From NCBI GenBank assembly GCA_029865965.1, contig JARXAJ010000298.1, positions 1 through 64,000 on the forward strand: 64,000 bases of DNA, in the 5' to 3' direction. A model generated the notes under the pieces. It did no database searches, had not been told where the DNA came from, and was given only the letters and a program-made list of their open reading frames with translations. Source of the stretch: Aquabacterium sp. Its GTDB lineage: Bacteria; Pseudomonadota; Gammaproteobacteria; Burkholderiales; Burkholderiaceae_C. This document shows positions 1 through 64,000 of the stretch, piece by piece. Position 1 is the stretch's first letter; every line of letters begins with the position of its first letter. A program made the translations under genes and the position numbers.

Positions 1-1
1 C

Positions 2-2398
2 GACCGCACCAACTACTTCGCCAGCTTCAGCGCCAACGACGACAACCTGCGCTCGTACCTGGCCTGGCAGGCCGATGCCATGGTCAACAGCCTGATCGCC
101 CGCAGCGACCTCGACACCGAGATGACGGTGGTGCGCAACGAGATGGAATCGGGCGAGAACAACCCGGTGCGCGCCACGCTGCAGCAGACGCTGGCGACCA
201 TGTACCAATGGCACAACTACGGCAAGACGCCGATCGGTGCACGCGCCGATGTGGAGAACGTCGACATCCCGCGCCTGCAGGCCTTCTACCGCCTGCACTA
301 CCAGCCCGACAACGCCACCCTGGTGGTGGCCGGCAAGTTCGACCCGGCCCAGGTGCTGGCCTGGGTGGCGCAAAGCTTCGGCCCCATCCCCAGGCCCGCC
401 CGGGTGCTGCCGCCCACCTACACCGTCGACCCGGCACAGAACGGCGAGCGCACGGTGACGGTGCGGCGCAAGGGCGGTGCGCCGTTCCTGCTGGCGGCCT
501 TCCACGGCGTGCCGGCGGCCCACCCTGACTTTGCCGCCACCGACGCCCTGGCCGCCATGCTGGGCAATGCGCCATCGGGCCGGCTGCACAAGCGCCTGGT
601 GGAGACCAGGCTGGCGGCCAGCAGCTTCGGCTTCAGCTGGACCGTGGCCGAGCCGGGGCCGTTGATGCTGGGCCTGCAACTGGCGCCCGGGCAGGACGTG
701 GATGCCGCCCGCAATGCGCTGTTTGCCACCATCGACGGCATTGCCACCGAGCCCTTCACGGCCGAGGAACTGGAGCGGGTGCGCACCCAGTGGCTCAACG
801 ATTGGGATCAAGGCTTTTCCGACCCCGAGCGGGTGGGCGTGGCGCTGAGCGAAGCCATCGGCAACGGCGACTGGCGGCTGTACTTCCTGGCCCGCGACCG
901 CATGCGCGCGCTGGCCCTGGCCGATGTGCAGCGCGTGGCCCTGGCCCGCCTGGTGCCCGACAACCGCACCCTGGGCATGTACCTGCCCACGGACGCCCCC
1001 CGGCGCGCACCCGACCCGGCCCTGGTGGCCGTGGGCCCGATGGTGCAGGGCTACAAGGGCGACGCCGCCGTGGCCCAGGCCGAGGCCTTCGACGCCACAC
1101 CGGCCAACCTGGACGCCCGCACCCAGACCAGCACCCTGCCCAGCGGCCTGAAGGTGGCACTGCTGCCCAAGGGCACCCGCGGCGCCACGGTGCAGGCGCG
1201 GCTGGTGCTGCGCTTCGGTGACGCCGACAGCCTGCGTGGGCAGGGCATGGCGGTGTCGATGCTGGGCGGGCTGATCGACAAGGGCGGCGCCGGCATGACC
1301 CGTGCCCAGATCAGCGACGCCTTCGACAAGCTGCGCGCCGATGTGGGTTTCAGTGCCGGTGGCCAGACGCTGAATGTGACCATCACCACCGTGCGCCAGC
1401 ACCTGCCGGCCGTGGTGGCCCTGGTGGGCAAGCTGCTGCGCGACCCGGCCTTGCCGGCCGATGCGCTGGACGAGGGCCGCCAGCAACTGCTGGCCGCCGT
1501 CGCCGCACAGCGCAGCGAGCCCGGCGCGGTGGCCGGCAACGCGCTGCAGCGCCACGGCAACCCGTACCCGCGCGGCGACCTGCGCCATGCGCCCAGCTTC
1601 GACGAGACAGTGCAGGACGCGAATGCCGTCACCGTGGACATGCTGCGGGCGGTGCACCGCCGCTTCCTCAGTGCGGCCAGCGGCGGATTCACCGCCGTGG
1701 GCGACCTGGACGTGGCAGCGGTGCAGGCAGCACTGGCCCAGGCCCTGGGCGATTGGCGTGCGCCGGCTGCCGGCGCGCTGCCTGGCGCGGCCTTCGTGCG
1801 CGTGCCGCAGCCGCTGGTGGCTGCTGCACCGCTGCGCCAGTTGCTGCCCACGCCTGACAAGCCCAATGCCAACCTGCTGCTGGAGCAGCCGCTGCCCGTG
1901 AACGACACCCACCCCGACTTCCCCGCCATGCTGATGGCCAACCATCTGCTGGGCGGTGCGGCCAACTCGCGGTTGTGGACCCGCATCCGCGAGAAAGACG
2001 GGCTCAGCTATGACGTGCGCAGCTTCGTGGCGTGGAACAGCTTCGAGCTGTCATCGCCCTGGCGGGCGTCGGCGATCTTTGCGCCGCAGAACCAGCCGAA
2101 GGTGGAAGCCGCGCTCAAGGAAGAAGTGACCAGCGCCCTGAAGGACGGCTTCAGCCAGAAGGAGCTGGACGAAGGCCGTAACGGCCTGCTGAACCAGCGC
2201 CGCCTGGGCCGGGCGCAAGACCCGGTGGTGGCCGGTGCGCTGGTCAACAACCTGTACCTGCAACGCCGGTTCGCGCTGCAGCAGGCCACCGACGATGCGA
2301 TTGCGGCACTGACCGTCGACCAGGTCAATGCCGCATTGCGGCGCTACATCGACCCGGCCAAGTGGGTCGCCATGTGGGCCGGAGATTTCAAGAACTGA
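2..2398 (+). CDS. M16 family zinc-peptidase-like protein (5' truncated by window edge)
   Basis: Open frame runs to the window start (DRTNYFASFSANDDNLRSYLAWQADAMVNSL...); two M16-like halves, typical 'RIREKDGLSYDVRS' motif near the C-terminus. Confidence 0.85.
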   Translation, partial: DRTNYFASFSANDDNLRSYLAWQADAMVNSLIARSDLDTEMTVVRNEMESGENNPVRATLQQTLATMYQWHNYGKTPIGARADVENVDIPRLQAFYRLHYQPDNATLVVAGKFDPAQVLAWVAQSFGPIPRPARVLPPTYTVDPAQNGERTVTVRRKGGAPFLLAAFHGVPAAHPDFAATDALAAMLGNAPSGRLHKRLVETRLAASSFGFSWTVAEPGPLMLGLQLAPGQDVDAARNALFATIDGIATEPFTAEELERVRTQWLNDWDQGFSDPERVGVALSEAIGNGDWRLYFLARDRMRALALADVQRVALARLVPDNRTLGMYLPTDAPRRAPDPALVAVGPMVQGYKGDAAVAQAEAFDATPANLDARTQTSTLPSGLKVALLPKGTRGATVQARLVLRFGDADSLRGQGMAVSMLGGLIDKGGAGMTRAQISDAFDKLRADVGFSAGGQTLNVTITTVRQHLPAVVALVGKLLRDPALPADALDEGRQQLLAAVAAQRSEPGAVAGNALQRHGNPYPRGDLRHAPSFDETVQDANAVTVDMLRAVHRRFLSAASGGFTAVGDLDVAAVQAALAQALGDWRAPAAGALPGAAFVRVPQPLVAAAPLRQLLPTPDKPNANLLLEQPLPVNDTHPDFPAMLMANHLLGGAANSRLWTRIREKDGLSYDVRSFVAWNSFELSSPWRASAIFAPQNQPKVEAALKEEVTSALKDGFSQKELDEGRNGLLNQRRLGRAQDPVVAGALVNNLYLQRRFALQQATDDAIAALTVDQVNAALRRYIDPAKWVAMWAGDFKN

Positions 2399-2416
2399 CA
2401 CGAGGAGACGACAACG

Positions 2417-3694
2417 ATGCACACCGACACCCCCGTGGCCGCCAGCCCCCTGGCCGCCGCCATCGACACCGCCGCCCAGGCCGTGCTGGACCGCGTGACC
2501 GCCTGGCGGCGCGACTTCCACGCCCACCCCGAGCTGGGCAACCGTGAATTCCGCACCGCCGCCATCGTGGCCGACCACCTGCGCGCCCTGGGCCTGGACG
2601 CGGTGACCACCGGCGTGGCCCACACCGGCGTGGTGGGTCTGCTCAAGGGCGGCCTGCCCGGCCCGGTGGTGGCGCTGCGCGCCGACATGGACGGCCTGCC
2701 GGTGGCCGAGGAGGTCGACATCCCGTTCGCCAGCAAGGCCAAGGCCGAATGGAACGGCGAGCAGGTGGGCGTGATGCATGCCTGCGGCCACGACACCCAC
2801 ACCGCCATCCTGATGGGCGTGGCCGAGGTGCTGGTGGGCTTGCGGGCACAGCTGCCCGGCACGGTGAAGTTCCTGTTCCAGCCGGCTGAGGAAATGCCGC
2901 CCGAAGGCGAAGACGGCGGCGCCAAGATGATGGTGGCCGAAGGCGCGATGCGCAACCCGACGCCCGATGCGGTGTTCGGCCTGCATGTCACCAGCCGGTT
3001 GCCGGTGGGCGTGATCGGCTACCGACCCGGCCCCACCATGGCCAGCAGCGACAGCCTGAAGATCACCGTGCGCGGCAGCCAGACCCACGGCGCCATGCCC
3101 TGGTTCGGCGTCGATCCCATCACCACCAGCGCCCAGGTGGTGATGGGCCTGCAGACCGTGGTCAGCCGCCAGATCGACCTGACGCGTGAGCCGGCGGTGG
3201 TCACCATCGGCACCATCCACGGTGGCCTGCGGCAGAACATCATCCCCGACCAGGTGGTGATGACCGGCACCATCCGCACCTTCGACGAGGCCATGCGCGA
3301 CGACGTGCATGAGCGGGTGAAGTATCTGGGCGAGACGATTGCCAAGGCCAACCGCGCCAACTGCGTGGTGTGCATCGACAAGAACTACCCGGTCACCGTC
3401 AACGACCCGGTGCTGACCGCCGCCATGCGCCCCAGCCTGTCCCGCAGCGTGGGCGAGAACAACCTGATGCTGGTGCCCAAGGTGATGGGCTCGGAAGACT
3501 TCAGCTTCTTCCAGCGCGAGGCGCCGGGCTTGTTCTATTTTGTCGGTGTGGTGCCGCAGGGGGTTGACCCGCAGAAGGTGGCGCCCAACCATTCGCCGCG
3601 CTTCTATGTCGACGAAGGCTGCCTGATCGTCGGCGTGCGCAGCATGGCGCACCTGGCGTCGGACTTCCTGCACCACGGCGCAGCCGCAGCCTGA
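2417..3694 (+). CDS. M20 family amidohydrolase (hippurate hydrolase/N-acyl-amino-acid deacylase-like)
   Basis: Motifs 'RRDFHAHPELGNREFRTA', 'ALRADMDGLPV', 'GVMHACGHDTHTAILMG'. Confidence 0.9.
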   Translation: MHTDTPVAASPLAAAIDTAAQAVLDRVTAWRRDFHAHPELGNREFRTAAIVADHLRALGLDAVTTGVAHTGVVGLLKGGLPGPVVALRADMDGLPVAEEVDIPFASKAKAEWNGEQVGVMHACGHDTHTAILMGVAEVLVGLRAQLPGTVKFLFQPAEEMPPEGEDGGAKMMVAEGAMRNPTPDAVFGLHVTSRLPVGVIGYRPGPTMASSDSLKITVRGSQTHGAMPWFGVDPITTSAQVVMGLQTVVSRQIDLTREPAVVTIGTIHGGLRQNIIPDQVVMTGTIRTFDEAMRDDVHERVKYLGETIAKANRANCVVCIDKNYPVTVNDPVLTAAMRPSLSRSVGENNLMLVPKVMGSEDFSFFQREAPGLFYFVGVVPQGVDPQKVAPNHSPRFYVDEGCLIVGVRSMAHLASDFLHHGAAAA

Positions 3695-3715
3695 GCCCCA
3701 GCCTGAGGCACCCGC

Positions 3716-5134
3716 ATGGCCACCACACCCACCCAGCTGACCGACTGCAGCGCCACCGAACTGCTGGCGCTCTACCGCGCGGGCGCCGCCTCTCCGGTGG
3801 ACGCCACCCGGGCGGTGCTGCAGCGCATCGAACAACTGAACCCGCAGCTCAACGCCTTCTGCGTCGTTGATCCTGATGCCGCGCTGGCCAGCGCCCGGGC
3901 CAGTGAGGTGCGCTGGCAGGCCGGCGCACCCATCGGCCCGCTCGACGGCGTGCCCGCCTCGATCAAGGATCTGATCCTGACCCGCGGCTGGCCCACGCTG
4001 CGCGGCTCGCGCACCGTTGACCCGAACCAACCCTGGGAGGTGGACGCACCGGTGACTGCCCGCCTGCGTGAGGCCGGCGCGGTGCTGCTGGGCAAGACCA
4101 ACACCCCCGAGTTCGGCTGCAAGGGCGAAACCAATTCACCGCTGACCGGCATCACCCGCAACCCCTGGGATCTGTCGCGCACGCCGGGCGGGTCATCCGG
4201 CGGCACGGCGGCGGCGGTGGCCGCCGGCTTGGGGCCGTTGAGTGTGGGCACCGACGGCGCGGGATCGGTGCGCATCCCGGCGGCTTTTTGTGGCAACTTC
4301 GGCTTGAAGCCCAGTTTCGGCCGGGTTCCGGCCTATCCACTGTCACCCTTCGGCAGTGTGGCCCACCTGGGCCCGCACACCATGGCGGTGGCTGATGCGG
4401 CATTGATGCTGAATGTGATGAGCCAGCCCGATGCGCGTGATTGGACGGCGTTGCCGCCTGATGGGCGCGACTACCGGGTGGGTTTGAACGACGGCGTGCG
4501 TGGCCTGCGCATCGCCTATTCACCCACGCTGGGGTTTGCCAAGAACATCCACCCCGAGGTGGCTGCCGCCGTGGCCCAGGCCGTGCGCGACCTGGAGGCG
4601 CTGGGCGCGGTGGTCGAGCAGGTGGACCCGGGCATCGACGACCCGCTGGACATCTGCACCGGCCTGTGGTTTTTGGGTGCCTTGACGCTGTGGAACGGCA
4701 TGACCGCCGCGCAGCAGGCCGTGGCCGACCCCGACTTTGCCGCCGAGGCAGCGCTGGGCGCGCAGTTCAGCGCCCTGCAGATCCAGCAGTTGAACCTGCG
4801 GCGCGGCACCCTGGGTTCGCACCTGCGGCAGTTCATGCAGCGCTTCGATCTGATCGCCACGCCGGCGGTGGCGGTGCCGGCCTTCGCAGCTAAGCCTGCC
4901 GGCCATGCACCGTTGAGCCCCGAGGCCATGCTGGGCTGGACGCCGTTCTCCTACCCGTTCAACCTGAGCCAGCAACCGGCCTGCAGCATCCCCTGCGGCC
5001 TGACGAGCGACGGCCTGCCGATCGGCCTGCAACTGGTGGGCCCGATGTTCGGGGACGCGCTGGTGCTGCGCGCGGCGCGGGCCTATGAAAGCGTGCGCCC
5101 GATTGCGCGACCGCCGCTGGCCTGGGCGCGCTGA
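3716..5134 (+). CDS. Amidase (amidase signature family)
   Basis: 'PGGSSGGTAAAVAAGLGPLSVGTDGAGSVRIPA' amidase signature and 'GVPASIKDL' catalytic Lys region. Confidence 0.9.
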   Translation: MATTPTQLTDCSATELLALYRAGAASPVDATRAVLQRIEQLNPQLNAFCVVDPDAALASARASEVRWQAGAPIGPLDGVPASIKDLILTRGWPTLRGSRTVDPNQPWEVDAPVTARLREAGAVLLGKTNTPEFGCKGETNSPLTGITRNPWDLSRTPGGSSGGTAAAVAAGLGPLSVGTDGAGSVRIPAAFCGNFGLKPSFGRVPAYPLSPFGSVAHLGPHTMAVADAALMLNVMSQPDARDWTALPPDGRDYRVGLNDGVRGLRIAYSPTLGFAKNIHPEVAAAVAQAVRDLEALGAVVEQVDPGIDDPLDICTGLWFLGALTLWNGMTAAQQAVADPDFAAEAALGAQFSALQIQQLNLRRGTLGSHLRQFMQRFDLIATPAVAVPAFAAKPAGHAPLSPEAMLGWTPFSYPFNLSQQPACSIPCGLTSDGLPIGLQLVGPMFGDALVLRAARAYESVRPIARPPLAWAR

Positions 5135-5149
5135 GGCTCGCTGACGGCC

Positions 5150-5166
5150 TTGCCTGGCTCAGGCAA
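5150..5166. terminator. Hairpin between convergent genes (possible bidirectional terminator, no clear T tract)
   Basis: TTGCCTG-gct-CAGGCAA perfect 7-bp stem between the amidase and PhoD-like stop codons. Confidence 0.3.
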
Positions 5167-6133
5167 CGCTGGTTGTTTGCCAGGTGTTGCGGTCGATGGC
5201 CCACGACCCCACCGAATCCGGCGTGCCGTGGCTGAAAAAATCCAGCCGCAATGCGGCCGGGTCGGTGGTGAGCAGGCCGTAGTTCTGGCACTTCGAGCCC
5301 GTACCCACCAGCTTGCACACCGCCGCGCCTGAGGCGGTGGCGTCGTGCAGCCAGCGGCCGTCGCCCAGGTTGATCGACTTGAAGCGGTTGGCATGGATGT
5401 CGCCGCTGAGCACCAGGATCTTGTACTTGCGGGCCAGCCCCAGCAGCCAGGTGTAGTCATCAAACTGCGCCCAACGGGCGTCATCGTCGGCCTGCACCAC
5501 CGAACCTGATGCGATCAGGTGGACGGCGTCGGGCGCTGCCGCCAGCTTGGCTTCGATCTGGGCGCGCTGGTTGGCGCCCAGCAACTCACGGCCGATGCGC
5601 CAGGACCGGCCGTCGGTCAGGTGCAGTTGCAGGCCGGGCGACAGTGCCCGGTGGCGGTAGCCGGGCGGCGGCTCGTGGGTCTGGTTGATGCTGGCATCGT
5701 TGTAGGCGCTGGGAAAGCTGCCCGGCGCCAGCCGTTCGTCCAGCGCGCGCCGGAAAGCGTTGAATAGGGCCCGTGAGATCCGGATGTTCTCCCTGTTAAT
5801 GATCTTGCTGATCGCGCCTTCGCCATGGCTCTCATCCCACAGAAAGTCATGGTCATCCCAGATCGCGTCGGTGGCCACGGCCGACACCAGCGCGCGGAAC
5901 TGTGGCTGGTCGAGCTGGGTGCGCCAGCGGGCCAGCACATGCTGCAGAAACTCCACCGGCGCCATGTCCTTGGGGTGGGTCATGCCGATCGGGTAGGGCG
6001 GCGCGTCGATGTAGACCGAGTCACCCAGCAGCAGCAGGCGGTCGGGCCGTTGGGCGGCGATCTGGTCCCACACCGGCTGCTGGGCGAACACGGTGAACGA
6101 CATGCACGACGTGAATGCGATCTTCATGGCCAA
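5159..6133 (-). CDS. PhoD-like alkaline phosphatase/metallophosphoesterase
   Basis: 'LLLLGDSVYID', 'AIWDDHDFLWDE', 'LVLSGDIHANRF' metallophosphoesterase motifs. Confidence 0.75.
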   Translation of the reverse strand: MAMKIAFTSCMSFTVFAQQPVWDQIAAQRPDRLLLLGDSVYIDAPPYPIGMTHPKDMAPVEFLQHVLARWRTQLDQPQFRALVSAVATDAIWDDHDFLWDESHGEGAISKIINRENIRISRALFNAFRRALDERLAPGSFPSAYNDASINQTHEPPPGYRHRALSPGLQLHLTDGRSWRIGRELLGANQRAQIEAKLAAAPDAVHLIASGSVVQADDDARWAQFDDYTWLLGLARKYKILVLSGDIHANRFKSINLGDGRWLHDATASGAAVCKLVGTGSKCQNYGLLTTDPAALRLDFFSHGTPDSVGSWAIDRNTWQTTSVA

Positions 6134-6397
6134 GGCTCCCGGGAGTTGGGTCGCGCCGCGCCGGCGCAGTCCGATTTCAATGTAGCCCGATTGCCTGGGC
6201 GGTTGCAGGCCCCGCCGTGGTCTGCACAGGGGATGCCCGCAGCCGCCAGCGGCTGGCCAGGCCCACCGCTCCGGAACATGCTGTTACCCGTCGAACCAGC
6301 CAATTCCTTCATCGGCAGCTTGAACTGCCGATCAGACGGGACAAGGCGTTCGTGGGTGCTGCCCGGCTCCCCGCCTTGGCCTTGTCTGCCGCGCACC

Positions 6398-7783
6398 ATG
6401 AAACGTTCATTGGCCTCGATCGTCCGCAAGTCGCTGCACCAGGCAGTGCGCATGGCGCTGGGCATGCTGCCGCGCAGCCTGCGTTTTGCGTTGTTCCGCA
6501 ACCTGATCGACTGTGACGACCAGCCCGACGCGCGCCTGGAACTGAAGATCGCCGACACCCAGGACGAACTGGAAGCGTGCTTCCGCATCCTGCATGACGC
6601 CTATGTCGCCGCAGGCTTCATGCAGCCTGACCCGTCGGGCCTGCGGGTGACGATCTACCACGCTCTGCCCACCACCACCACACTGTGTGCCAAGTGGGAC
6701 GGGCAGGTGGTCGGCACGATTTCGATGATCCGCGAAGGCGTTTTCGGCTTTCCGCTGCAATCGGTCTTCAACCTCGGCCAGGTTCGGTCAAAGACCGGCA
6801 AGATCGCTGAGATCTCGGCATTGGCAATCGACCCGAAGTTCCGCCACACCGGCGGGCGCATCTTGTTCCCGCTGATGAAGTTCATGTATGAGTACTGCCG
6901 CGTGTACTTCGACACCCGGCACATCGTGATCGCGGTCAACCCGAACAAGATCGAGATGTATGAATCGCTGCTGTTCTTCGAACGCTTGCAGGCACGGGTG
7001 GTCGACAACTACGACTTTGCCAACGGCGCCCCGGCGGTGGGCGCCACGCTCGACCTGCAGCACGCGCATGAAGCCTTCCGCACGGCCTATGCTGGCAAGC
7101 GGCCGCGCAAGAACCTGCTGCGCTACTTCGTCGAGACCCGGCTGCCCAACATCCGGGCGCCCCACCGGCGGTTTTTCACCACCAACGACCCGGTGCTGAC
7201 GCCGGCGATGATGGACCACTTCTTCAACCAGCGCACCCAGGTCTTTCAGACACTGAACGACCGCCAGCGCCTGCTGTTGCAGTCGATCTACGACAGCCCG
7301 GCCTACCGTGCGGTACTGCCGGCGCCGTCGCCCGGCGCCGACGCAAGGCTGATCCTGCGCCAGCACCAGCGGTTCTCGATCCGCTGCCCGGCGCGGCTGT
7401 CGGTGCGCTCCTACGACACCAGGCTGCGCTACCCGCTGCAAGTGATCGAGCTGTCAATGCACGGTTTTCAGGCCGAATGCGCGCTGCCGCTGCCCGAGGG
7501 CACCCGCGGGTGGGTGGAGATCGATCTTGGCGAAAACGAAACGGCCCGCGCCGAAGCCACGGCGGTGCGCCGCCTGGAGGCGGGCGGCCAGGTGTGCTAT
7601 GGCTTTGCCGTGCCTATGCCTGACACCGCCTGGCGCCGCTGCGTGGTGGCGCTGCAGACCGGCAGCACACATTTCGACCTGGCGGCGGTGCAGCCAGTGC
7701 GTGCGCCACGGCGGCCAGCCAGCCACGCCACAGCCTCCATTCCAGCCATTGCGCCTAAACTAGAACTTGTTTTGCCGGATTGA
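6398..7783 (+). CDS. N-acyl amino acid synthase (FeeM/LuxI-like GNAT superfamily) fused to a C-terminal PilZ-like domain
   Basis: N-terminal acyltransferase-like 'KWDGQVVGTISMIREG...AEISALAIDPKFRHTGGRILFPLMKFMYEYC'; C-terminal 'RQHQRF' (RxxxR) and 'ELSMHG' (cf. [DN]xSxxG). ATG at 6398 chosen over the upstream ORF start at 5825. Confidence 0.7.
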   Translation: MKRSLASIVRKSLHQAVRMALGMLPRSLRFALFRNLIDCDDQPDARLELKIADTQDELEACFRILHDAYVAAGFMQPDPSGLRVTIYHALPTTTTLCAKWDGQVVGTISMIREGVFGFPLQSVFNLGQVRSKTGKIAEISALAIDPKFRHTGGRILFPLMKFMYEYCRVYFDTRHIVIAVNPNKIEMYESLLFFERLQARVVDNYDFANGAPAVGATLDLQHAHEAFRTAYAGKRPRKNLLRYFVETRLPNIRAPHRRFFTTNDPVLTPAMMDHFFNQRTQVFQTLNDRQRLLLQSIYDSPAYRAVLPAPSPGADARLILRQHQRFSIRCPARLSVRSYDTRLRYPLQVIELSMHGFQAECALPLPEGTRGWVEIDLGENETARAEATAVRRLEAGGQVCYGFAVPMPDTAWRRCVVALQTGSTHFDLAAVQPVRAPRRPASHATASIPAIAPKLELVLPD

Positions 7784-8008
7784 TCATTTTCTGGACTGCA
7801 GGCTCGGCTGGCCGACGAAGCAATCCACCGCTGGCGTGAGATCGGTCGCAAGGCCCCCGATCCAGTGGATTGCCCCGGGCTGGTTGCGGTGCTTACAGTC
7901 GCCCGATTCAGCTGAACTGCAGGCTTGTATTCGCAGAGTTGCCATTGCACGGCGCGCAAGCTGCAGGGGGCCGGCGGCTGCGGCAACGGGCCCCGTCAGG
8001 AGACTTCG

Positions 8009-9391
8009 ATGGTCAGGTTGTTCAATCACTACTTCCACGCCTGGACCCTGCGGAAGGTCGCCTTCGACTTTCTTCTGTCGCTGCTGGCCTTGGCAGGCGT
8101 GGTCATGGCCCAGGCAGACAGCCTGAAACTGGCCATTCCGATGGCTGGCGCCCAGGTGGTGACGCTGGCGGCGGGCCTGTTCGTGATCAACAGCGCCTCG
8201 GGCCTGTACCAACGCGCCCAGGAATGGTCGGTGGTGGAAAGCACCCTGCGCGCCGCACTGGCCCTGGTAATGGCGCTGTTGCTCACCTACCAGATCTTCC
8301 AGGTGCTGCCGGTGAGCTTCGGCAATGTCGATGCCATCCGCACGTCGGCCATGCTGGTGATTGCGGCTTTGATCCTGCGCCGGGTGGTGATGGGTTACTG
8401 GGCCACCAAGTCACGCGCCGGCTCGCGCGTGCTGATCTTCGGCGCGGGCCCTGCGGCCCAGATGGTGGGCAGCACCCTGCGTGCGGCCGACCCGCTGGCC
8501 ACCATCGTCGGCTATTTCCCGGGCCCGAACGAAAAGCAGACCGCCGTGCCCGAGGCCGAGCGCCTCACAGCCGACCAACCCCTGACCCAGACCGCCCACC
8601 GCCTGGGTGTCGACGAAATCATCGTCGCGCTGACCGAGCGCAGGTCGGGCAGCATGCCGCTGCGTGAACTGCTCGACTGCAAGTTGTCAGGCGTGCGTGT
8701 GTTCGACGTCACCACCTACTTCGAGCGCATGCTGGGCCAGATCCGCATCGATTTCGTCAATGCCGGCTGGCTGATCTTCGGTGACGGCTTCAACCAGGGC
8801 TTCTACCGCACGGCGGTCAAGCGCATCTTCGACATCTTGTGCTCCAGCGTGCTGATCATCCTGGCAGCGCCGATCATGCTGATCACCGCCATCGCCATCA
8901 AGCTGGAGAGCCAAGGCCCGGTGTTCTACCGCCAGGAGCGGGTGGGTTACAACGGCAGGCCATTCCTGGTGACCAAGTTCCGCAGCATGCGCACCGATGC
9001 TGAAAAAGACGGCAAGCCGCGCTGGGCCACCGCCAATGACAGCCGCGTGACACGCGTGGGCAACATCATCCGCTTGATCCGGGTGGACGAGTTGCCGCAG
9101 CTGTTCAATGTGCTCACTGGCGACATGAGCCTGGTGGGGCCGCGCCCTGAGCGGCCATTCTTCGTCGAGCAGCTGACCAACGAGATCCCCTACTACGCGG
9201 TGCGCCACAGCATCAAGCCGGGTGTCACCGGCTGGGCCCAGGTGCGCTACCAGTACGGGTCGACGGTCGAAGATTCGCAGGAGAAGCTGCAGTACGACCT
9301 GTACTACGTGAAGAACCACAGCCTGTTCCTCGACTTCGTGATCCTGATCGAAACGGTGGGCGTGGTGCTCACCGGCAAGGGCGCCCGCTGA
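8009..9391 (+). CDS. Undecaprenyl-phosphate sugar phosphotransferase, PEP-CTERM/EpsB type
   Basis: C-terminal bacterial sugar transferase domain 'KRIFDILCSSVLIILAAPIMLITAIAIKLES...GPVFYRQERVGYNGRPFLVTKFRSMRTDAE...LVGPRPERPFFVEQL'; ATG 8009 preceded by 'caggaga'. Confidence 0.85.
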   Translation: MVRLFNHYFHAWTLRKVAFDFLLSLLALAGVVMAQADSLKLAIPMAGAQVVTLAAGLFVINSASGLYQRAQEWSVVESTLRAALALVMALLLTYQIFQVLPVSFGNVDAIRTSAMLVIAALILRRVVMGYWATKSRAGSRVLIFGAGPAAQMVGSTLRAADPLATIVGYFPGPNEKQTAVPEAERLTADQPLTQTAHRLGVDEIIVALTERRSGSMPLRELLDCKLSGVRVFDVTTYFERMLGQIRIDFVNAGWLIFGDGFNQGFYRTAVKRIFDILCSSVLIILAAPIMLITAIAIKLESQGPVFYRQERVGYNGRPFLVTKFRSMRTDAEKDGKPRWATANDSRVTRVGNIIRLIRVDELPQLFNVLTGDMSLVGPRPERPFFVEQLTNEIPYYAVRHSIKPGVTGWAQVRYQYGSTVEDSQEKLQYDLYYVKNHSLFLDFVILIETVGVVLTGKGAR

Positions 9392-9475
9392 GGCCGCTGC
9401 ATCGCCGGGCAGTGCCGGAGCTGGCCCTGCCACGGGCTGCCAGCCCAACGGGCCACCACCTTTGAACCCCAGGCG

Positions 9476-11620
9476 ATGTTCAGCGTCGACGATCTGCTGA
9501 CCTTTCAACTGCCAAATACCGGCCTGCAAGCTGCTGGCTTCGGTCTGGTTGCGTTGCTGTATGCGGCATATGCAGCCCACCTGGTGCGCGGCGGCCTCTT
9601 GCGCAAGCCCAGCGACCGCGCGGCCCTGTGGTTCACCACGGCGGTGCTGGTCACGGCAGCCTGGGGGCTGACTGGCATGGTCGACCAGGTGTCGACCAAA
9701 CTCGCGACCTGGCACCTGGCGCTGGCCTTCGACCAGCTGCGTTATGCCGCCTGGGCGGGTTTCATGCTGCTGCTGTTGCGGCCGATGGTCACTGCGTTGG
9801 CGCCGTGGCGTGCGCGCTTGTGGCAGGCGTTGCCGGTTCTTCTTCTGGCCTTGGGCGGCGTGTGCAACCTCCTGCTGGGCTTGGCTGTCGGGCCCCAGGC
9901 GCTGGCCGCGCGCGGGCTGGTGATCAGCCAGCTGGCCTGGGCGGTGCTGGGTTTGCTGCTGGTGGAACAGGTCTTCCGTAACCAGGCCGAGCAGAACCGC
10001 TGGGGCGCCAAGCCGCTGTGCCTGGGCCTGGGCCTTCTGTTCCTGTTCGACATCTACCTGTTCAGCCAGGCTTTGATGTTTGGCAGCTTCGACAACGACG
10101 CACTTGCTGCCCGCAGCCTAGTGCATGCGGTGGCGGTGCCGCTGCTGCTGATGGCCAGCAGCCGCAGCCAGCGCTGGCTGACCAAGGTGCAGGTATCGAA
10201 GACCGCAGCGTTCTACTCGGCATCACTGCTGCTGATTGGCCTGTACCTGCTGTTCACCGCCGCAGTTGGCTACTACGTCCGGTTCTTCGGCGGCACCTGG
10301 GGCGGTGCGCTGCAGGTGGCGCTGCTGTTTGCGGCGCTGGTGGTGCTGTTGGTCTTGGTGTTCTCGGGCGCCATGCGCGCGCGGTTGCGGGTGTTCCTGG
10401 GCAAGAACTTCTTCAGCTACCGCTACGACTACCGCCTGGAGTGGCTGCGCTTCACCGCCATGCTGTCAACCAAGAGCGCGCCGCAGGAAGTGGGCGGGCT
10501 GGTGGTGCGCGGCCTGGCCAACATGGTGGAGTGCAGCGCGGGCAGCCTGTGGTTCAAGGCCCTGGGCGATGACCAGTTTGTGCAGTCGGCCGCCTGGAAC
10601 CTGCCCGACCTGCAGGTGCGCGAGCCGGTGGACTCATCGTTCTCACGCCTGATGGGTGAGCGCGAATGGATCATTGACCTGGGCGCTATCCGCGCTGGCA
10701 AGGGCGCGGACGACGAGACCGTGCAGCCGCCAGCCTGGCTGGATGGTCTGCCAGGTGTCTGGCTGGCGGTGCCTCTACTGGTCGGCGATGACATGCTGGG
10801 TTTTGTACTGCTGGCCAAACCCCGAACGGACGTGGCATTAGACTGGGAAGTACGCGACCTGCTCAAGACGGCTGCCCGCCAGGCGGCCGGCTTCCTGGCC
10901 CAGATGCACGCCACCGAGGCCCTGCTGGAAGCGCGCAAGTTCGACGCCTTCAACAAGATGAGCGCTTTCGTCGTGCACGACCTGAAGAACATCATCACCC
11001 AACTGTCGTTGATGACGAAGAATGCCGAGCGCCACAGCGATAACCCCGAATTCCAGGCCGACATGCTGATGACAGTGGAAAGCTCGCTCGAAAAAATGCG
11101 CCAAATGATGGTGCAACTGCGAGAGGGCGAAAAACCTGCCGGCTTGGCATCAGGTGTTGAACTGGCCCCCATCCTCCAACGCATTGAAGACGCGTCAAGA
11201 CACCGTGGCCGAAAAGTCGAGATCCACATGAATGACAGGTTGGCCACGCGCGGCCATGCACAGCGCCTGGAGCGTGTGATCGGCCATGTTGTGCAGAATG
11301 CCCTGGACGCCACGCCCGACTCGGGTAGGGTGTGGGTGCGCTTGGCGCAGGCAGCGGGGCGGGTGCTGGTGGAAGTGGGCGACACCGGCGCCGGTATGTC
11401 GCCTGAATTCATCCAGCACCGGCTGTTCCGGCCCTTCAACTCCACCAAGGCCAACGGCATGGGCATCGGTTCCTACGAGAGCTTTCAGTACATCAAGGAA
11501 CTCGGTGGGAGCATCGACGTGAAGAGTGAACTGGGACAAGGCACGGTGGTCACGCTGCTGATGCCTGTATTCGACCTGCGCACTGGCACCGACCTGCGCG
11601 CGTCCGCGCTGGCAGCATGA
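9476..11620 (+). CDS. prsK: PEP-CTERM system membrane histidine kinase PrsK
   Basis: N-terminal multi-TM region, GAF-like middle, 'SAFVVHDLKNIITQLSLMTKNAERHSDNPEFQ' and HATPase 'GDTGAGMSPEFIQHRLFRPFNSTKANGMGIGSYES'; immediately followed by the PrsR-type regulator. Confidence 0.85.
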   Translation: MFSVDDLLTFQLPNTGLQAAGFGLVALLYAAYAAHLVRGGLLRKPSDRAALWFTTAVLVTAAWGLTGMVDQVSTKLATWHLALAFDQLRYAAWAGFMLLLLRPMVTALAPWRARLWQALPVLLLALGGVCNLLLGLAVGPQALAARGLVISQLAWAVLGLLLVEQVFRNQAEQNRWGAKPLCLGLGLLFLFDIYLFSQALMFGSFDNDALAARSLVHAVAVPLLLMASSRSQRWLTKVQVSKTAAFYSASLLLIGLYLLFTAAVGYYVRFFGGTWGGALQVALLFAALVVLLVLVFSGAMRARLRVFLGKNFFSYRYDYRLEWLRFTAMLSTKSAPQEVGGLVVRGLANMVECSAGSLWFKALGDDQFVQSAAWNLPDLQVREPVDSSFSRLMGEREWIIDLGAIRAGKGADDETVQPPAWLDGLPGVWLAVPLLVGDDMLGFVLLAKPRTDVALDWEVRDLLKTAARQAAGFLAQMHATEALLEARKFDAFNKMSAFVVHDLKNIITQLSLMTKNAERHSDNPEFQADMLMTVESSLEKMRQMMVQLREGEKPAGLASGVELAPILQRIEDASRHRGRKVEIHMNDRLATRGHAQRLERVIGHVVQNALDATPDSGRVWVRLAQAAGRVLVEVGDTGAGMSPEFIQHRLFRPFNSTKANGMGIGSYESFQYIKELGGSIDVKSELGQGTVVTLLMPVFDLRTGTDLRASALAA

Positions 11621-12990
11621 GCAATACGGCCCCGTCGTCGTCGCCGCTGTTGATCGTCGAGGATGATCTGGCGCTGCAGAAGCAGATCAAGTGGAGCCTG
11701 GACCGGTTTGACTGCGTGACGGCGAGTGATCGTGAGTCGGCTCTGGTGGCCTTTCGGCGCCATCAGCCGGCGGTGGTGACGATGGACCTGGGCCTGCCGC
11801 CTGATCCGGATGCGACGAGTGAGGGGTTCAAGCTGCTGGAGCAGTTGCTTGCTGTCGACCCCAACGTCAAGGTGATCGTGCTGACGGGGCAGAACGACCA
11901 GGCCAATGCGCTCAGGGCGATTGCGTTAGGGGCGTACGACTTCTTTGCCAAGCCGTTTGAGCCCGAACTGCTGGGCTTGACCATCGACCGCGCATTTCGT
12001 CTGGCCGAGTTGCAGGCTGAGAACCGGCGGCTGCAGGCAGTCCACCAGCCAGATGCGTTGAGTGGCTTGATCACGCGGGATCCGGCGATGCTTCGCACGT
12101 GCCGATTGATCGAAAAGGTGGCGTCCAGCGATGCAACGGTGCTCTTGTTGGGCGAGAGCGGCACCGGAAAGGAGGTGCTTGCCCAGGGCTTGCACCAAGC
12201 CAGCAAGCGCGTTGGGCGGTTTGTGGGGATCAATTGCGCCGCGATTCCCGAGAACCTGCTGGAGAGCGAACTCTTCGGGCATGAGCGGGGCGCGTTCACT
12301 GGCGCCACCAAGACAACGCCAGGCAAGATTGAATCAGCCGATGGCGGCACGCTGATGTTGGACGAGATCGGCGATCTTCCCCAGTCGTTGCAGGCCAAGC
12401 TGCTGCGTTTCCTGCAAGAGCGAAAGTTTGAGCGGGTTGGCGGCCGGCAGGAGATCGCGGTCGATGTTCGTGTGGTGTGCGCCACGCACCAGCAACTCCA
12501 GACGCTGATTGCAGAACGGCGGTTCCGCGAGGACCTGTACTACAGGTTGGCGGAGATCGTGATCAACATCCCGCCCCTGCGGGATCGCCAGGGCGATGCG
12601 GTGCTGTTGGCGCAGTCATTCCTGCGCCGCTTTGGGCAGGATCAACGGAAAGGGAGTCTCATGTTCACCGACGACGCCTTGGCCGCCATCACGCAGCACC
12701 GATGGGCAGGAAACGTCCGTGAATTGCTCAATGTCGTGCGCCGCGCCGTGATCATGGCTGACGGCGGGCGCGTCACAGCCACCGACCTCGGGCTGGCCGC
12801 TGCGCCTGAATCGGGTGAGCGCGAGGCTGCGCCCGATCTGGACTTGCGCCGCGTTCGGGAGGCCGCCGAACGACAGGCCGTGCTGTCAGCGCTGGCATGG
12901 ACTGACAACAATGTTGCCAAGGCATCGGAGATGCTGGGTGTCAGCCGCCCCACCCTCTACGACTTGATGACACGCCTGTCGATTCGTTGA
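11617..12990 (+). CDS. prsR: PEP-CTERM system sigma-54-dependent response regulator PrsR
   Basis: Receiver domain 'LLIVEDDLALQKQIKWSL', sigma-54 AAA+ 'GESGTGKEVLAQGLH', 'GAFTGA', C-terminal Fis-type HTH 'NVAKASEMLGVSRPTLYDLMTRL'; overlaps prsK by 4 bp. Confidence 0.9.
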   Translation: MSNTAPSSSPLLIVEDDLALQKQIKWSLDRFDCVTASDRESALVAFRRHQPAVVTMDLGLPPDPDATSEGFKLLEQLLAVDPNVKVIVLTGQNDQANALRAIALGAYDFFAKPFEPELLGLTIDRAFRLAELQAENRRLQAVHQPDALSGLITRDPAMLRTCRLIEKVASSDATVLLLGESGTGKEVLAQGLHQASKRVGRFVGINCAAIPENLLESELFGHERGAFTGATKTTPGKIESADGGTLMLDEIGDLPQSLQAKLLRFLQERKFERVGGRQEIAVDVRVVCATHQQLQTLIAERRFREDLYYRLAEIVINIPPLRDRQGDAVLLAQSFLRRFGQDQRKGSLMFTDDALAAITQHRWAGNVRELLNVVRRAVIMADGGRVTATDLGLAAAPESGEREAAPDLDLRRVREAAERQAVLSALAWTDNNVAKASEMLGVSRPTLYDLMTRLSIR

Positions 12991-13007
12991 ATCTCAGGCG
13001 CTCGTTG

Positions 13008-15776
13008 CTACAGCTTCTTCAGCAATTCAGTCACCTCGGGTTGGCCCTCGAACGCAGGGCCTAGCTTGCTGAGTGTTTCGAGTTCCTCGCGCGCCTGCAC
13101 CTTGTCGCCGTTCTTGACCAGCAAACGCGCCAACCCCATTCGAAAGACCGCCTCCTTGGGCGCTTGAGAGACTGCCTTGCGTTGCCACTCGATCGCCTTG
13201 CCTGTCTCGCCGTCAGCAGACAGGGCCAGCGCCAGCGTGTCCATCAGCTGTGCTTCGTTCGGTGATACCTTCAATGCCTGCGCTGCCAGCGTTGCGGCAC
13301 CCGGCTTGTTCTGCTGGACCATCAACCAGGCAACATTGTTCAGTGCCATCGCGTGTTCGGGTCGCAGTGCAAGCACTTCTCGAAAACGGTTCTCGGCGCG
13401 GGCGTAGTTGCCCTTGACCAACCAAGCTGCGCCGAGTTGAAAGACGACCTCTGGATGTCGCGGATGGTCCTTCATCCACGACGTCACGAACGCATCGGCT
13501 TCCTGCAAACGGCCAGCGGCGGCATAGAGTTCCACCAGGCGCACGGCCGCCTCGCGTGTCGATGCACGCTTGAGCGACTCTCGCATGGAGTTGATCGCTG
13601 CAGGCCAATCGCGTTGCAAGGCTTGGATGTCGGACTGCAGCTGCCAGCCGACAGACTCGTTCGGGCGATCCTTCTGAAGCTGCCTGGCGATCGCCAGTCC
13701 TTCATCGAACCGCTTGCGCGACACAGCCACCATGACGAGGGCTCGCCGGGCGGCAATGGAGTCAGGCGCCAGTTCCAGCGCGCGCCTGAGCGATCTCGTG
13801 GCGTTGTCGTGGTCCTGGGCTGCGAGGTAGCCTTCAGCCAGCCTCAGATGCGCCTGCGCCGATCCCGGCTTGATCGTTGTTGCCTTGGTGAGTGTTGCAA
13901 TCGCTTGCCGAAGATTGCCTCCGGCTACCTGGACCCGGGCGAGAGCGTCGAGCAGCAGCAGGTCGTCCGGCATCGCGGCCAACCCAGCCTCTGCCGCAAC
14001 GTTTGCGTTCTTGATGTCATGCCGCCCCAGCATGAAGTCGATCTGCACGACCCGTGCGGCAGCGTCGTCCGGGCTCTCCTTGACGGCGCGATCCAACAAC
14101 TCGACCACCTCTGTGGAGGCTGCGCCGGTGGAGCTCAACAACAGCGCCAATGCAACCATGGCCCGGCTGTTTTTGGGCTCGCGGGCCAGCACGGCCCTGT
14201 AGCGCTGTTGTGCATCCTCGGGTTTCTTTTCTGCCAGATCCAGGGCCACCAGTGTCGTGGTGGCCGCAAAGTAGGTCGGGTCTTTCGTCAGCGCCAGTTC
14301 CAGGCTCTTGCGCGCGCCAGGAATGTCCCTCTGCCTGATCAGCACCTTGCCGCGCAAGTGGTGTGGAAGCGGACTGTCTGCCATCTTTTCTTGCAGCCGA
14401 TCGATGGCCTTCAGCGCCTGTCCCGTTTCATTACGGCGCAGCCTCATGCTGATCAATGCCATGTCGGCATAGGTTGAACCGCCGCTGCCTGTCGCGATGG
14501 ACTCGAGCTCCTGCAGTCCGGCCTCCGGGTTGCCCTTGGACACTTGTGTCAAAGCCACCGCAGTCCGCAGGTTGACTGCGTCGGGACTCAGCTTGAGCGC
14601 ACGCTTGAAGAAGTCTTCAGCACGCACAAGATCGCCGGATAACAGATGCGATTCAGCGGCAAGCGCGAGATCCTCGGCCCTTGGCTGCTGCGCGTCGAGC
14701 AAGGACTTCAGGGGTGCAAGAGCCTTGTCTGGTTCTCCTGCGCGCAAATAGGTTTTTGCCAGCAGGCGGCGCGCCTCGGGCTGCTCAGGTGAGGCAGCGA
14801 GCACCTTCTTCAGATGGCGTTCTGCAAGCAGCGTCGACCCTCCGTTGAGTTCGACTGTCGCGGCCAACTGCAACACACTGGCGTTGTTCGGCGATGACTT
14901 CAGCAGTTGTTGTGTGATGCCCCGAGCAACCTGAAAGTTCGAGTCCAGCAGGGCGACATGCGCCTCGTAGTAGCGCGTCTCCAACCGGTCCGGGAGCACC
15001 TTGCGCATGTCGGCGACGCGGGCCTTGAACGCGGCCATGTCCCGCTGCTGGAACAACAACGCAGCCAGCCCTGCATGGGCCTCGGGATAGCGCGGGTCAC
15101 TGGCGAGGGCGTCCGCGAACGCCTTCTTGGCGCCCTCGAGGTCTCCTTGACTGATCCACAACAACTGGGCCTTGAGCAGCCACGCCTCCCGCAAGCGCGG
15201 CTTGTCCTTCAGCAGGCCGTCGACCTGGGTCAGCGCATCGTCTATCGCACCTTTGCCGGCGGTCAATCGCGCCATTTGCAGCCGCGCGGACAGGTTCTGC
15301 TCATCGGCCGCAAGGGCCGCCTTCAGCGCAATTTCGCACTCGGCCATCTGCCCGAGCGTCGCATGCGCCGCTGCCACGGCCGCCTTCAGTTCGGCATTGA
15401 CCTTTGGCGCGGTGAGCACCGTGGTGTTGTAACGGTCGACCACTGCCTTCGACTGGCCGGCTGCCACCATGGCCTTGGCCAACCAGGGCAGAACTTCGTC
15501 GTTGCTGAACCCCAAGCTTGCTGCGCGGTCCAGTTCTGCGACAGCGCTGGCAGAGTCCCCGTTCAGGAACAACGCACGACCGAGTAGGAATCGGGCTTCA
15601 GCAGACTGCGGGTTGCCTTGCAGCGCCGACTTCAATTGAAGCACTGCGCCAGCAGCGTCCTGTTTGTCGAGCAGAGCCTTGGCGGACGACAACAGCGCTG
15701 CCTCTGACGATCCGCCACAACCGCCCGCGACGGCAATTGCCGCCACCAGTGCCGCCGCCGTTGCAATCCGGTACAT
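13008..15776 (-). CDS. prsT: PEP-CTERM system TPR-repeat lipoprotein PrsT
   Basis: Lipobox 'AIAVAGGC', then tandem TPR repeats over ~900 aa; adjacent to prsKR. ORF extends to 15818 using a TTG start; ATG at 15776 preferred. Confidence 0.85.
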   Translation of the reverse strand: MYRIATAAALVAAIAVAGGCGGSSEAALLSSAKALLDKQDAAGAVLQLKSALQGNPQSAEARFLLGRALFLNGDSASAVAELDRAASLGFSNDEVLPWLAKAMVAAGQSKAVVDRYNTTVLTAPKVNAELKAAVAAAHATLGQMAECEIALKAALAADEQNLSARLQMARLTAGKGAIDDALTQVDGLLKDKPRLREAWLLKAQLLWISQGDLEGAKKAFADALASDPRYPEAHAGLAALLFQQRDMAAFKARVADMRKVLPDRLETRYYEAHVALLDSNFQVARGITQQLLKSSPNNASVLQLAATVELNGGSTLLAERHLKKVLAASPEQPEARRLLAKTYLRAGEPDKALAPLKSLLDAQQPRAEDLALAAESHLLSGDLVRAEDFFKRALKLSPDAVNLRTAVALTQVSKGNPEAGLQELESIATGSGGSTYADMALISMRLRRNETGQALKAIDRLQEKMADSPLPHHLRGKVLIRQRDIPGARKSLELALTKDPTYFAATTTLVALDLAEKKPEDAQQRYRAVLAREPKNSRAMVALALLLSSTGAASTEVVELLDRAVKESPDDAAARVVQIDFMLGRHDIKNANVAAEAGLAAMPDDLLLLDALARVQVAGGNLRQAIATLTKATTIKPGSAQAHLRLAEGYLAAQDHDNATRSLRRALELAPDSIAARRALVMVAVSRKRFDEGLAIARQLQKDRPNESVGWQLQSDIQALQRDWPAAINSMRESLKRASTREAAVRLVELYAAAGRLQEADAFVTSWMKDHPRHPEVVFQLGAAWLVKGNYARAENRFREVLALRPEHAMALNNVAWLMVQQNKPGAATLAAQALKVSPNEAQLMDTLALALSADGETGKAIEWQRKAVSQAPKEAVFRMGLARLLVKNGDKVQAREELETLSKLGPAFEGQPEVTELLKKL

Positions 15777-15861
15777 CCGATCAGGCTTCAAACGACGCTC
15801 CCAGTGGATCTTGGCCAAGACGATGCCCGGCAGGATCGTAGTACATCGATCCTCAAGAGGC

Positions 15862-15883
15862 CGACCCGCAGCGTGGCGGGTCG
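15862..15883. repeat. Perfect inverted repeat/hairpin upstream of prsT
   Basis: cgacccgc-agcgtg-gcgggtcg, 8-bp stem, 6-nt loop, between the acyltransferase stop and prsT. Confidence 0.5.
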
Positions 15884-15890
15884 TGGAATC

Positions 15891-16604
15891 TCACGCACTT
15901 GGCAGCGGCACGGTCGCGCTGATGGCACGCCGGGAGATCAGGCGGGCGGGCACGCCGCCCCACACCTCGCCAGGACCGATGCGTGTGCCTTTGGTGACCA
16001 CTGCGCCGACCGACACGATGGCACCGTCCCCAATTACCACATCCGGCATCACCACGGCATGCGCCCCAACAGTCACGTCGTTACCGATCCGAACAGTGAA
16101 CAGCTCGAACCGATCGCCTTCGATCACGTGCGCGAACACAACCGCGTCGTGGCCGATGATGGTGCGCTCGCCCATGGTGGTGAGTGGGGGATCGAGCAAT
16201 GCGCCGGCAGCATAGGTGTCCCGACCCAAGCGGGCGCCCAGTGCGAGGTACACGATCCGCATCAGCGGCACCGGCACGAAGTGGGTGCGGACGAGTCCGT
16301 TGAAGATCATCAGATAGAACAGGATGTTGACCTGGGCGGCGAACTCTGCCCGCGTGCCCATGGCCTGCGGCCCTGTTTGCAAGGGCACGGCCCACAAGAA
16401 CAGGCGGTTCGCGCAGATGGCCAGGACATAGAAGAGAACGACGAAAACCATCAGCATCGCCAGGCTGCTGAATCGGCCAAGCGGTGCGTCTCGCAGCAAC
16501 AGCCAACTCACTGCGGATGCCAGCGCCACGACGGCGACGCACAGCAGGGTGAAGCAGGCAATCTGGGGCGGTGTGATCTTGCGCATTTGGGGTTGAGCGG
16601 CCAA
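15891..16604 (-). CDS. Acyltransferase with left-handed beta-helix (hexapeptide repeat) domain and N-terminal TM segments
   Basis: 'TIIGHDAVVFAHVIEGDRFELFTVRIGNDVTVGAHAVVMPDVVIGDGAIVSVGAVVTKGTRIGPGEVWGGVPAR'. Confidence 0.75.
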   Translation of the reverse strand: MAAQPQMRKITPPQIACFTLLCVAVVALASAVSWLLLRDAPLGRFSSLAMLMVFVVLFYVLAICANRLFLWAVPLQTGPQAMGTRAEFAAQVNILFYLMIFNGLVRTHFVPVPLMRIVYLALGARLGRDTYAAGALLDPPLTTMGERTIIGHDAVVFAHVIEGDRFELFTVRIGNDVTVGAHAVVMPDVVIGDGAIVSVGAVVTKGTRIGPGEVWGGVPARLISRRAISATVPLPSA

Positions 16605-16703
16605 TGGGGTAGGTCACCGCAACCGCAGCGCCACCACCGGGAATGCGGTTCCCGAGTAAAGCCGTCGGAAGATCTTACACTCGGCTCCGGCTGAATGGGG
16701 TGT

Positions 16704-16717
16704 TGACTTCTAAGTCA
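16704..16717. promoter_or_regulatory. Perfect dyad TGACTT-CT-AAGTCA, candidate activator (PrsR) site
   Basis: 6-bp perfect inverted repeat with 2-bp spacer, ~27-40 bp upstream of a sigma-54 -24 element. Confidence 0.4.
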
Positions 16718-16742
16718 TTGAAAAGAAACAAACTTCTGCGTC

Positions 16743-16758
16743 TGGCATGCTCGTTGCT
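16743..16758 (+). promoter_or_regulatory. Sigma-54 (RpoN) promoter for PEP-CTERM gene
   Basis: TGGCATGCTCGTTGCT: GG-N10-GC with near-consensus TGGCAtg/TTGCt elements, ~50 bp upstream of the ATG at 16809. Confidence 0.8.
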
Positions 16759-16808
16759 AACTTGGCTGGACCCGCGGCATCTGCCACTTTCGCTCAAAGG
16801 ATGTTTCC

Positions 16809-17645
16809 ATGATCAAACTCAAGTCCGTTGTTTCAGCCATCGGCGCAGCTTGCCTGATGGCCATTGCGGCGCCCAGTTTCGCCACGCCCACGCTCGTGTT
16901 CAAGGACGGCGCCAACACATTCAGCATCGATCCTTTCGATGGCTTCGACTGGCAGTCGAATGCAACGGCGGTCGTGTCTCCGCCAGTGTTCAACGGCACC
17001 ACCGTGTTGACCACCAGCTTCCTGGCCTCTGCGTCCAAGATCAAGCTCGAAGGCGGCGGTGACGCCCTCAACGTGTCCGGCCTGGGCGTCGATTACGAGT
17101 TCACTGTCAAGGCAACGATTCGGGAAACCGTGGTGTGCGTGCTTCCTGTGGGCCCTGTCTGCCAGATTGCCGCGTTCACCGCAGTCGGCGGCTCGTACGA
17201 AATCTTCTACGATGATGTTGCGGATTCCAACATCCTGACTGGTACTGGCTTTGTGGATGGCCTGTCGATCCTGACCGGTACAATCGATCCCGGATTTGCA
17301 GGCACGTTCGCCCTGACCAGCGCCACCAGCGGCGCCGGCGTCTTCACCTTCAATGGTGCAGTGATGTCGACCGAAACCGACAACACCAAGGCTGCCTATT
17401 TCGCACCCGCACTGGCGCAGTCCAACGCTGCGTCCACGCTGCAGCTCGGCGGCACCGGGACGTCCTGGACGCCTCCCTCGTCGTGGACCGACGGCGGTGG
17501 CATTCCGACTGGTTCGCTGGTTTTCCAGGCCGACGGCAATCAGACCTTCGACCCCGCCAAGGTTCCGGAACCCGGCACGCTTGCTCTGGTGGGCCTGAGC
17601 CTGGCTGGTCTCGGCTTCGCACGTCGTCGCATCGCCAAGAAGTAA
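16809..17645 (+). CDS. PEP-CTERM sorting domain-containing secreted protein
   Basis: Signal peptide MIKLKSVVSAIGAACLMAIAAPSFA and C-terminal 'VPEPGTLALVGLSLAGLGFARRRIAKK'. Confidence 0.95.
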   Translation: MIKLKSVVSAIGAACLMAIAAPSFATPTLVFKDGANTFSIDPFDGFDWQSNATAVVSPPVFNGTTVLTTSFLASASKIKLEGGGDALNVSGLGVDYEFTVKATIRETVVCVLPVGPVCQIAAFTAVGGSYEIFYDDVADSNILTGTGFVDGLSILTGTIDPGFAGTFALTSATSGAGVFTFNGAVMSTETDNTKAAYFAPALAQSNAASTLQLGGTGTSWTPPSSWTDGGGIPTGSLVFQADGNQTFDPAKVPEPGTLALVGLSLAGLGFARRRIAKK

Positions 17646-17659
17646 GCTGACCCTGCGGG

Positions 17660-18910
17660 TCAACCCAAGCCGGCCCCAGGGCCGGCTTTTTCTTTGTGGG
17701 GCCAAGTCGAGCCCAGAAGCCCGTCGACCACCTCACGGAAGTGATGGGCGGACGATCGTGCGGCCAGCACGCCCTGGAGCCTGCGCGCCTGATACGAAAA
17801 CGCCGCATCATTCAGCAGGCGGTACATCGCCTCTGCAAGGCGCTGCGGCACCAGCTGATCTGCGCGCACCGACAACCCGGCCCCGGCGCGGACCACATGG
17901 TGCATGTTCAGCAACTGGTCCAGATTGGCGGGCACGCCCAGCACAGGTGTGCCCTGTTGCAGAGCCTGGTGGGAGCCTGGGCTGCCACCATTGCAGACGA
18001 CGAATCGTGCCAATGCTGACAGCGCAATCCCCGGCAGCATGTGCTGTGAGACCACTGCGTCGCCATGCCGGTGCCGCCATTGGTCCGGTGGGCCCGCAGC
18101 TGCGACCCGGCAACCCGACGCCACCGCGCTGTCGATGATGGCGTCCAGTGACGCTGGGTCCCCAGAACTCCCGAGGGACACATACACCAACGGCGCTGAA
18201 CCCGGGCTGATGTCCAGCCCCGACGGTATGTCCGCCTGCGGCGACCAAACCACTGGTCCGATGTACCTGTACCGCGATGGGTCCGGTCGGCCGCTGACTG
18301 GCACCATCTCCGGAACATCGGCGAACAGTGTCAGATCCGCCTCGGTGAAGACGCGGCGCAGGTCGAATCCAGGCGAAACCAACCCATGCCGGTGGCACAG
18401 TCGGTGCATTGGCAGGCTGTGCTGCGCCATGATCAGCGGCCGCAGCAGTTGAAACCCGGCATTGGCAACCCGGTGTCCGAGCAGGCGGGTGCTCGCGTGC
18501 ACTGGCACGTCGAACGCGGGTGCCGCGTCTGGGCTCCAGTAGGCATTCGAGATCGCCACGTATGGCACGCCCGCCCGGCGTGCGCTGACCGCGAGCGACA
18601 GGCGGAAGTCGCCCACCACGAGATCGGGGCGGAAGTCGCGGATGACCCGAAGGTCGTCGTCGACATACGCCTGCAAGGTGTCCAGTGGATAAACAGGTCG
18701 GCCGGCAGCCACTGCCGCGAGATAGGCACGTGTGCCGATGCAGTGCAAGTCCCGTACAGGGAGCCCAGCATCTGTCACAAGAGAACGGAAGTCAGCGCCG
18801 GTGGCCACACAAACCTCGTACCTGGCCCGGTCCAGTGCAGATGCCAGCACCACAGGGCGCGACACATGAGCCAGCGTGGCTGCTTCACCGAAGAATAGAA
18901 CGCGCTTCAT
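17660..18910 (-). CDS. Glycosyltransferase (MGT/UGT-like, GT1/GT28 fold)
   Basis: 'MKRVLFFGEAATLAHVSRPVVLASAL', 'PLVYVSLGSSGD', 'FVVCNGGSPGSHQALQQGTPVLGVPANLDQLLNM' nucleotide-sugar binding signature. Confidence 0.8.
   Translation of the reverse strand: MKRVLFFGEAATLAHVSRPVVLASALDRARYEVCVATGADFRSLVTDAGLPVRDLHCIGTRAYLAAVAAGRPVYPLDTLQAYVDDDLRVIRDFRPDLVVGDFRLSLAVSARRAGVPYVAISNAYWSPDAAPAFDVPVHASTRLLGHRVANAGFQLLRPLIMAQHSLPMHRLCHRHGLVSPGFDLRRVFTEADLTLFADVPEMVPVSGRPDPSRYRYIGPVVWSPQADIPSGLDISPGSAPLVYVSLGSSGDPASLDAIIDSAVASGCRVAAAGPPDQWRHRHGDAVVSQHMLPGIALSALARFVVCNGGSPGSHQALQQGTPVLGVPANLDQLLNMHHVVRAGAGLSVRADQLVPQRLAEAMYRLLNDAAFSYQARRLQGVLAARSSAHHFREVVDGLLGSTWPHKEKAGPGAGLG
17668..17696 (+). terminator. 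Rho-independent terminator downstream of PEP-CTERM gene
   Basis: agccggccccagggccggctttttct: GC-rich stem followed by T5 tract. Confidence 0.8.
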
Positions 18911-19083
18911 CAGTTGCAGGCTTTCAAGGCGACATTCCGGCATTGTGGACGCTTACCTCAAGCACCAGGCCGAAAAGCGCATGACTCGGTTGGGATCGGA
19001 GCGCATAAGCGCGAATTGCACCTTCACCGATGCCGCTAACATCGCATCATGTCCGCCTCTTTGCACTCCCCTTCGCCGCTGAC

Positions 19084-20487
19084 ATGATCGTCACGCTGTC
19101 CTTGGCCTGGCGCAACCTGCTGCGCAACCGCAGGCGCTCGCTGATGACTCTGCTGGCGATGCTGCTCGGGCTGATGGCTGTGCTGCTGTTCGGCGGCTAC
19201 ATCCGCGACATCACCTACAGCCTGCAGACAAACTTCGTCGTCAGCAGCGGACATCTGCAAATCCAGCACCGCGACTACTTCCGTCTTGGTACCGGCAACC
19301 CTGCTGCCTACGGCGTCGAAGACTACGAGCGCATCATTCAGACGTTTCAGAGCGACCCGACACTGGGGCCGATGCTGACTGTGGTCACCCCATCGCTGCA
19401 GTTCGGCGCGATCGCAGGCAACTTTGCTGCCAGTGTGTCGCGTACGGTCTATGTGACAGGTGTTGTCGTCGATGACCAGAACCGCATGCGGCAGTGGAAT
19501 GACTATGGCCAGCGCAATCTCTCATCCCGCAATCTGTCGCTTTCTGGCACCCCGGAGAACACCGCGATCATCGGTACCGGACTGGCGCGCGTGCTGAAGC
19601 TGTGTGACGCACTGCAGGTGAAGGATTGCGCCACAGAGGCCCCCGCAGCCGAGCCGTCGGGGTCGGCGCTGCCCAGCGATATTGCCGCGCTTGCCGACAC
19701 GGTCGGCAGGCCTGTTGCCTCTCGAGGTGACGGTCAACGTCCGCGCATCGAGATCCTGGCGGCCAGCCCGCGCGGGGCACCCAACGTGGCTGACGTGCGA
19801 CTGCTTGCAGCCGAGTTCCAGGGCGTGAAGGAACTCGATGACGTCTATGTTGCGCTGCACCTGTCCCAGGCGCAGAAGCTTGTCTTCGGCGCTGCGCCAC
19901 CGCGGGTGACGGCCATCGCACTGCAGTTGCACCACACGGCACAACTTCCTGCCGCGCGGCAGCGTGTCCAGGAACTTCTGAACACAAGCTTCAAGGGTGA
20001 GCCACTGGCCGTGCTGGACTATCAGGAACTCAACCCGTTCTACGGCCAGACCCTGGCGATGTTTCGCGCCATCTTCGGTTTCATCGCCGTGCTGATGGGC
20101 TCAATCGTGCTGTTCACTGTCAGCAACACCATGAGCATGGCGGTGGTCGAACGCACTTCCGAGATCGGCACCCTGCGCGCCATCGGTTTGCGTCGCAGCG
20201 GCATTCGGTCAATCTTCGTCTGCGAAGGCCTGCTGTTGGGCTGTCTTGGCGCATTGATCGGCATCCTGTTGTCGCTGGTCGCGGCTGTGGTGATCAACGG
20301 GCTGGACCTCACCTGGGTGCCTCCAGGACGCATTGAACAGGTTCCGCTTGCCGTGCGGCTGATTGGGGAGAACATGATGTTGACCATCAGCGCAATCGGC
20401 CTGGTCGTCGTGGCGGCGGTGTCTGCCTTGGTCCCAGCCGCGCGCGCTTCGCGCATGAACATCGTGGATGCTCTTCGCCATGTCTAG
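19084..20487 (+). CDS. ABC transporter permease, FtsX/LolCE/MacB-like
   Basis: 'LAWRNLLRNRRRSLMTLLAMLLG' N-terminus; 'VSNTMSMAVVERTSEIGTLRAIGLRRSGIRSIFVCEGLLLG' FtsX domain. Confidence 0.85.
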   Translation: MIVTLSLAWRNLLRNRRRSLMTLLAMLLGLMAVLLFGGYIRDITYSLQTNFVVSSGHLQIQHRDYFRLGTGNPAAYGVEDYERIIQTFQSDPTLGPMLTVVTPSLQFGAIAGNFAASVSRTVYVTGVVVDDQNRMRQWNDYGQRNLSSRNLSLSGTPENTAIIGTGLARVLKLCDALQVKDCATEAPAAEPSGSALPSDIAALADTVGRPVASRGDGQRPRIEILAASPRGAPNVADVRLLAAEFQGVKELDDVYVALHLSQAQKLVFGAAPPRVTAIALQLHHTAQLPAARQRVQELLNTSFKGEPLAVLDYQELNPFYGQTLAMFRAIFGFIAVLMGSIVLFTVSNTMSMAVVERTSEIGTLRAIGLRRSGIRSIFVCEGLLLGCLGALIGILLSLVAAVVINGLDLTWVPPGRIEQVPLAVRLIGENMMLTISAIGLVVVAAVSALVPAARASRMNIVDALRHV

Positions 20488-21280
20488 ACCTCAACAGTGC
20501 ACCAGACGACAAACCGTGGCCTTACTTTTGGGCTGGATTGGCATGGCGCCCTTCACCGGTGTGCTTGCAGCACGCCCAGCGCAGGAGATCCTCATTGCCA
20601 GCGATGCGGTGCGCAACCCGACCCGGCCGTTCATGGTGACCGTGACTTTGCTCGAATTCAGAGGCGGCAAGCAGACCGACACCAACACGCTGATGGTCTA
20701 TTCCAAGGCGGATGAGTCGGGTGGTCAGTACAGAAGCCTGGTCCGATTCGTCGCCCCGCAGCGCGACTTGAACAAGATGATGCTGAAAAACGGCAATGAT
20801 CTCTGGTTCTATGACCCTGCCAGTCAGGCCAGCATCCGCCTGTCACCGCAACAGCGGCTGCTTGGTCAGGCCTCGAACGGTGACGTGGTGACAATCAATC
20901 TGGCCAAGGACTACCAGGCCAGTTTGCAAGACGAGGAGGAGATCCAGGACGGTGAGCGTGTGATGCGTCGCTGCCACAAGCTGGCCTTGAAGGCGGTGAA
21001 TGACGATGTGACCTACGACCGGGTCGAGATGTGGGTCGAGACAGCAACGTCCCAACCCGTCAAGGCGAGATTCTTTGCCGGCAGTGGGCACCTGCTGAAG
21101 ACGGCGTTTTATCGCAAGTACCAGCCCCAGTTGGGGCGCGATCGGCCCACCGAGGTCGTGATCATCGACGGGCTTGACCCCAGTTGGGTCACGGTGATGC
21201 GCTACAGTGCCTATGGTTGGCGTGACGTGCCGGAAGCATGGCTACAACGCGACTTTTTGCCCCGTTTCAAGCCGGAATGA
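20468..21280 (+). CDS. LolA-like outer membrane lipoprotein-sorting protein
   Basis: 'LVRFVAPQRDLNKMMLKNGNDLWFYDPASQASIRLSPQQRLLGQASNGDVVTINLAKDYQ' typical of LolA-like proteins paired with transporter permeases. Confidence 0.7.
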   Translation: MLFAMSRPQQCTRRQTVALLLGWIGMAPFTGVLAARPAQEILIASDAVRNPTRPFMVTVTLLEFRGGKQTDTNTLMVYSKADESGGQYRSLVRFVAPQRDLNKMMLKNGNDLWFYDPASQASIRLSPQQRLLGQASNGDVVTINLAKDYQASLQDEEEIQDGERVMRRCHKLALKAVNDDVTYDRVEMWVETATSQPVKARFFAGSGHLLKTAFYRKYQPQLGRDRPTEVVIIDGLDPSWVTVMRYSAYGWRDVPEAWLQRDFLPRFKPE

Positions 21281-22563
21281 GTATGCGCCAAGCTCTGAAG
21301 TTTCTTCTCTCAGCGCTCTTCGTCTACGCTCTGCCCGTGCATGCGGCCGAGCCGCCTGCGAGAAACGAGCTCGATGCCTTGTCACTTGCTGATGGTGCAA
21401 CGGCGACACAGGACAAACCGATCGGACCGTGGCGCATTTATCTGGAAGGTGCCGGCGTATCTAGCCGATACCACGCTCCCAATGAGAGCGCCGGCGCGCT
21501 GCGGGGCTCGCTGGACATGCGCTTCGACAAGACGCTGGCGCCGGGCCTGAGACTCGTCGGCTCCAATCGGCTCGATCTCGTGCACGACCAGGCGGCGCGC
21601 CCAGTCAAGAGTGTCAACACCTTGCGCGAGGCGTATTTGAGTTGGTCGCGTACCGACAGCCAGAGCTATGATTTTGGCCGCGTGAACGTGCGCCACGGTG
21701 TGGCGCTGGGGTACAACCCGACCGACTGGTTCAAGGAAAGTGCGCTGCGCGGCGTTGTGTCCCCGGACCCTGCAGCGTTGCGCGAGAACCGACAGGGCAG
21801 TGTGGTGCTGCAGGGTCAGCAGTTGTGGCCTGGCGGTGGCATCACTCTCACACTGTCGCCTCGGATCGAGCGCGACGACAACCGCGACCCGGGTACCTTT
21901 TCGCTGGACCTGGGCGCCACCAACCCGCGCCACCGTTGGTTGCTGGCGGGCAGCTGGCGCGTCGCAGAAGGTTTGACGCCTCAGGTGCTGGTGCATGGCA
22001 GCGAAGGCGCTGCGCCGCAGTTCGGGTTGAACCTGTCGGCACTGGCGAATGACGCTGTCGTCGTCTTTGGTGAAGCCGCATTTGGCAGAGGGCCGGCGCT
22101 CGCATCCCGGGTTCAGCAAGGAGCAGCCGACGAGCGGCGCCAGCGCCGCGCAGCTTTTGGCTTGACCTATACGTCGCCGTTCAACGTCACCGTCACGGTC
22201 GAGGCCGACTACAACAGCGCGGCTCCCAACCGTGCGCAGTGGCATTCGCTGCGCTCATCAGCGCCTTCGGCTGCGTTGCAAGTGCTTGGCACTGCGGCAA
22301 ACCTGCAGGATTTGCCGGCGCGGCGCGCTTACTTCGTCTATGCAACCTGGAAAGATGCCTTCGTTCGCCGACTGGACCTGTCGGCCTTCGTGCGCCACGA
22401 GCTCGAAACCAACAGCCGGGCCCAGTGGATCGAACTACGCCACCGTTGGGACCGCGCCGATGTGTCACTGCAACTGCTGCTGAACTCTGGAAATGCTGAT
22501 TCGGTGTACCGTGCAGGGCCCCTGCGCCATGCGGTGGAAGCGGCCGTGCGTTGGTATCTTTGA
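21277..22563 (+). CDS. Putative outer-membrane beta-barrel protein
   Basis: ATGA overlap with upstream gene; signal peptide 'FLLSALFVYALPVHA'; alternating aromatic/hydrophobic strands to the C-terminus ending in '...AAVRWYL'. Confidence 0.55.
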   Translation: MSMRQALKFLLSALFVYALPVHAAEPPARNELDALSLADGATATQDKPIGPWRIYLEGAGVSSRYHAPNESAGALRGSLDMRFDKTLAPGLRLVGSNRLDLVHDQAARPVKSVNTLREAYLSWSRTDSQSYDFGRVNVRHGVALGYNPTDWFKESALRGVVSPDPAALRENRQGSVVLQGQQLWPGGGITLTLSPRIERDDNRDPGTFSLDLGATNPRHRWLLAGSWRVAEGLTPQVLVHGSEGAAPQFGLNLSALANDAVVVFGEAAFGRGPALASRVQQGAADERRQRRAAFGLTYTSPFNVTVTVEADYNSAAPNRAQWHSLRSSAPSAALQVLGTAANLQDLPARRAYFVYATWKDAFVRRLDLSAFVRHELETNSRAQWIELRHRWDRADVSLQLLLNSGNADSVYRAGPLRHAVEAAVRWYL

Positions 22564-22614
22564 TCTGCCCGAGGCACCCGGTGCCGATGCCGCATCTGCC
22601 CTCGATGGACCCCT

Positions 22615-23394
22615 TTATTCGCTCCACGCATCCACCGGCTCGGTGGGGCCGTTGTCGTCATCTGCATCTTCGACGCTTGGCGCGTCAAGTGCAGCCGATT
22701 TGCGGCGGATCGACTGAATCACCCCGTCGCGCAATGAAATGAGGTCGTCGGCTGCATTCATCAAGCTGCGATCATGTGACGAGAAGATGAAAGAGATCTT
22801 GTACCGCGCCTGCATTCTGCGCATCAGGCGGATGATCGCCGCGCCTGTCTTGCTGTCGAGGTTGGCGGTGGGCTCGTCAGCAATCACGAGCTTGGGCTTG
22901 TGCGCAAGGGCCCGCGCGATGGCGACACGTTGGCGCTGGCCGCCTGACAGTTGGCCGGGTCTGTTGTCGGCCCGGTCAGACAAGCCCACGGCTTCCAACA
23001 GCCGAGACACCCGCCGGCGTCTGCGGCTTGCTTCCATGCCGGCCAGAACCAGCGGGTACTCGATGTTTTCGTACGCCGTCAACACCGGCAGCAGGTTGAA
23101 GTTCTGGAAGATGAAGCCGATGTTGGTCGCGCGAAAGTCGGCAAGTTCGTCGTCGCTCAGGTCGTTCACCGATCGGCCCGCCACCACCACATTGCCGTGG
23201 TCGGCACGGTCGATGCATCCCACGAGGTTCAATAGCGTCGTCTTGCCGCTGCCGGATGGGCCGAGCAGCACAGTGAAGTGACCCGGGCGGATGAGGAGGT
23301 TGATGCCCTGCAGCACGGGCACCTCAACGGTATCCAACCTGTAGGACTTGAACACATCGCTCAGCAGTGCAACCGGTTCTTGTGACAACCTCAA
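22615..23394 (-). CDS. ABC transporter ATP-binding protein, LolD/MacB-like
   Basis: Walker A 'GPSGSGKTT', signature 'LSGGQRQRVAIARAL', Walker B 'LVIADEPTANLDSKTG'. Probable TTG start at 23394 or 23388; ORF extends to 23472. Confidence 0.85.
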   Translation of the reverse strand: MRLSQEPVALLSDVFKSYRLDTVEVPVLQGINLLIRPGHFTVLLGPSGSGKTTLLNLVGCIDRADHGNVVVAGRSVNDLSDDELADFRATNIGFIFQNFNLLPVLTAYENIEYPLVLAGMEASRRRRRVSRLLEAVGLSDRADNRPGQLSGGQRQRVAIARALAHKPKLVIADEPTANLDSKTGAAIIRLMRRMQARYKISFIFSSHDRSLMNAADDLISLRDGVIQSIRRKSAALDAPSVEDADDDNGPTEPVDAWSE

Positions 23395-23404
23395 CTCCCC
23401 ACGG

Positions 23405-25189
23405 TCAGGCAAAGACCAGAATGTCGGCCGACGGGCTGCGGCCGACCTCTGCGGCCGCGTAGAGCCGTTCAATCAGTGCGGCATGTCGGCCAGCGATCTT
23501 GTCGCGCCGCAGCTTGAGATTCGGTGTCAGTTCCCCACGCTCGACGCTGAATGCCTGCGGCAGGAATCCAATGGCTGCGGGCCTGTCGTGGCCAGGCAGA
23601 GATTCCAACGCTACCGACAGTCGTCCCTGCAGCAATCTGGACGCCGCCTCGACGGGGACGGAAGGCAGGCAGGTGCAGATGGCCACCAGGCATTTGCGAC
23701 TGTCGCCCACGAGCATGGCGTGGTCGATACCAGGCACGCCACGCAAGACAGCTTCCACCCCGGCGGGCGCAACCCGGCGCCCGGTGGATGTCTTGATGAT
23801 GTCGCCCGAGCGACCGGTCAGGGTGAGAAAGCCATCGGTATCGAAGATCCCCAGGTCCCCGGTGTCGAACCATCCCTGGGCATCCAGCCGGTCATTTGCG
23901 GCGTCCCCGAGATAGCCTTTGAACACGCCAGCACCCTTGACAAAAATACCTCCGTCGGCGCCGATCCGGATCTGGTTGCCAGCCACTGGCCGGCCAACAC
24001 TGCCAAGGCGGTACAGGTCCAGGCGATTCGTGGCCATCGGCAGGATGTTTTCCGACATGCCATAGCTCTCGAGCACCGGCCAGCCCAATGCCTGCAACTC
24101 AGTCAGGAGATGCAGCGGCATGGGTGCCGAACCAGAGACCATGCAGACCAGCCGCCGGCCCATCAGCATCCGCACGCGCCCGAGCACGAGTGCATCTGTC
24201 AGGTTTTCAACCGCAGCCAAGACCGGTGGAACGCGCCGCCCGGTGCGCTCCAGTGCGCAGACTCTGCGCCCCATCTGCCAAGCCCAGCCCACCAGGGTGC
24301 GGGCCCACCAGGGTTGCCTGGCCAGGTTCTGCTGCAAGCCGGCGTACAGCTTCTCATAGAACCTCGGTACCCCGATGAAGATGTCGGGTGCGACCTCGGC
24401 CACCACATCCATCACACGGCGCGGGTCGCTCAGCAGATAGGTGCAGGGCCCTTGCCGCATCGCTGCCAGATTCACCACACGCTGGAACAGGTTCGACAAA
24501 GGCAGCCAGCAAAGCAGGCGGCTTTGTGAATTGGCAAAGCTGAAGGCATCGCAGATGGCATCCACGGCCAGGCAGACCTGGCCGTGGCTGTAGGCAATCC
24601 CTTTCGGAGCACCCGTCGTGCCAGAGGTGAAGATGATCGTGGCGGTGTCGGTGCTGGACACCTGCGCAAGAGCCTGGACATCGACGGCTTGAGCACGCTG
24701 CTCGAATTCTGGCCACTCCAGCCATGTCGAAGCTGCTTCGTGCGGCCCAGCGTCAGCAGAGCCGTCGCCCATGTGCAACAGCAAGGTGCAAGCAGACAAC
24801 TGCCCGCGATGCACAGCAGCCAGCGTGCTCCGATCGGTGGTGGCGATGGCTGCGACTTCTGCCAATGCCAGCATTTCGGCAAGCCTTTCAGGAAGATCAT
24901 GAGCATCCAGCCCCACCACGGCGACACCCATACCCATCGCCGCATGGTGCAGACACTCCCAGCGCAGCGAGACCGGCGCGATCAGCGCGAGACGATCGCC
25001 ATGCCGCAAGCCGGATACGCACAGCGCCCGCTGCAGGCGTGCAACCTGGTCGGCGAACGCCCGCCAAGTGACAGGTTGCCACGCATCTTGTCGATGCTGC
25101 TCCAGGTATGCAACAGCGTCGGGCGTGGCCGCCCGCCGCGCAGCCAGCATCGCTGGCAAGGTGTCCACCGTGTCAAGGTTGCCGCTCAT
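23405..25189 (-). CDS. AMP-dependent acyl-CoA synthetase/ligase (long-chain fatty acid type)
   Basis: 'TIIFTSGTTGAPKGIAYSH', 'ESYGMSEN', 'DTGDLGIFDTDGFLTLTGRSGDIIKTSTGRRVAP'. Overlaps reductase stop (ATGA). Confidence 0.85.
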   Translation of the reverse strand: MSGNLDTVDTLPAMLAARRAATPDAVAYLEQHRQDAWQPVTWRAFADQVARLQRALCVSGLRHGDRLALIAPVSLRWECLHHAAMGMGVAVVGLDAHDLPERLAEMLALAEVAAIATTDRSTLAAVHRGQLSACTLLLHMGDGSADAGPHEAASTWLEWPEFEQRAQAVDVQALAQVSSTDTATIIFTSGTTGAPKGIAYSHGQVCLAVDAICDAFSFANSQSRLLCWLPLSNLFQRVVNLAAMRQGPCTYLLSDPRRVMDVVAEVAPDIFIGVPRFYEKLYAGLQQNLARQPWWARTLVGWAWQMGRRVCALERTGRRVPPVLAAVENLTDALVLGRVRMLMGRRLVCMVSGSAPMPLHLLTELQALGWPVLESYGMSENILPMATNRLDLYRLGSVGRPVAGNQIRIGADGGIFVKGAGVFKGYLGDAANDRLDAQGWFDTGDLGIFDTDGFLTLTGRSGDIIKTSTGRRVAPAGVEAVLRGVPGIDHAMLVGDSRKCLVAICTCLPSVPVEAASRLLQGRLSVALESLPGHDRPAAIGFLPQAFSVERGELTPNLKLRRDKIAGRHAALIERLYAAAEVGRSPSADILVFA

Positions 25190-26529
25190 GAAGCTGAGCC
25201 CAGGCGCCGTTGCTGCAGGTAGAAGCTGAGCACGGTCTCCAGGTAGTCCTGCGGCATTGGCAGCGGCAAATTGGCCATGACCAGCCTGCTCAGGGTGGCT
25301 TGGTTCGAGAACCCCTGGTCTTCGGCCAGGTAAGCCAACACCGGGGACAAGCCGCGTAGTGCCCGCCGGTTCCGGGCGCCAGCCAGGATGCCCATCAGGG
25401 GCACAAGCCTCTCCAGCCAGCGCCTGTCCAGCACCCGCAGGGCTGGCAGCATGCGGTCCGATGCCGCCCAGGTCCGCCGCACAAGCCTTTGCAGGTCGAC
25501 CAGACTGACCGCCGCATCTGGCCCGGTGCAAAGGTGGAAGATCTGACCTGCTGTTCCAGGCTGCCCATGTGCCCAGTGGATGACATCAGCCACCCAGTCC
25601 ACCGGGATGGTGTCCAGGCGGGTCTCACCAAGTTCTGGCATGACGCCGAAGGTGCGGCAGCCGGACAAGAATTCGCACAAGTGGTAGAAGACTTGGAAGT
25701 GCAGCGCGCGGCCCGAGCCTGTCTCACCCACGACCATGCTGGGCCGATGCACCGTGATCGGCAGGTTGTCGCCTTCGGCCCAAACCACGCGTTCGGCCTC
25801 TGCCTTCGCGGCCTCGTAGGTGTTGTGGAAACTGGTGACCTCTGGTACTGGCCGCTCAGGCAGGCGCCCAGGCATGCGTCCCCAGACACCGACCGTGCTG
25901 ACCAGGTCCACCTTCTGCAGTCGTCCGGCACCTGCGCCTATCCGGGCGAGTTCAATGACCGTGCGCGTCGGTGTTACCGCCGTCGCCAGTGCGGCCTCCA
26001 TCGTCATGTTCAGTTTGACGCTTGCCGCACAGTGGATGATGTGGCTGGTGTCGCGTGCCACCTGATTGAACACGTCGGTGTCCAGGCCAAATCGGGGCTG
26101 AACAATGTCGCCGCGCAAGAGATGCAGCCTGTGCAGCGGTTCGCTGCCCGGCCGTAGTCCCCAATGGGCCAGCATGTCGGCCGCACGCACGCCCAGTGCG
26201 GTGTCATCCGCGGCGCGGACCAGCAGAGTCAGTCGTGTCCTCTCGTCGGCCAGCAGGCGCGGCACCAGCGCTCCACCGATCATGCCGGTCGCGCCGGTCA
26301 GGAGCACGTGCTTCAGGTCACTCTGCCCGGCCATGGAACTCCAATGCTGAATCTGCTGATTGTCATGCAATACCTCGAGCCAAGATCGTGCGCTGCCCAG
26401 CTCAGAGGGCGTTAGCCCGGTTTCTGCGGAAGTATGAGCCTGCCGGACAAAGGCTTGCCAAGTGAGCGGAGTGGGCGGCACGTCATCGGCAAAGTCCGCC
26501 ATCCCCTCCACGGCGCATGCACAGCGCAT
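25186..26529 (-). CDS. Thioester reductase/fatty acyl reductase-like NAD(P)-binding SDR protein
   Basis: 'HVLLTGATGMIGGALVPRLLADERTRLTLLVRA', 'YEAAKAEAERVVW', 'HRPSMVVGETGSG'; extended SDR typical of thioester reductase (Lys2/CarA-like) domains. Confidence 0.65.
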   Translation of the reverse strand: MRCACAVEGMADFADDVPPTPLTWQAFVRQAHTSAETGLTPSELGSARSWLEVLHDNQQIQHWSSMAGQSDLKHVLLTGATGMIGGALVPRLLADERTRLTLLVRAADDTALGVRAADMLAHWGLRPGSEPLHRLHLLRGDIVQPRFGLDTDVFNQVARDTSHIIHCAASVKLNMTMEAALATAVTPTRTVIELARIGAGAGRLQKVDLVSTVGVWGRMPGRLPERPVPEVTSFHNTYEAAKAEAERVVWAEGDNLPITVHRPSMVVGETGSGRALHFQVFYHLCEFLSGCRTFGVMPELGETRLDTIPVDWVADVIHWAHGQPGTAGQIFHLCTGPDAAVSLVDLQRLVRRTWAASDRMLPALRVLDRRWLERLVPLMGILAGARNRRALRGLSPVLAYLAEDQGFSNQATLSRLVMANLPLPMPQDYLETVLSFYLQQRRLGSAS

Positions 26530-26848
26530 CTTGCGCAGCCACCGAGGCAGGGTATCGCGCGATCATGCCGCCCTGCTTGCCCTTCCTCGGGCGATCAGCC
26601 AGGGCAGGCGAGGAACTGCAATGGGTGTTGCCTCTGTTGGTCCCCGCAAAGCCCGATTTGATTCCGTGAAGTCTTGGTCGTGTGCACCGACTGATCAAGC
26701 AAGCGGACTTCGCCCCGCGCACACCCTATGCGATCATCTGCAGCCCGGTTAGCCTCGCTGTCTGTGGTGTCATCACAACTTGCAAGGTGAGAGGGCTGCA
26801 TCTGGGCAGGAAGGCTGGATGCATGCCCATCTGAACAAGGACCCGACC

Positions 26849-27484
26849 ATGAAATTGACTTTGGATAGACGCGGCCGTTTGACTGTCTGGAGCATTCTCG
26901 GGCCGGCACTGCTGTCTCTGACGGCATGCGCATCGGGCCCGACATTGCCGGCTGCGCCCGTTGTCGCCGGCACCTCTGACGCCTACACCTACATCATCGG
27001 CGCCGGCGATGCGCTCAACATCATCGTCTGGCGCAACCCCGAGCTGTCAATGGCTGTGCCCGTCCGGCCTGACGGCAAGGTGGCCGCCCCGCTGGTTGAG
27101 GAAATCATCGCCCAGGGCAAGACAAGCACCCAGTTGGCGCGCGACATCGAGGCGCAACTGGGCAAGTACGTGCGTGACCCCGTCGTCACCGTCCTGGTCA
27201 CCGGCTTCGTCGGCCCCTACAGCGAGCAGATCCGCGTGGTGGGCGAGGCCGCCAAGCCTCAGTTCTTGAACTACAAGAAGAACATGACGCTGCTCGACGT
27301 GATGATCGCCGTGGGCGGCCTCACCGACTTTGCTGCCGGCAACAACGCATCCATCCTGCGTACCAGCGACGGTGGAAAGCAGTACGCCGTTCGGCTCAAG
27401 GATTTGATCAAGCGTGGTGATGTTTCGGCCAATGTCGAGATGAAACCCGGCGACATCCTGGTGATTCCGCAAAGCCTGTTCTGA
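26849..27484 (+). CDS. Polysaccharide export lipoprotein (Wza-like), XrtA/PEP-CTERM system type
   Basis: Lipobox 'LLSLTACAS'; 'YIIGAGDALNIIVWRNPELSMAVPVRPDGKVAAPLVEEIIAQGKT' poly-export domain; SLBB-like 'VVGEAAKPQFLNYKKNMTLLDVMIAVGGL'. Confidence 0.9.
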   Translation: MKLTLDRRGRLTVWSILGPALLSLTACASGPTLPAAPVVAGTSDAYTYIIGAGDALNIIVWRNPELSMAVPVRPDGKVAAPLVEEIIAQGKTSTQLARDIEAQLGKYVRDPVVTVLVTGFVGPYSEQIRVVGEAAKPQFLNYKKNMTLLDVMIAVGGLTDFAAGNNASILRTSDGGKQYAVRLKDLIKRGDVSANVEMKPGDILVIPQSLF

Positions 27485-27520
27485 CCGTGCGCAACGTTTT
27501 GCAAGCCTGAGCCAGACAAG

Positions 27521-29113
27521 ATGGAAGAGTTGATCGCTCAAGTCACATCGTTCGCCCGCGGGATGTGGCGCTTCCGCTGGACGGGCCTGATCGTCGCCTG
27601 GATCGTGGGCGTCGTGGGCGCTGTCGTGGCTTTCAAGGTGCCCGATCGTTATGAGGCGGCAGCACGCATCTTTGTCGACACCCAATCCATTCTCAAGCCG
27701 CTGATGTCAGGCCTGGCTGTTCAACCCAACGTCGACCAGCAAGTGGCCATGCTCAGCCGCACGCTGATCAGCCGGCCGAACATCGAGAAGTTGATCCGCA
27801 TGGCCGACCTGGACTTGAAAAGCGAGTCCAAGGCCCAGCAGGATGGGCTGATAGAAGGCTTGACGAGGACGTTGGAGATCAAGAGTGCCGGCCGCGACAA
27901 TTTGTACACGCTGAACTATGTCGACGCCGACAAGGACAAGGCCAAGCGGGTGATCCAGTCGATGGTGTCGATCTTCGTCGAGTCCAGCCTGGGGGCCAGC
28001 CGCAAGGACACCGATTCAGCCAAGGTCTTCCTGGACGAGCAGATCAAGGGGTATGAAACCAAGCTCGAAGAAGCCGAGGCGCGGCTGAAGGACTTCCGAC
28101 TGCGCAACATCGACATGCAGACCGGCGACGGCAAGGATTCCGCCTCCCGGTTGATGGAAGTCACGCAGGCGCTTGAAAACGCCAAACTGCAGCTGCGTGA
28201 GGCAGAGCAGGCGCGAGACGCTGCTAAAAAGCAGATGGATCTGGAAAAGGGGGGCTCCCCAGCCGACGCTGCCACCCAGAGCCTGCTGCAAGAGTCGTCG
28301 CTCGCGGTGGCAACGCCTGAGATCGATGCACGCCTGGAGTTGCAGCGGCGCAATCTCGACAGCCTGATGCAGCGGTTCACAGACCAACACCCCGATGTCG
28401 TGAGCACCCGGCGCCTGATTGGCGAGTTGGAGAAGCAAAAGGCCAAGGAAGTGGCTGAGCTGCGCAAAGCCGCCATGGCGGTTCCATCGGCCAACAACAA
28501 CATGGGGCCCGGAGCGAATCTTGCAGTGCAAGAGCTGGCCCGGATGCTCGCCACGTCGGAAGTGCAAGTGGCAGCCCTGCGCGCACGCGTCAGTGAATTC
28601 CAGGCCCGGCACGCGCAGGCCAAGTCGCTGACGCGCACTTCTCCCCAGATCGAAGCTGAAGCGGCGCAGTTGAACCGCGACTACGCCATCGTCAAGAAGA
28701 ACTATGAAGATCTGGTCGCCCGCCGGCAGTCTGCAGTGATGTCGGGCGACCTGGACATGGCGTCTGGCGTGGTCGACTTCCGATTGATCGACCCGCCGCG
28801 CGTCTCGCCGCGTCCGGTGTCGCCAAACCGCATGTTGCTGCTGTTGGCGGCGCTGGGTGCCGCCTTGGCGGCAGGTTTGGTGACCACGTTCATTGCAAGC
28901 CAGGTGCGGCCGGTGTTCGACGACGTTCAGCAACTGCGTGCCAGCACCGGGCTGCCTCTGCTGGGCGTGGTGTCGATGATCCTCAGCGACGACGACAAGC
29001 GGCGTGAGCGATCGAGCCGGGTGAGATTCTTCTTGGGAACCGGCAGCCTGCTGGCGTCCTACCTGGTGGCCTTGGTCACCGTGTCCATCATTGCCGCCCG
29101 GCAGGTCGGCTAA
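27521..29113 (+). CDS. Chain-length determinant/Wzc N-terminal-type protein (XrtA system)
   Basis: Wzz-like N-terminus 'RYEAAARIFVDTQSILKPLMSGLAVQPNVDQQVAMLSRTLISRPNIEKLI', long coiled coil, C-terminal TM 'MLLLLAALGAALAAGLVTTFI'. Confidence 0.9.
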   Translation: MEELIAQVTSFARGMWRFRWTGLIVAWIVGVVGAVVAFKVPDRYEAAARIFVDTQSILKPLMSGLAVQPNVDQQVAMLSRTLISRPNIEKLIRMADLDLKSESKAQQDGLIEGLTRTLEIKSAGRDNLYTLNYVDADKDKAKRVIQSMVSIFVESSLGASRKDTDSAKVFLDEQIKGYETKLEEAEARLKDFRLRNIDMQTGDGKDSASRLMEVTQALENAKLQLREAEQARDAAKKQMDLEKGGSPADAATQSLLQESSLAVATPEIDARLELQRRNLDSLMQRFTDQHPDVVSTRRLIGELEKQKAKEVAELRKAAMAVPSANNNMGPGANLAVQELARMLATSEVQVAALRARVSEFQARHAQAKSLTRTSPQIEAEAAQLNRDYAIVKKNYEDLVARRQSAVMSGDLDMASGVVDFRLIDPPRVSPRPVSPNRMLLLLAALGAALAAGLVTTFIASQVRPVFDDVQQLRASTGLPLLGVVSMILSDDDKRRERSSRVRFFLGTGSLLASYLVALVTVSIIAARQVG

Positions 29114-29118
29114 AGCCC

Positions 29119-30114
29119 ATGAGCAGCTTGATCGAACAGGCGGCTGAGCGCCTGGCCAAGATTCGAGAGGCCGGCATCGAACTGCCGGACATGCCCGCCA
29201 ACCTGAATCCAGCAGCGCTGGCTGTCGAGCCGGTGGCCGCGTCTCAGCAGATGTCGCGTGCCGAATTGCAGCCCATCCCGCTGTCCAAACCGGTTCAGCT
29301 TGACCTGATCGGGCTCGCAGCCGCAGGGTTCCTCGTTCCTGCTGCCCCACGGTCACACATGGCCGACCAATACCGTGTCATCAAGCGGCCGCTGATTGCC
29401 AACGCCACCGCCAAGGGGGCTGCCCGCGTCACGCATGGCAACCTGATCATGTTGACAAGCGCCATGCCAGGCGAAGGCAAGAGTTTCACCGCCATCAACC
29501 TGGCGATGAGCATCGCATCCGAGCTCGACCACACGGTGATGCTGGTCGATGCTGACGTGGCGCGGCCCTCGGTCTTGAAGAAGCTGGGCTTGCCTGAGGC
29601 GCCCGGCCTGCTCGACCTGCTGGAGGGCAAGGCCGAAATGAGCGATGTGCTGATGCGCACCAACATCGACAAGCTCACCATCTTGCCCAGCGGCCGGCCG
29701 CATCCCAAGTCCACCGAGCTCTTGGCCAGCGACACGATGCGGCAGCTGCTCAGCGGCATGGCCTCCCGCTATCCAGACCGCATCATCATCTTTGATTCGC
29801 CGCCATTGCTGCTGACGACCGAGTCGCGCGTGCTGGCTGCGCAGATGGGTCAGGTGGTGCTGGTGGTGCATGCGGGCAAGACCTTGCAGGCCGATGTGCA
29901 GCACGCCCTGTCGACGATCGAGAACTGCCCGATCAGGATGATGCTATTGAACAAGGCGCGCACCGACACCCAGGGCGCTTACGGCTATGGGTATGGCTAC
30001 GGCTATGGCTATGGCTACGGTGAAAGTTATGGCTATGGTTATGGCGACAAGGCACAGCCCCAGGCTGACACTGCCATTGCCCGAGGACTGGCCGATGCTC
30101 CCAAGGCAGGCTGA
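29119..30114 (+). CDS. BY-kinase (CpsD/CapB family), XrtA-associated tyrosine kinase
   Basis: 'LIMLTSAMPGEGKSFTAINLA' Walker A, 'MLVDADVARPS' Walker A', 'IIIFDSPPLLL'; Tyr-rich C-terminal tail. Confidence 0.9.
   Translation: MSSLIEQAAERLAKIREAGIELPDMPANLNPAALAVEPVAASQQMSRAELQPIPLSKPVQLDLIGLAAAGFLVPAAPRSHMADQYRVIKRPLIANATAKGAARVTHGNLIMLTSAMPGEGKSFTAINLAMSIASELDHTVMLVDADVARPSVLKKLGLPEAPGLLDLLEGKAEMSDVLMRTNIDKLTILPSGRPHPKSTELLASDTMRQLLSGMASRYPDRIIIFDSPPLLLTTESRVLAAQMGQVVLVVHAGKTLQADVQHALSTIENCPIRMMLLNKARTDTQGAYGYGYGYGYGYGYGESYGYGYGDKAQPQADTAIARGLADAPKAG
29974..30047 (+). repeat. Degenerate GGY-TAY hexamer repeat encoding (Gly-Tyr)n tail
   Basis: ggctatgggtatggctacggctatggctatggctacggtgaaagttatggctatggttat; 10 Tyr codons in ~25. 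Confidence 0.9.
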
Positions 30115-31666
30115 CTGGGCGCGGCCTGCAAGGCGGGGCTCTCAAGGGGTTGCCGGCGGGCGCAGCGTGTCGGGGGCCGTGGCTTGCAGCCTCACGCTGT
30201 GGACTGGGCTGTGCGCAGCGCAGGGCGCCAGTGCAACAGGTGCGCTCTCGCTGCAGCCCAGCATCACGCTGTCGCAGACATTGACCGACAACTACCAAGT
30301 GACAGCCACCAATGCCGCAAGCGATGCCGTGACACGGCTGGGTGCCGGCGTTGTGTTGCGCGCCCGGTCTGGTCTTGTCCAGGGGTTCCTGGACTACGCG
30401 ATGACGGGGGTGCTTTATGCACGCCACAGCGGCCTGAACTCTCTACAGAACGCCTTGAATGCGAATCTGGCAACCGACCTGATTGAAGACAGGCTTCAGC
30501 TCAATGCCGCAGCTGGAATCTCGCGCTCGGCCGTGTCTGCATTCGGCGTGCAGGCTGGCGCAGGCACTGACGCCAACAGCAACACGACCGAAGTTCGTAC
30601 GCTGCGCGTCAGCCCGGCACTGCGGGGTCCGCTGGGGCCAAATCTGCGCTACGACGCAAGGCTGAGCTACCAGGTCAGCGACGCCGCTGACGGCAGCTTG
30701 GGCGATTCCGACAGCACCACAGCCAGCCTCCACATTGAACCCACCAGCCGCGGTCGTCTGAGCTGGTCTGTCGATGCACAGCACCAGCTGTCGAGCTTCA
30801 AGCTGGGAAGAAGCACCCGGACAGACCGGCTGTTTGGCGCCCTGTTGCTGGCACTGCCCGAGCAGGATCTGCAGCTGCGGGGCACGCTGGGTGTCGAGCG
30901 AACTGACCAGCTTGCGATCAACAGCCGCAGCTACAAAAACTGGGGCCTGGGTGCGGTCTGGGCGCCGTCTCCGGTGACACGCTTGTCTGCCGACACCGAG
31001 AACAGGTATTACGGGCGGTCGCACTCGGTGTCGTTGGAGCACCGAACACCGCGCACCATCTTCCGCTACCGCAACGCCCGGTCGGCTTCGTCCGACACCA
31101 ACACCACCCCAGGGCGACGCGGAACGGCATTCGACCTGTTGTTTGCCCAGCTTGCATCCGCCCAGCCTGATCCGGTCTTGCGTGAGGATCTGGTCAACAG
31201 GCTCTTGCGCGACCAGGGCATCGACCCGCGGCAGGTGGCTGGTGCGGGCTTTCTGCAGTCTGCGTCGTCTGTGCAAGACCTGCAGGAGTTCTCTGCAGCC
31301 TGGACCGGCCCGCGCAACGCGATCGTTGCGAGTCTTGGGCACACCAAAACACGACGCCTGGATCCGCTGTCCGGTGCGGTCGATGACCTGTCGGGCGGCA
31401 CTGCGGTCAGCACGGACAACCTGTCGTTGAACGTGTCGCACCGGCTCACGCCTTTGTCGTCGCTGAACATGTTCCTCACCGTGCAGCGGGGCAGTGGCCA
31501 ATTCGGCGGCCAGTCCATCAGCCAGAACGTCGCCGAGCTGCAGTACAGCACCCGCCTCACGCCCGACAGCACCCTGGGCCTGAACCTGCGGCGCGCGCAC
31601 TACAAGACCGGCCAGGTGCCGTATGACGAAACGGCGGCCACCGCCACCTACGGCAAGCGGTTCTAG
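30095..31666 (+). CDS. PEP-CTERM system-associated outer-membrane protein (TIGR03016-like)
   Basis: 'LQPSITLSQTLTDNYQVTA' N-terminus, beta-barrel-like remainder, position between BY-kinase and ExeA-like ATPase as in XrtA loci. Confidence 0.75.
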   Translation: MLPRQADWARPARRGSQGVAGGRSVSGAVACSLTLWTGLCAAQGASATGALSLQPSITLSQTLTDNYQVTATNAASDAVTRLGAGVVLRARSGLVQGFLDYAMTGVLYARHSGLNSLQNALNANLATDLIEDRLQLNAAAGISRSAVSAFGVQAGAGTDANSNTTEVRTLRVSPALRGPLGPNLRYDARLSYQVSDAADGSLGDSDSTTASLHIEPTSRGRLSWSVDAQHQLSSFKLGRSTRTDRLFGALLLALPEQDLQLRGTLGVERTDQLAINSRSYKNWGLGAVWAPSPVTRLSADTENRYYGRSHSVSLEHRTPRTIFRYRNARSASSDTNTTPGRRGTAFDLLFAQLASAQPDPVLREDLVNRLLRDQGIDPRQVAGAGFLQSASSVQDLQEFSAAWTGPRNAIVASLGHTKTRRLDPLSGAVDDLSGGTAVSTDNLSLNVSHRLTPLSSLNMFLTVQRGSGQFGGQSISQNVAELQYSTRLTPDSTLGLNLRRAHYKTGQVPYDETAATATYGKRF

Positions 31667-31668
31667 CC

Positions 31669-32796
31669 ATGTATGAATCGTTCTACGGGCTGACCAACAA
31701 GCCCTTCCAGCTCAACCCCGACCCCAACTTCTACTTCGGCAGCAAGCAGCACCGTCGCGCCAAGGCCTACCTGGACTACGGCGTGTCGCGCAACGAGGGC
31801 TTCATCGTCATCACCGGCGAGATCGGCGCTGGCAAGACCACCCTGCTGCGTGCGCTGATCGACGGCCTGCACGGCAGCAACGTGGTGGTGGGCCACCTGG
31901 TCACCACCCAGCTGGGCGCCGAAGACACCTTGCGCATGGTGGGCGCGTCCTTCGGCTTCAAGGTCAAGGATGTGCCCAAGAGCGAGCTGCTGATCACTCT
32001 TGAGGCCTTCCTCATTAGCCAGACCACCAAGGGCAAGCGCTGCCTGCTGATCGTCGACGAGGCGCAGAACCTCACGCCCCGGGCGGTGGAAGAGCTGCGC
32101 ATGCTGTCGAACTTCCAGTTCGGCAACCAGGCGCTGATGCAGAGCTTTCTGGTCGGCCAGCCCGAGTTCCGGGAAATCCTGCAGCGCCCCGAGATGGAGC
32201 AGTTCCGCCAGCGGGTGGCGGCCACCTGCCACATCGGGCCGATGGACCTGGACGAGACCCGGCACTACATCGAGCACCGGCTCAAATGCGCCGGTTCCAC
32301 CGGCAAGCCCGGCTTCACGCCTGAAGCATTCGAGGCCATCTTCAAGGCCAGCGGCGGCATTCCACGCCGCATCAACTCAGTCTGCGACCGGGTGCTCCTT
32401 GCCGGCTTCCTGGCCGGCAAGACCCACCTCGAGCAGTCGGATGTCGACGAGGTGGTGAAGGAATTCGCCCAGGAAGCTGCCGTGCCCGCGCGGCGGCCTG
32501 TGGGTGTTGGTGGCAATTTGGCGCCAGACAGCAACATCGGTGAGTTGTCAAATGCGGGCCCCATGACAGGCGCCATCGCACTGGATGTCGACCTGAGCGC
32601 GCTGCAGCTTGACCCGGCTGCGGCCGACACCATGGCGCGGCAGCTTTCGCGGCTGTCATCTGAACAACGTGGCGACCAGATCCAGCGGCTCGAGCGCGGC
32701 CTGCTGCGGCTGGAGCGCAGCAACTTGCAAGTGCTGACGATGCTGCAGCAGCTGGTGGCTGCGGTGAAGAAGCCTCTCGACGAAGGCCCGAAATGA
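31669..32796 (+). CDS. XrtA-associated AAA ATPase (ExeA/GspA-like)
   Basis: 'MYESFYGLTNKPFQLNPDPNFYFGSKQHRRAKAYLDYGV', 'ITGEIGAGKTTLLRAL', 'LLIVDEAQNL'. Confidence 0.9.
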   Translation: MYESFYGLTNKPFQLNPDPNFYFGSKQHRRAKAYLDYGVSRNEGFIVITGEIGAGKTTLLRALIDGLHGSNVVVGHLVTTQLGAEDTLRMVGASFGFKVKDVPKSELLITLEAFLISQTTKGKRCLLIVDEAQNLTPRAVEELRMLSNFQFGNQALMQSFLVGQPEFREILQRPEMEQFRQRVAATCHIGPMDLDETRHYIEHRLKCAGSTGKPGFTPEAFEAIFKASGGIPRRINSVCDRVLLAGFLAGKTHLEQSDVDEVVKEFAQEAAVPARRPVGVGGNLAPDSNIGELSNAGPMTGAIALDVDLSALQLDPAAADTMARQLSRLSSEQRGDQIQRLERGLLRLERSNLQVLTMLQQLVAAVKKPLDEGPK

Positions 32797-33965
32797 CGCC
32801 CGAGCATGAAGACCGCTACGAGGCCAGTGCCTTGCCTGGCCCGGTGATGTGCGTGGTCGGCGCCCGACCCAATTTCATGAAGATGGCGCCGATCCTGCGT
32901 GCGTTGGCCAACCACCGGCCGCCCATTCCCGCCCTGTTGGTGCACACCGGCCAGCACTATGACCAGGGCATGAGCCACCAGCTGTTCGACGACTTGGGCC
33001 TGCCGCAGCCCGATCTGAACCTGGAAGTGGGCTCCGGCTCGCACGCCGTGCAGACGGCCGAGGTGATGAAGCGCTTCGAGCCGGCGCTGGATGCGCACAA
33101 ACCGGGCTGCGTGCTGGTGGTTGGCGATGTCAATTCGACGCTGGCTTGCACCCTGGTGGCCGTCAAGAAGAGCGTGCCCGTGGTGCATGTGGAAGCCGGC
33201 CTGCGCAGCTGGGACCGCAAGATGCCCGAAGAGATCAACCGCGTGTTGACCGACCAAGTGGCCGACCGGCTCTACACCACCGAGCGCAGCGCACTCGACA
33301 ACCTGTTGCGCGAGGGTATCGCCGAGGCGCGGGTGTGCTTTGCCGGCAATGTGATGATCGACTCGCTGGTGGCCAACAAGCCCAAGGCGCGGCCGGCTGC
33401 CCACACGTTGCAGGCCCACGGCGTCGACCCGGCGCTGGTGGCACAGCCCGGTGGTTACGGTGTGGTCACGCTGCACCGGCCGTCCAATGTGGACGACACC
33501 GACACCTTGCGCGCCCTGCTGTCGGTGCTGGGCGAGGTGGCGATGCAGCTGCCGCTGGTGTTTGCACTGCACCCCCGCACCCGCAACAACATCGACCGGT
33601 TTGGCTTGTCCAACCTGATCGACACCACCCGCACGGCGCTGCTGCCACCGCAGGGTTATCTGGAGATGCTCGGCCTGATGCGGGACGCCACGCTGGTGCT
33701 GACCGATTCCGGCGGCTTGCAGGAAGAAACCACCGCGCTGGGTGTGCCTTGCCTGACGCTGCGCGAGAACACCGAGCGCCCGATCACCGCCGAGCAAGGC
33801 ACCAACACCCTGGTGGGGCGCGACCGCAGCGCCATCCTGGCCGCTGTGGCTGAGATCCTGCGTGGCGACGGCAAGCGCGGCCGTGTGCCCGAGTACTGGG
33901 ACGGCCAGGCGGCCGATCGCATTGCGGCGGACCTGCACCGTTGGCTGCTGGCAGGCGCACCGTGA
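32793..33965 (+). CDS. wecB: UDP-N-acetylglucosamine 2-epimerase (non-hydrolysing)
   Basis: 'VVGARPNFMKMAPILRAL', 'HTGQHYD', 'HVEAGLRSWDRKMPEEINR', 'DSGGLQEE'. Confidence 0.9.
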   Translation: MTPEHEDRYEASALPGPVMCVVGARPNFMKMAPILRALANHRPPIPALLVHTGQHYDQGMSHQLFDDLGLPQPDLNLEVGSGSHAVQTAEVMKRFEPALDAHKPGCVLVVGDVNSTLACTLVAVKKSVPVVHVEAGLRSWDRKMPEEINRVLTDQVADRLYTTERSALDNLLREGIAEARVCFAGNVMIDSLVANKPKARPAAHTLQAHGVDPALVAQPGGYGVVTLHRPSNVDDTDTLRALLSVLGEVAMQLPLVFALHPRTRNNIDRFGLSNLIDTTRTALLPPQGYLEMLGLMRDATLVLTDSGGLQEETTALGVPCLTLRENTERPITAEQGTNTLVGRDRSAILAAVAEILRGDGKRGRVPEYWDGQAADRIAADLHRWLLAGAP

Positions 33966-34846
33966 CGGCAGGCGTCGCTGGGCGCGGGCCCATCACCAAC
34001 GCCCTGACCATCGACGTCGAAGACTACTTCCAGGTCTCGGCGATGGCGCCCTACATCCGCCGCAGCGAATGGGACACGCGTGAATGCCGCGTCGAAGCCA
34101 ACGTCGACCGCATCCTGGCTTTGTTGGCCAGGCACCACACACATGCCACCTTCTTCACCCTGGGCTGGGTGGCCGAGCGCTACCCGCAACTGGTGCGCCG
34201 CATCGTTGATGGCGGGCATGAGCTGGCCAGCCACGGCCACGGCCACGAGCGCGCCAGCGACCTCAGCCGTGAGGCCTTCACCCAGGACATCGTGCGCGCC
34301 AAGCGCCTGCTGGAAGACTTGGGCGGTGTGGCGGTTCAGGGCTACCGTGCGCCCAGCTTCTCCATCGGCCACGGCAACCTGTGGGCGTTCGATTGCCTGC
34401 TGGAAACCGGCCACCGCTACAGCAGCAGCATCTACCCGATCCAGCACGACCATTACGGCATGCCAGACGCACCCCGTTTTGCCCATGCAGTGCGTGACGG
34501 CCTGCTGGAAGTGCCGGTGACCACGGTGCGCCTGGGCGACCGCAACCTGCCGTCGTCGGGCGGCGGCTGGTTCCGGCTGTTCCCCTATGCGCTGACGCGC
34601 TGGATGATCCAGCGCGTCAACCGGCAGGACGGCGCGGCGGCGATCTTCTATTTCCATCCCTGGGAAATCGATCACGGCCAACCCCGCATTCCCGGTATCA
34701 ACCTGAAGACGCGGTTCCGGCACTATGTGAACATTGGCCGCACCGAACAGCGGCTGGACGCGCTGTTGAGCGACTTCCGCTGGGGTCGCATGGACGACAT
34801 CTTCCTGCCACACACTTCGCCCGGCCGGCTTGCGGCAGCGAACTGA
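33962..34846 (+). CDS. XrtA system polysaccharide deacetylase (DUF3473-type)
   Basis: 'NALTIDVEDYFQVSAM', 'ATFFTLGWVAERYPQLVRRI', 'GYRAPSFSI', 'YFHPWEID'; GTG start overlapping wecB stop. Confidence 0.9.
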   Translation: MTAGVAGRGPITNALTIDVEDYFQVSAMAPYIRRSEWDTRECRVEANVDRILALLARHHTHATFFTLGWVAERYPQLVRRIVDGGHELASHGHGHERASDLSREAFTQDIVRAKRLLEDLGGVAVQGYRAPSFSIGHGNLWAFDCLLETGHRYSSSIYPIQHDHYGMPDAPRFAHAVRDGLLEVPVTTVRLGDRNLPSSGGGWFRLFPYALTRWMIQRVNRQDGAAAIFYFHPWEIDHGQPRIPGINLKTRFRHYVNIGRTEQRLDALLSDFRWGRMDDIFLPHTSPGRLAAAN

Positions 34847-34858
34847 ACCTCCACACCC

Positions 34859-35896
34859 GTGATCGAGATCAAGCGACTGTCTGTCGCGGACGCCGCCGTG
34901 GCTGCCCGTTGGGACGCCTTCGTGCTGGCCTGCCCGCAGGCCAGCTTCTTCCATCGTGCGGGCTGGGCGCGTGCGCTCGACCGGGTGTTCCACCACCCGC
35001 TGTACCTGCTGTATGCCGAGCGTGCGGGCCGCATCGAAGGCGTGCTGCCGCTGGCCCAGGTCAAGAGCATGCTGTTCGGCCATGCGGTGGTGAGCCTGCC
35101 CTTCGCGGTGTATGGCGGTGTGGCCGCCGACAGCACCGAGGCGGCAGCCGCACTCGAGGCCGAGGCCGCCCGCCTGACGCAACAGCTGGGCGCACAGCAT
35201 CTGGAGCTGCGCCATGTCGACAGCCGCCATGCTGACTGGCCCTTGCAGGACCTGTACTTCACCTTCCGCAAGCCGTTGCTGCCCGATGAAGACGCCAACA
35301 TGCTGGCCATCCCGCGCAAGCAGCGGGCCATGGTGCGCAAGGGCATCAAGAACGGGCTGGTCAGCCGCATCGACGCGGGTGTTGGCCGCTTCTTCGCGCT
35401 GTATGCCGACAACGTGCACCGCCACGGCACGCCAGCGCTGCCCAAGCGCTGGTTCCAGGCGTTGTGCGATGAATTTGGTGCCGATTGCGATGTGCTGACA
35501 GTTGAATCGGCCGACGGCAAGCCGCTGTCGTCGGTGCTGAGCTTCTACTTCCGCGGCGAGCTGCTGGCCTACTATGCCGGCGATGACGAGACTGCCCGCG
35601 ACCTGGCCTGCAACGACTTCAAGTACTGGGAGTTGATGCGCCATGGTCTGGCGCGCGGCTGCACCGTGTTCGATTACGGCCGCAGCAAGCTGGGCACTGG
35701 CCCGTACGCCTTCAAGAAGAACTGGGGCTTCGAGCCGACGCAGCTGCACTACGAGTACCAGCTCTACAAGCGCGATGCCGTGCCTCAGAACAACCCGAAC
35801 AACCCCAAGTACAAGCTGCTGATCGAAACCTGGCGGCGCATGCCCATCGGCCTGGCGAATGCGCTGGGGCCGATGCTGGTGCGCAGCCTGGGCTGA
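34859..35896 (+). CDS. FemAB family XrtA/PEP-CTERM-associated protein
   Basis: 'ASFFHRAGWARALDRVFHHPLYLLYAER', 'MLAIPRKQRAMVRKGIKNGL', 'FDYGRSKLGTGPYAFKKNWGFEPTQLHYEYQL'; GTG start. Confidence 0.85.
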   Translation: MIEIKRLSVADAAVAARWDAFVLACPQASFFHRAGWARALDRVFHHPLYLLYAERAGRIEGVLPLAQVKSMLFGHAVVSLPFAVYGGVAADSTEAAAALEAEAARLTQQLGAQHLELRHVDSRHADWPLQDLYFTFRKPLLPDEDANMLAIPRKQRAMVRKGIKNGLVSRIDAGVGRFFALYADNVHRHGTPALPKRWFQALCDEFGADCDVLTVESADGKPLSSVLSFYFRGELLAYYAGDDETARDLACNDFKYWELMRHGLARGCTVFDYGRSKLGTGPYAFKKNWGFEPTQLHYEYQLYKRDAVPQNNPNNPKYKLLIETWRRMPIGLANALGPMLVRSLG

Positions 35897-35917
35897 CGGG
35901 CCGGCGCACAGCACACC

Positions 35918-37156
35918 GTGGCCAAGCTGCTGTATCTGGTGCACCGCCTGCCGTACCCGCCCAACAAGGGCGACAAGGTGCGCTCGTACCATCTGCTGCG
36001 GCATCTGGCGGCGCGCCACCAGGTCTATCTGGGCACCTTCGTCGATGACCCCGATGACCTGCAGCACCTGCCGGTGGTTCGCGGGCTGTGCGCCGACCTG
36101 TGTGCGGTGACGTTGGCGCCCCGCAGCGCCAAGCTGCGCAGCCTTGTCGGCCTGCTGACTGGCGAAGCGCTGACGCTGCGCTACTACCGCAGCGCTGCGC
36201 TGCAGAACTGGGTGGCTGGCGTGCTGGCCCATCAGCAGATCGACGCTGCCGTGGTGTTCTCCTCGTCGATGGCGCCCTATGCCCTGGCCATGCCAGGCCT
36301 GCCGATGCTGGCCGACCTGGTGGATGTCGACTCGGCCAAGTGGACCGAATACGCCGGCCGCCACCGCTGGCCGATGTCGTGGCTGTACCAGCGTGAGGGT
36401 GAGCGCCTGCTGGCCTATGAGCGCAGCGTGGTGGCGCAGGCGCAGCGGTCCTTCCTGGTGACTGACAAAGAGGTGGCGCTGTTCGGCCGCCTGGCGCCCG
36501 AGAGCCAGGGCCAGGTGCTGGCGTTGGGCAATGGCGTGGATGCCGACTTCTTCCAGCCCGACGCCCGAAGGCCGTCGCCGTTTGCAGAGCGCGAGCAGGC
36601 GCTGGTGTTCACCGGTGCGATGGACTACTGGCCGAATGTCGACGCGGTGTGCTGGTTCGTTGACCAGGTGCTGCCGCTGTTGCGCCGGCGCTGGCCGGGG
36701 CTGCGCCTGCACATCGTCGGCCGCAGCCCCACGCCAGCGGTGCTGGCGCTCGCAGGCGCCGCCGTGCAGGTCACCGGTACGGTGCCCGATGTGCGGCCCT
36801 ACCTGCAGCATGCGGCGGTGGTGGTGGCGCCACTGCGGCTGGCGCGCGGGGTCCAGAACAAAGTGCTGGAAGCCATGGCCATGGCGCGCCCGGTGGTGGC
36901 GGCCGTGCACTGCGTGGAGGCCATCGACGCCCAGCCTGGCACCGACATCCTGGCGGCCACCGACGCAGGCGAGCATGCTGCGCGCATCGGCGAGTTACTG
37001 GCCGACCCGCGCCGCGCCGATGCCATCGGCCGGGCCGGCCGCGCCTGTGTTCTGGCGCGCTACAGCTGGCCGGCCCGCCTGGCCGGTATCGACACTGAGC
37101 TTTCTCGGGCCATGCCGGTCCCGAGACGAGACGAACCCGAGGTGATGCTGACATGA
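35918..37156 (+). CDS. Glycosyltransferase, PEP-CTERM/EpsH1 system-associated (TIGR03087-like)
   Basis: 'LLYLVHRLPYPPNKGDKVRSYHLLRHLAARHQVYLGTFVDDP'; GT4 domain; GTG start. Confidence 0.85.
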   Translation: MAKLLYLVHRLPYPPNKGDKVRSYHLLRHLAARHQVYLGTFVDDPDDLQHLPVVRGLCADLCAVTLAPRSAKLRSLVGLLTGEALTLRYYRSAALQNWVAGVLAHQQIDAAVVFSSSMAPYALAMPGLPMLADLVDVDSAKWTEYAGRHRWPMSWLYQREGERLLAYERSVVAQAQRSFLVTDKEVALFGRLAPESQGQVLALGNGVDADFFQPDARRPSPFAEREQALVFTGAMDYWPNVDAVCWFVDQVLPLLRRRWPGLRLHIVGRSPTPAVLALAGAAVQVTGTVPDVRPYLQHAAVVVAPLRLARGVQNKVLEAMAMARPVVAAVHCVEAIDAQPGTDILAATDAGEHAARIGELLADPRRADAIGRAGRACVLARYSWPARLAGIDTELSRAMPVPRRDEPEVMLT

Positions 37157-38733
37157 CAGCCCTGGCCTGGACCCCTGCACAGGTGCGCGCGACATGGCGA
37201 CTGCCGGTTGCCGCCACGGTCGGTCTGATGGCCTTGCTGCTGCTGGCCTACCGTGGCACCGCCATGGCCATGTTCGACATCTGGATGCGGTCGGAGACCT
37301 TCACCCACTGCATCGTGGTGCCGCCGATCGTGGCCTGGCTGATCTGGCGCAAACGCGGCGAGCTGGCGCCGCTGCAACCCCGTCCGATGCCGCTGCTGCT
37401 GCTGCCGATGGCCGGTCTGGCCTTCTTGTGGTGGTTGGGCCACATCGTCAACGTGGCCGCAGCCACGCATTTGGCACTGGTGGCCATGCTGGTGGCGGTG
37501 GTGCCGCTGGTGCTGGGCTGGCAGACGACACGAACGTTGGCCTTTCCGCTGGCCTTCATGTTCTTTGCCGTGCCCATTGGCGAGTTCATGACACCCACGC
37601 TGATGCACTGGACCGCCGAGGCCCTGGTGGGTGGCCTGCGGCTGACAGGCATCCCCGTCTACCAGGAGGGCCAGCACCTGGTGATCCCGTCGGGGCGCTG
37701 GGCCGTGGTCGAAGCCTGCAGCGGTGTGCGCTACCTGATGGCGACCTTCATGGTGGGCAGCTTGTTCGCCTACCTGAACTACAGCGGCACGCGCAAGCGG
37801 CTGATCTTCGTGGCGGTATCGCTGGTGTTGCCGATCCTGGCCAACTGGGTGCGTGCCTATGTCATTGTGATGCTGGGCCACCTGTCGAACAACCAGATCG
37901 CCACCGGTGTCGACCACCTGGTCTACGGCTGGGTGTTCTTCGGGGTGGTGATCCTGGCACTGTTTTTCATCGGTGCGCGCTGGGCCGACCCGGATGGCCT
38001 AGAGGCCGATGCAGCAGCGGCCGGCCGTGCGGCGCGCGACAGGGCTGAAGTTGCCACGGGCACTTGGCAGGTGGGTGGCACAGCGGCATTGGCTGCAGCG
38101 GTGATGCTGTGGCCTGTCTGGCTTGCACACCACCAGGCCGCTTCTGCGGCTGCGCAACCACCTGTGCGCCTGGCCTTGCCGGGCACGCTGGGGGCCTGGC
38201 AGGCGGCCGAGTTGCCCGCCCAGGACTGGGCGCCCAACTTCCCGGCAGCCACGGTGCGCCAGGCGCGCGTGTACGCTGCGGCGCAAGGCCAGGTTGCGGT
38301 GCACATTGCGTACTACCGTGGTGAGACTGACGACGTGAAACTGGTCAGCTCGATCAACAGTTTCACGACTGATCATCCGTGGCATGTGCTGTCCGACGGC
38401 GCAACCAGCGTGCAGACAAGCGGGCGGCCGGTGCATTGGCGCCAGGCTGTGCTGACCAGCCTGGACGGTGGCACAGTGCCGGGCAACACCCGACCGCAAC
38501 TCACCGTCTGGCGGCTTTATTGGCTGGGCGGGCCGTTGGCTCACAGCGATGTGCAGGCCAAGTTGCTGCAAGCCTGGGGCGCCCTGCGCGGTGAGCCGGA
38601 CGACGGCGCGGCTCTTCACTTGGTGTCGGCGCTGCCCGATGTTGCAGCCGCGCAGCAACAACTCAGCGCATTCGTCACCGAGAACTTCGCCATGCTCGAA
38701 CGAACTTTGGCGCAAGCCCGCGAGAGCCGCTGA
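37153..38733 (+). CDS. xrtA: Exosortase A fused to EpsI-type C-terminal domain
   Basis: Eight or so TM helices, catalytic 'VVEACSGVRYLMA', 'LPILANWVRAYVIVMLGHLSNNQIATGVDHLVYGWVFFG', then EpsI-like domain. Confidence 0.95.
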   Translation: MTALAWTPAQVRATWRLPVAATVGLMALLLLAYRGTAMAMFDIWMRSETFTHCIVVPPIVAWLIWRKRGELAPLQPRPMPLLLLPMAGLAFLWWLGHIVNVAAATHLALVAMLVAVVPLVLGWQTTRTLAFPLAFMFFAVPIGEFMTPTLMHWTAEALVGGLRLTGIPVYQEGQHLVIPSGRWAVVEACSGVRYLMATFMVGSLFAYLNYSGTRKRLIFVAVSLVLPILANWVRAYVIVMLGHLSNNQIATGVDHLVYGWVFFGVVILALFFIGARWADPDGLEADAAAAGRAARDRAEVATGTWQVGGTAALAAAVMLWPVWLAHHQAASAAAQPPVRLALPGTLGAWQAAELPAQDWAPNFPAATVRQARVYAAAQGQVAVHIAYYRGETDDVKLVSSINSFTTDHPWHVLSDGATSVQTSGRPVHWRQAVLTSLDGGTVPGNTRPQLTVWRLYWLGGPLAHSDVQAKLLQAWGALRGEPDDGAALHLVSALPDVAAAQQQLSAFVTENFAMLERTLAQARESR

Positions 38734-38777
38734 CACTGCCCAATGGACAATTGCTTTTTTGGCAGACGGCAACAGAG

Positions 38778-40054
<1,277 letters not shown>

Positions 40055-40058
<4 letters not shown>

Positions 40059-40888
40059 CAGCAGCCACGCCACTGGTGTCGGTCTGCATCCCGACCTACA
40101 AGGGGGCGCAGACCATCGGGCCAGCCATTGCTTCGGTGCTGGCGCAGACATGTGTCGATTTCGAACTCATCGTCATCGACGATGGTTCACCAGACGATAC
40201 GGCTGCTGTCGTCGCCAGTTTTCAGGATGTCCGCCTGCGCTACCTGCGCAACCCGACGAACCTGGGGCCCGAGGGCAACTGGAACCGTTGCCTGGATGTG
40301 GCCGGTGGGCGCTACTTCAAGCTGCTGCCGCATGACGACCTGCTGGCGCCAAATTGCCTCGCGCGCCAGGTTGCCGTGCTGGAGCAGGACAAGGACCAGG
40401 CGCTGGCGCTTGTATTCTCTGCGCGCGATGTCATCGGCCCCAGCGGTCGCGTGCTGATGCAACGCGGTTATCGCGGCGCCCGAGCCGGCCGGCTGGACGC
40501 AGCCACTGTCCAGCGGCATTGCGCACGACGCGGCACCAACTTGCTGGGTGAACCAGGCGCGCTGCTGTTTCGCACTGCACTTGCACGCACGGTGGGGCAG
40601 TTCGATGCCCGTGACCCCTATGTGATCGACATGGATTACTGGTTCCGCCTTCTGGCCCACGGCGATGCCTACTATTGTGATGAGCGGCTGGCCGCCTTTC
40701 GCGTGTCGGCTGAGCAATGGAGCGTCGTGCTCGGGCAGCAGCAAAGCGACGACTTCTGCCGTTGCATCGCCAGGCATGCGGCCCGTAACGGTGTCACGCT
40801 TGGACCCGTCGACCGGTTTCTGGCACATGCCGCCCCGATTCTCAACAGTCTGGCGCGTCGTCTCTTCTATCGGCTGTATCTGCGATGA
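40055..40888 (+). CDS. Glycosyltransferase family 2
   Basis: 'PLVSVCIPTYKGAQTIGPAIASVLAQTCVDFELIVIDDGSPDDT'; GTG start overlapping previous stop. Confidence 0.85.
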
Positions 40889-41529
40889 ATAAAGGTGCAT
40901 CCGTCGAGTCCACCGGCTTTGGTCAGGGCTATGCCGACGAGCAGATCCGGCGTAGCCGGCACCCGCTGCGCCGCTTCATCAAGGGCTTCTACCTGCGCAG
41001 CGTTTTGGCAGCAGTGCACGGGCCGACGATCGACTATGGCTGTGGAGCGGGCCAATTGCTGGCTCAGTTGCCGACAGGATCGGTCGGCCTGGAGGTCAAC
41101 CCGTATCTGATCGCGGCACTTACTGCGGCCGGGCTGCCAGTGCGCCAATGGCAGGCCAACGCACAGGGCTTCGACCTGGCCGACCTGGACCGGGGTGGCT
41201 ACCGCTGCCTGGTGATCTCACATGTTCTGGAACACCTTGACGACCCCACGGAAGCCCTGACGCGGCTGTTGCAGGCTTGCCGGCGGGTCGGCGTGACCAG
41301 GCTGATCGCCATCGTCCCGGGCGCCAAGGGGTATGCCAGCGACGCCACCCACCGCACGTTCATCGACACGACTCATATCGCCAGGCAGGGCTGGAAACAC
41401 CTGGCGGGCTATGCGCTGACCACGCAGCGCCACTTTCCCTTGCCCTGGCAAGGCGGTGGAGCGCTCTTCATCTACAACGAACTGCAACTTGTGTTCGACC
41501 TGGTCGCACCCCCCATCGGTCACGCATGA
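40885..41529 (+). CDS. Class I SAM-dependent methyltransferase
   Basis: 'TIDYGCGAGQLLAQLP', 'CLVISHVLEHLDDP'. Confidence 0.8.
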   Translation: MNKGASVESTGFGQGYADEQIRRSRHPLRRFIKGFYLRSVLAAVHGPTIDYGCGAGQLLAQLPTGSVGLEVNPYLIAALTAAGLPVRQWQANAQGFDLADLDRGGYRCLVISHVLEHLDDPTEALTRLLQACRRVGVTRLIAIVPGAKGYASDATHRTFIDTTHIARQGWKHLAGYALTTQRHFPLPWQGGGALFIYNELQLVFDLVAPPIGHA

Positions 41530-41939
41530 AGCACCTGCTGTCCCATCAGTTGGTGCGCTTCGTGCTGGTGGGTTGCGTGAACACCGGGTTCAGCTATGCG
41601 CTGTATGCCCTGTTCCTGTGGCTGGGGTTGAACTTTGCCTTGGCCAATCTGCTGGCCTTCGTCATCAGCCTGCTCTTCAGTTTTGTGATGCAAGGTAGCC
41701 TGGTCTTTCGCAATCTGGCGCTGCGTCTGCTGTGGCGGTTTGTGCTGGCCTGGGTGCTGGTCTATCTGTTCAACATCGGGCTGATCGCGGTGTTGATGCA
41801 GATGGGCCAATCAGCCTATCTGGCAGGTGCGCTTGCTTTGGTGCCTGTGATCTTGCTGTCCTACTTGATCCAGAAGTTCGTTGTCTTCGGCACGCCGCAG
41901 GTGCAGCGTGCAGCGGACGCGGCGCACCCATCACCATGA
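41526..41939 (+). CDS. GtrA family membrane protein (polyprenyl-P-sugar flippase-like)
   Basis: 'LVRFVLVGCVNTGFSYALYALFLWLGLNFALANLLAFVISLLFSFVMQGSLVF', 4 TM helices. Confidence 0.85.
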   Translation: MKHLLSHQLVRFVLVGCVNTGFSYALYALFLWLGLNFALANLLAFVISLLFSFVMQGSLVFRNLALRLLWRFVLAWVLVYLFNIGLIAVLMQMGQSAYLAGALALVPVILLSYLIQKFVVFGTPQVQRAADAAHPSP

Positions 41940-42874
41940 GCATCCAACTTGCCATCGTCGTGCCCTGCTACAACGAGCAGGAGGTGCTGCCCGAGACGAA
42001 CCGGCGCCTTCTGGCCCTGCTCGACCGCATGGCCGCAGCGGACCTGATCACCGACGCCAGCACGGTGCAGTACGTCGATGACGGCAGCCGCGACGCCACC
42101 TGGTTGCTGATCCAGCAATTGTCCGCACAGGACCAACGTGTGCACGGCATCAAGCTGTCGCGCAACCGTGGCCATCAGGCAGCGCTCATGGCGGGCTTGC
42201 TGACCGTGCCAGGCGACGCCCTGGTCAGCATCGACGCCGATCTGCAGGACGATGTCAATGTGATCGAGGCAATGGTGCGGGAGTTCATCGCCGGCCACCA
42301 GGTCGTCTATGGCGTGCGTGAGTCCCGCGCGGTCGACACCTTCTTCAAGCGCCGCACCGCGCTGGCGTACTACAGCATGCTCAAGCGCATGGGTGTAGAT
42401 CTGGTGCACAACCACGCCGACTTCCGGCTCATGGGGCGCCAGGCCATCGAGGCGCTGCGTGATTACGGCGAGGTGAACATGTTTCTGCGCGGCGTAGTGC
42501 CGCTGATCGGGTTCAAGGCCACCAGCGTCAAGTACGACCGTGCTGAGCGTTTTGCCGGCATCTCCAAGTACCCGCTGCGCAAAATGCTGGCGTTTGCCAT
42601 CGAAGGCATCACATCGCTCAGCATCGTGCCGCTGAGGTTGATCACGGTGCTGGGCTTGGTGATCTCGGCGCTCAGCTTCGCCATGATCGTCTATGTGGTC
42701 TATGGCGCGCTGGTGCTGAAGGCGGTCGTTCCGGGTTGGGCATCGTCTGTGGTGCCAATCTACTTCCTGGGGGGCATCCAGTTGCTGTCGCTGGGCATCA
42801 TCGGCGAGTATGTTGCCAAGATCTACCTCGAGACCAAGCAGCGACCGCGCTTCATCATCGAGAAGACTGTCTAG
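41936..42874 (+). CDS. Glycosyltransferase family 2, polyprenyl-phosphate sugar transferase (DPM1/GtrB/ArnC-like)
   Basis: 'IVVPCYNEQEVLPETNRRL', 'SRNRGHQAALMAGL', 'SIDADLQDD', two C-terminal TM helices. Confidence 0.9.
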   Translation: MSIQLAIVVPCYNEQEVLPETNRRLLALLDRMAAADLITDASTVQYVDDGSRDATWLLIQQLSAQDQRVHGIKLSRNRGHQAALMAGLLTVPGDALVSIDADLQDDVNVIEAMVREFIAGHQVVYGVRESRAVDTFFKRRTALAYYSMLKRMGVDLVHNHADFRLMGRQAIEALRDYGEVNMFLRGVVPLIGFKATSVKYDRAERFAGISKYPLRKMLAFAIEGITSLSIVPLRLITVLGLVISALSFAMIVYVVYGALVLKAVVPGWASSVVPIYFLGGIQLLSLGIIGEYVAKIYLETKQRPRFIIEKTV

Positions 42875-42885
42875 GCCGGCCCGTC

Positions 42886-44493
42886 GTGCGCAATCTTCGA
42901 CTAGGCGCCATCTCTGCCGCGCCCCAACCGGCCGCCTGGCCGCAGCCCTGGGACTGGCTTCTGGTCGTGGCGCTGGCCGCGGTCTTGCGGGTGGCCTTCT
43001 TCAATGGTGAGTTCGGCTCCGACGACGCTGTCTACGTCAAGCGTGCACAGGAGGTGGCCAACGGGGTCTGGACTTCAGCCGACTACAACGGCGCCCTGCG
43101 CTACGGGTTCAACATCCCTGCCGGCATGTTCATGGCGCTGTTTGGCGACAGCAGATTTGTCGCGAACCTGTGGCCGCTGACGTGTTCGCTGCTGGAAGTG
43201 GCGCTGGTCTACCTGTTCGTTCGCCAAAACTTTGGCCGGTCGACGGCACTGTTGGCAGCCCTGTTGCTCGGTGCCGCGCCGTTGCATGTTGCCGTGGCAA
43301 CGCGCATCCACGCAGACCCAGTGGTGGCCATGTTCCTCACTGCATCGTTTGTGGCCGTCGATGCGGCCCTGGCGCGGCGCAGCCTGTTCTGGTGTGCCGT
43401 CTGCGGACTGTGCCTGGGCGGCGTGTTCTGGACCAAGGAACTTGTCGCCGTCGTCTTCCTGGCCTTCGTGCCATTTCTCTGGCATTACCGGCGGTTTGGC
43501 AGTGGCGTCGTCGTCATCCTGGCAGGGCTGGGCGCGATGCTGATTCTGCATGGGCTGTTGATGTGGGCAGTTGCAGGCGACCCGTTGCACGCTGTCAAAG
43601 TGGTCACGGGCCAGGTCGGGCGCAGCTTCATCCAGGGCGGTGGGGGAGAAGACAGCCCCCTCTTCTATCTGCGGTTCCTCTTTCTGGATATTCGCCATGT
43701 CGGTCTGCTGGGACTGTTGGCGCTGGTGCCGCTTGTCGTCCTGATGCCCAGCCGGTTCGATCACAGTGCACTGCCGCCATTGCGCTTCACGCTGATCTGG
43801 CTGGCCGGGCTGCTGCTGGTGCTGAGCGTGTTTCCGGTCTCGCTGTCACCGCTGCGGTTCACGATGAAGCAGTCGAACTACATCTCGCTGTTTCTGGCGC
43901 CCATGGCGGTGATGGCTGCCATCGGCCTTGCACATTTCCGGCCCCGCCTGCGCTGGTGGGCATCGGCGCTGGTTTTGTGCCTGGGCCTTTTGCTGTCTGC
44001 GTTGCAGCAGGCGGATTACCGCAGCTTCACTGCCAACAGCAAGGCGGCGCTTCTGTCAACGGCAGACCGCCCTGGTGTGCTGCTGGTGGGCAGCAGCAAC
44101 TTGCAAGGAATGGCTTCGGTGCAGAACAAGTTGCGAACGGGCCTGGCGCCGGTGGTCAGCTTCCGCGACGCGATTGACGATCCCGATGCCTACCGCAGAC
44201 GCCTGGTGCCTGGAACAGAGGTGATTGCCGTGATTGACCGCCAGACAGCAGCCTGGTTTGCCGGGCCGCGTGTGATCGACAGTCCCCAACCGTGCTGGCA
44301 ACCCCTGTCTGTTCTGGCGCCAACCGATCTTGCCCTGGGCAACACCGTGGCCGCTGGTCTCGCCAGTCTTGTGCGTTTGGGCCCGATGTCGTTGGCCGCG
44401 CGGGTTGAGCCCCTGCTGCAGCGGCTGGCGGCGCCTGAGCCTGCGCGGATGTACAGGGTGCCTGCAGGAAACCTGTGGTGTGCAGCGTCTTGA
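42886..44493 (+). CDS. GT39/ArnT-like integral membrane glycosyltransferase
   Basis: 'FFNGEFGSDDAVYVKRAQEVANG' first-loop acidic motif, many TM helices; GTG start. Confidence 0.75.
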   Translation: MRNLRLGAISAAPQPAAWPQPWDWLLVVALAAVLRVAFFNGEFGSDDAVYVKRAQEVANGVWTSADYNGALRYGFNIPAGMFMALFGDSRFVANLWPLTCSLLEVALVYLFVRQNFGRSTALLAALLLGAAPLHVAVATRIHADPVVAMFLTASFVAVDAALARRSLFWCAVCGLCLGGVFWTKELVAVVFLAFVPFLWHYRRFGSGVVVILAGLGAMLILHGLLMWAVAGDPLHAVKVVTGQVGRSFIQGGGGEDSPLFYLRFLFLDIRHVGLLGLLALVPLVVLMPSRFDHSALPPLRFTLIWLAGLLLVLSVFPVSLSPLRFTMKQSNYISLFLAPMAVMAAIGLAHFRPRLRWWASALVLCLGLLLSALQQADYRSFTANSKAALLSTADRPGVLLVGSSNLQGMASVQNKLRTGLAPVVSFRDAIDDPDAYRRRLVPGTEVIAVIDRQTAAWFAGPRVIDSPQPCWQPLSVLAPTDLALGNTVAAGLASLVRLGPMSLAARVEPLLQRLAAPEPARMYRVPAGNLWCAAS

Positions 44494-44509
44494 GACGGCA
44501 ACCTCGCGC

Positions 44510-45676
44510 ATGACTGACCCCAACACGCCGTTGGTCCTGCACCTGGTTTACCGCTTCGACACAGGTGGCCTGGAGAACGGTGTGGTCAACCTGATCAACC
44601 ACATGTCGGCAGACCGCTACCGGCATGCGGTGGTGGCCCTGACCGATGTGAACCCGGCCTTCGCGCAACGCATCACGCGCAGCGACACCCAGACATTCTC
44701 GCTGCGCAAGCCGCCCGGCCATGGCGCCCGGCTGTGGCCTGCCATGACGGCATTGATCCGCCGGCTCCAGCCCGCCGTGGTGCACACCCGCAACCTGGCC
44801 GCCCTGGAAATGCAGGTCCCCGCCGCCTGGTGCCGCGTGCCTGCGCGGGTGCATGGTGAACATGGGCGCGACATGGAAGACCTGGATGGCACCCGCCGCC
44901 GCCTGCAGTGGGTGCGCCGCGTCTACAGCCCGCTTGTGCACCACTACATGGCGCTGTCGCGGGATCTGGCCGGTTACCTGGAACACAAGGTCGGGATTGC
45001 GGCGCCACGTGTGACCCAGGTTTACAACGGGGTGGACTCCAGGCGGTTCGCGCCATCGCCAAGCGGACGCGTGCCGTTGTCGGGCAGCCCCTTCGCAGAC
45101 CCATCACTCTGGGTGGTTGGCACGGTGGGCCGCATGGCCGCAGTGAAGGACCAGACCCACCTGGCGCGCGCCTTCGTGCGCGCGCTGGAACTTGCCCCGG
45201 CGCTGAAGCCGCGTCTGCGTCTGGCGATGATTGGTGATGGCCCGTTGCGCGCCCAATCGCAGGCCTTGCTCAAGGCCGCCGGGCTGTCGGAACTGGCCTG
45301 GCTGCCCGGTGAGCGCAGCGATGTGCCGGATGTCATGCGGTCCTTGAATTGTTTCGCCCTGCCTTCATTGGCCGAAGGCATCTCGAATACCATTCTCGAA
45401 GCCATGGCCAGCGGTCTGCCCGTGATCGCCACCGATGTTGGCGGCAACGCCGATCTGGTTGTCAACGGCAACACTGGGCAGATCGTCCCGCCCGCCGATG
45501 TCGAAGCGCTGGCCGCTGCGCTGGTGTGCATGGCAAGCGACCCGGCAGGTGCGTTGGCCATGGGATTTGCAGGCAGGGCAGTGGCTGACCGCCGTTTCAG
45601 CATGCAGGCCATGGTCGACACTTATCAGGCTGTGTACGACCGATTGCTAGGGCGGCCGACGACCGCACAGCGATAA
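44510..45676 (+). CDS. Glycosyltransferase, PEP-CTERM/EpsH1 system-associated (TIGR03088-like)
   Basis: 'VLHLVYRFDTGGLENGVVNLINHM'; GT4 C-terminal 'SLAEGISNTILEAMASGLPVIATDVGGNADLV'. Confidence 0.85.
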   Translation: MTDPNTPLVLHLVYRFDTGGLENGVVNLINHMSADRYRHAVVALTDVNPAFAQRITRSDTQTFSLRKPPGHGARLWPAMTALIRRLQPAVVHTRNLAALEMQVPAAWCRVPARVHGEHGRDMEDLDGTRRRLQWVRRVYSPLVHHYMALSRDLAGYLEHKVGIAAPRVTQVYNGVDSRRFAPSPSGRVPLSGSPFADPSLWVVGTVGRMAAVKDQTHLARAFVRALELAPALKPRLRLAMIGDGPLRAQSQALLKAAGLSELAWLPGERSDVPDVMRSLNCFALPSLAEGISNTILEAMASGLPVIATDVGGNADLVVNGNTGQIVPPADVEALAAALVCMASDPAGALAMGFAGRAVADRRFSMQAMVDTYQAVYDRLLGRPTTAQR

Positions 45677-45697
45677 AACCAAGGGATCACAGACACC

Positions 45698-47641
45698 ATG
45701 TGCGGAATCACCGGCCTGTTCGATACCCGCAGCGAACGCGCAGTCTCGCGATCGGTGCTGCTCGGGATGAACAACGCGCAGTCGCACCGCGGCCCCGACG
45801 AGGGCAGCCTGCATATCGAGCCTGGGTTGGGCTTCGGCCACCGTCGTTTGTCCATCATCGACATCGCCACGGGCCAGCAGCCTTTGTTCAACGAAGACCA
45901 GTCGGTGGTCGTTGTGTTCAATGGCGAGATCTACAACTACCAGGCGCTGATCCCTGAACTGCAGGCCCTGGGCCATGTCTTCCACACCAAGAGCGACACC
46001 GAGTGCATCGTGCACGCCTGGGAATCCTGGGGCGAGGCCTGTGTCCAGCGCTTTCGCGGCATGTTCGCGTTTGCGCTGTGGGACCGCAACAAGCAGACGC
46101 TGTTCATGGCCCGCGATCGCCTGGGCGTCAAGCCCTTGCATTACGCGCTGCTCGCCGACGGCACGCTGCTGTTCGGGTCGGAGCTGAAGTCTCTCCTGGC
46201 ACATGGTGGGCTGCGCCGCGACCTGGACCCGCTGGCCGTGGAAGAGTATTTTGCGCTGGGCTACATCGCCGAGCCGCGCACCATCTTCCAGCAGGCGAAG
46301 AAGCTGCCGCCAGGGCACACGCTCACCATATGCCGGGGCCAGCCGCTGCCGAAGGCCCAGCCGTACTGGGATGTGCGGTTCACCGGCGACAACCCCATCA
46401 GCGAAGTCGACGCCTGTGATGAACTGGTGATGCGTCTGAAGGAATCGGTGCGCCTGCGCATGATTGCCGAGGTGCCGCTGGGCGCCTTCCTGTCTGGCGG
46501 TGTGGACAGCAGCGCCGTGGTGGCCATGATGGCCTGCCAATCGGACGGCCCGGTCAACACCTGCTCCATCGGCTTCGACGACCCGGCGTTCAATGAGTCT
46601 GCCTTCGCACAGACCGTGGCCGACCGCTACCAGACCCACCACCGGCTGGAGATCGTCAAGAGCGACGACTTCGACCTCATCGACACGCTGGCCCGCCTGT
46701 ATGACGAGCCCTATGCAGACAGCTCGGCCATTCCCACCTACCGGGTGTGCCAGCTGGCACGCAAGCATGTCACGGTGGCGCTGTCAGGCGACGGTGGCGA
46801 CGAGAACTTCGGCGGCTACCGCCGCTACCGCATGCACCTGATGGAAGAGCGCATGCGCGGTGCGTTGCCCGAAGGTGTGCGCCGCCCGCTGTTCGGCTTG
46901 CTGGGCCGCATGTACCCCAAGGCCGACTGGGCGCCGCGCATATTCCGCGCCAAGACCACCTTTGAAGGCATGGCGCGCACGTCGGTCGAGGCCTATTTCC
47001 ACAGCGTGTCCATCCTGCGCGGCCCCATGCGTGCGCAGCTCTTCAGCGACAAGCTCAAGCGTGAACTGGCCGGCTACAGCGCGAAAGAGGTCTTCGACTT
47101 CCACGCCGCACACGCCGAGACCGATGACCCCTTGGCCATGGTGCAGTATCTCGACCTGAAGACCTACCTGGTGGGCGACATCAACACCAAGGTCGATCGC
47201 GCCAGCATGGCCCACAGCCTGGAGGTGCGCGAGCCACTGATGGACCACCCGCTGGTCGAGTGGCTGGCCACGCTGCCGCCGCATCTGAAGGTGCGTGGCA
47301 ACGAAGGCAAGGTGCTGCTGAAGAAGGCCATGGAGCCGCACCTGTCCAACGACATCCTGTACCGCCCGAAGATGGGGTTCTCGGTGCCGCTGGCGCGCTG
47401 GTTCCGTGGCCCGCTGAGGCAGCGTGTGCGCGATGCCGTGCTGGGCCCGCGCCTGGAGGCCACCGGATGGTTCAACCGTGGCTACCTCGAACACCTGGTC
47501 GATGCCCACCAGGCCGGCACCAGCGACTACAGCGCGCCCTTGTGGACGTTGCTGATGTTCGAAGCCTTCCTGCGCACGGTGGTTGACGCGTCGCCAGGTG
47601 CCGCTGCGCGCGCGGGGCAAGCCCAGGCCATCGCGGCCTGA
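45698..47641 (+). CDS. XrtA-associated asparagine synthetase (glutamine-hydrolysing) family amidotransferase
   Basis: N-terminal catalytic 'MCGITGLFDT', 'SHRGPDEG', synthetase 'FLSGGVDSSAVVAMMA'. Confidence 0.9.
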   Translation: MCGITGLFDTRSERAVSRSVLLGMNNAQSHRGPDEGSLHIEPGLGFGHRRLSIIDIATGQQPLFNEDQSVVVVFNGEIYNYQALIPELQALGHVFHTKSDTECIVHAWESWGEACVQRFRGMFAFALWDRNKQTLFMARDRLGVKPLHYALLADGTLLFGSELKSLLAHGGLRRDLDPLAVEEYFALGYIAEPRTIFQQAKKLPPGHTLTICRGQPLPKAQPYWDVRFTGDNPISEVDACDELVMRLKESVRLRMIAEVPLGAFLSGGVDSSAVVAMMACQSDGPVNTCSIGFDDPAFNESAFAQTVADRYQTHHRLEIVKSDDFDLIDTLARLYDEPYADSSAIPTYRVCQLARKHVTVALSGDGGDENFGGYRRYRMHLMEERMRGALPEGVRRPLFGLLGRMYPKADWAPRIFRAKTTFEGMARTSVEAYFHSVSILRGPMRAQLFSDKLKRELAGYSAKEVFDFHAAHAETDDPLAMVQYLDLKTYLVGDINTKVDRASMAHSLEVREPLMDHPLVEWLATLPPHLKVRGNEGKVLLKKAMEPHLSNDILYRPKMGFSVPLARWFRGPLRQRVRDAVLGPRLEATGWFNRGYLEHLVDAHQAGTSDYSAPLWTLLMFEAFLRTVVDASPGAAARAGQAQAIAA

Positions 47642-47659
47642 CCGACCGGACCAGTCTCG

Positions 47660-48886
47660 ATGAGCCTTCGCATCCTCCATGTGCTGGACCATTCCATCCC
47701 GCTGCACAGTGGCTACACCTTTCGCACGCTGTCCATCCTGCGTGAGCAGCGCAAGCTGGGCTGGGACACGGTGCACCTCACCAGCCCCAAGCACGCCGCG
47801 CCCTTTGTGCCGGAGGAGACGGTGGACGGCTGGACCTTCCACCGCACAGCGCCTGCAGCGCCGGGCGTGAAACTGCCCGGGCTCGGCGAGGTGGCCCTCA
47901 TCCGGCAGACCGAACGCCGTCTGCTGGACGTGGCGCAAAAGACCAGGCCCGATGTGTTGCACGCGCATTCGCCCGTGCTCAATGCCATCCCGGCGCTGCG
48001 GGTGGGCAAGCAGCTCGGCATCCCGGTCGTCTACGAAGTGCGTGCCTTCTGGGAAGACGCTGCCGTCGACCATGGCACCACCACCGAAGGCAGCCTGCGT
48101 TACCGCCTCACGCGGCGGCTGGAAACCCATGCCCTGCGCAACGCTGACCATGTGTTCACCATCTGTGAAGGCCTGCGCAGCGACATCGTGGCGCGCGGCA
48201 TCCCGGCTGGCAAGGTCACGGTCATCCCCAATGCGGTCGACATCGATGCCTTCGACGTCGGTGGCCAGCCTGATCTGGCATTGCGGGGCCAGCTCGGTCT
48301 CGACGCCAAGACCGTCGTCGGCTTCATCGGCAGTTTCTACGCTTACGAAGGCCTGGACCTGTTGCTGCAGGCCGTGCCGCCCCTGCTGAGGTTGCGCCCC
48401 GATGTGCGTGTGCTGCTGGTCGGTGGTGGCCCGCAGGACGCTGCATTGAAGGCCCAGGCTCAGACCCTGGGCATTGCCGACAAGGTGATCTTCACCGGCC
48501 GTGTGCCGCACCAGGAAGTTCAGCGCTACTACGATCTCATCGACGTGCTGGCCTATCCGCGCCACAGCATGCGGCTGACCGAGCTCGTCACGCCGCTCAA
48601 GCCGCTGGAGGCCATGGCGCAAGGCCGGGTGCTCATTGCGTCAGACGTGGGCGGCCACAAGGAACTCATCCGCGATGGCGACACCGGCGTGCTGTTCAAG
48701 GCCGGCAGCGTCGACAGCCTGGTGGCTGCGCTCGATGGGCTGATCGGCCAGAGTGCCCGCTGGCCGCAGATCCGCCAGGCCGGCCGTGCCTTCGTGGAAG
48801 GTGAGCGCAACTGGTGCAGCAGCGTGGCGCGTTACCAGGCCGTGTACCAGCGGCTGGTGGGCCGGACTCAACATGCAAGCGTCTGA
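47660..48886 (+). CDS. Glycosyltransferase, exosortase A system-associated (TIGR04063-like)
   Basis: 'RILHVLDHSIPLHSGYTFRTLSILREQRKLGWDTVHLTSPKH'. Confidence 0.85.
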   Translation: MSLRILHVLDHSIPLHSGYTFRTLSILREQRKLGWDTVHLTSPKHAAPFVPEETVDGWTFHRTAPAAPGVKLPGLGEVALIRQTERRLLDVAQKTRPDVLHAHSPVLNAIPALRVGKQLGIPVVYEVRAFWEDAAVDHGTTTEGSLRYRLTRRLETHALRNADHVFTICEGLRSDIVARGIPAGKVTVIPNAVDIDAFDVGGQPDLALRGQLGLDAKTVVGFIGSFYAYEGLDLLLQAVPPLLRLRPDVRVLLVGGGPQDAALKAQAQTLGIADKVIFTGRVPHQEVQRYYDLIDVLAYPRHSMRLTELVTPLKPLEAMAQGRVLIASDVGGHKELIRDGDTGVLFKAGSVDSLVAALDGLIGQSARWPQIRQAGRAFVEGERNWCSSVARYQAVYQRLVGRTQHASV

Positions 48887-50132
48887 GCGCACGCACGGCG
48901 CGCCCCACATCGTCGTGTTGAGCAGTCTGTTTCCAAATGAGATGCAGCCGGGCGCCGGCTTGTTCGTGCGCGAGCGCGCGTTCCGCCTGGGGGCGCGCTT
49001 TCCGCTGTGCGTGGTCTCGCCGGTGCCCTGGTTTCCCCTCCAGGGCCTGCTGCGCAAGCTGCGCCCTGGGGCGCGCCCCGGGGCGCCCCGCCGAGAGTCG
49101 CAACAAGGCTTCGACGTGGGATTTCCGCGTTTCTTTTCGGTGCCCATGCTGCTGCGCCGGCTGGACGGGCTGGCCATGGCACTGGGCGCTTGGCCACAGT
49201 TGCGGCGGCTGAAGCGCCAGGGCCGTCTGGACGTCATCGATGCCCACTTCGGTTACCCCGACGGCCATGCCGCCAGCCTGCTGGGCCGCTGGCTGGGCGT
49301 GCCCGTCACCATCACCTTGCGCGGCACCGAAAGCCGCCATGCGCTGGACCCCCAGCTGCGCCCCTTGCTGACCGCCGGCCTGAAGCGCGCGGACCGTGTG
49401 TTCGCGGTGTCCGAGAGCCTGCGCCAGGTGGCCCTGCAACTGGGCGTGGATCCAGCACGCACCCGCGTGGTGGGCAACGGCGTGGACATCGCACGCTTCT
49501 ATCCGTTGCCGAAGGCCGAGTGCCGCGCTGCGCTGCAGCTGCCGGCTGAAGGCCCTGTGCTCATCACCGTGGGTGGCCTCGTCGAGCGCAAGGGCTTCCA
49601 CCGCGTGATGGCGGTGCTGCCTGAACTGCTGCGCAGCTTTCCCGCACTGAAGTACATGGTGGTGGGTGGCTCCAGCCCCGAGGGCGACTGGTCTGTGCAA
49701 CTGCAGCAGATGGCCCAAGAGCTGCAGTTGCAGGACTGTGTGAAGTTCACCGGGCAGCTGGCGCCCGACGAGCTTCGCAAGGTGCTGTCTGCGGCCGACG
49801 TCTTCGTGCTGTCCACGCGCAACGAAGGCTGGGCCAACGTCTTTCTGGAAGCCATGGCCTGCGGTCTGCCGGTCATCACCACCAACGTGGGCGGCAATGC
49901 CGAGGTGGTGTGCCGCCCTGAACTGGGCGCGGTGCTGCCCTTCGGCGATGCACCGGCATTGACCGAGGCGCTGACGACGGCGCTTCGGCACCCATGGGAC
50001 CGTGCGGCAATCCGGCAGCATGCAGAAGAGCATGTGTGGGACCGGCGCATCGATGACCTGGCGCAGGAGTTCATGGCCTTGGCTCGCCATAGTGCGCCCC
50101 GGCCGCAGATGGCGCGGGGAGCTGCGCGTTGA
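48873..50132 (+). CDS. Glycosyltransferase family 4
   Basis: 'VVLSSLFPNEMQPGAGLFVRERAFRL', 'STRNEGWANVFLEAMACGLPVITTNVGGNAEVV'. Confidence 0.85.
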   Translation: MQASERTHGAPHIVVLSSLFPNEMQPGAGLFVRERAFRLGARFPLCVVSPVPWFPLQGLLRKLRPGARPGAPRRESQQGFDVGFPRFFSVPMLLRRLDGLAMALGAWPQLRRLKRQGRLDVIDAHFGYPDGHAASLLGRWLGVPVTITLRGTESRHALDPQLRPLLTAGLKRADRVFAVSESLRQVALQLGVDPARTRVVGNGVDIARFYPLPKAECRAALQLPAEGPVLITVGGLVERKGFHRVMAVLPELLRSFPALKYMVVGGSSPEGDWSVQLQQMAQELQLQDCVKFTGQLAPDELRKVLSAADVFVLSTRNEGWANVFLEAMACGLPVITTNVGGNAEVVCRPELGAVLPFGDAPALTEALTTALRHPWDRAAIRQHAEEHVWDRRIDDLAQEFMALARHSAPRPQMARGAAR

Positions 50133-51505
50133 GCAGCCTCTACACCAGCGTCGCTTCGCGACTGATCTTTCCGCTGCATGAACGGCTCAAGGGGCACTCT
50201 TCGGTCGCCATCCGTCAAGGGATGGAGCAGACGCAGTGGTGGCCGCGCGAGCGCCTGCAAGCTCTGCAGCTCGATCGGCTGAAGGCCTTGCTGCAGCACG
50301 TCGGTGCACACGTGCCCTACTACCGCCAGCTGTTCCGGAAGATCGACTTTGACCCGGGCAGCCTGGGCCGGCTGGAAGACCTGCAGCGCCTGCCGCTGCT
50401 GGGCAAGCCCGAGATTCGCGCCAACCTTGAAGCCATGAAGCACGAACAGGCGCGTGACCTGTCGCGCTTCAACACCGGTGGGTCTTCGGGTGAACCGCTG
50501 ATCTTCTTCATCGGCAAGGAGCGGGTCAGCCACGATGTCGCTGCGAAGTGGCGTGCCACGCGCTGGTGGGATGTCGATATCGGCGATTCTGAACTGGTGG
50601 TCTGGGGCTCGCCCATCGAACTTGGCGCGCAAGACCGTGTGCGGCGCTGGCGCGACAAGCTGTTGCGTACCGAGTTGTTGCCGGCGTTCGAAATGAATGA
50701 GGCCAAGCTCGACAGCTTTGTCGCAACCATTCGCAACCGCCGGCCGCAGATGCTGTTTGGTTACCCTTCCGCCTTGAGCCACATTGCCCGCCACGCGCAG
50801 AGTCGGGGCGTCGCCATGGACGATCTCGGCATCCGCACAGCGTTCGTCACCTCCGAGCGTCTGTACGACGACCAGCGCGCGTTCATCGCGCGCGTGTTCG
50901 GCTGCCATGTCGCCAATGGCTACGGTGGACGAGATGCCGGCTTCATCGCCCATGAATGCCCCAGTGGCGGCATGCACATCACGGCCGAAGACATCATCGT
51001 CGAGTTGCTGGACCCGGGCGGCCAGCCGGTGCCCATGGGTGCTGCCGGTGAGATCGTCATCACCCACCTGGCGACGCGTGATTTCCCGTTCATCCGCTAC
51101 CGCACCGGTGATGTCGCGGTGATGGATGCAGCCGCTTGCGCCTGTGGCCGTGGCCTGCCGATGCTCAAGGAGATCCAGGGCCGCACCACCGACTTCGTCG
51201 TGGCCGCAGACGGCACCGTGATGCATGGCCTCGCGCTGGTCTACATCCTGCGGGATCTGGCCGGCGTCCAGGCTTTCAAGATCGTTCAGGAAACGCTGCA
51301 CCACACGCATGTTCAGTTGGTGACGAGCACCGATTTTCATGGGGATTCAGCAGGTCAGATCATTGCCGGATTCAGGCGCCGCCTTGGCGCCGATGTCAGG
51401 GTCACGCTGGAGCAGGTCGCGGCCATTGCGCCAGAGCGTTCAGGCAAGTTCCGCTACGTGATCAGCCGCGTCACGGAGTCTGCCGTCCCGGTGCAGCATG
51501 CGTGA
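50129..51505 (+). CDS. Phenylacetate-CoA ligase/CapK-like adenylate-forming protein
   Basis: 'NTGGSSGEPLIFFIGKER', 'VANGYGGRDAGFIAHECPSGGMHITAEDIIVELLD', 'RYRTGDVAVMD'; TTG start. Confidence 0.8.
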   Translation: MSSLYTSVASRLIFPLHERLKGHSSVAIRQGMEQTQWWPRERLQALQLDRLKALLQHVGAHVPYYRQLFRKIDFDPGSLGRLEDLQRLPLLGKPEIRANLEAMKHEQARDLSRFNTGGSSGEPLIFFIGKERVSHDVAAKWRATRWWDVDIGDSELVVWGSPIELGAQDRVRRWRDKLLRTELLPAFEMNEAKLDSFVATIRNRRPQMLFGYPSALSHIARHAQSRGVAMDDLGIRTAFVTSERLYDDQRAFIARVFGCHVANGYGGRDAGFIAHECPSGGMHITAEDIIVELLDPGGQPVPMGAAGEIVITHLATRDFPFIRYRTGDVAVMDAAACACGRGLPMLKEIQGRTTDFVVAADGTVMHGLALVYILRDLAGVQAFKIVQETLHHTHVQLVTSTDFHGDSAGQIIAGFRRRLGADVRVTLEQVAAIAPERSGKFRYVISRVTESAVPVQHA

Positions 51506-52808
51506 CATCCTGGTCGTCGGCATCGTGCTGATCGGGGCGCTCGTGGCATTGCGGCGCCCCTGGATCGGCGTGCTGCTGTGGACATGGCTGTCGCTGATGA
51601 ATCCGCACCGGTACACCTATGGTTTCGCCTACGACTTTCCGGTGGCGGCGATCGCTGCTGCCAGCGTGCTGGTCGGCATCCTCATGACAACGAGCAGGGT
51701 CTCACCGTTCAAGTACGGCGGGCCGTCGATCTGGCTCGGAGTGTTCATGGTGTGGATCACCCTGTCCTGGCGCCTGGGTCTTGACCCACAGGGCGACTAC
51801 GAACAGTGGGACAAGGTCATGAAGATCCTGTTGATGGTCCTGGTGGCGGTCATGGTCGTGCGATCAAAAGAACAGATCATTGCGGTCACGTGGGTCGTGA
51901 CCGGGTCGCTGGCGCTGCTTGGCATCAAGGGCGGCATCTTCACCATCGCCAATGGCGGCAACTATCGTGTCTGGGGTCCCTCGGGCAGCTTCATCGAGGA
52001 GAACAACGCCATGGCGCTGGCGTTGGTCATGACGATTCCGCTGTTGCGGTTTTTCCACATGCAGGTCCAGAACAAGCTCGGTTCCAGATTGCTGTTGCTG
52101 TCCATGGTGCTGCTGGCGGCTTCTGCTTTGGGATCGCACTCGCGGGGGGGGCTGGTTGCGATCGCCGCCATGACCGTGTTGATGTGGGTGCGCGGTGGTT
52201 GCCGGTTGTCGACCGGCCTGTTGCTCGGCATTGTCGGCATCGGCCTGGTGGCATTCATGCCAGAACACTGGACGGCGCGCATGTCCACCATCGAAGAGTA
52301 CGACACCGACGACTCCTCGATGGGTCGAATCGCCGCGTGGTGGACTGCGTGGAACGCGGCATTCAGTCATCCTTTCGGCGTCGGGTTCAATGCGGCAAGG
52401 CCAGACTTGTTCCTGACCTTCTCTCCCTATCAGTTGCAATATGGAACGCCTGTGGCGCACAGCATCTATTTCCAGATTCTTGGCCACCACGGGTTCATCG
52501 GCCTGTTCATCTGGCTGGGGATGTGGGTGTCCACATGGCGCATTGCCACTGCAATCCGACGGGCATCCACCGCACAGCCTGAGCTGAAGTGGTGTGGCGA
52601 CCTCGCCGCCATGCTGCAGGTGTCCATGTTCGGTTACTTCGTCGGTGGCGCGTTTCTCAACCTCGCGTACTTCGATCTGCCCTACAACTCCTTGGTGATC
52701 CTGGTACTGGTCTGGGCCTGGATCAAGCGCAAGGCTTGGCTCACGGAGCCGACACCGGTGCGGCCGTTCTGGTTGCGGGTCCCCGGGCTGCAAGGCCTGG
52801 CGCGGTGA
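51498..52808 (+). CDS. Putative O-glycosylation/O-antigen ligase, exosortase A system-associated (TIGR03097-like)
   Basis: Polytopic, 'RRPWIGVLLWTWLSLMNPHRYTYGFAYDFPVAAIAA', Wzy_C-like 'ASALGSHSRGGLVAIAA'. Confidence 0.85.
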   Translation: MRDILVVGIVLIGALVALRRPWIGVLLWTWLSLMNPHRYTYGFAYDFPVAAIAAASVLVGILMTTSRVSPFKYGGPSIWLGVFMVWITLSWRLGLDPQGDYEQWDKVMKILLMVLVAVMVVRSKEQIIAVTWVVTGSLALLGIKGGIFTIANGGNYRVWGPSGSFIEENNAMALALVMTIPLLRFFHMQVQNKLGSRLLLLSMVLLAASALGSHSRGGLVAIAAMTVLMWVRGGCRLSTGLLLGIVGIGLVAFMPEHWTARMSTIEEYDTDDSSMGRIAAWWTAWNAAFSHPFGVGFNAARPDLFLTFSPYQLQYGTPVAHSIYFQILGHHGFIGLFIWLGMWVSTWRIATAIRRASTAQPELKWCGDLAAMLQVSMFGYFVGGAFLNLAYFDLPYNSLVILVLVWAWIKRKAWLTEPTPVRPFWLRVPGLQGLAR

Positions 52809-53785
52809 ACCGCCTGCTGCGGCTGGCATTCGGCTTGGCAAGCGGGCATGCCACGGATCGCCGTCTGTCGGTCCTGAACTTCCATCGTGTGTCGGCAGAG
52901 CCTGACCCGCTGTTTCCTGGCGAGATGTATGCCGAACGGTTCGATCGCCTGTGCGCGATGTTGAAGCACTGCGCGCACGTGATGCCACTCGATACCGCCG
53001 TTGCAGCCCTGCGCGACCAGCGACTGCCAGCGCGTGCGCTCGCCATCACCTTTGACGACGGTTACGCCGACAACCATGACCAGGCATTGCCTGTTCTGCG
53101 TCGACATGGGCTGACAGCCACATTCTTCGTTGCCACCGGGTTCATGGGCGGGGGCTGCATGTGGAACGACCGCATCATCGAGTCTGTGCGCCGATGCAAG
53201 TCCGCCGAACTCGACCTGCGCCCGCAGGGGCTGGGGTTGCACCGGATGGGCGATATCGACAGCCAGCGTCGGGCGATCGAATCCTTGATTGCAGCGATCA
53301 AGTACCGGCAACCAGCCGAACGACTCGAACGATGTGATGCCATCGCCGCCGCTGCTGGCGTCACCATGCCGACCGATCTGATGATGACGTGGGAACAAGT
53401 TCGGGCGTTGCATGCTTCGGGCATGCAAATCGGCGCGCACACGGTCGATCACCCGATCCTGGCCGAACTGGATGCCGCCGAGGCGGCCTATCAAATCGCG
53501 CAGAGCAGGCAGACTCTGCAAGCCATGCTGGGTGCGCCGGTGACGCTGTTCGCCTATCCGAACGGCCGGCTTGGCCAGGATGTCAGTCCACGTACGGTGG
53601 ATGTGCTGCGCCCGCTTGGTTTTGACGCCGCAGTCACCACTGAGCCAGGAGCGGCAGATGGCCAAACGGACCTTCTGCTCATCCCCCGGTTTACCCCCTG
53701 GGATGCGGATCCCCGACGTTTCATGTTGCGCCTGGTGCACAACCTCTTGCGCAGCAGGTTTGCGGGGTCAGTCAACTCACGCTGA
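52805..53785 (+). CDS. Polysaccharide deacetylase family protein
   Basis: 'LSVLNFHRVSAEPDPLFPGEM', 'LAITFDDGYADNHDQALPVLRRHGLTATFFVATGFM'; GTG start. Confidence 0.85.
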   Translation: MNRLLRLAFGLASGHATDRRLSVLNFHRVSAEPDPLFPGEMYAERFDRLCAMLKHCAHVMPLDTAVAALRDQRLPARALAITFDDGYADNHDQALPVLRRHGLTATFFVATGFMGGGCMWNDRIIESVRRCKSAELDLRPQGLGLHRMGDIDSQRRAIESLIAAIKYRQPAERLERCDAIAAAAGVTMPTDLMMTWEQVRALHASGMQIGAHTVDHPILAELDAAEAAYQIAQSRQTLQAMLGAPVTLFAYPNGRLGQDVSPRTVDVLRPLGFDAAVTTEPGAADGQTDLLLIPRFTPWDADPRRFMLRLVHNLLRSRFAGSVNSR

Positions 53786-53860
53786 CCGACTCGGGCCCAG
53801 TCAACTTTCCGGCCAAGTGCGGCGGAGCGCTCACCAGCGCCTCGCAACGGCCCGAAGACA

Positions 53861-55318
53861 TCAGGCCCGTGTGCGACGATTCCTGATGGAAACGACAAAG
53901 CCCAACCCCAGGACCAGAAGCAGGCCAGCCGCCGGCTCGGGTACCGGATTGGTGATGTCAGCCACTTTGAACATCCAGGCAGGCGCGTCCCCGGTGCCCG
54001 GACCGAACCCACTGCCCAACAGCGGAAAATAGGTCTCCAAGGCGACGAATGCATTCAGTTCTGCAACATAGTCCCACTTGCCAAGAACGCCGCCATTGTT
54101 GGGCTGGGTTGCCCTCGGCTGCGCGTCAGTGGTGCTGCCAATGACATCGACCACCCAGGTGGTTTCGAGATTGCCACCCATGTCGAAGGTCGCCTGGGTA
54201 CGGTAAACCGTCCCACCATCCTTTTGGTTCCACAGGAAGATGGATCCATCTTCGGTGTTGGCGTCCATGCCGTAGAACTTGCTCATCACGAACGGCGTGC
54301 CATCGGCAAACACGAGCCGGACGGCCACATCACCGTTTGCGCCCGGTGCTGCAGCATTGTTGTTGGCAAGATTCCAGACCGACAGGTCGGAACCGCGGGC
54401 AGCGCCACTACCGTCAATGACGGTGGCGAGGTACAAGCCGTTCAGCGGATCGACGGTTGCCGTGTGTTGGAAGGTGAAGTTTCCACTGGTCATCGACCCG
54501 ACGACTTGCCAGGTGTCGGTTTCGCCAGCAGACAGCTTGCCCAGTTCATACCGGTACAGGGAGACGAAGCCGCCCGCATTCGGGCTGCTGATGTAGACGA
54601 CATCCTTGCCGTTCTCGCTGCGGTATCCAGTGGCGGAGTCCACATAGCTTGCGGGTTGCGGCCCAGAACCGGTGTTGAACCGGTTGGACCACATGTTGCC
54701 GCCCGCAGCTGTTGGCGAATAGCCGGAGCCTGTCGTCCCACCCACCAGATTGGGATTTGCTTTCATGGGGTCCCACAGCCAAGGCCCCGTGCGGCCGGCG
54801 GCGCTTTGCATGTTGGCGCCACTGTTGTAGGCCGCTCCTCCGAAAGTGATGAACCTGTCATTGATCGGCAGGTAGAGGTTGTTGTCGTAGGTGTGCGCCG
54901 CCTGCGGGGCTGCGCCATCGACAACGAACAAGGTGCCCGGCGCGATACGGCTTGGCAGCGAGCCGCGGCTCCATCGGCCGGTCTCTCCATCCAGGACATA
55001 CAACTCGTTGCCGGCGTAGTTGGCATGGCCCCCGCCATAGATCAGCAGGTCACCCCGCTTGCTGTCCCAGGCGGCAGAACTCCAGGCCGAGACCACCGCG
55101 CCAGGAGGACCATCGGGCCGCAAGGGGCCGGTGGGCAAGAAGGCGTCTGAGAAGGTGTTGGTGTTGACCTTTGTCCAGCCGTACACGGGCGTTGCATCCA
55201 GCAACGACGTGAGGCGACTGAGTTCGGTTGCCTGGCTCGATGCCCCAACGGTGAGGGCGGCGAGCATGGCCCATGCCCGAATCGAAGTGCTACGCAGTGC
55301 GTGAGTCGGTTTGATCAT
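53861..55318 (-). CDS. PEP-CTERM sorting domain-containing secreted protein with kelch/beta-propeller-like repeats
   Basis: Signal peptide MIKPTHALRSTSIRAWAMLAALTVGASSQA; C-terminal 'VPEPAAGLLLVLGLGFVVSIRNRRTRA'; 'RGDLLIYGGGHANYAGNELYVLDGETGRW' kelch-like. ATG 55318 chosen (AAAGG ~10 nt upstream); the long upstream ORF extension is not supported. Confidence 0.85.
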   Translation of the reverse strand: MIKPTHALRSTSIRAWAMLAALTVGASSQATELSRLTSLLDATPVYGWTKVNTNTFSDAFLPTGPLRPDGPPGAVVSAWSSAAWDSKRGDLLIYGGGHANYAGNELYVLDGETGRWSRGSLPSRIAPGTLFVVDGAAPQAAHTYDNNLYLPINDRFITFGGAAYNSGANMQSAAGRTGPWLWDPMKANPNLVGGTTGSGYSPTAAGGNMWSNRFNTGSGPQPASYVDSATGYRSENGKDVVYISSPNAGGFVSLYRYELGKLSAGETDTWQVVGSMTSGNFTFQHTATVDPLNGLYLATVIDGSGAARGSDLSVWNLANNNAAAPGANGDVAVRLVFADGTPFVMSKFYGMDANTEDGSIFLWNQKDGGTVYRTQATFDMGGNLETTWVVDVIGSTTDAQPRATQPNNGGVLGKWDYVAELNAFVALETYFPLLGSGFGPGTGDAPAWMFKVADITNPVPEPAAGLLLVLGLGFVVSIRNRRTRA

Positions 55319-55354
55319 GGTTGTCATGCCTTTCATTGCTTCGAATCTTACTGA

Positions 55355-55370
55355 AGCTCGCCGCTGTCCA
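55355..55370 (-). promoter_or_regulatory. Weak sigma-54-like promoter candidate
   Basis: Reverse strand TGGACAGCGGCGAGCT: GG-N10-GC, but -12 element GAGCT is poor. Confidence 0.25.
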
Positions 55371-55422
55371 GGAGCCATCAAGTGGCCCCTGACCAAGGGG
55401 GTGACATGAAACAAAGTAGGCG

Positions 55423-57084
55423 TTACCAGCGCGTATCGGGTGCGTGGTGTTGAAGCCACTGCTCCAGCATCATCAGAATCCAGATCATTTCTCCGTAATA
55501 ACCTGGGTGTGCGTGCACATGCTGCCGGGTTAGCGCAGTGATGAAATCTGGTTGCACGATGCCCCGCTGCGCCAGGCTGTTCAAGGCATCGACCGACATC
55601 GCCTGCAGTGCCGGGTGCTGGATGGCCCAGACACCAAACGGCAGCCCGAAGCCGTGTTTGCTCTTGGTCAGAATCGCATCGGGCAGGAAGCCGCGCAAGG
55701 CCTCCTTGAAGAACCACCGCAGTTTCTGGCCGCGCAGCTTCAGCCCGGGCGCAAGCCGCAGCGAAAAGTTGAGCAGGTCCGTGTCCAGCAGCGGGAAGCC
55801 GACGGCCACCTGGGCCAGTTCGGCGCTCATGACCACCTTGGGCAGATCGCTGTCCGCCAGCGTGAACCGCCAGTCGAACGCCAGGGTGCGATTGAGCTCG
55901 CTGCCCGTGTCTGCAAGATCCCAGACCGATTTCTGCAATCGCACCGGCGCGCCAATGTCGATCTGTGCCAGGAAGCCCGGCGTCAACACATCGTGCGTGC
56001 CCAGCCTGAGCAACAGGTTGTACATGTTCAAGCGCTCGGGCATCGGCACGCGCGCCTGCTGCGCATAGCTGGCCACCTTGCGCAGCAAAGGCAGGCGGCC
56101 GGCACGGCTGTCGAGCAACGGTTCCAGCATTTGGTGGCGCAACGGCCCCGGCAGCAACTGGTAGGCCCCGAAAAGGCGTTGCTTCGCATAGCGCGCATTG
56201 CCGCCGAAGAGCTCATCGCCACCATCGCCTGCCAGCAGTTTGGCAACACCGTCTTGCTGCGCGCGTTGCGCGCAGAGAAAGGCAGGCAGTGCCGACGAGT
56301 TGCCGAATGGCTGGTCGAAGTGGGCAGCCACTGTGGGGATGCTGCGCACCAGATCGTCGGGCGTCACGTAGTAGGCGCGGTGGTCGGCACCAAAGGCTTT
56401 GGCAGCGATGCGGGCATACGCCATCTCGTCATAGCCCTGCGCCTCGAAACCGATTGAATACGCCTGTGCCCCTCGGCCGGTGATGCGCTGCACCATGCCC
56501 GCGATGGTGGAGCTGTCGGTGCCGCCGCTGAGGTAACAGGCCGGGGGAGAGGCACCCAGTTGCCGCGCAACGCCCTGCTGCACCAGGGCCATGAACTCGT
56601 CCTTCAGTGCCTGCAGTGGTTCTTCGCGGTGATCAGCGAAGCGCGGCACCCAGTAAGGTGCCACCTCGGCGCGACCGTCCTGAAACTGCAGCCAGTGGCC
56701 AGCCGGCAGGCGATGGATGCCGGCAAACACGGTGTCGGGCGCCGGAATGGCATGGAAGAACAGGTAGTCATACACCGCCTGCGCGGCCACCGGCGTCTGG
56801 GCGTCAGCCAGCGTGTCGGCGCGCGGTGCATGGCGCAGCTGACCGTCCTGCAGGCGCCAGCACAGGTTGTGGCGGGCAAAGCGGTCGACGGCGAGCAGCA
56901 CCCGGCCGTCCTCGGCAGTCCAGGCCACTGCCCACATGCCACCGATTTGGGCCAATGCTTCAGCCGGGCGCCCTGCAAGTGCGGCGCGCCAGGCCACTGC
57001 CGCACCGCCATCACGCGCCAGCGCAGCCCAGGGCGTTGCGCCGAAGTCCGGGTCGCCCCAGCACTGCAGATCTTCGTCGGTCAT
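55423..57084 (-). CDS. Asparagine synthetase-like protein lacking the N-terminal glutaminase Cys
   Basis: 'CYLSGGTDSSTIAGMVQ' PPi-loop and 'LLAGDGGDELFGGNARY'; N-terminus MTDEDLQCWGDPDFG... has no Met-Cys start. Confidence 0.8.
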   Translation of the reverse strand: MTDEDLQCWGDPDFGATPWAALARDGGAAVAWRAALAGRPAEALAQIGGMWAVAWTAEDGRVLLAVDRFARHNLCWRLQDGQLRHAPRADTLADAQTPVAAQAVYDYLFFHAIPAPDTVFAGIHRLPAGHWLQFQDGRAEVAPYWVPRFADHREEPLQALKDEFMALVQQGVARQLGASPPACYLSGGTDSSTIAGMVQRITGRGAQAYSIGFEAQGYDEMAYARIAAKAFGADHRAYYVTPDDLVRSIPTVAAHFDQPFGNSSALPAFLCAQRAQQDGVAKLLAGDGGDELFGGNARYAKQRLFGAYQLLPGPLRHQMLEPLLDSRAGRLPLLRKVASYAQQARVPMPERLNMYNLLLRLGTHDVLTPGFLAQIDIGAPVRLQKSVWDLADTGSELNRTLAFDWRFTLADSDLPKVVMSAELAQVAVGFPLLDTDLLNFSLRLAPGLKLRGQKLRWFFKEALRGFLPDAILTKSKHGFGLPFGVWAIQHPALQAMSVDALNSLAQRGIVQPDFITALTRQHVHAHPGYYGEMIWILMMLEQWLQHHAPDTRW

Positions 57085-57088
57085 GGTG

Positions 57089-58291
57089 TCAGTTGGATTC
57101 GGCACGGCCACGCACGCGGTCGTTCAGCCGTCGCTTCAGGTTGCGCAGCCGGGCGCGCCATTGATCGGATGCAGTCCACTGCGGGACTTGCGGGGGCATG
57201 TGTGCCAGGCGGCTGTAGAGCTCGACATAGCGTTCATATAGTGTCGATTGGTCGAAGCCCCGCTCGACCACCTGTCGGCCGCGGCGGCCCGTTGCAGCCA
57301 ACGATTCCGGGCTGTGCTGGCGGATGGCCGCCACCAGGGCCGCAGGCACGCGCATGTCGACATAGATGCCGCCGTCAGCGACGATGCTGCGTTGGTTCGG
57401 GTGGGTGGTACAGAACACCGGCAGCGCCATGGCCATGGCTTCCAGGTAGACGATGCCGAAAGTCTCGAACATGGAGCCAAGCACAAACGCTTCGGCTGCC
57501 GCATAGTACTGGGGCAGGTCAGGGTGCAGCGCGCGGTGAAAGCTGACCCGGTCGCCCAGGCGGGCACGGCCCAGGGCGCGGATCTCGTCTGCCTCCGGGG
57601 ACTCTTGGCCGACGATCATCAAGTGCCACTCCGGCAACGCGGCAAAGGCCTCGATGACATGGTCCATGCGCTTGTGGTGGCGGCAGATGGTGCCCACGCT
57701 GATGGCCACCCGCCGGCCCGGGGCGATGCCCAGACGCTCGCGGGGCAGGGGGGCGGCATCGGGTCGGAACAGCGTCAGATCGACGCCATGCGGAATCACG
57801 ACCGCCTTGTTGCGTGCTGAAAAGCGTGCGTTGTAGGGTGTGTGCTCCTGCACCGCGTCACATGGTGGCAGCTCGTGGTCCGGAATGGCGCCGCCATTCG
57901 AGAACAGCAGGCGCGGCGGCCGTGCAAACAGGTGGCGCTCGCGGTGCAGCACAGTGCAGACCTCGCGCTCCAGGCAGTGCACGACATCGTAGCCACCGGC
58001 CATCAACGGCGCCAGCGCGGCATAGGCGAAGGTCTCGCTTTCGATGCGATGGCGCTCCTGGTCGGCCACGCTGGCGGCCCACTTCGGATTGGCCTTCGGA
58101 TGAACGCGCGCCAGCAATGGAGAATCCCGTGGGATGTTGGGGATGACCAGTTCCCCGGGGCTGCTCTCGCCGCCGCCCTTGAACAGCGTCAGGTCGATCC
58201 GGTCGGCCAGCATCTGCACCAGCTGCCGGGCAAAGGTCTCGTGTCCACGCAGAACATGGCCCAGGCCCGAGCACAGCAGGGCGACCTTCAT
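57089..58291 (-). CDS. Glycosyltransferase family 4
   Basis: 'MKVALLCSGLGHVLRGHETFARQLVQML', 'AISVGTICRHHKRMDHVIEAFAAL', 'GSMFETFGIVYLEAMAMALPVFCTTH'. Confidence 0.85.
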   Translation of the reverse strand: MKVALLCSGLGHVLRGHETFARQLVQMLADRIDLTLFKGGGESSPGELVIPNIPRDSPLLARVHPKANPKWAASVADQERHRIESETFAYAALAPLMAGGYDVVHCLEREVCTVLHRERHLFARPPRLLFSNGGAIPDHELPPCDAVQEHTPYNARFSARNKAVVIPHGVDLTLFRPDAAPLPRERLGIAPGRRVAISVGTICRHHKRMDHVIEAFAALPEWHLMIVGQESPEADEIRALGRARLGDRVSFHRALHPDLPQYYAAAEAFVLGSMFETFGIVYLEAMAMALPVFCTTHPNQRSIVADGGIYVDMRVPAALVAAIRQHSPESLAATGRRGRQVVERGFDQSTLYERYVELYSRLAHMPPQVPQWTASDQWRARLRNLKRRLNDRVRGRAESN

Positions 58292-59190
58292 GACGGGCGG
58301 CGCCTGGCCTGGACCAGGCGCTCCAGCCGTTCGCTCAGCATGTCGGTGTTCGCGCTGACCAGGGCGTCGTTGCTGAGCGTCGGCGCCTGCCGGCTTGCGG
58401 CGTCCAGGGCCACGAGCGCACGTTGTACCTCGGCCGCAGAGCTTGGCGGCGGCGGCGGGGGGGTCCAGCCCGTACCTGCACCGAGTTGCATCAAGCCCCG
58501 CTTGACCGCCTGCTTGCCGCGCTGCAACCAGTCGCCTTCGGCCCCGTACAGCGTGGGCAGGGTGATGGGCTGGTAAGTCAGGCCGACTGTTGCCAGCCAG
58601 TCTTGCCACTTGGCGGCCAGCACGTCGCTGTTGCAGCGGATGGGCAGCCAGGGCAGGCGCAAGCTGTCGGCGACGATGGCGCCATGCATGGCCTCGCACA
58701 GCACCATGCGGCACCCGGCCATCTCGGCCAGGGTGCGTTCGACCGGCCAGCGGGTGCTGATGAACCGCAAGCCGACCTGGCTGCACAACGGCGTCCAGTC
58801 GTGGCTCTCCATGGTCTGGCCAGTCGGCAAAAAGCCCACCGGCCCGTCTGGATCGCCCCCGCGCCATGGCACGACGCGGCGCAGCAGCAAGGCGCCGTCG
58901 CTGACCGCCCGGTCGGCGGGGATGCCCAGCGCCTGCGCGGTGTGCGGGCCACGCACGGCATGGATGGTCCACCGCGCATCGACCACCGGCTTCTCGCCAT
59001 AGCCATAGCCGCTGGCGAACACGTGCTTGTGCGGTGCACTGGGCAGGCGGTGGTTCAGCAGGGTGCCGATGCCGACGAAGATCTCGCCCTCATCGTCGTC
59101 GAACAGCGTGGGTGCCAGACGGGGCCACAACCACGGATTCAGATCGTCGCCGAAATTGCCTTGCGGGTCCTGGAAGTAAAAGAGCTTCAT
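58288..59190 (-). CDS. Polysaccharide pyruvyl transferase family protein
   Basis: 'MKLFYFQDPQGNFGDDLNPWLWPRLAP', 'ASGYGYGEKPVV', 'VLCEAMHGAIVADSLRLPWLPI'. Confidence 0.85.
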   Translation of the reverse strand: MKLFYFQDPQGNFGDDLNPWLWPRLAPTLFDDDEGEIFVGIGTLLNHRLPSAPHKHVFASGYGYGEKPVVDARWTIHAVRGPHTAQALGIPADRAVSDGALLLRRVVPWRGGDPDGPVGFLPTGQTMESHDWTPLCSQVGLRFISTRWPVERTLAEMAGCRMVLCEAMHGAIVADSLRLPWLPIRCNSDVLAAKWQDWLATVGLTYQPITLPTLYGAEGDWLQRGKQAVKRGLMQLGAGTGWTPPPPPPSSAAEVQRALVALDAASRQAPTLSNDALVSANTDMLSERLERLVQARRRPS

Positions 59191-59204
59191 GAGGTGTCGG
59201 GTCT

Positions 59205-60692
59205 TCAGGTCGGCAGCAGTCGGCTGCGGACGACATGGGCGATGCGGGACTCGGCACCGTTGGGCGTCCCGCTGATGCGCCACAGGCCAAAGGTGGAGAT
59301 CAAGTAGACGCTGGCGCCCACGGCGATGCCGCTGGCCAGTTGGACGCCGCAGGCCAGCGCGCCCTGCGGCGCACCGAGCAGGTGTCGCAGTGCCAGCAGT
59401 GCTGCACCCATGGCCAGGGTGCCGACCAGCGGACGCCAGCTCACCGCCAGCCGACGCCTGAAGCCGATCTGCAGCAAGCGGCTGATCAAGGCCATGCCCA
59501 GCGGGATGACTGCAAGCTGGGCCAGCACGATGGCCCATGCCGCGCCAGAGATGCCATGCTGGTTGGCCACAGCCCAATACACGGCCGGCAACAGCAGCAG
59601 TGCCTCCAGCGCCTTCAAGCCCGCACCCCATTGCGGTCGCCCCAGCACGTTGAAGATCGACAGGTTGGTTGCCTGGAACACAGTGATGGCGCCGTACACG
59701 CCCAGGATCTGGACCAGCGGCACCACGTCGGCCCATTTGGCGCCGAGCAGCAACCCCACGACCGGTTCGGCGAGCAGCACCAGGCCAATGCCGACCGGCA
59801 GCGCCAAATAGACAATGAAGGATTGCACCTGTAGAAAGGCATCGGCCAGGCGCTGGCGGTCCGCTGCCACTGCGGCATAGCCGGGAAAGACGGCACGCAT
59901 GACCGGGAAAATCAGTTCGGTTGTCGGCAGCGTGGCGATCTCCCGGCTGACGCGGTAGAACCCCAGGGTGCTGACATTGAGCATGCGGCCGATGATCAGG
60001 TCCGGCCCGCGTTCGATCAGGTAGTCGACAAGGCTCCTCAGCACGATCCAGCGGGAGAACCGCAGCAGCGCGCGGCATTCCCGGAAGTCGAATCGGGGCC
60101 GGTAACTGCTCATCAGGTAACTCAGGGCCAGCCCGCTCAGCCGCGAGGCCACGATGCCGCCCAGCAGGGCCCAGTACGACTGCGTGGCCACGGCAAGCGC
60201 AATGGTGACGACAAAGGCCACCAGCTTCTTGCCCAGCATCAACTGGAAGTCCTTGGCGAAAGCGAACTCCTTGCGGAAGTTCACTGTGCCGATGTTCTCG
60301 AAGCTCTGGGCCAGCGCCACACCAGCCAGCACCAACAGCACCGGAACGAGGCGCGGCTCGGCGAAATAGTGCGACATCGGTGCGGCCAGCAGCGCCAGTG
60401 CCGCACACATCACCACGCCAGACGCCACCTGGAGCGACCATGCACTGTCATAGTGGACGCGTTCAGCCTTGCGGTCGCGGATCAACGCGAGGTCGAAGCC
60501 GAACTGCCCCGCCAGTTCGACAAAGGCGAAGACGGTCATCGCCATGGCCACCAGGCCGAAGTCCTCGGGCATGAGCAGCCGCGCCAGGATCAGCGTCGAG
60601 ACAAACCCGATGCTGCGCTCCAGCAGCCGCAGGGAGATCATCCAGACCGCGCCCCTGGCGACGTTGGCGGCAACGTTCACCGCGGGCTCCAT
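59205..60692 (-). CDS. Lipopolysaccharide/EPS flippase (Wzx/WzxC-type, MOP superfamily)
   Basis: 'ARGAVWMISLRLLERSIGFVSTLILARLLMPEDFGLVAMAMTV', 12+ TM helices. Confidence 0.9.
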   Translation of the reverse strand: MEPAVNVAANVARGAVWMISLRLLERSIGFVSTLILARLLMPEDFGLVAMAMTVFAFVELAGQFGFDLALIRDRKAERVHYDSAWSLQVASGVVMCAALALLAAPMSHYFAEPRLVPVLLVLAGVALAQSFENIGTVNFRKEFAFAKDFQLMLGKKLVAFVVTIALAVATQSYWALLGGIVASRLSGLALSYLMSSYRPRFDFRECRALLRFSRWIVLRSLVDYLIERGPDLIIGRMLNVSTLGFYRVSREIATLPTTELIFPVMRAVFPGYAAVAADRQRLADAFLQVQSFIVYLALPVGIGLVLLAEPVVGLLLGAKWADVVPLVQILGVYGAITVFQATNLSIFNVLGRPQWGAGLKALEALLLLPAVYWAVANQHGISGAAWAIVLAQLAVIPLGMALISRLLQIGFRRRLAVSWRPLVGTLAMGAALLALRHLLGAPQGALACGVQLASGIAVGASVYLISTFGLWRISGTPNGAESRIAHVVRSRLLPT

Positions 60693-61606
60693 CGGATTTT
60701 GCTGCGAAGCAGCAGGCGCCAGGCCTTGATGCTGAAGGGGGTCTGTCGCAGCGCTTGTTGGCAGCCCAGGCTGCAGGCGTCGGCCTGGCCAGCCTGCAGA
60801 TTGCCTTCGGCGTAGTCCAGCCAGGTCCTGGCCAGTGCGCGCCGCACCGCACGGGGATCCGCCTTGCGACCATCGGGCCCCGTCAGTCCCCAACGCTGCA
60901 GCGCGCCTTGAAGCACCTCGCCCTGGAAGTTGCGTTCCGGCGCCCGCCGTGTCAGGCTGCTGGCATGGGATCTGTAAAGGGCCCATGGCCTGGGCAGGTG
61001 CTGCACCGGTGTGATCCGGGAGGCCCGCAACCACAGGTCGTAGTCCTCACCGATGCGCAAGCTGCCATCGAAGCCGCCCAACTCCAGGAACAGCGCACGC
61101 TCCATCATCACCGTCGATGTCCAGACCTCGCTGCCCAGCAGCAACTCGGGGTAGATCCAGCCTGACGGGCCCACCCATTGGCCGGCGTCATCGGCCCGGT
61201 GCGACAGGTCGTCCAGCCACGCTGCCGACGGCAGTTCTGCTTCGCTGGGCCAGACGGCCCAGGCGGTGCAGGCCAGCCGCGCCGTGGGTGCCTGCGCCAA
61301 TGCCTTGAGTTGGGCAGCGAGCTTGCCAGGCAGCCACAGGTCGTCTGCGTCCAGGAAGGCCACCCAGTCGCCGCGGGCCACCGACACGCCCAGGTTGCGG
61401 GCTGCAGCGACACCCGCGTTGGCTTGCCGGACGAGGCGGGCCTGGGGGTCATGTTCGGCCACGACTGCGGCGGTGTCGTCGGTCGAGCCGTCATCCACCA
61501 CCACCACCTCTGCAACCAACGGGCCTTGAGCCCGAACGGAGTCCAGGGTCGCGCGCAAGGTCCGGGCGGCGTTGTAGGCCGGTATGACCACAGAGACCTG
61601 GCGCAT
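60677..61606 (-). CDS. Glycosyltransferase family 2
   Basis: 'QVSVVIPAYNAARTLRATLDSVRAQ', 'VVDDGSTDDT', 'VAFLDADDLWLPGKL'. Confidence 0.9.
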   Translation of the reverse strand: MRQVSVVIPAYNAARTLRATLDSVRAQGPLVAEVVVVDDGSTDDTAAVVAEHDPQARLVRQANAGVAAARNLGVSVARGDWVAFLDADDLWLPGKLAAQLKALAQAPTARLACTAWAVWPSEAELPSAAWLDDLSHRADDAGQWVGPSGWIYPELLLGSEVWTSTVMMERALFLELGGFDGSLRIGEDYDLWLRASRITPVQHLPRPWALYRSHASSLTRRAPERNFQGEVLQGALQRWGLTGPDGRKADPRAVRRALARTWLDYAEGNLQAGQADACSLGCQQALRQTPFSIKAWRLLLRSKIRWSPR

Positions 61607-61613
61607 CCTGGTG

Positions 61614-62288
61614 TCAGGAGGATGCCGCAGAGGCAGCTTGCGAAGGCACGGGCTCACGCCAGTGGCCCCCCTTTTTGAGCTTGTCCGCGAGGCCGGTACG
61701 TGGGTTTCCGAGTTCAGCGGCCCGATGTGCTGCATAGACAGCACGGTCGAACGCCTGGACCTCAAACAGGGCCAGCCCGATGTTGTAGATGGAAATCGCA
61801 TTGTCCGCAGCGAACTGAAGCGCCTGCTCGAGGTGGGTCAGTGCCAGATCCCGGCGACCAGACTGGCCCAGGTAGAGGGCGTACATCGCGCGCACCACCG
61901 TGTCGTCTTTGCGGAATCGCAGCGCACGTTCATACCAGCAGTCCAGCGTGTGCTCGGAACCGGGGGGCTGCGCGGTCTTGCGCTCGCGCGCCAGCCGGGT
62001 CATGGCGTCCAATGCACGGTGGTGGTTGGGGAAGGCACGCAGGGTGTAGGCGATGTCTGCAGCAAGGTTCTCGCGCGTCGTGGTCTGCCCCGACAGCAAT
62101 TGCTGCACCGGCCGCGTGAAGTGATGCCGCTCCACAAGATCGAGGTTGGCGCCGCGTTCGACCCGGTAGTCCCAGGGTCCCCCGGTGGTGGTTGCCAGGC
62201 TGCCGCAGTTTGCTTCGCCTTGTGCCTGTACGGCCAGTGCTGCCAGCAGACCTGCTCCAGCCATCAATCTGCAAAATCCGACACGCAT
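61614..62288 (-). CDS. Secreted TPR-containing protein of unknown function
   Basis: Signal peptide 'MRVGFCRLMAGAGLLAALAVQAQG' and TPR-like 'AMYALYLGQSGRRDLALTHLEQALQFAADNAISIYNIGLALFEVQAFDRAVYAAHRAAELG'. Confidence 0.6.
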   Translation of the reverse strand: MRVGFCRLMAGAGLLAALAVQAQGEANCGSLATTTGGPWDYRVERGANLDLVERHHFTRPVQQLLSGQTTTRENLAADIAYTLRAFPNHHRALDAMTRLARERKTAQPPGSEHTLDCWYERALRFRKDDTVVRAMYALYLGQSGRRDLALTHLEQALQFAADNAISIYNIGLALFEVQAFDRAVYAAHRAAELGNPRTGLADKLKKGGHWREPVPSQAASAASS

Positions 62289-62289
62289 C

Positions 62290-63027
62290 TCAAGACTCCC
62301 CAGGCGATTGCAGGTGTATGACCGGCCGGGAGCGCCAGCCTGCGGTGGGCCACCAATGGCCAGGCAACCAGGCCAGCTGCAGCGCACCCAGCTTGATGAA
62401 CGTGGCACGCGCCACTTCTCTCGCACCAAGTCGTTCGTGGGCTTGCAACGAGGCGTTGTTGAATCGGGAAATGCGACTGTAGGACCAACGGTGGCCCTTG
62501 CTGCACAAGTGCGCGCCAACGCCTGCCCAAAGGCGTGCCATCGTGCGCCCGAGGCGCATGCGCGGCACAACAAACACGTCGAAGTCCCAGACCCCATCCG
62601 CAGGAAGATGGAAGCGGCAACGCACCTCGTCTTCATCATGGAAGTTCTCGGAGATCCAGATGTGACCAGCAAAGTCGTCCTTGACGGTTGCCGAGAAGCA
62701 CAGCGCGCCGGCCCGCCAGCGGTCTGCCAGCACCGCGCCCGGCCGAGGAAACGCCCGGACCAGGGGATCGTCGGCAAGGCAAAGCCTAACCACGGTCTTC
62801 TCGTCCGGCTTCAGGCCGTGCAGGGCCGGGCTCGCAAGCGGCTGCGCGAACAGCGCATACGGCACGATCTGAACCCGGCCGCCCGACATCACCCCGAGAA
62901 GCCTGTGTGCTGCATACAGCAGCGCCGTCTGCCTGTCGAACTGGCGCCGCAAGGCGTGCCAGCCGGCCTGTGGCCGGGCCAGCCAACCCACAGCAGATGG
63001 TGCATTGGAAGGCGGCAACTTGCTCAT
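62290..63027 (-). CDS. GNAT-like acetyltransferase/uncharacterised protein
   Basis: 'GVWDFDVFVVPRMRLGRTMARLWAGVGAHLCSKGHRWSYSRISRFNNASLQAHERLGA' resembles the GNAT C-terminal half. Confidence 0.5.
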   Translation of the reverse strand: MSKLPPSNAPSAVGWLARPQAGWHALRRQFDRQTALLYAAHRLLGVMSGGRVQIVPYALFAQPLASPALHGLKPDEKTVVRLCLADDPLVRAFPRPGAVLADRWRAGALCFSATVKDDFAGHIWISENFHDEDEVRCRFHLPADGVWDFDVFVVPRMRLGRTMARLWAGVGAHLCSKGHRWSYSRISRFNNASLQAHERLGAREVARATFIKLGALQLAWLPGHWWPTAGWRSRPVIHLQSPGES

Positions 63028-63899
63028 CGCGCAGGCCAATGCTGCGCCAGCCAGTCCAGCAAGCCCCGGGTGCCCGCTTCCTGCTGCGCCGATGCAGAGA
63101 ATGTGTGATCGGCCTGCGCAAAGGCCTGCAGCACAGTTTGTGGCCTCAGCTGCCAGCCATTCCAGGCAGGAAAGCTGTCCGCAACAGCCTCGAACTCCCG
63201 TGCCGTGTGGTCCTGACCACTCAGCTGCAACAGCACAGGCCCCTGGAAGCGCTGCCAAGCGCGCGCCATCACCACCTGGAATGGCATGTCGATCTGGGCT
63301 GCTTTGCCGGCGACCGGATGCTTGGCCCGCGATTGCCGCCAGGCACGCCACCATCCCTGCAGCGCACCGAGCCCGACACCGCCCCCCAATGTCTTGCGCC
63401 AGAAGTCCGGGCTTCGCAATCGATCGATGTAGTAGTGGCGTACCTGGGCGCGGGCTTGCCCGTGCACTGAGCGCACCCAGGGGTTCAGCAGCGCGAGACC
63501 GCAGACCCTCCCGTCCCGGCGCCGCTCGGCATACAACAGCGCAGCGCTGGCGCCGTCGCACAGCCCCCAAAGCACCACACCCCGCAACCCTGGGTGGGCG
63601 TTGACCAATGCGTCGATGGCAGCAGCAATGTCATCGTCGATGGCTTCGAAGCGGGGCAGCGGGCCCACGCTGTCGCCAACGCCTCTGTGGTCGAAACGCA
63701 AGGTCGGGTAACCGGCCCGGGACAGTGCGCGTGCGAGCAGCACGAAATGGCGATGGGCGCCCACCCGGTACTGCGGCCCGCCGACGATGATCAGCACGCC
63801 CACGTCTGACCGCAGCCGACCCGACGGCTGGTGAAGAACCCCGACCAACTCGGCGCCGGCCGTCTGGATTGCCAGCCACTGCAGGTGCGTCGTGGTCAT
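63024..63899 (-). CDS. Exosortase A system-associated alpha/beta hydrolase (hydrolase 1)
   Basis: 'VLIIVGGPQYRVGAHRHFVLLARALSRAGYPTLRFDHRGVGDSVG', nucleophile region 'LWGLCDGASAALLY'. Confidence 0.8.
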   Translation of the reverse strand: MTTTHLQWLAIQTAGAELVGVLHQPSGRLRSDVGVLIIVGGPQYRVGAHRHFVLLARALSRAGYPTLRFDHRGVGDSVGPLPRFEAIDDDIAAAIDALVNAHPGLRGVVLWGLCDGASAALLYAERRRDGRVCGLALLNPWVRSVHGQARAQVRHYYIDRLRSPDFWRKTLGGGVGLGALQGWWRAWRQSRAKHPVAGKAAQIDMPFQVVMARAWQRFQGPVLLQLSGQDHTAREFEAVADSFPAWNGWQLRPQTVLQAFAQADHTFSASAQQEAGTRGLLDWLAQHWPAR

Positions 63900-64000
63900 G
63901 CCGGAAAGGGCTGGCTTTGCAGTTGAAGCCATGCAAGGCTTGCCTCCACCATCCGGGGGGCGTCTTCCAGCTCGCTGGCTGCCCAGGGAGCTGCGTCCTG
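63896..64000 (-). CDS. C-terminal fragment of a CDS running off the right edge (possibly exosortase-associated hydrolase 2)
   Basis: Reverse-strand frame QDAAPWAASELEDAPRMVEASLAWLQLQSQPFPA* with TGA overlapping the ATG of the next gene; identity inferred from locus context only. Confidence 0.45.
   Translation of the reverse strand, partial: QDAAPWAASELEDAPRMVEASLAWLQLQSQPFPA

Follow-up and report, generated by a model that had tools for sequence, protein, structure and literature searches.

The window analyzed here is a 64,000-nucleotide stretch from an Aquabacterium sp. genome (contig JARXAJ010000298.1, positions 1 to 64,000). At the edge of an XrtA/PEP-CTERM exopolysaccharide (EPS) locus in this window, the opening gene encodes an N-acyl amino acid synthase (NAS) domain followed by a helical linker and a PilZ domain (Table 1). 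The translation contains no internal stop. A longer in-frame ATG at 5825 was rejected as the start, as homologs with 52–86% identity align from the ATG at 6398. The first-pass annotation had described a FeeM-like N-terminal region joined to a PilZ-like C-terminal region and had proposed profile searches as a check. Both Pfam profiles scored above their curated cut-offs: FeeM (PF21926) at residues 60–219 with E=1e-43 and 149.3 bits against a cut-off of 27, and PilZ (PF07238) at residues 321–411 with E=5.8e-7 and 30.2 bits against a cut-off of 22.5. The NAS–PilZ fusion is real. An NCBIfam scan with the linker by itself returned no match, and TIGR03694, the PEP-CTERM/exosortase-associated acyltransferase family, gave 14.8 bits, below its curated cut-off of 111.95.

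Table 1. Features of the NAS–PilZ gene and of the adjoining locus (window positions)
Feature	Position	Strand	Basis or remark
NAS–PilZ gene	6398..7783	+	461 aa
FeeM-type N-acyl amino acid synthase (GNAT-fold) domain, residues 60–219	6575..7054	+	PF21926; PDB 2g0b by sequence and fold
Putative catalytic glutamate E138 (IAE[I/V]SALA)	6809..6811	+	Aligns with FeeM glutamate (KLAEV)
Helical linker, residues 220–312	7055..7333	+	Conserved TTNDPV motif at residues 261–266
PilZ domain, residues 313–430	7334..7687	+	Six-stranded barrel and C-terminal helix; PF07238, AlphaFold2, Foldseek
RxxxR motif RQHQR, residues 321–325	7358..7372	+	Conservation in homologs
[E/Q]xSxxG variant of [D/N]xSxxG: ELSMHG, residues 351–356	7448..7465	+	Conservation in homologs
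EpsB2-type XrtA/PEP-CTERM glycosyltransferase	8009..9391	+	TIGR03013; next gene, same strand
PrsK histidine kinase	9476..11620	+	TIGR02916
PrsR sigma54-type response regulator	11617..12990	+	TIGR02915
PrsT TPR protein	13008..15818	-	TIGR02917
PepA flocculation-associated PEP-CTERM protein	16809..17645	+	NF033554
Remaining XrtA/EPS locus	26780..52808		Export TIGR03027, chain length TIGR03007, ATPase TIGR03015, amidotransferase TIGR03108, O-ligase TIGR03097
Exosortase A	37153-38733		TIGR03109

The EPS/PEP-CTERM locus that the annotation had placed next to the gene was confirmed by the identification of genes for EpsB2, PrsK, PrsR, PrsT, PepA and exosortase A. A PhoD-like phosphatase gene (PF09423; window 5159–6133, minus strand) is divergent from the NAS–PilZ gene. 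A study of floc formation in Aquincola tertiaricarbonis found prsT to be necessary and also yielded an epsB2 insertion mutant; pepA depends on RpoN there, and an rpoN1 mutant regains flocs with pepA (PMC9850573). A sigma54-like TGGCATGCTCGTTGC at window 16743–16757 (plus strand), 52 bases upstream of pepA, fits an RpoN-dependent pepA, in a window where sigma54-like matches are no more numerous than expected by chance. Upstream of the NAS–PilZ gene, no sigma54 (PrsR) promoter was found within one mismatch. No sigma70-like promoters were found, and no Rfam elements in 4000–19000.

An AlphaFold2 model of the full protein, with 81 homologs in the alignment, reached a pLDDT of 90.2 and a pTM of 0.86; the tail (residues 444–461) is the sole long stretch with pLDDT below 50. 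The best Foldseek match of this model was FeeM (2g0b; E=2e-10, TMt 0.77–0.83), which was also the only relevant solved relative found by sequence. FeeM shares its fold and catalytic glutamate with residues 60–219, but it is 23–25% identical to our protein and consists of a single domain with neither linker nor PilZ. E138, within KIAEISALA, is invariant (81 of 81 homologs) and aligns with the glutamate of the FeeM KLAEV motif. Exchange of its counterpart in Nas354, Glu103, for alanine abolishes activity (PMC4897644). Structure prediction, also proposed as a check, recovered both the FeeM and the PilZ fold. The annotation had made its reading depend on a PilZ fold in the model and on residues compatible with LuxI/FeeM acyl transfer, and since both were found, the two domain calls stand.

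The formation of N-acyl amino acids from acyl-ACP and an amino acid is established for FeeM and Nas enzymes (PMC4897644), and we predict that our protein very probably catalyzes the same reaction. Of the label FeeM/LuxI-like, the first half is borne out by profile and fold, whereas the second reaches no further than the fold level, at which the Foldseek matches to BjaI and RpaI rank below FeeM. Having a fold in common with these two AHL synthases is the one feature that would suit a diffusible quorum-type signal as the product. We regard such a product as very improbable: FeeM is far nearer than any LuxI in both sequence and fold, no LuxI family is matched in the Pfam or NCBIfam results for the protein, and no dedicated receptor gene was seen near the NAS–PilZ gene. 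The annotation had offered an acylated amino acid signal or lipid; a surfactant-like lipoamino acid is the better supported of the two, a LuxI-like signal having only the fold in its favor.

By sequence, the PilZ region had no match in the PDB, so comparison of folds was needed. Modeled alone, the region reached a pLDDT of 85, and its first 38 PDB matches in Foldseek were all PilZ structures. The matches include YcgR, MapZ, BcsA, Alg44, PA0012 and VCA0042, many with bound c-di-GMP. The c-di-GMP receptors YcgR, MapZ, BcsA, Alg44 and PA4608 have the barrel fold, RxxxR and SxxG in common with our protein, but motif 2 opens here with E or Q, not with D or N. Both motifs named by the annotation, RQHQR (residues 321–325) and ELSMHG (residues 351–356), are present, and their contact residues R321 (79), R325 (81), S353 (79, with A in the other 2) and G356 (80) each recur in at least 79 of the 81 homologs. 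The literature gives (D/N)x(S/A)xxG as the general PilZ motif (PMC10653909), which places the S-to-A exchanges of two homologs (L056 and L062) within the known range. Measured against that pattern, ELSMHG keeps S and G and carries E at the D/N position. Because of this replacement we class the region, which has both the RxxxR motif and the PilZ barrel, as a PilZ domain and not as a proven c-di-GMP receptor.

The annotation had taken the E in ELSMHG as a possible sign of an altered or lost ligand site. Across the family this does not look like a loss: of the 81 homologs, 66 have E at residue 351, 14 have Q and 1 has D, and the other four contact positions are near-invariant. With one or the other of E and Q at this residue in 80 homologs, decay of motif 2 is rejected at the family level. 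The same site pattern with E or Q recurs in 83 of 92 non-redundant copies. A tree of the NAS part and linker alone makes E the ancestral state of residue 351 in these homologs, and parsimony gives five changes at this position, all between E and Q except for one D. Mean pairwise identity is 41% in the PilZ region versus 81% in the NAS domain. Of 118 PilZ positions, 17 reach at least 95% conservation, and each of the four canonical contact positions is among them (chance 3e-4). Given a residue 351 that is consistently E or Q, and R, S and G positions that barely vary in a fast-changing domain, the ligand site is probably kept, with an [E/Q]xSxxG variant. As the usual motif offers an acid or its amide, D or N, at this position, E and Q would seem to provide equivalent chemistry on a side chain with one more carbon. 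Among other PilZ proteins of the relatives, read by hand, few have a recognizable motif 2, mostly with D, and they are too few for statistics. No papers combining "ExSxxG" and PilZ were found.

PilZ proteins without a ligand exist, and here too the synthase could be active while its PilZ domain, instead of binding c-di-GMP, provides docking or contact with a membrane or another protein. The E or Q in place of D/N would suit such a role, as would the divergence of a domain that mostly lies under Pfam detection (25 of 81 homologs reach Pfam PilZ at E 0.01), the loss of the motif 2 glycine in tandem second copies at two related loci (L007 and L011), and a Bdellovibrio relative with NxAxxG but without RxxxR. 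We nonetheless consider a non-binding domain rather unlikely, since R321, R325, S353 and G356 persist in at least 97% of the 81 homologs while their surroundings change, a pattern that would be difficult to account for in a domain with no ligand, and since E/Q preserves the acid/amide chemistry of D/N. The genome encodes 24 GGDEF matches versus only three PilZ proteins. Taken together, site conservation, fold and GGDEF abundance make gating of the synthase by c-di-GMP through its PilZ domain reasonably probable.

The NAS–PilZ architecture itself has been known since 2016, when Thies et al. described this organization, its product and its catalytic residue, and proposed regulation by c-di-GMP (PMC4897644). 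Their metagenomic proteins Nas343 and Nas354, once cloned, make N-myristoyltyrosine; they are active in E. coli, and the role of PilZ was not demonstrated there (PMC4897644). Like our protein, they have the two domains in the same order, the catalytic glutamate and an unexplained linker of equal length. In a comparison of published positions, the spacing from Nas354 Glu103 to its modeled PilZ domain (279–394) equals that from E138 to 314–429 here. Our protein differs from Nas343 and Nas354 by about 35 extra N-terminal residues and the disordered tail. A precedent for the switching of a NAS enzyme by a cyclic nucleotide exists, with a nucleotide other than c-di-GMP. A literature search, with most subscription journals outside its scope, found no follow-up work on the function of PilZ in NAS–PilZ proteins.

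A scan of a genome collection yielded 154 relatives, and the best 80 of the 154 are full-length and nearly all from Burkholderiales or Rhodocyclales; a search of a phage collection gave no match. Within the order, the NAS–PilZ protein occurs in 6 of 399 sampled genomes, this one included, versus 134 of 399 with FeeM domains above cut-off. The annotation was therefore correct that the PilZ fusion is less common, but the coupling had already been described in Nas343 and Nas354 (PMC4897644). Within the genus, by contrast with the order, the gene is present in 19 of 21 genomes and in all 12 of high quality, which makes it a core gene. The genome analyzed here also carries a second, stand-alone FeeM-type synthase gene on another contig (C302; L002:1261-2187, minus strand). 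At three related loci, a tandem second NAS–PilZ copy lies downstream of the first (L007:10255-11586, L021:9278-10621 and L011:10350-11542); motif 2 is intact in the L021 copy, and the L011 copy is split over two frames. Second copies were also seen in three genomes of the genus (G779, G780 and G781); the ones in G780 and G781 contain an internal TGA.

We found PrsT at 36, PrsR at 31, PrsK at 24 and EpsB at 22 of the 80 related loci within about 8 kb of the NAS–PilZ gene, counts that are lower bounds because of contig ends. A culturable relative, the Rubrivivax pictus strain of L003 (83% identity), has a locus order nearly identical to that of the window. Several different gene orders nevertheless occur around the gene in the set, so shared synteny of sister species does not account for the link. 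The Accumulibacter and Dechloromonas copies do not adjoin PEP-CTERM genes. XrtA is above cut-off in 16 of 16 NAS–PilZ carrier genomes versus 3 of 17 non-carriers, although these counts lack phylogenetic independence, with 11 of the 16 carriers in one genus. Linkage of NAS genes to PEP-CTERM is credited to Craig et al. 2011 in the papers that cite that work (PMC4897644, PMC11072679). A trypsin-like serine protease gene, recognized by eye, also lies near the NAS–PilZ gene (L057:3709-4533), with similar ORFs in 28 of the 80 loci.

Homology to two more distant proteins extends through the linker. The FeeM–ThiF–nitroreductase proteins (PRK14852/NF011425) of Nitratidesulfovibrio pDVUL01 align with residues 13–308, the NAS core and linker, but carry a C-terminal ThiF and nitroreductase where our protein has PilZ. 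On pDVUL01 of Nitratidesulfovibrio vulgaris, the gene of the 989-aa protein (L189:5016-7985) is flanked on one side by a TIGR03013 glycosyltransferase/TPR pair and on the other by two THxN PEP-CTERM genes. The Bdellovibrio relative (415 aa; HAGR004 plasmid, L188:255-1502) is 43% identical over residues 15–308, and its PilZ-like tail, recognized by eye, has no Pfam match; its gene is directly followed by a glycosyltransferase gene and then rfbB. Linkage to XrtA/EPS genes, and the presence of the ThiF-fused homologous core among PEP-CTERM genes in Nitratidesulfovibrio, would also accord with an acceptor other than a free amino acid, namely a PEP-CTERM protein, an exopolysaccharide aminosugar or a polyamine, acylated as a step of the adjoining surface system. 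We judge this improbable: FeeM, NasY and the same-architecture Nas343 and Nas354 all yield N-acyl amino acids (PMC4897644), and several Rhodocyclaceae copies are located outside EPS loci.

As a whole, the best explanation, which we favor by some margin over even chances, is a c-di-GMP-controlled lipoamino acid synthase that serves the EPS/PEP-CTERM surface. With E138 in the catalytic role, the FeeM-type domain would accept a long-chain acyl moiety from acyl-ACP and attach it to a free amino acid at the amino group; the leading guess for this acceptor is tyrosine or another aromatic. On the turn to sessile life, c-di-GMP from the cell's many diguanylate cyclases would bind R321/R325 and the E351–S353–G356 edge of the PilZ barrel, and the linker would transmit the resulting change to the synthase. 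From the linkage we infer that the product works in the EPS/PEP-CTERM matrix: together with what the adjoining genes make, exopolysaccharide and PEP-CTERM proteins, the surface-active lipoamino acid would contribute, for instance, to the cohesion of flocs or biofilms. In a bolder form, which we think unlikely, NAS–PilZ would be a c-di-GMP-operated lipid arm of the XrtA/PEP-CTERM system that senses c-di-GMP in a distinct [E/Q]xSxxG pocket and turns on a lipoamino acid needed for matrix assembly or anchoring, with ThiF replacing PilZ in other phyla.

To the architecture described in 2016, our analysis adds the family-wide E/Q motif variant, the status of a core gene in the genus, the repeated placement beside PrsKRT/EpsB, and the fusion of a homologous NAS core and linker to ThiF and nitroreductase at a Nitratidesulfovibrio PEP-CTERM locus. 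A genus-core synthase with a second-messenger-type domain of its own, encoded beside the PrsK, PrsR, PrsT and PepA floc genes, makes both switching by c-di-GMP and a need for the product in the matrix directly testable.
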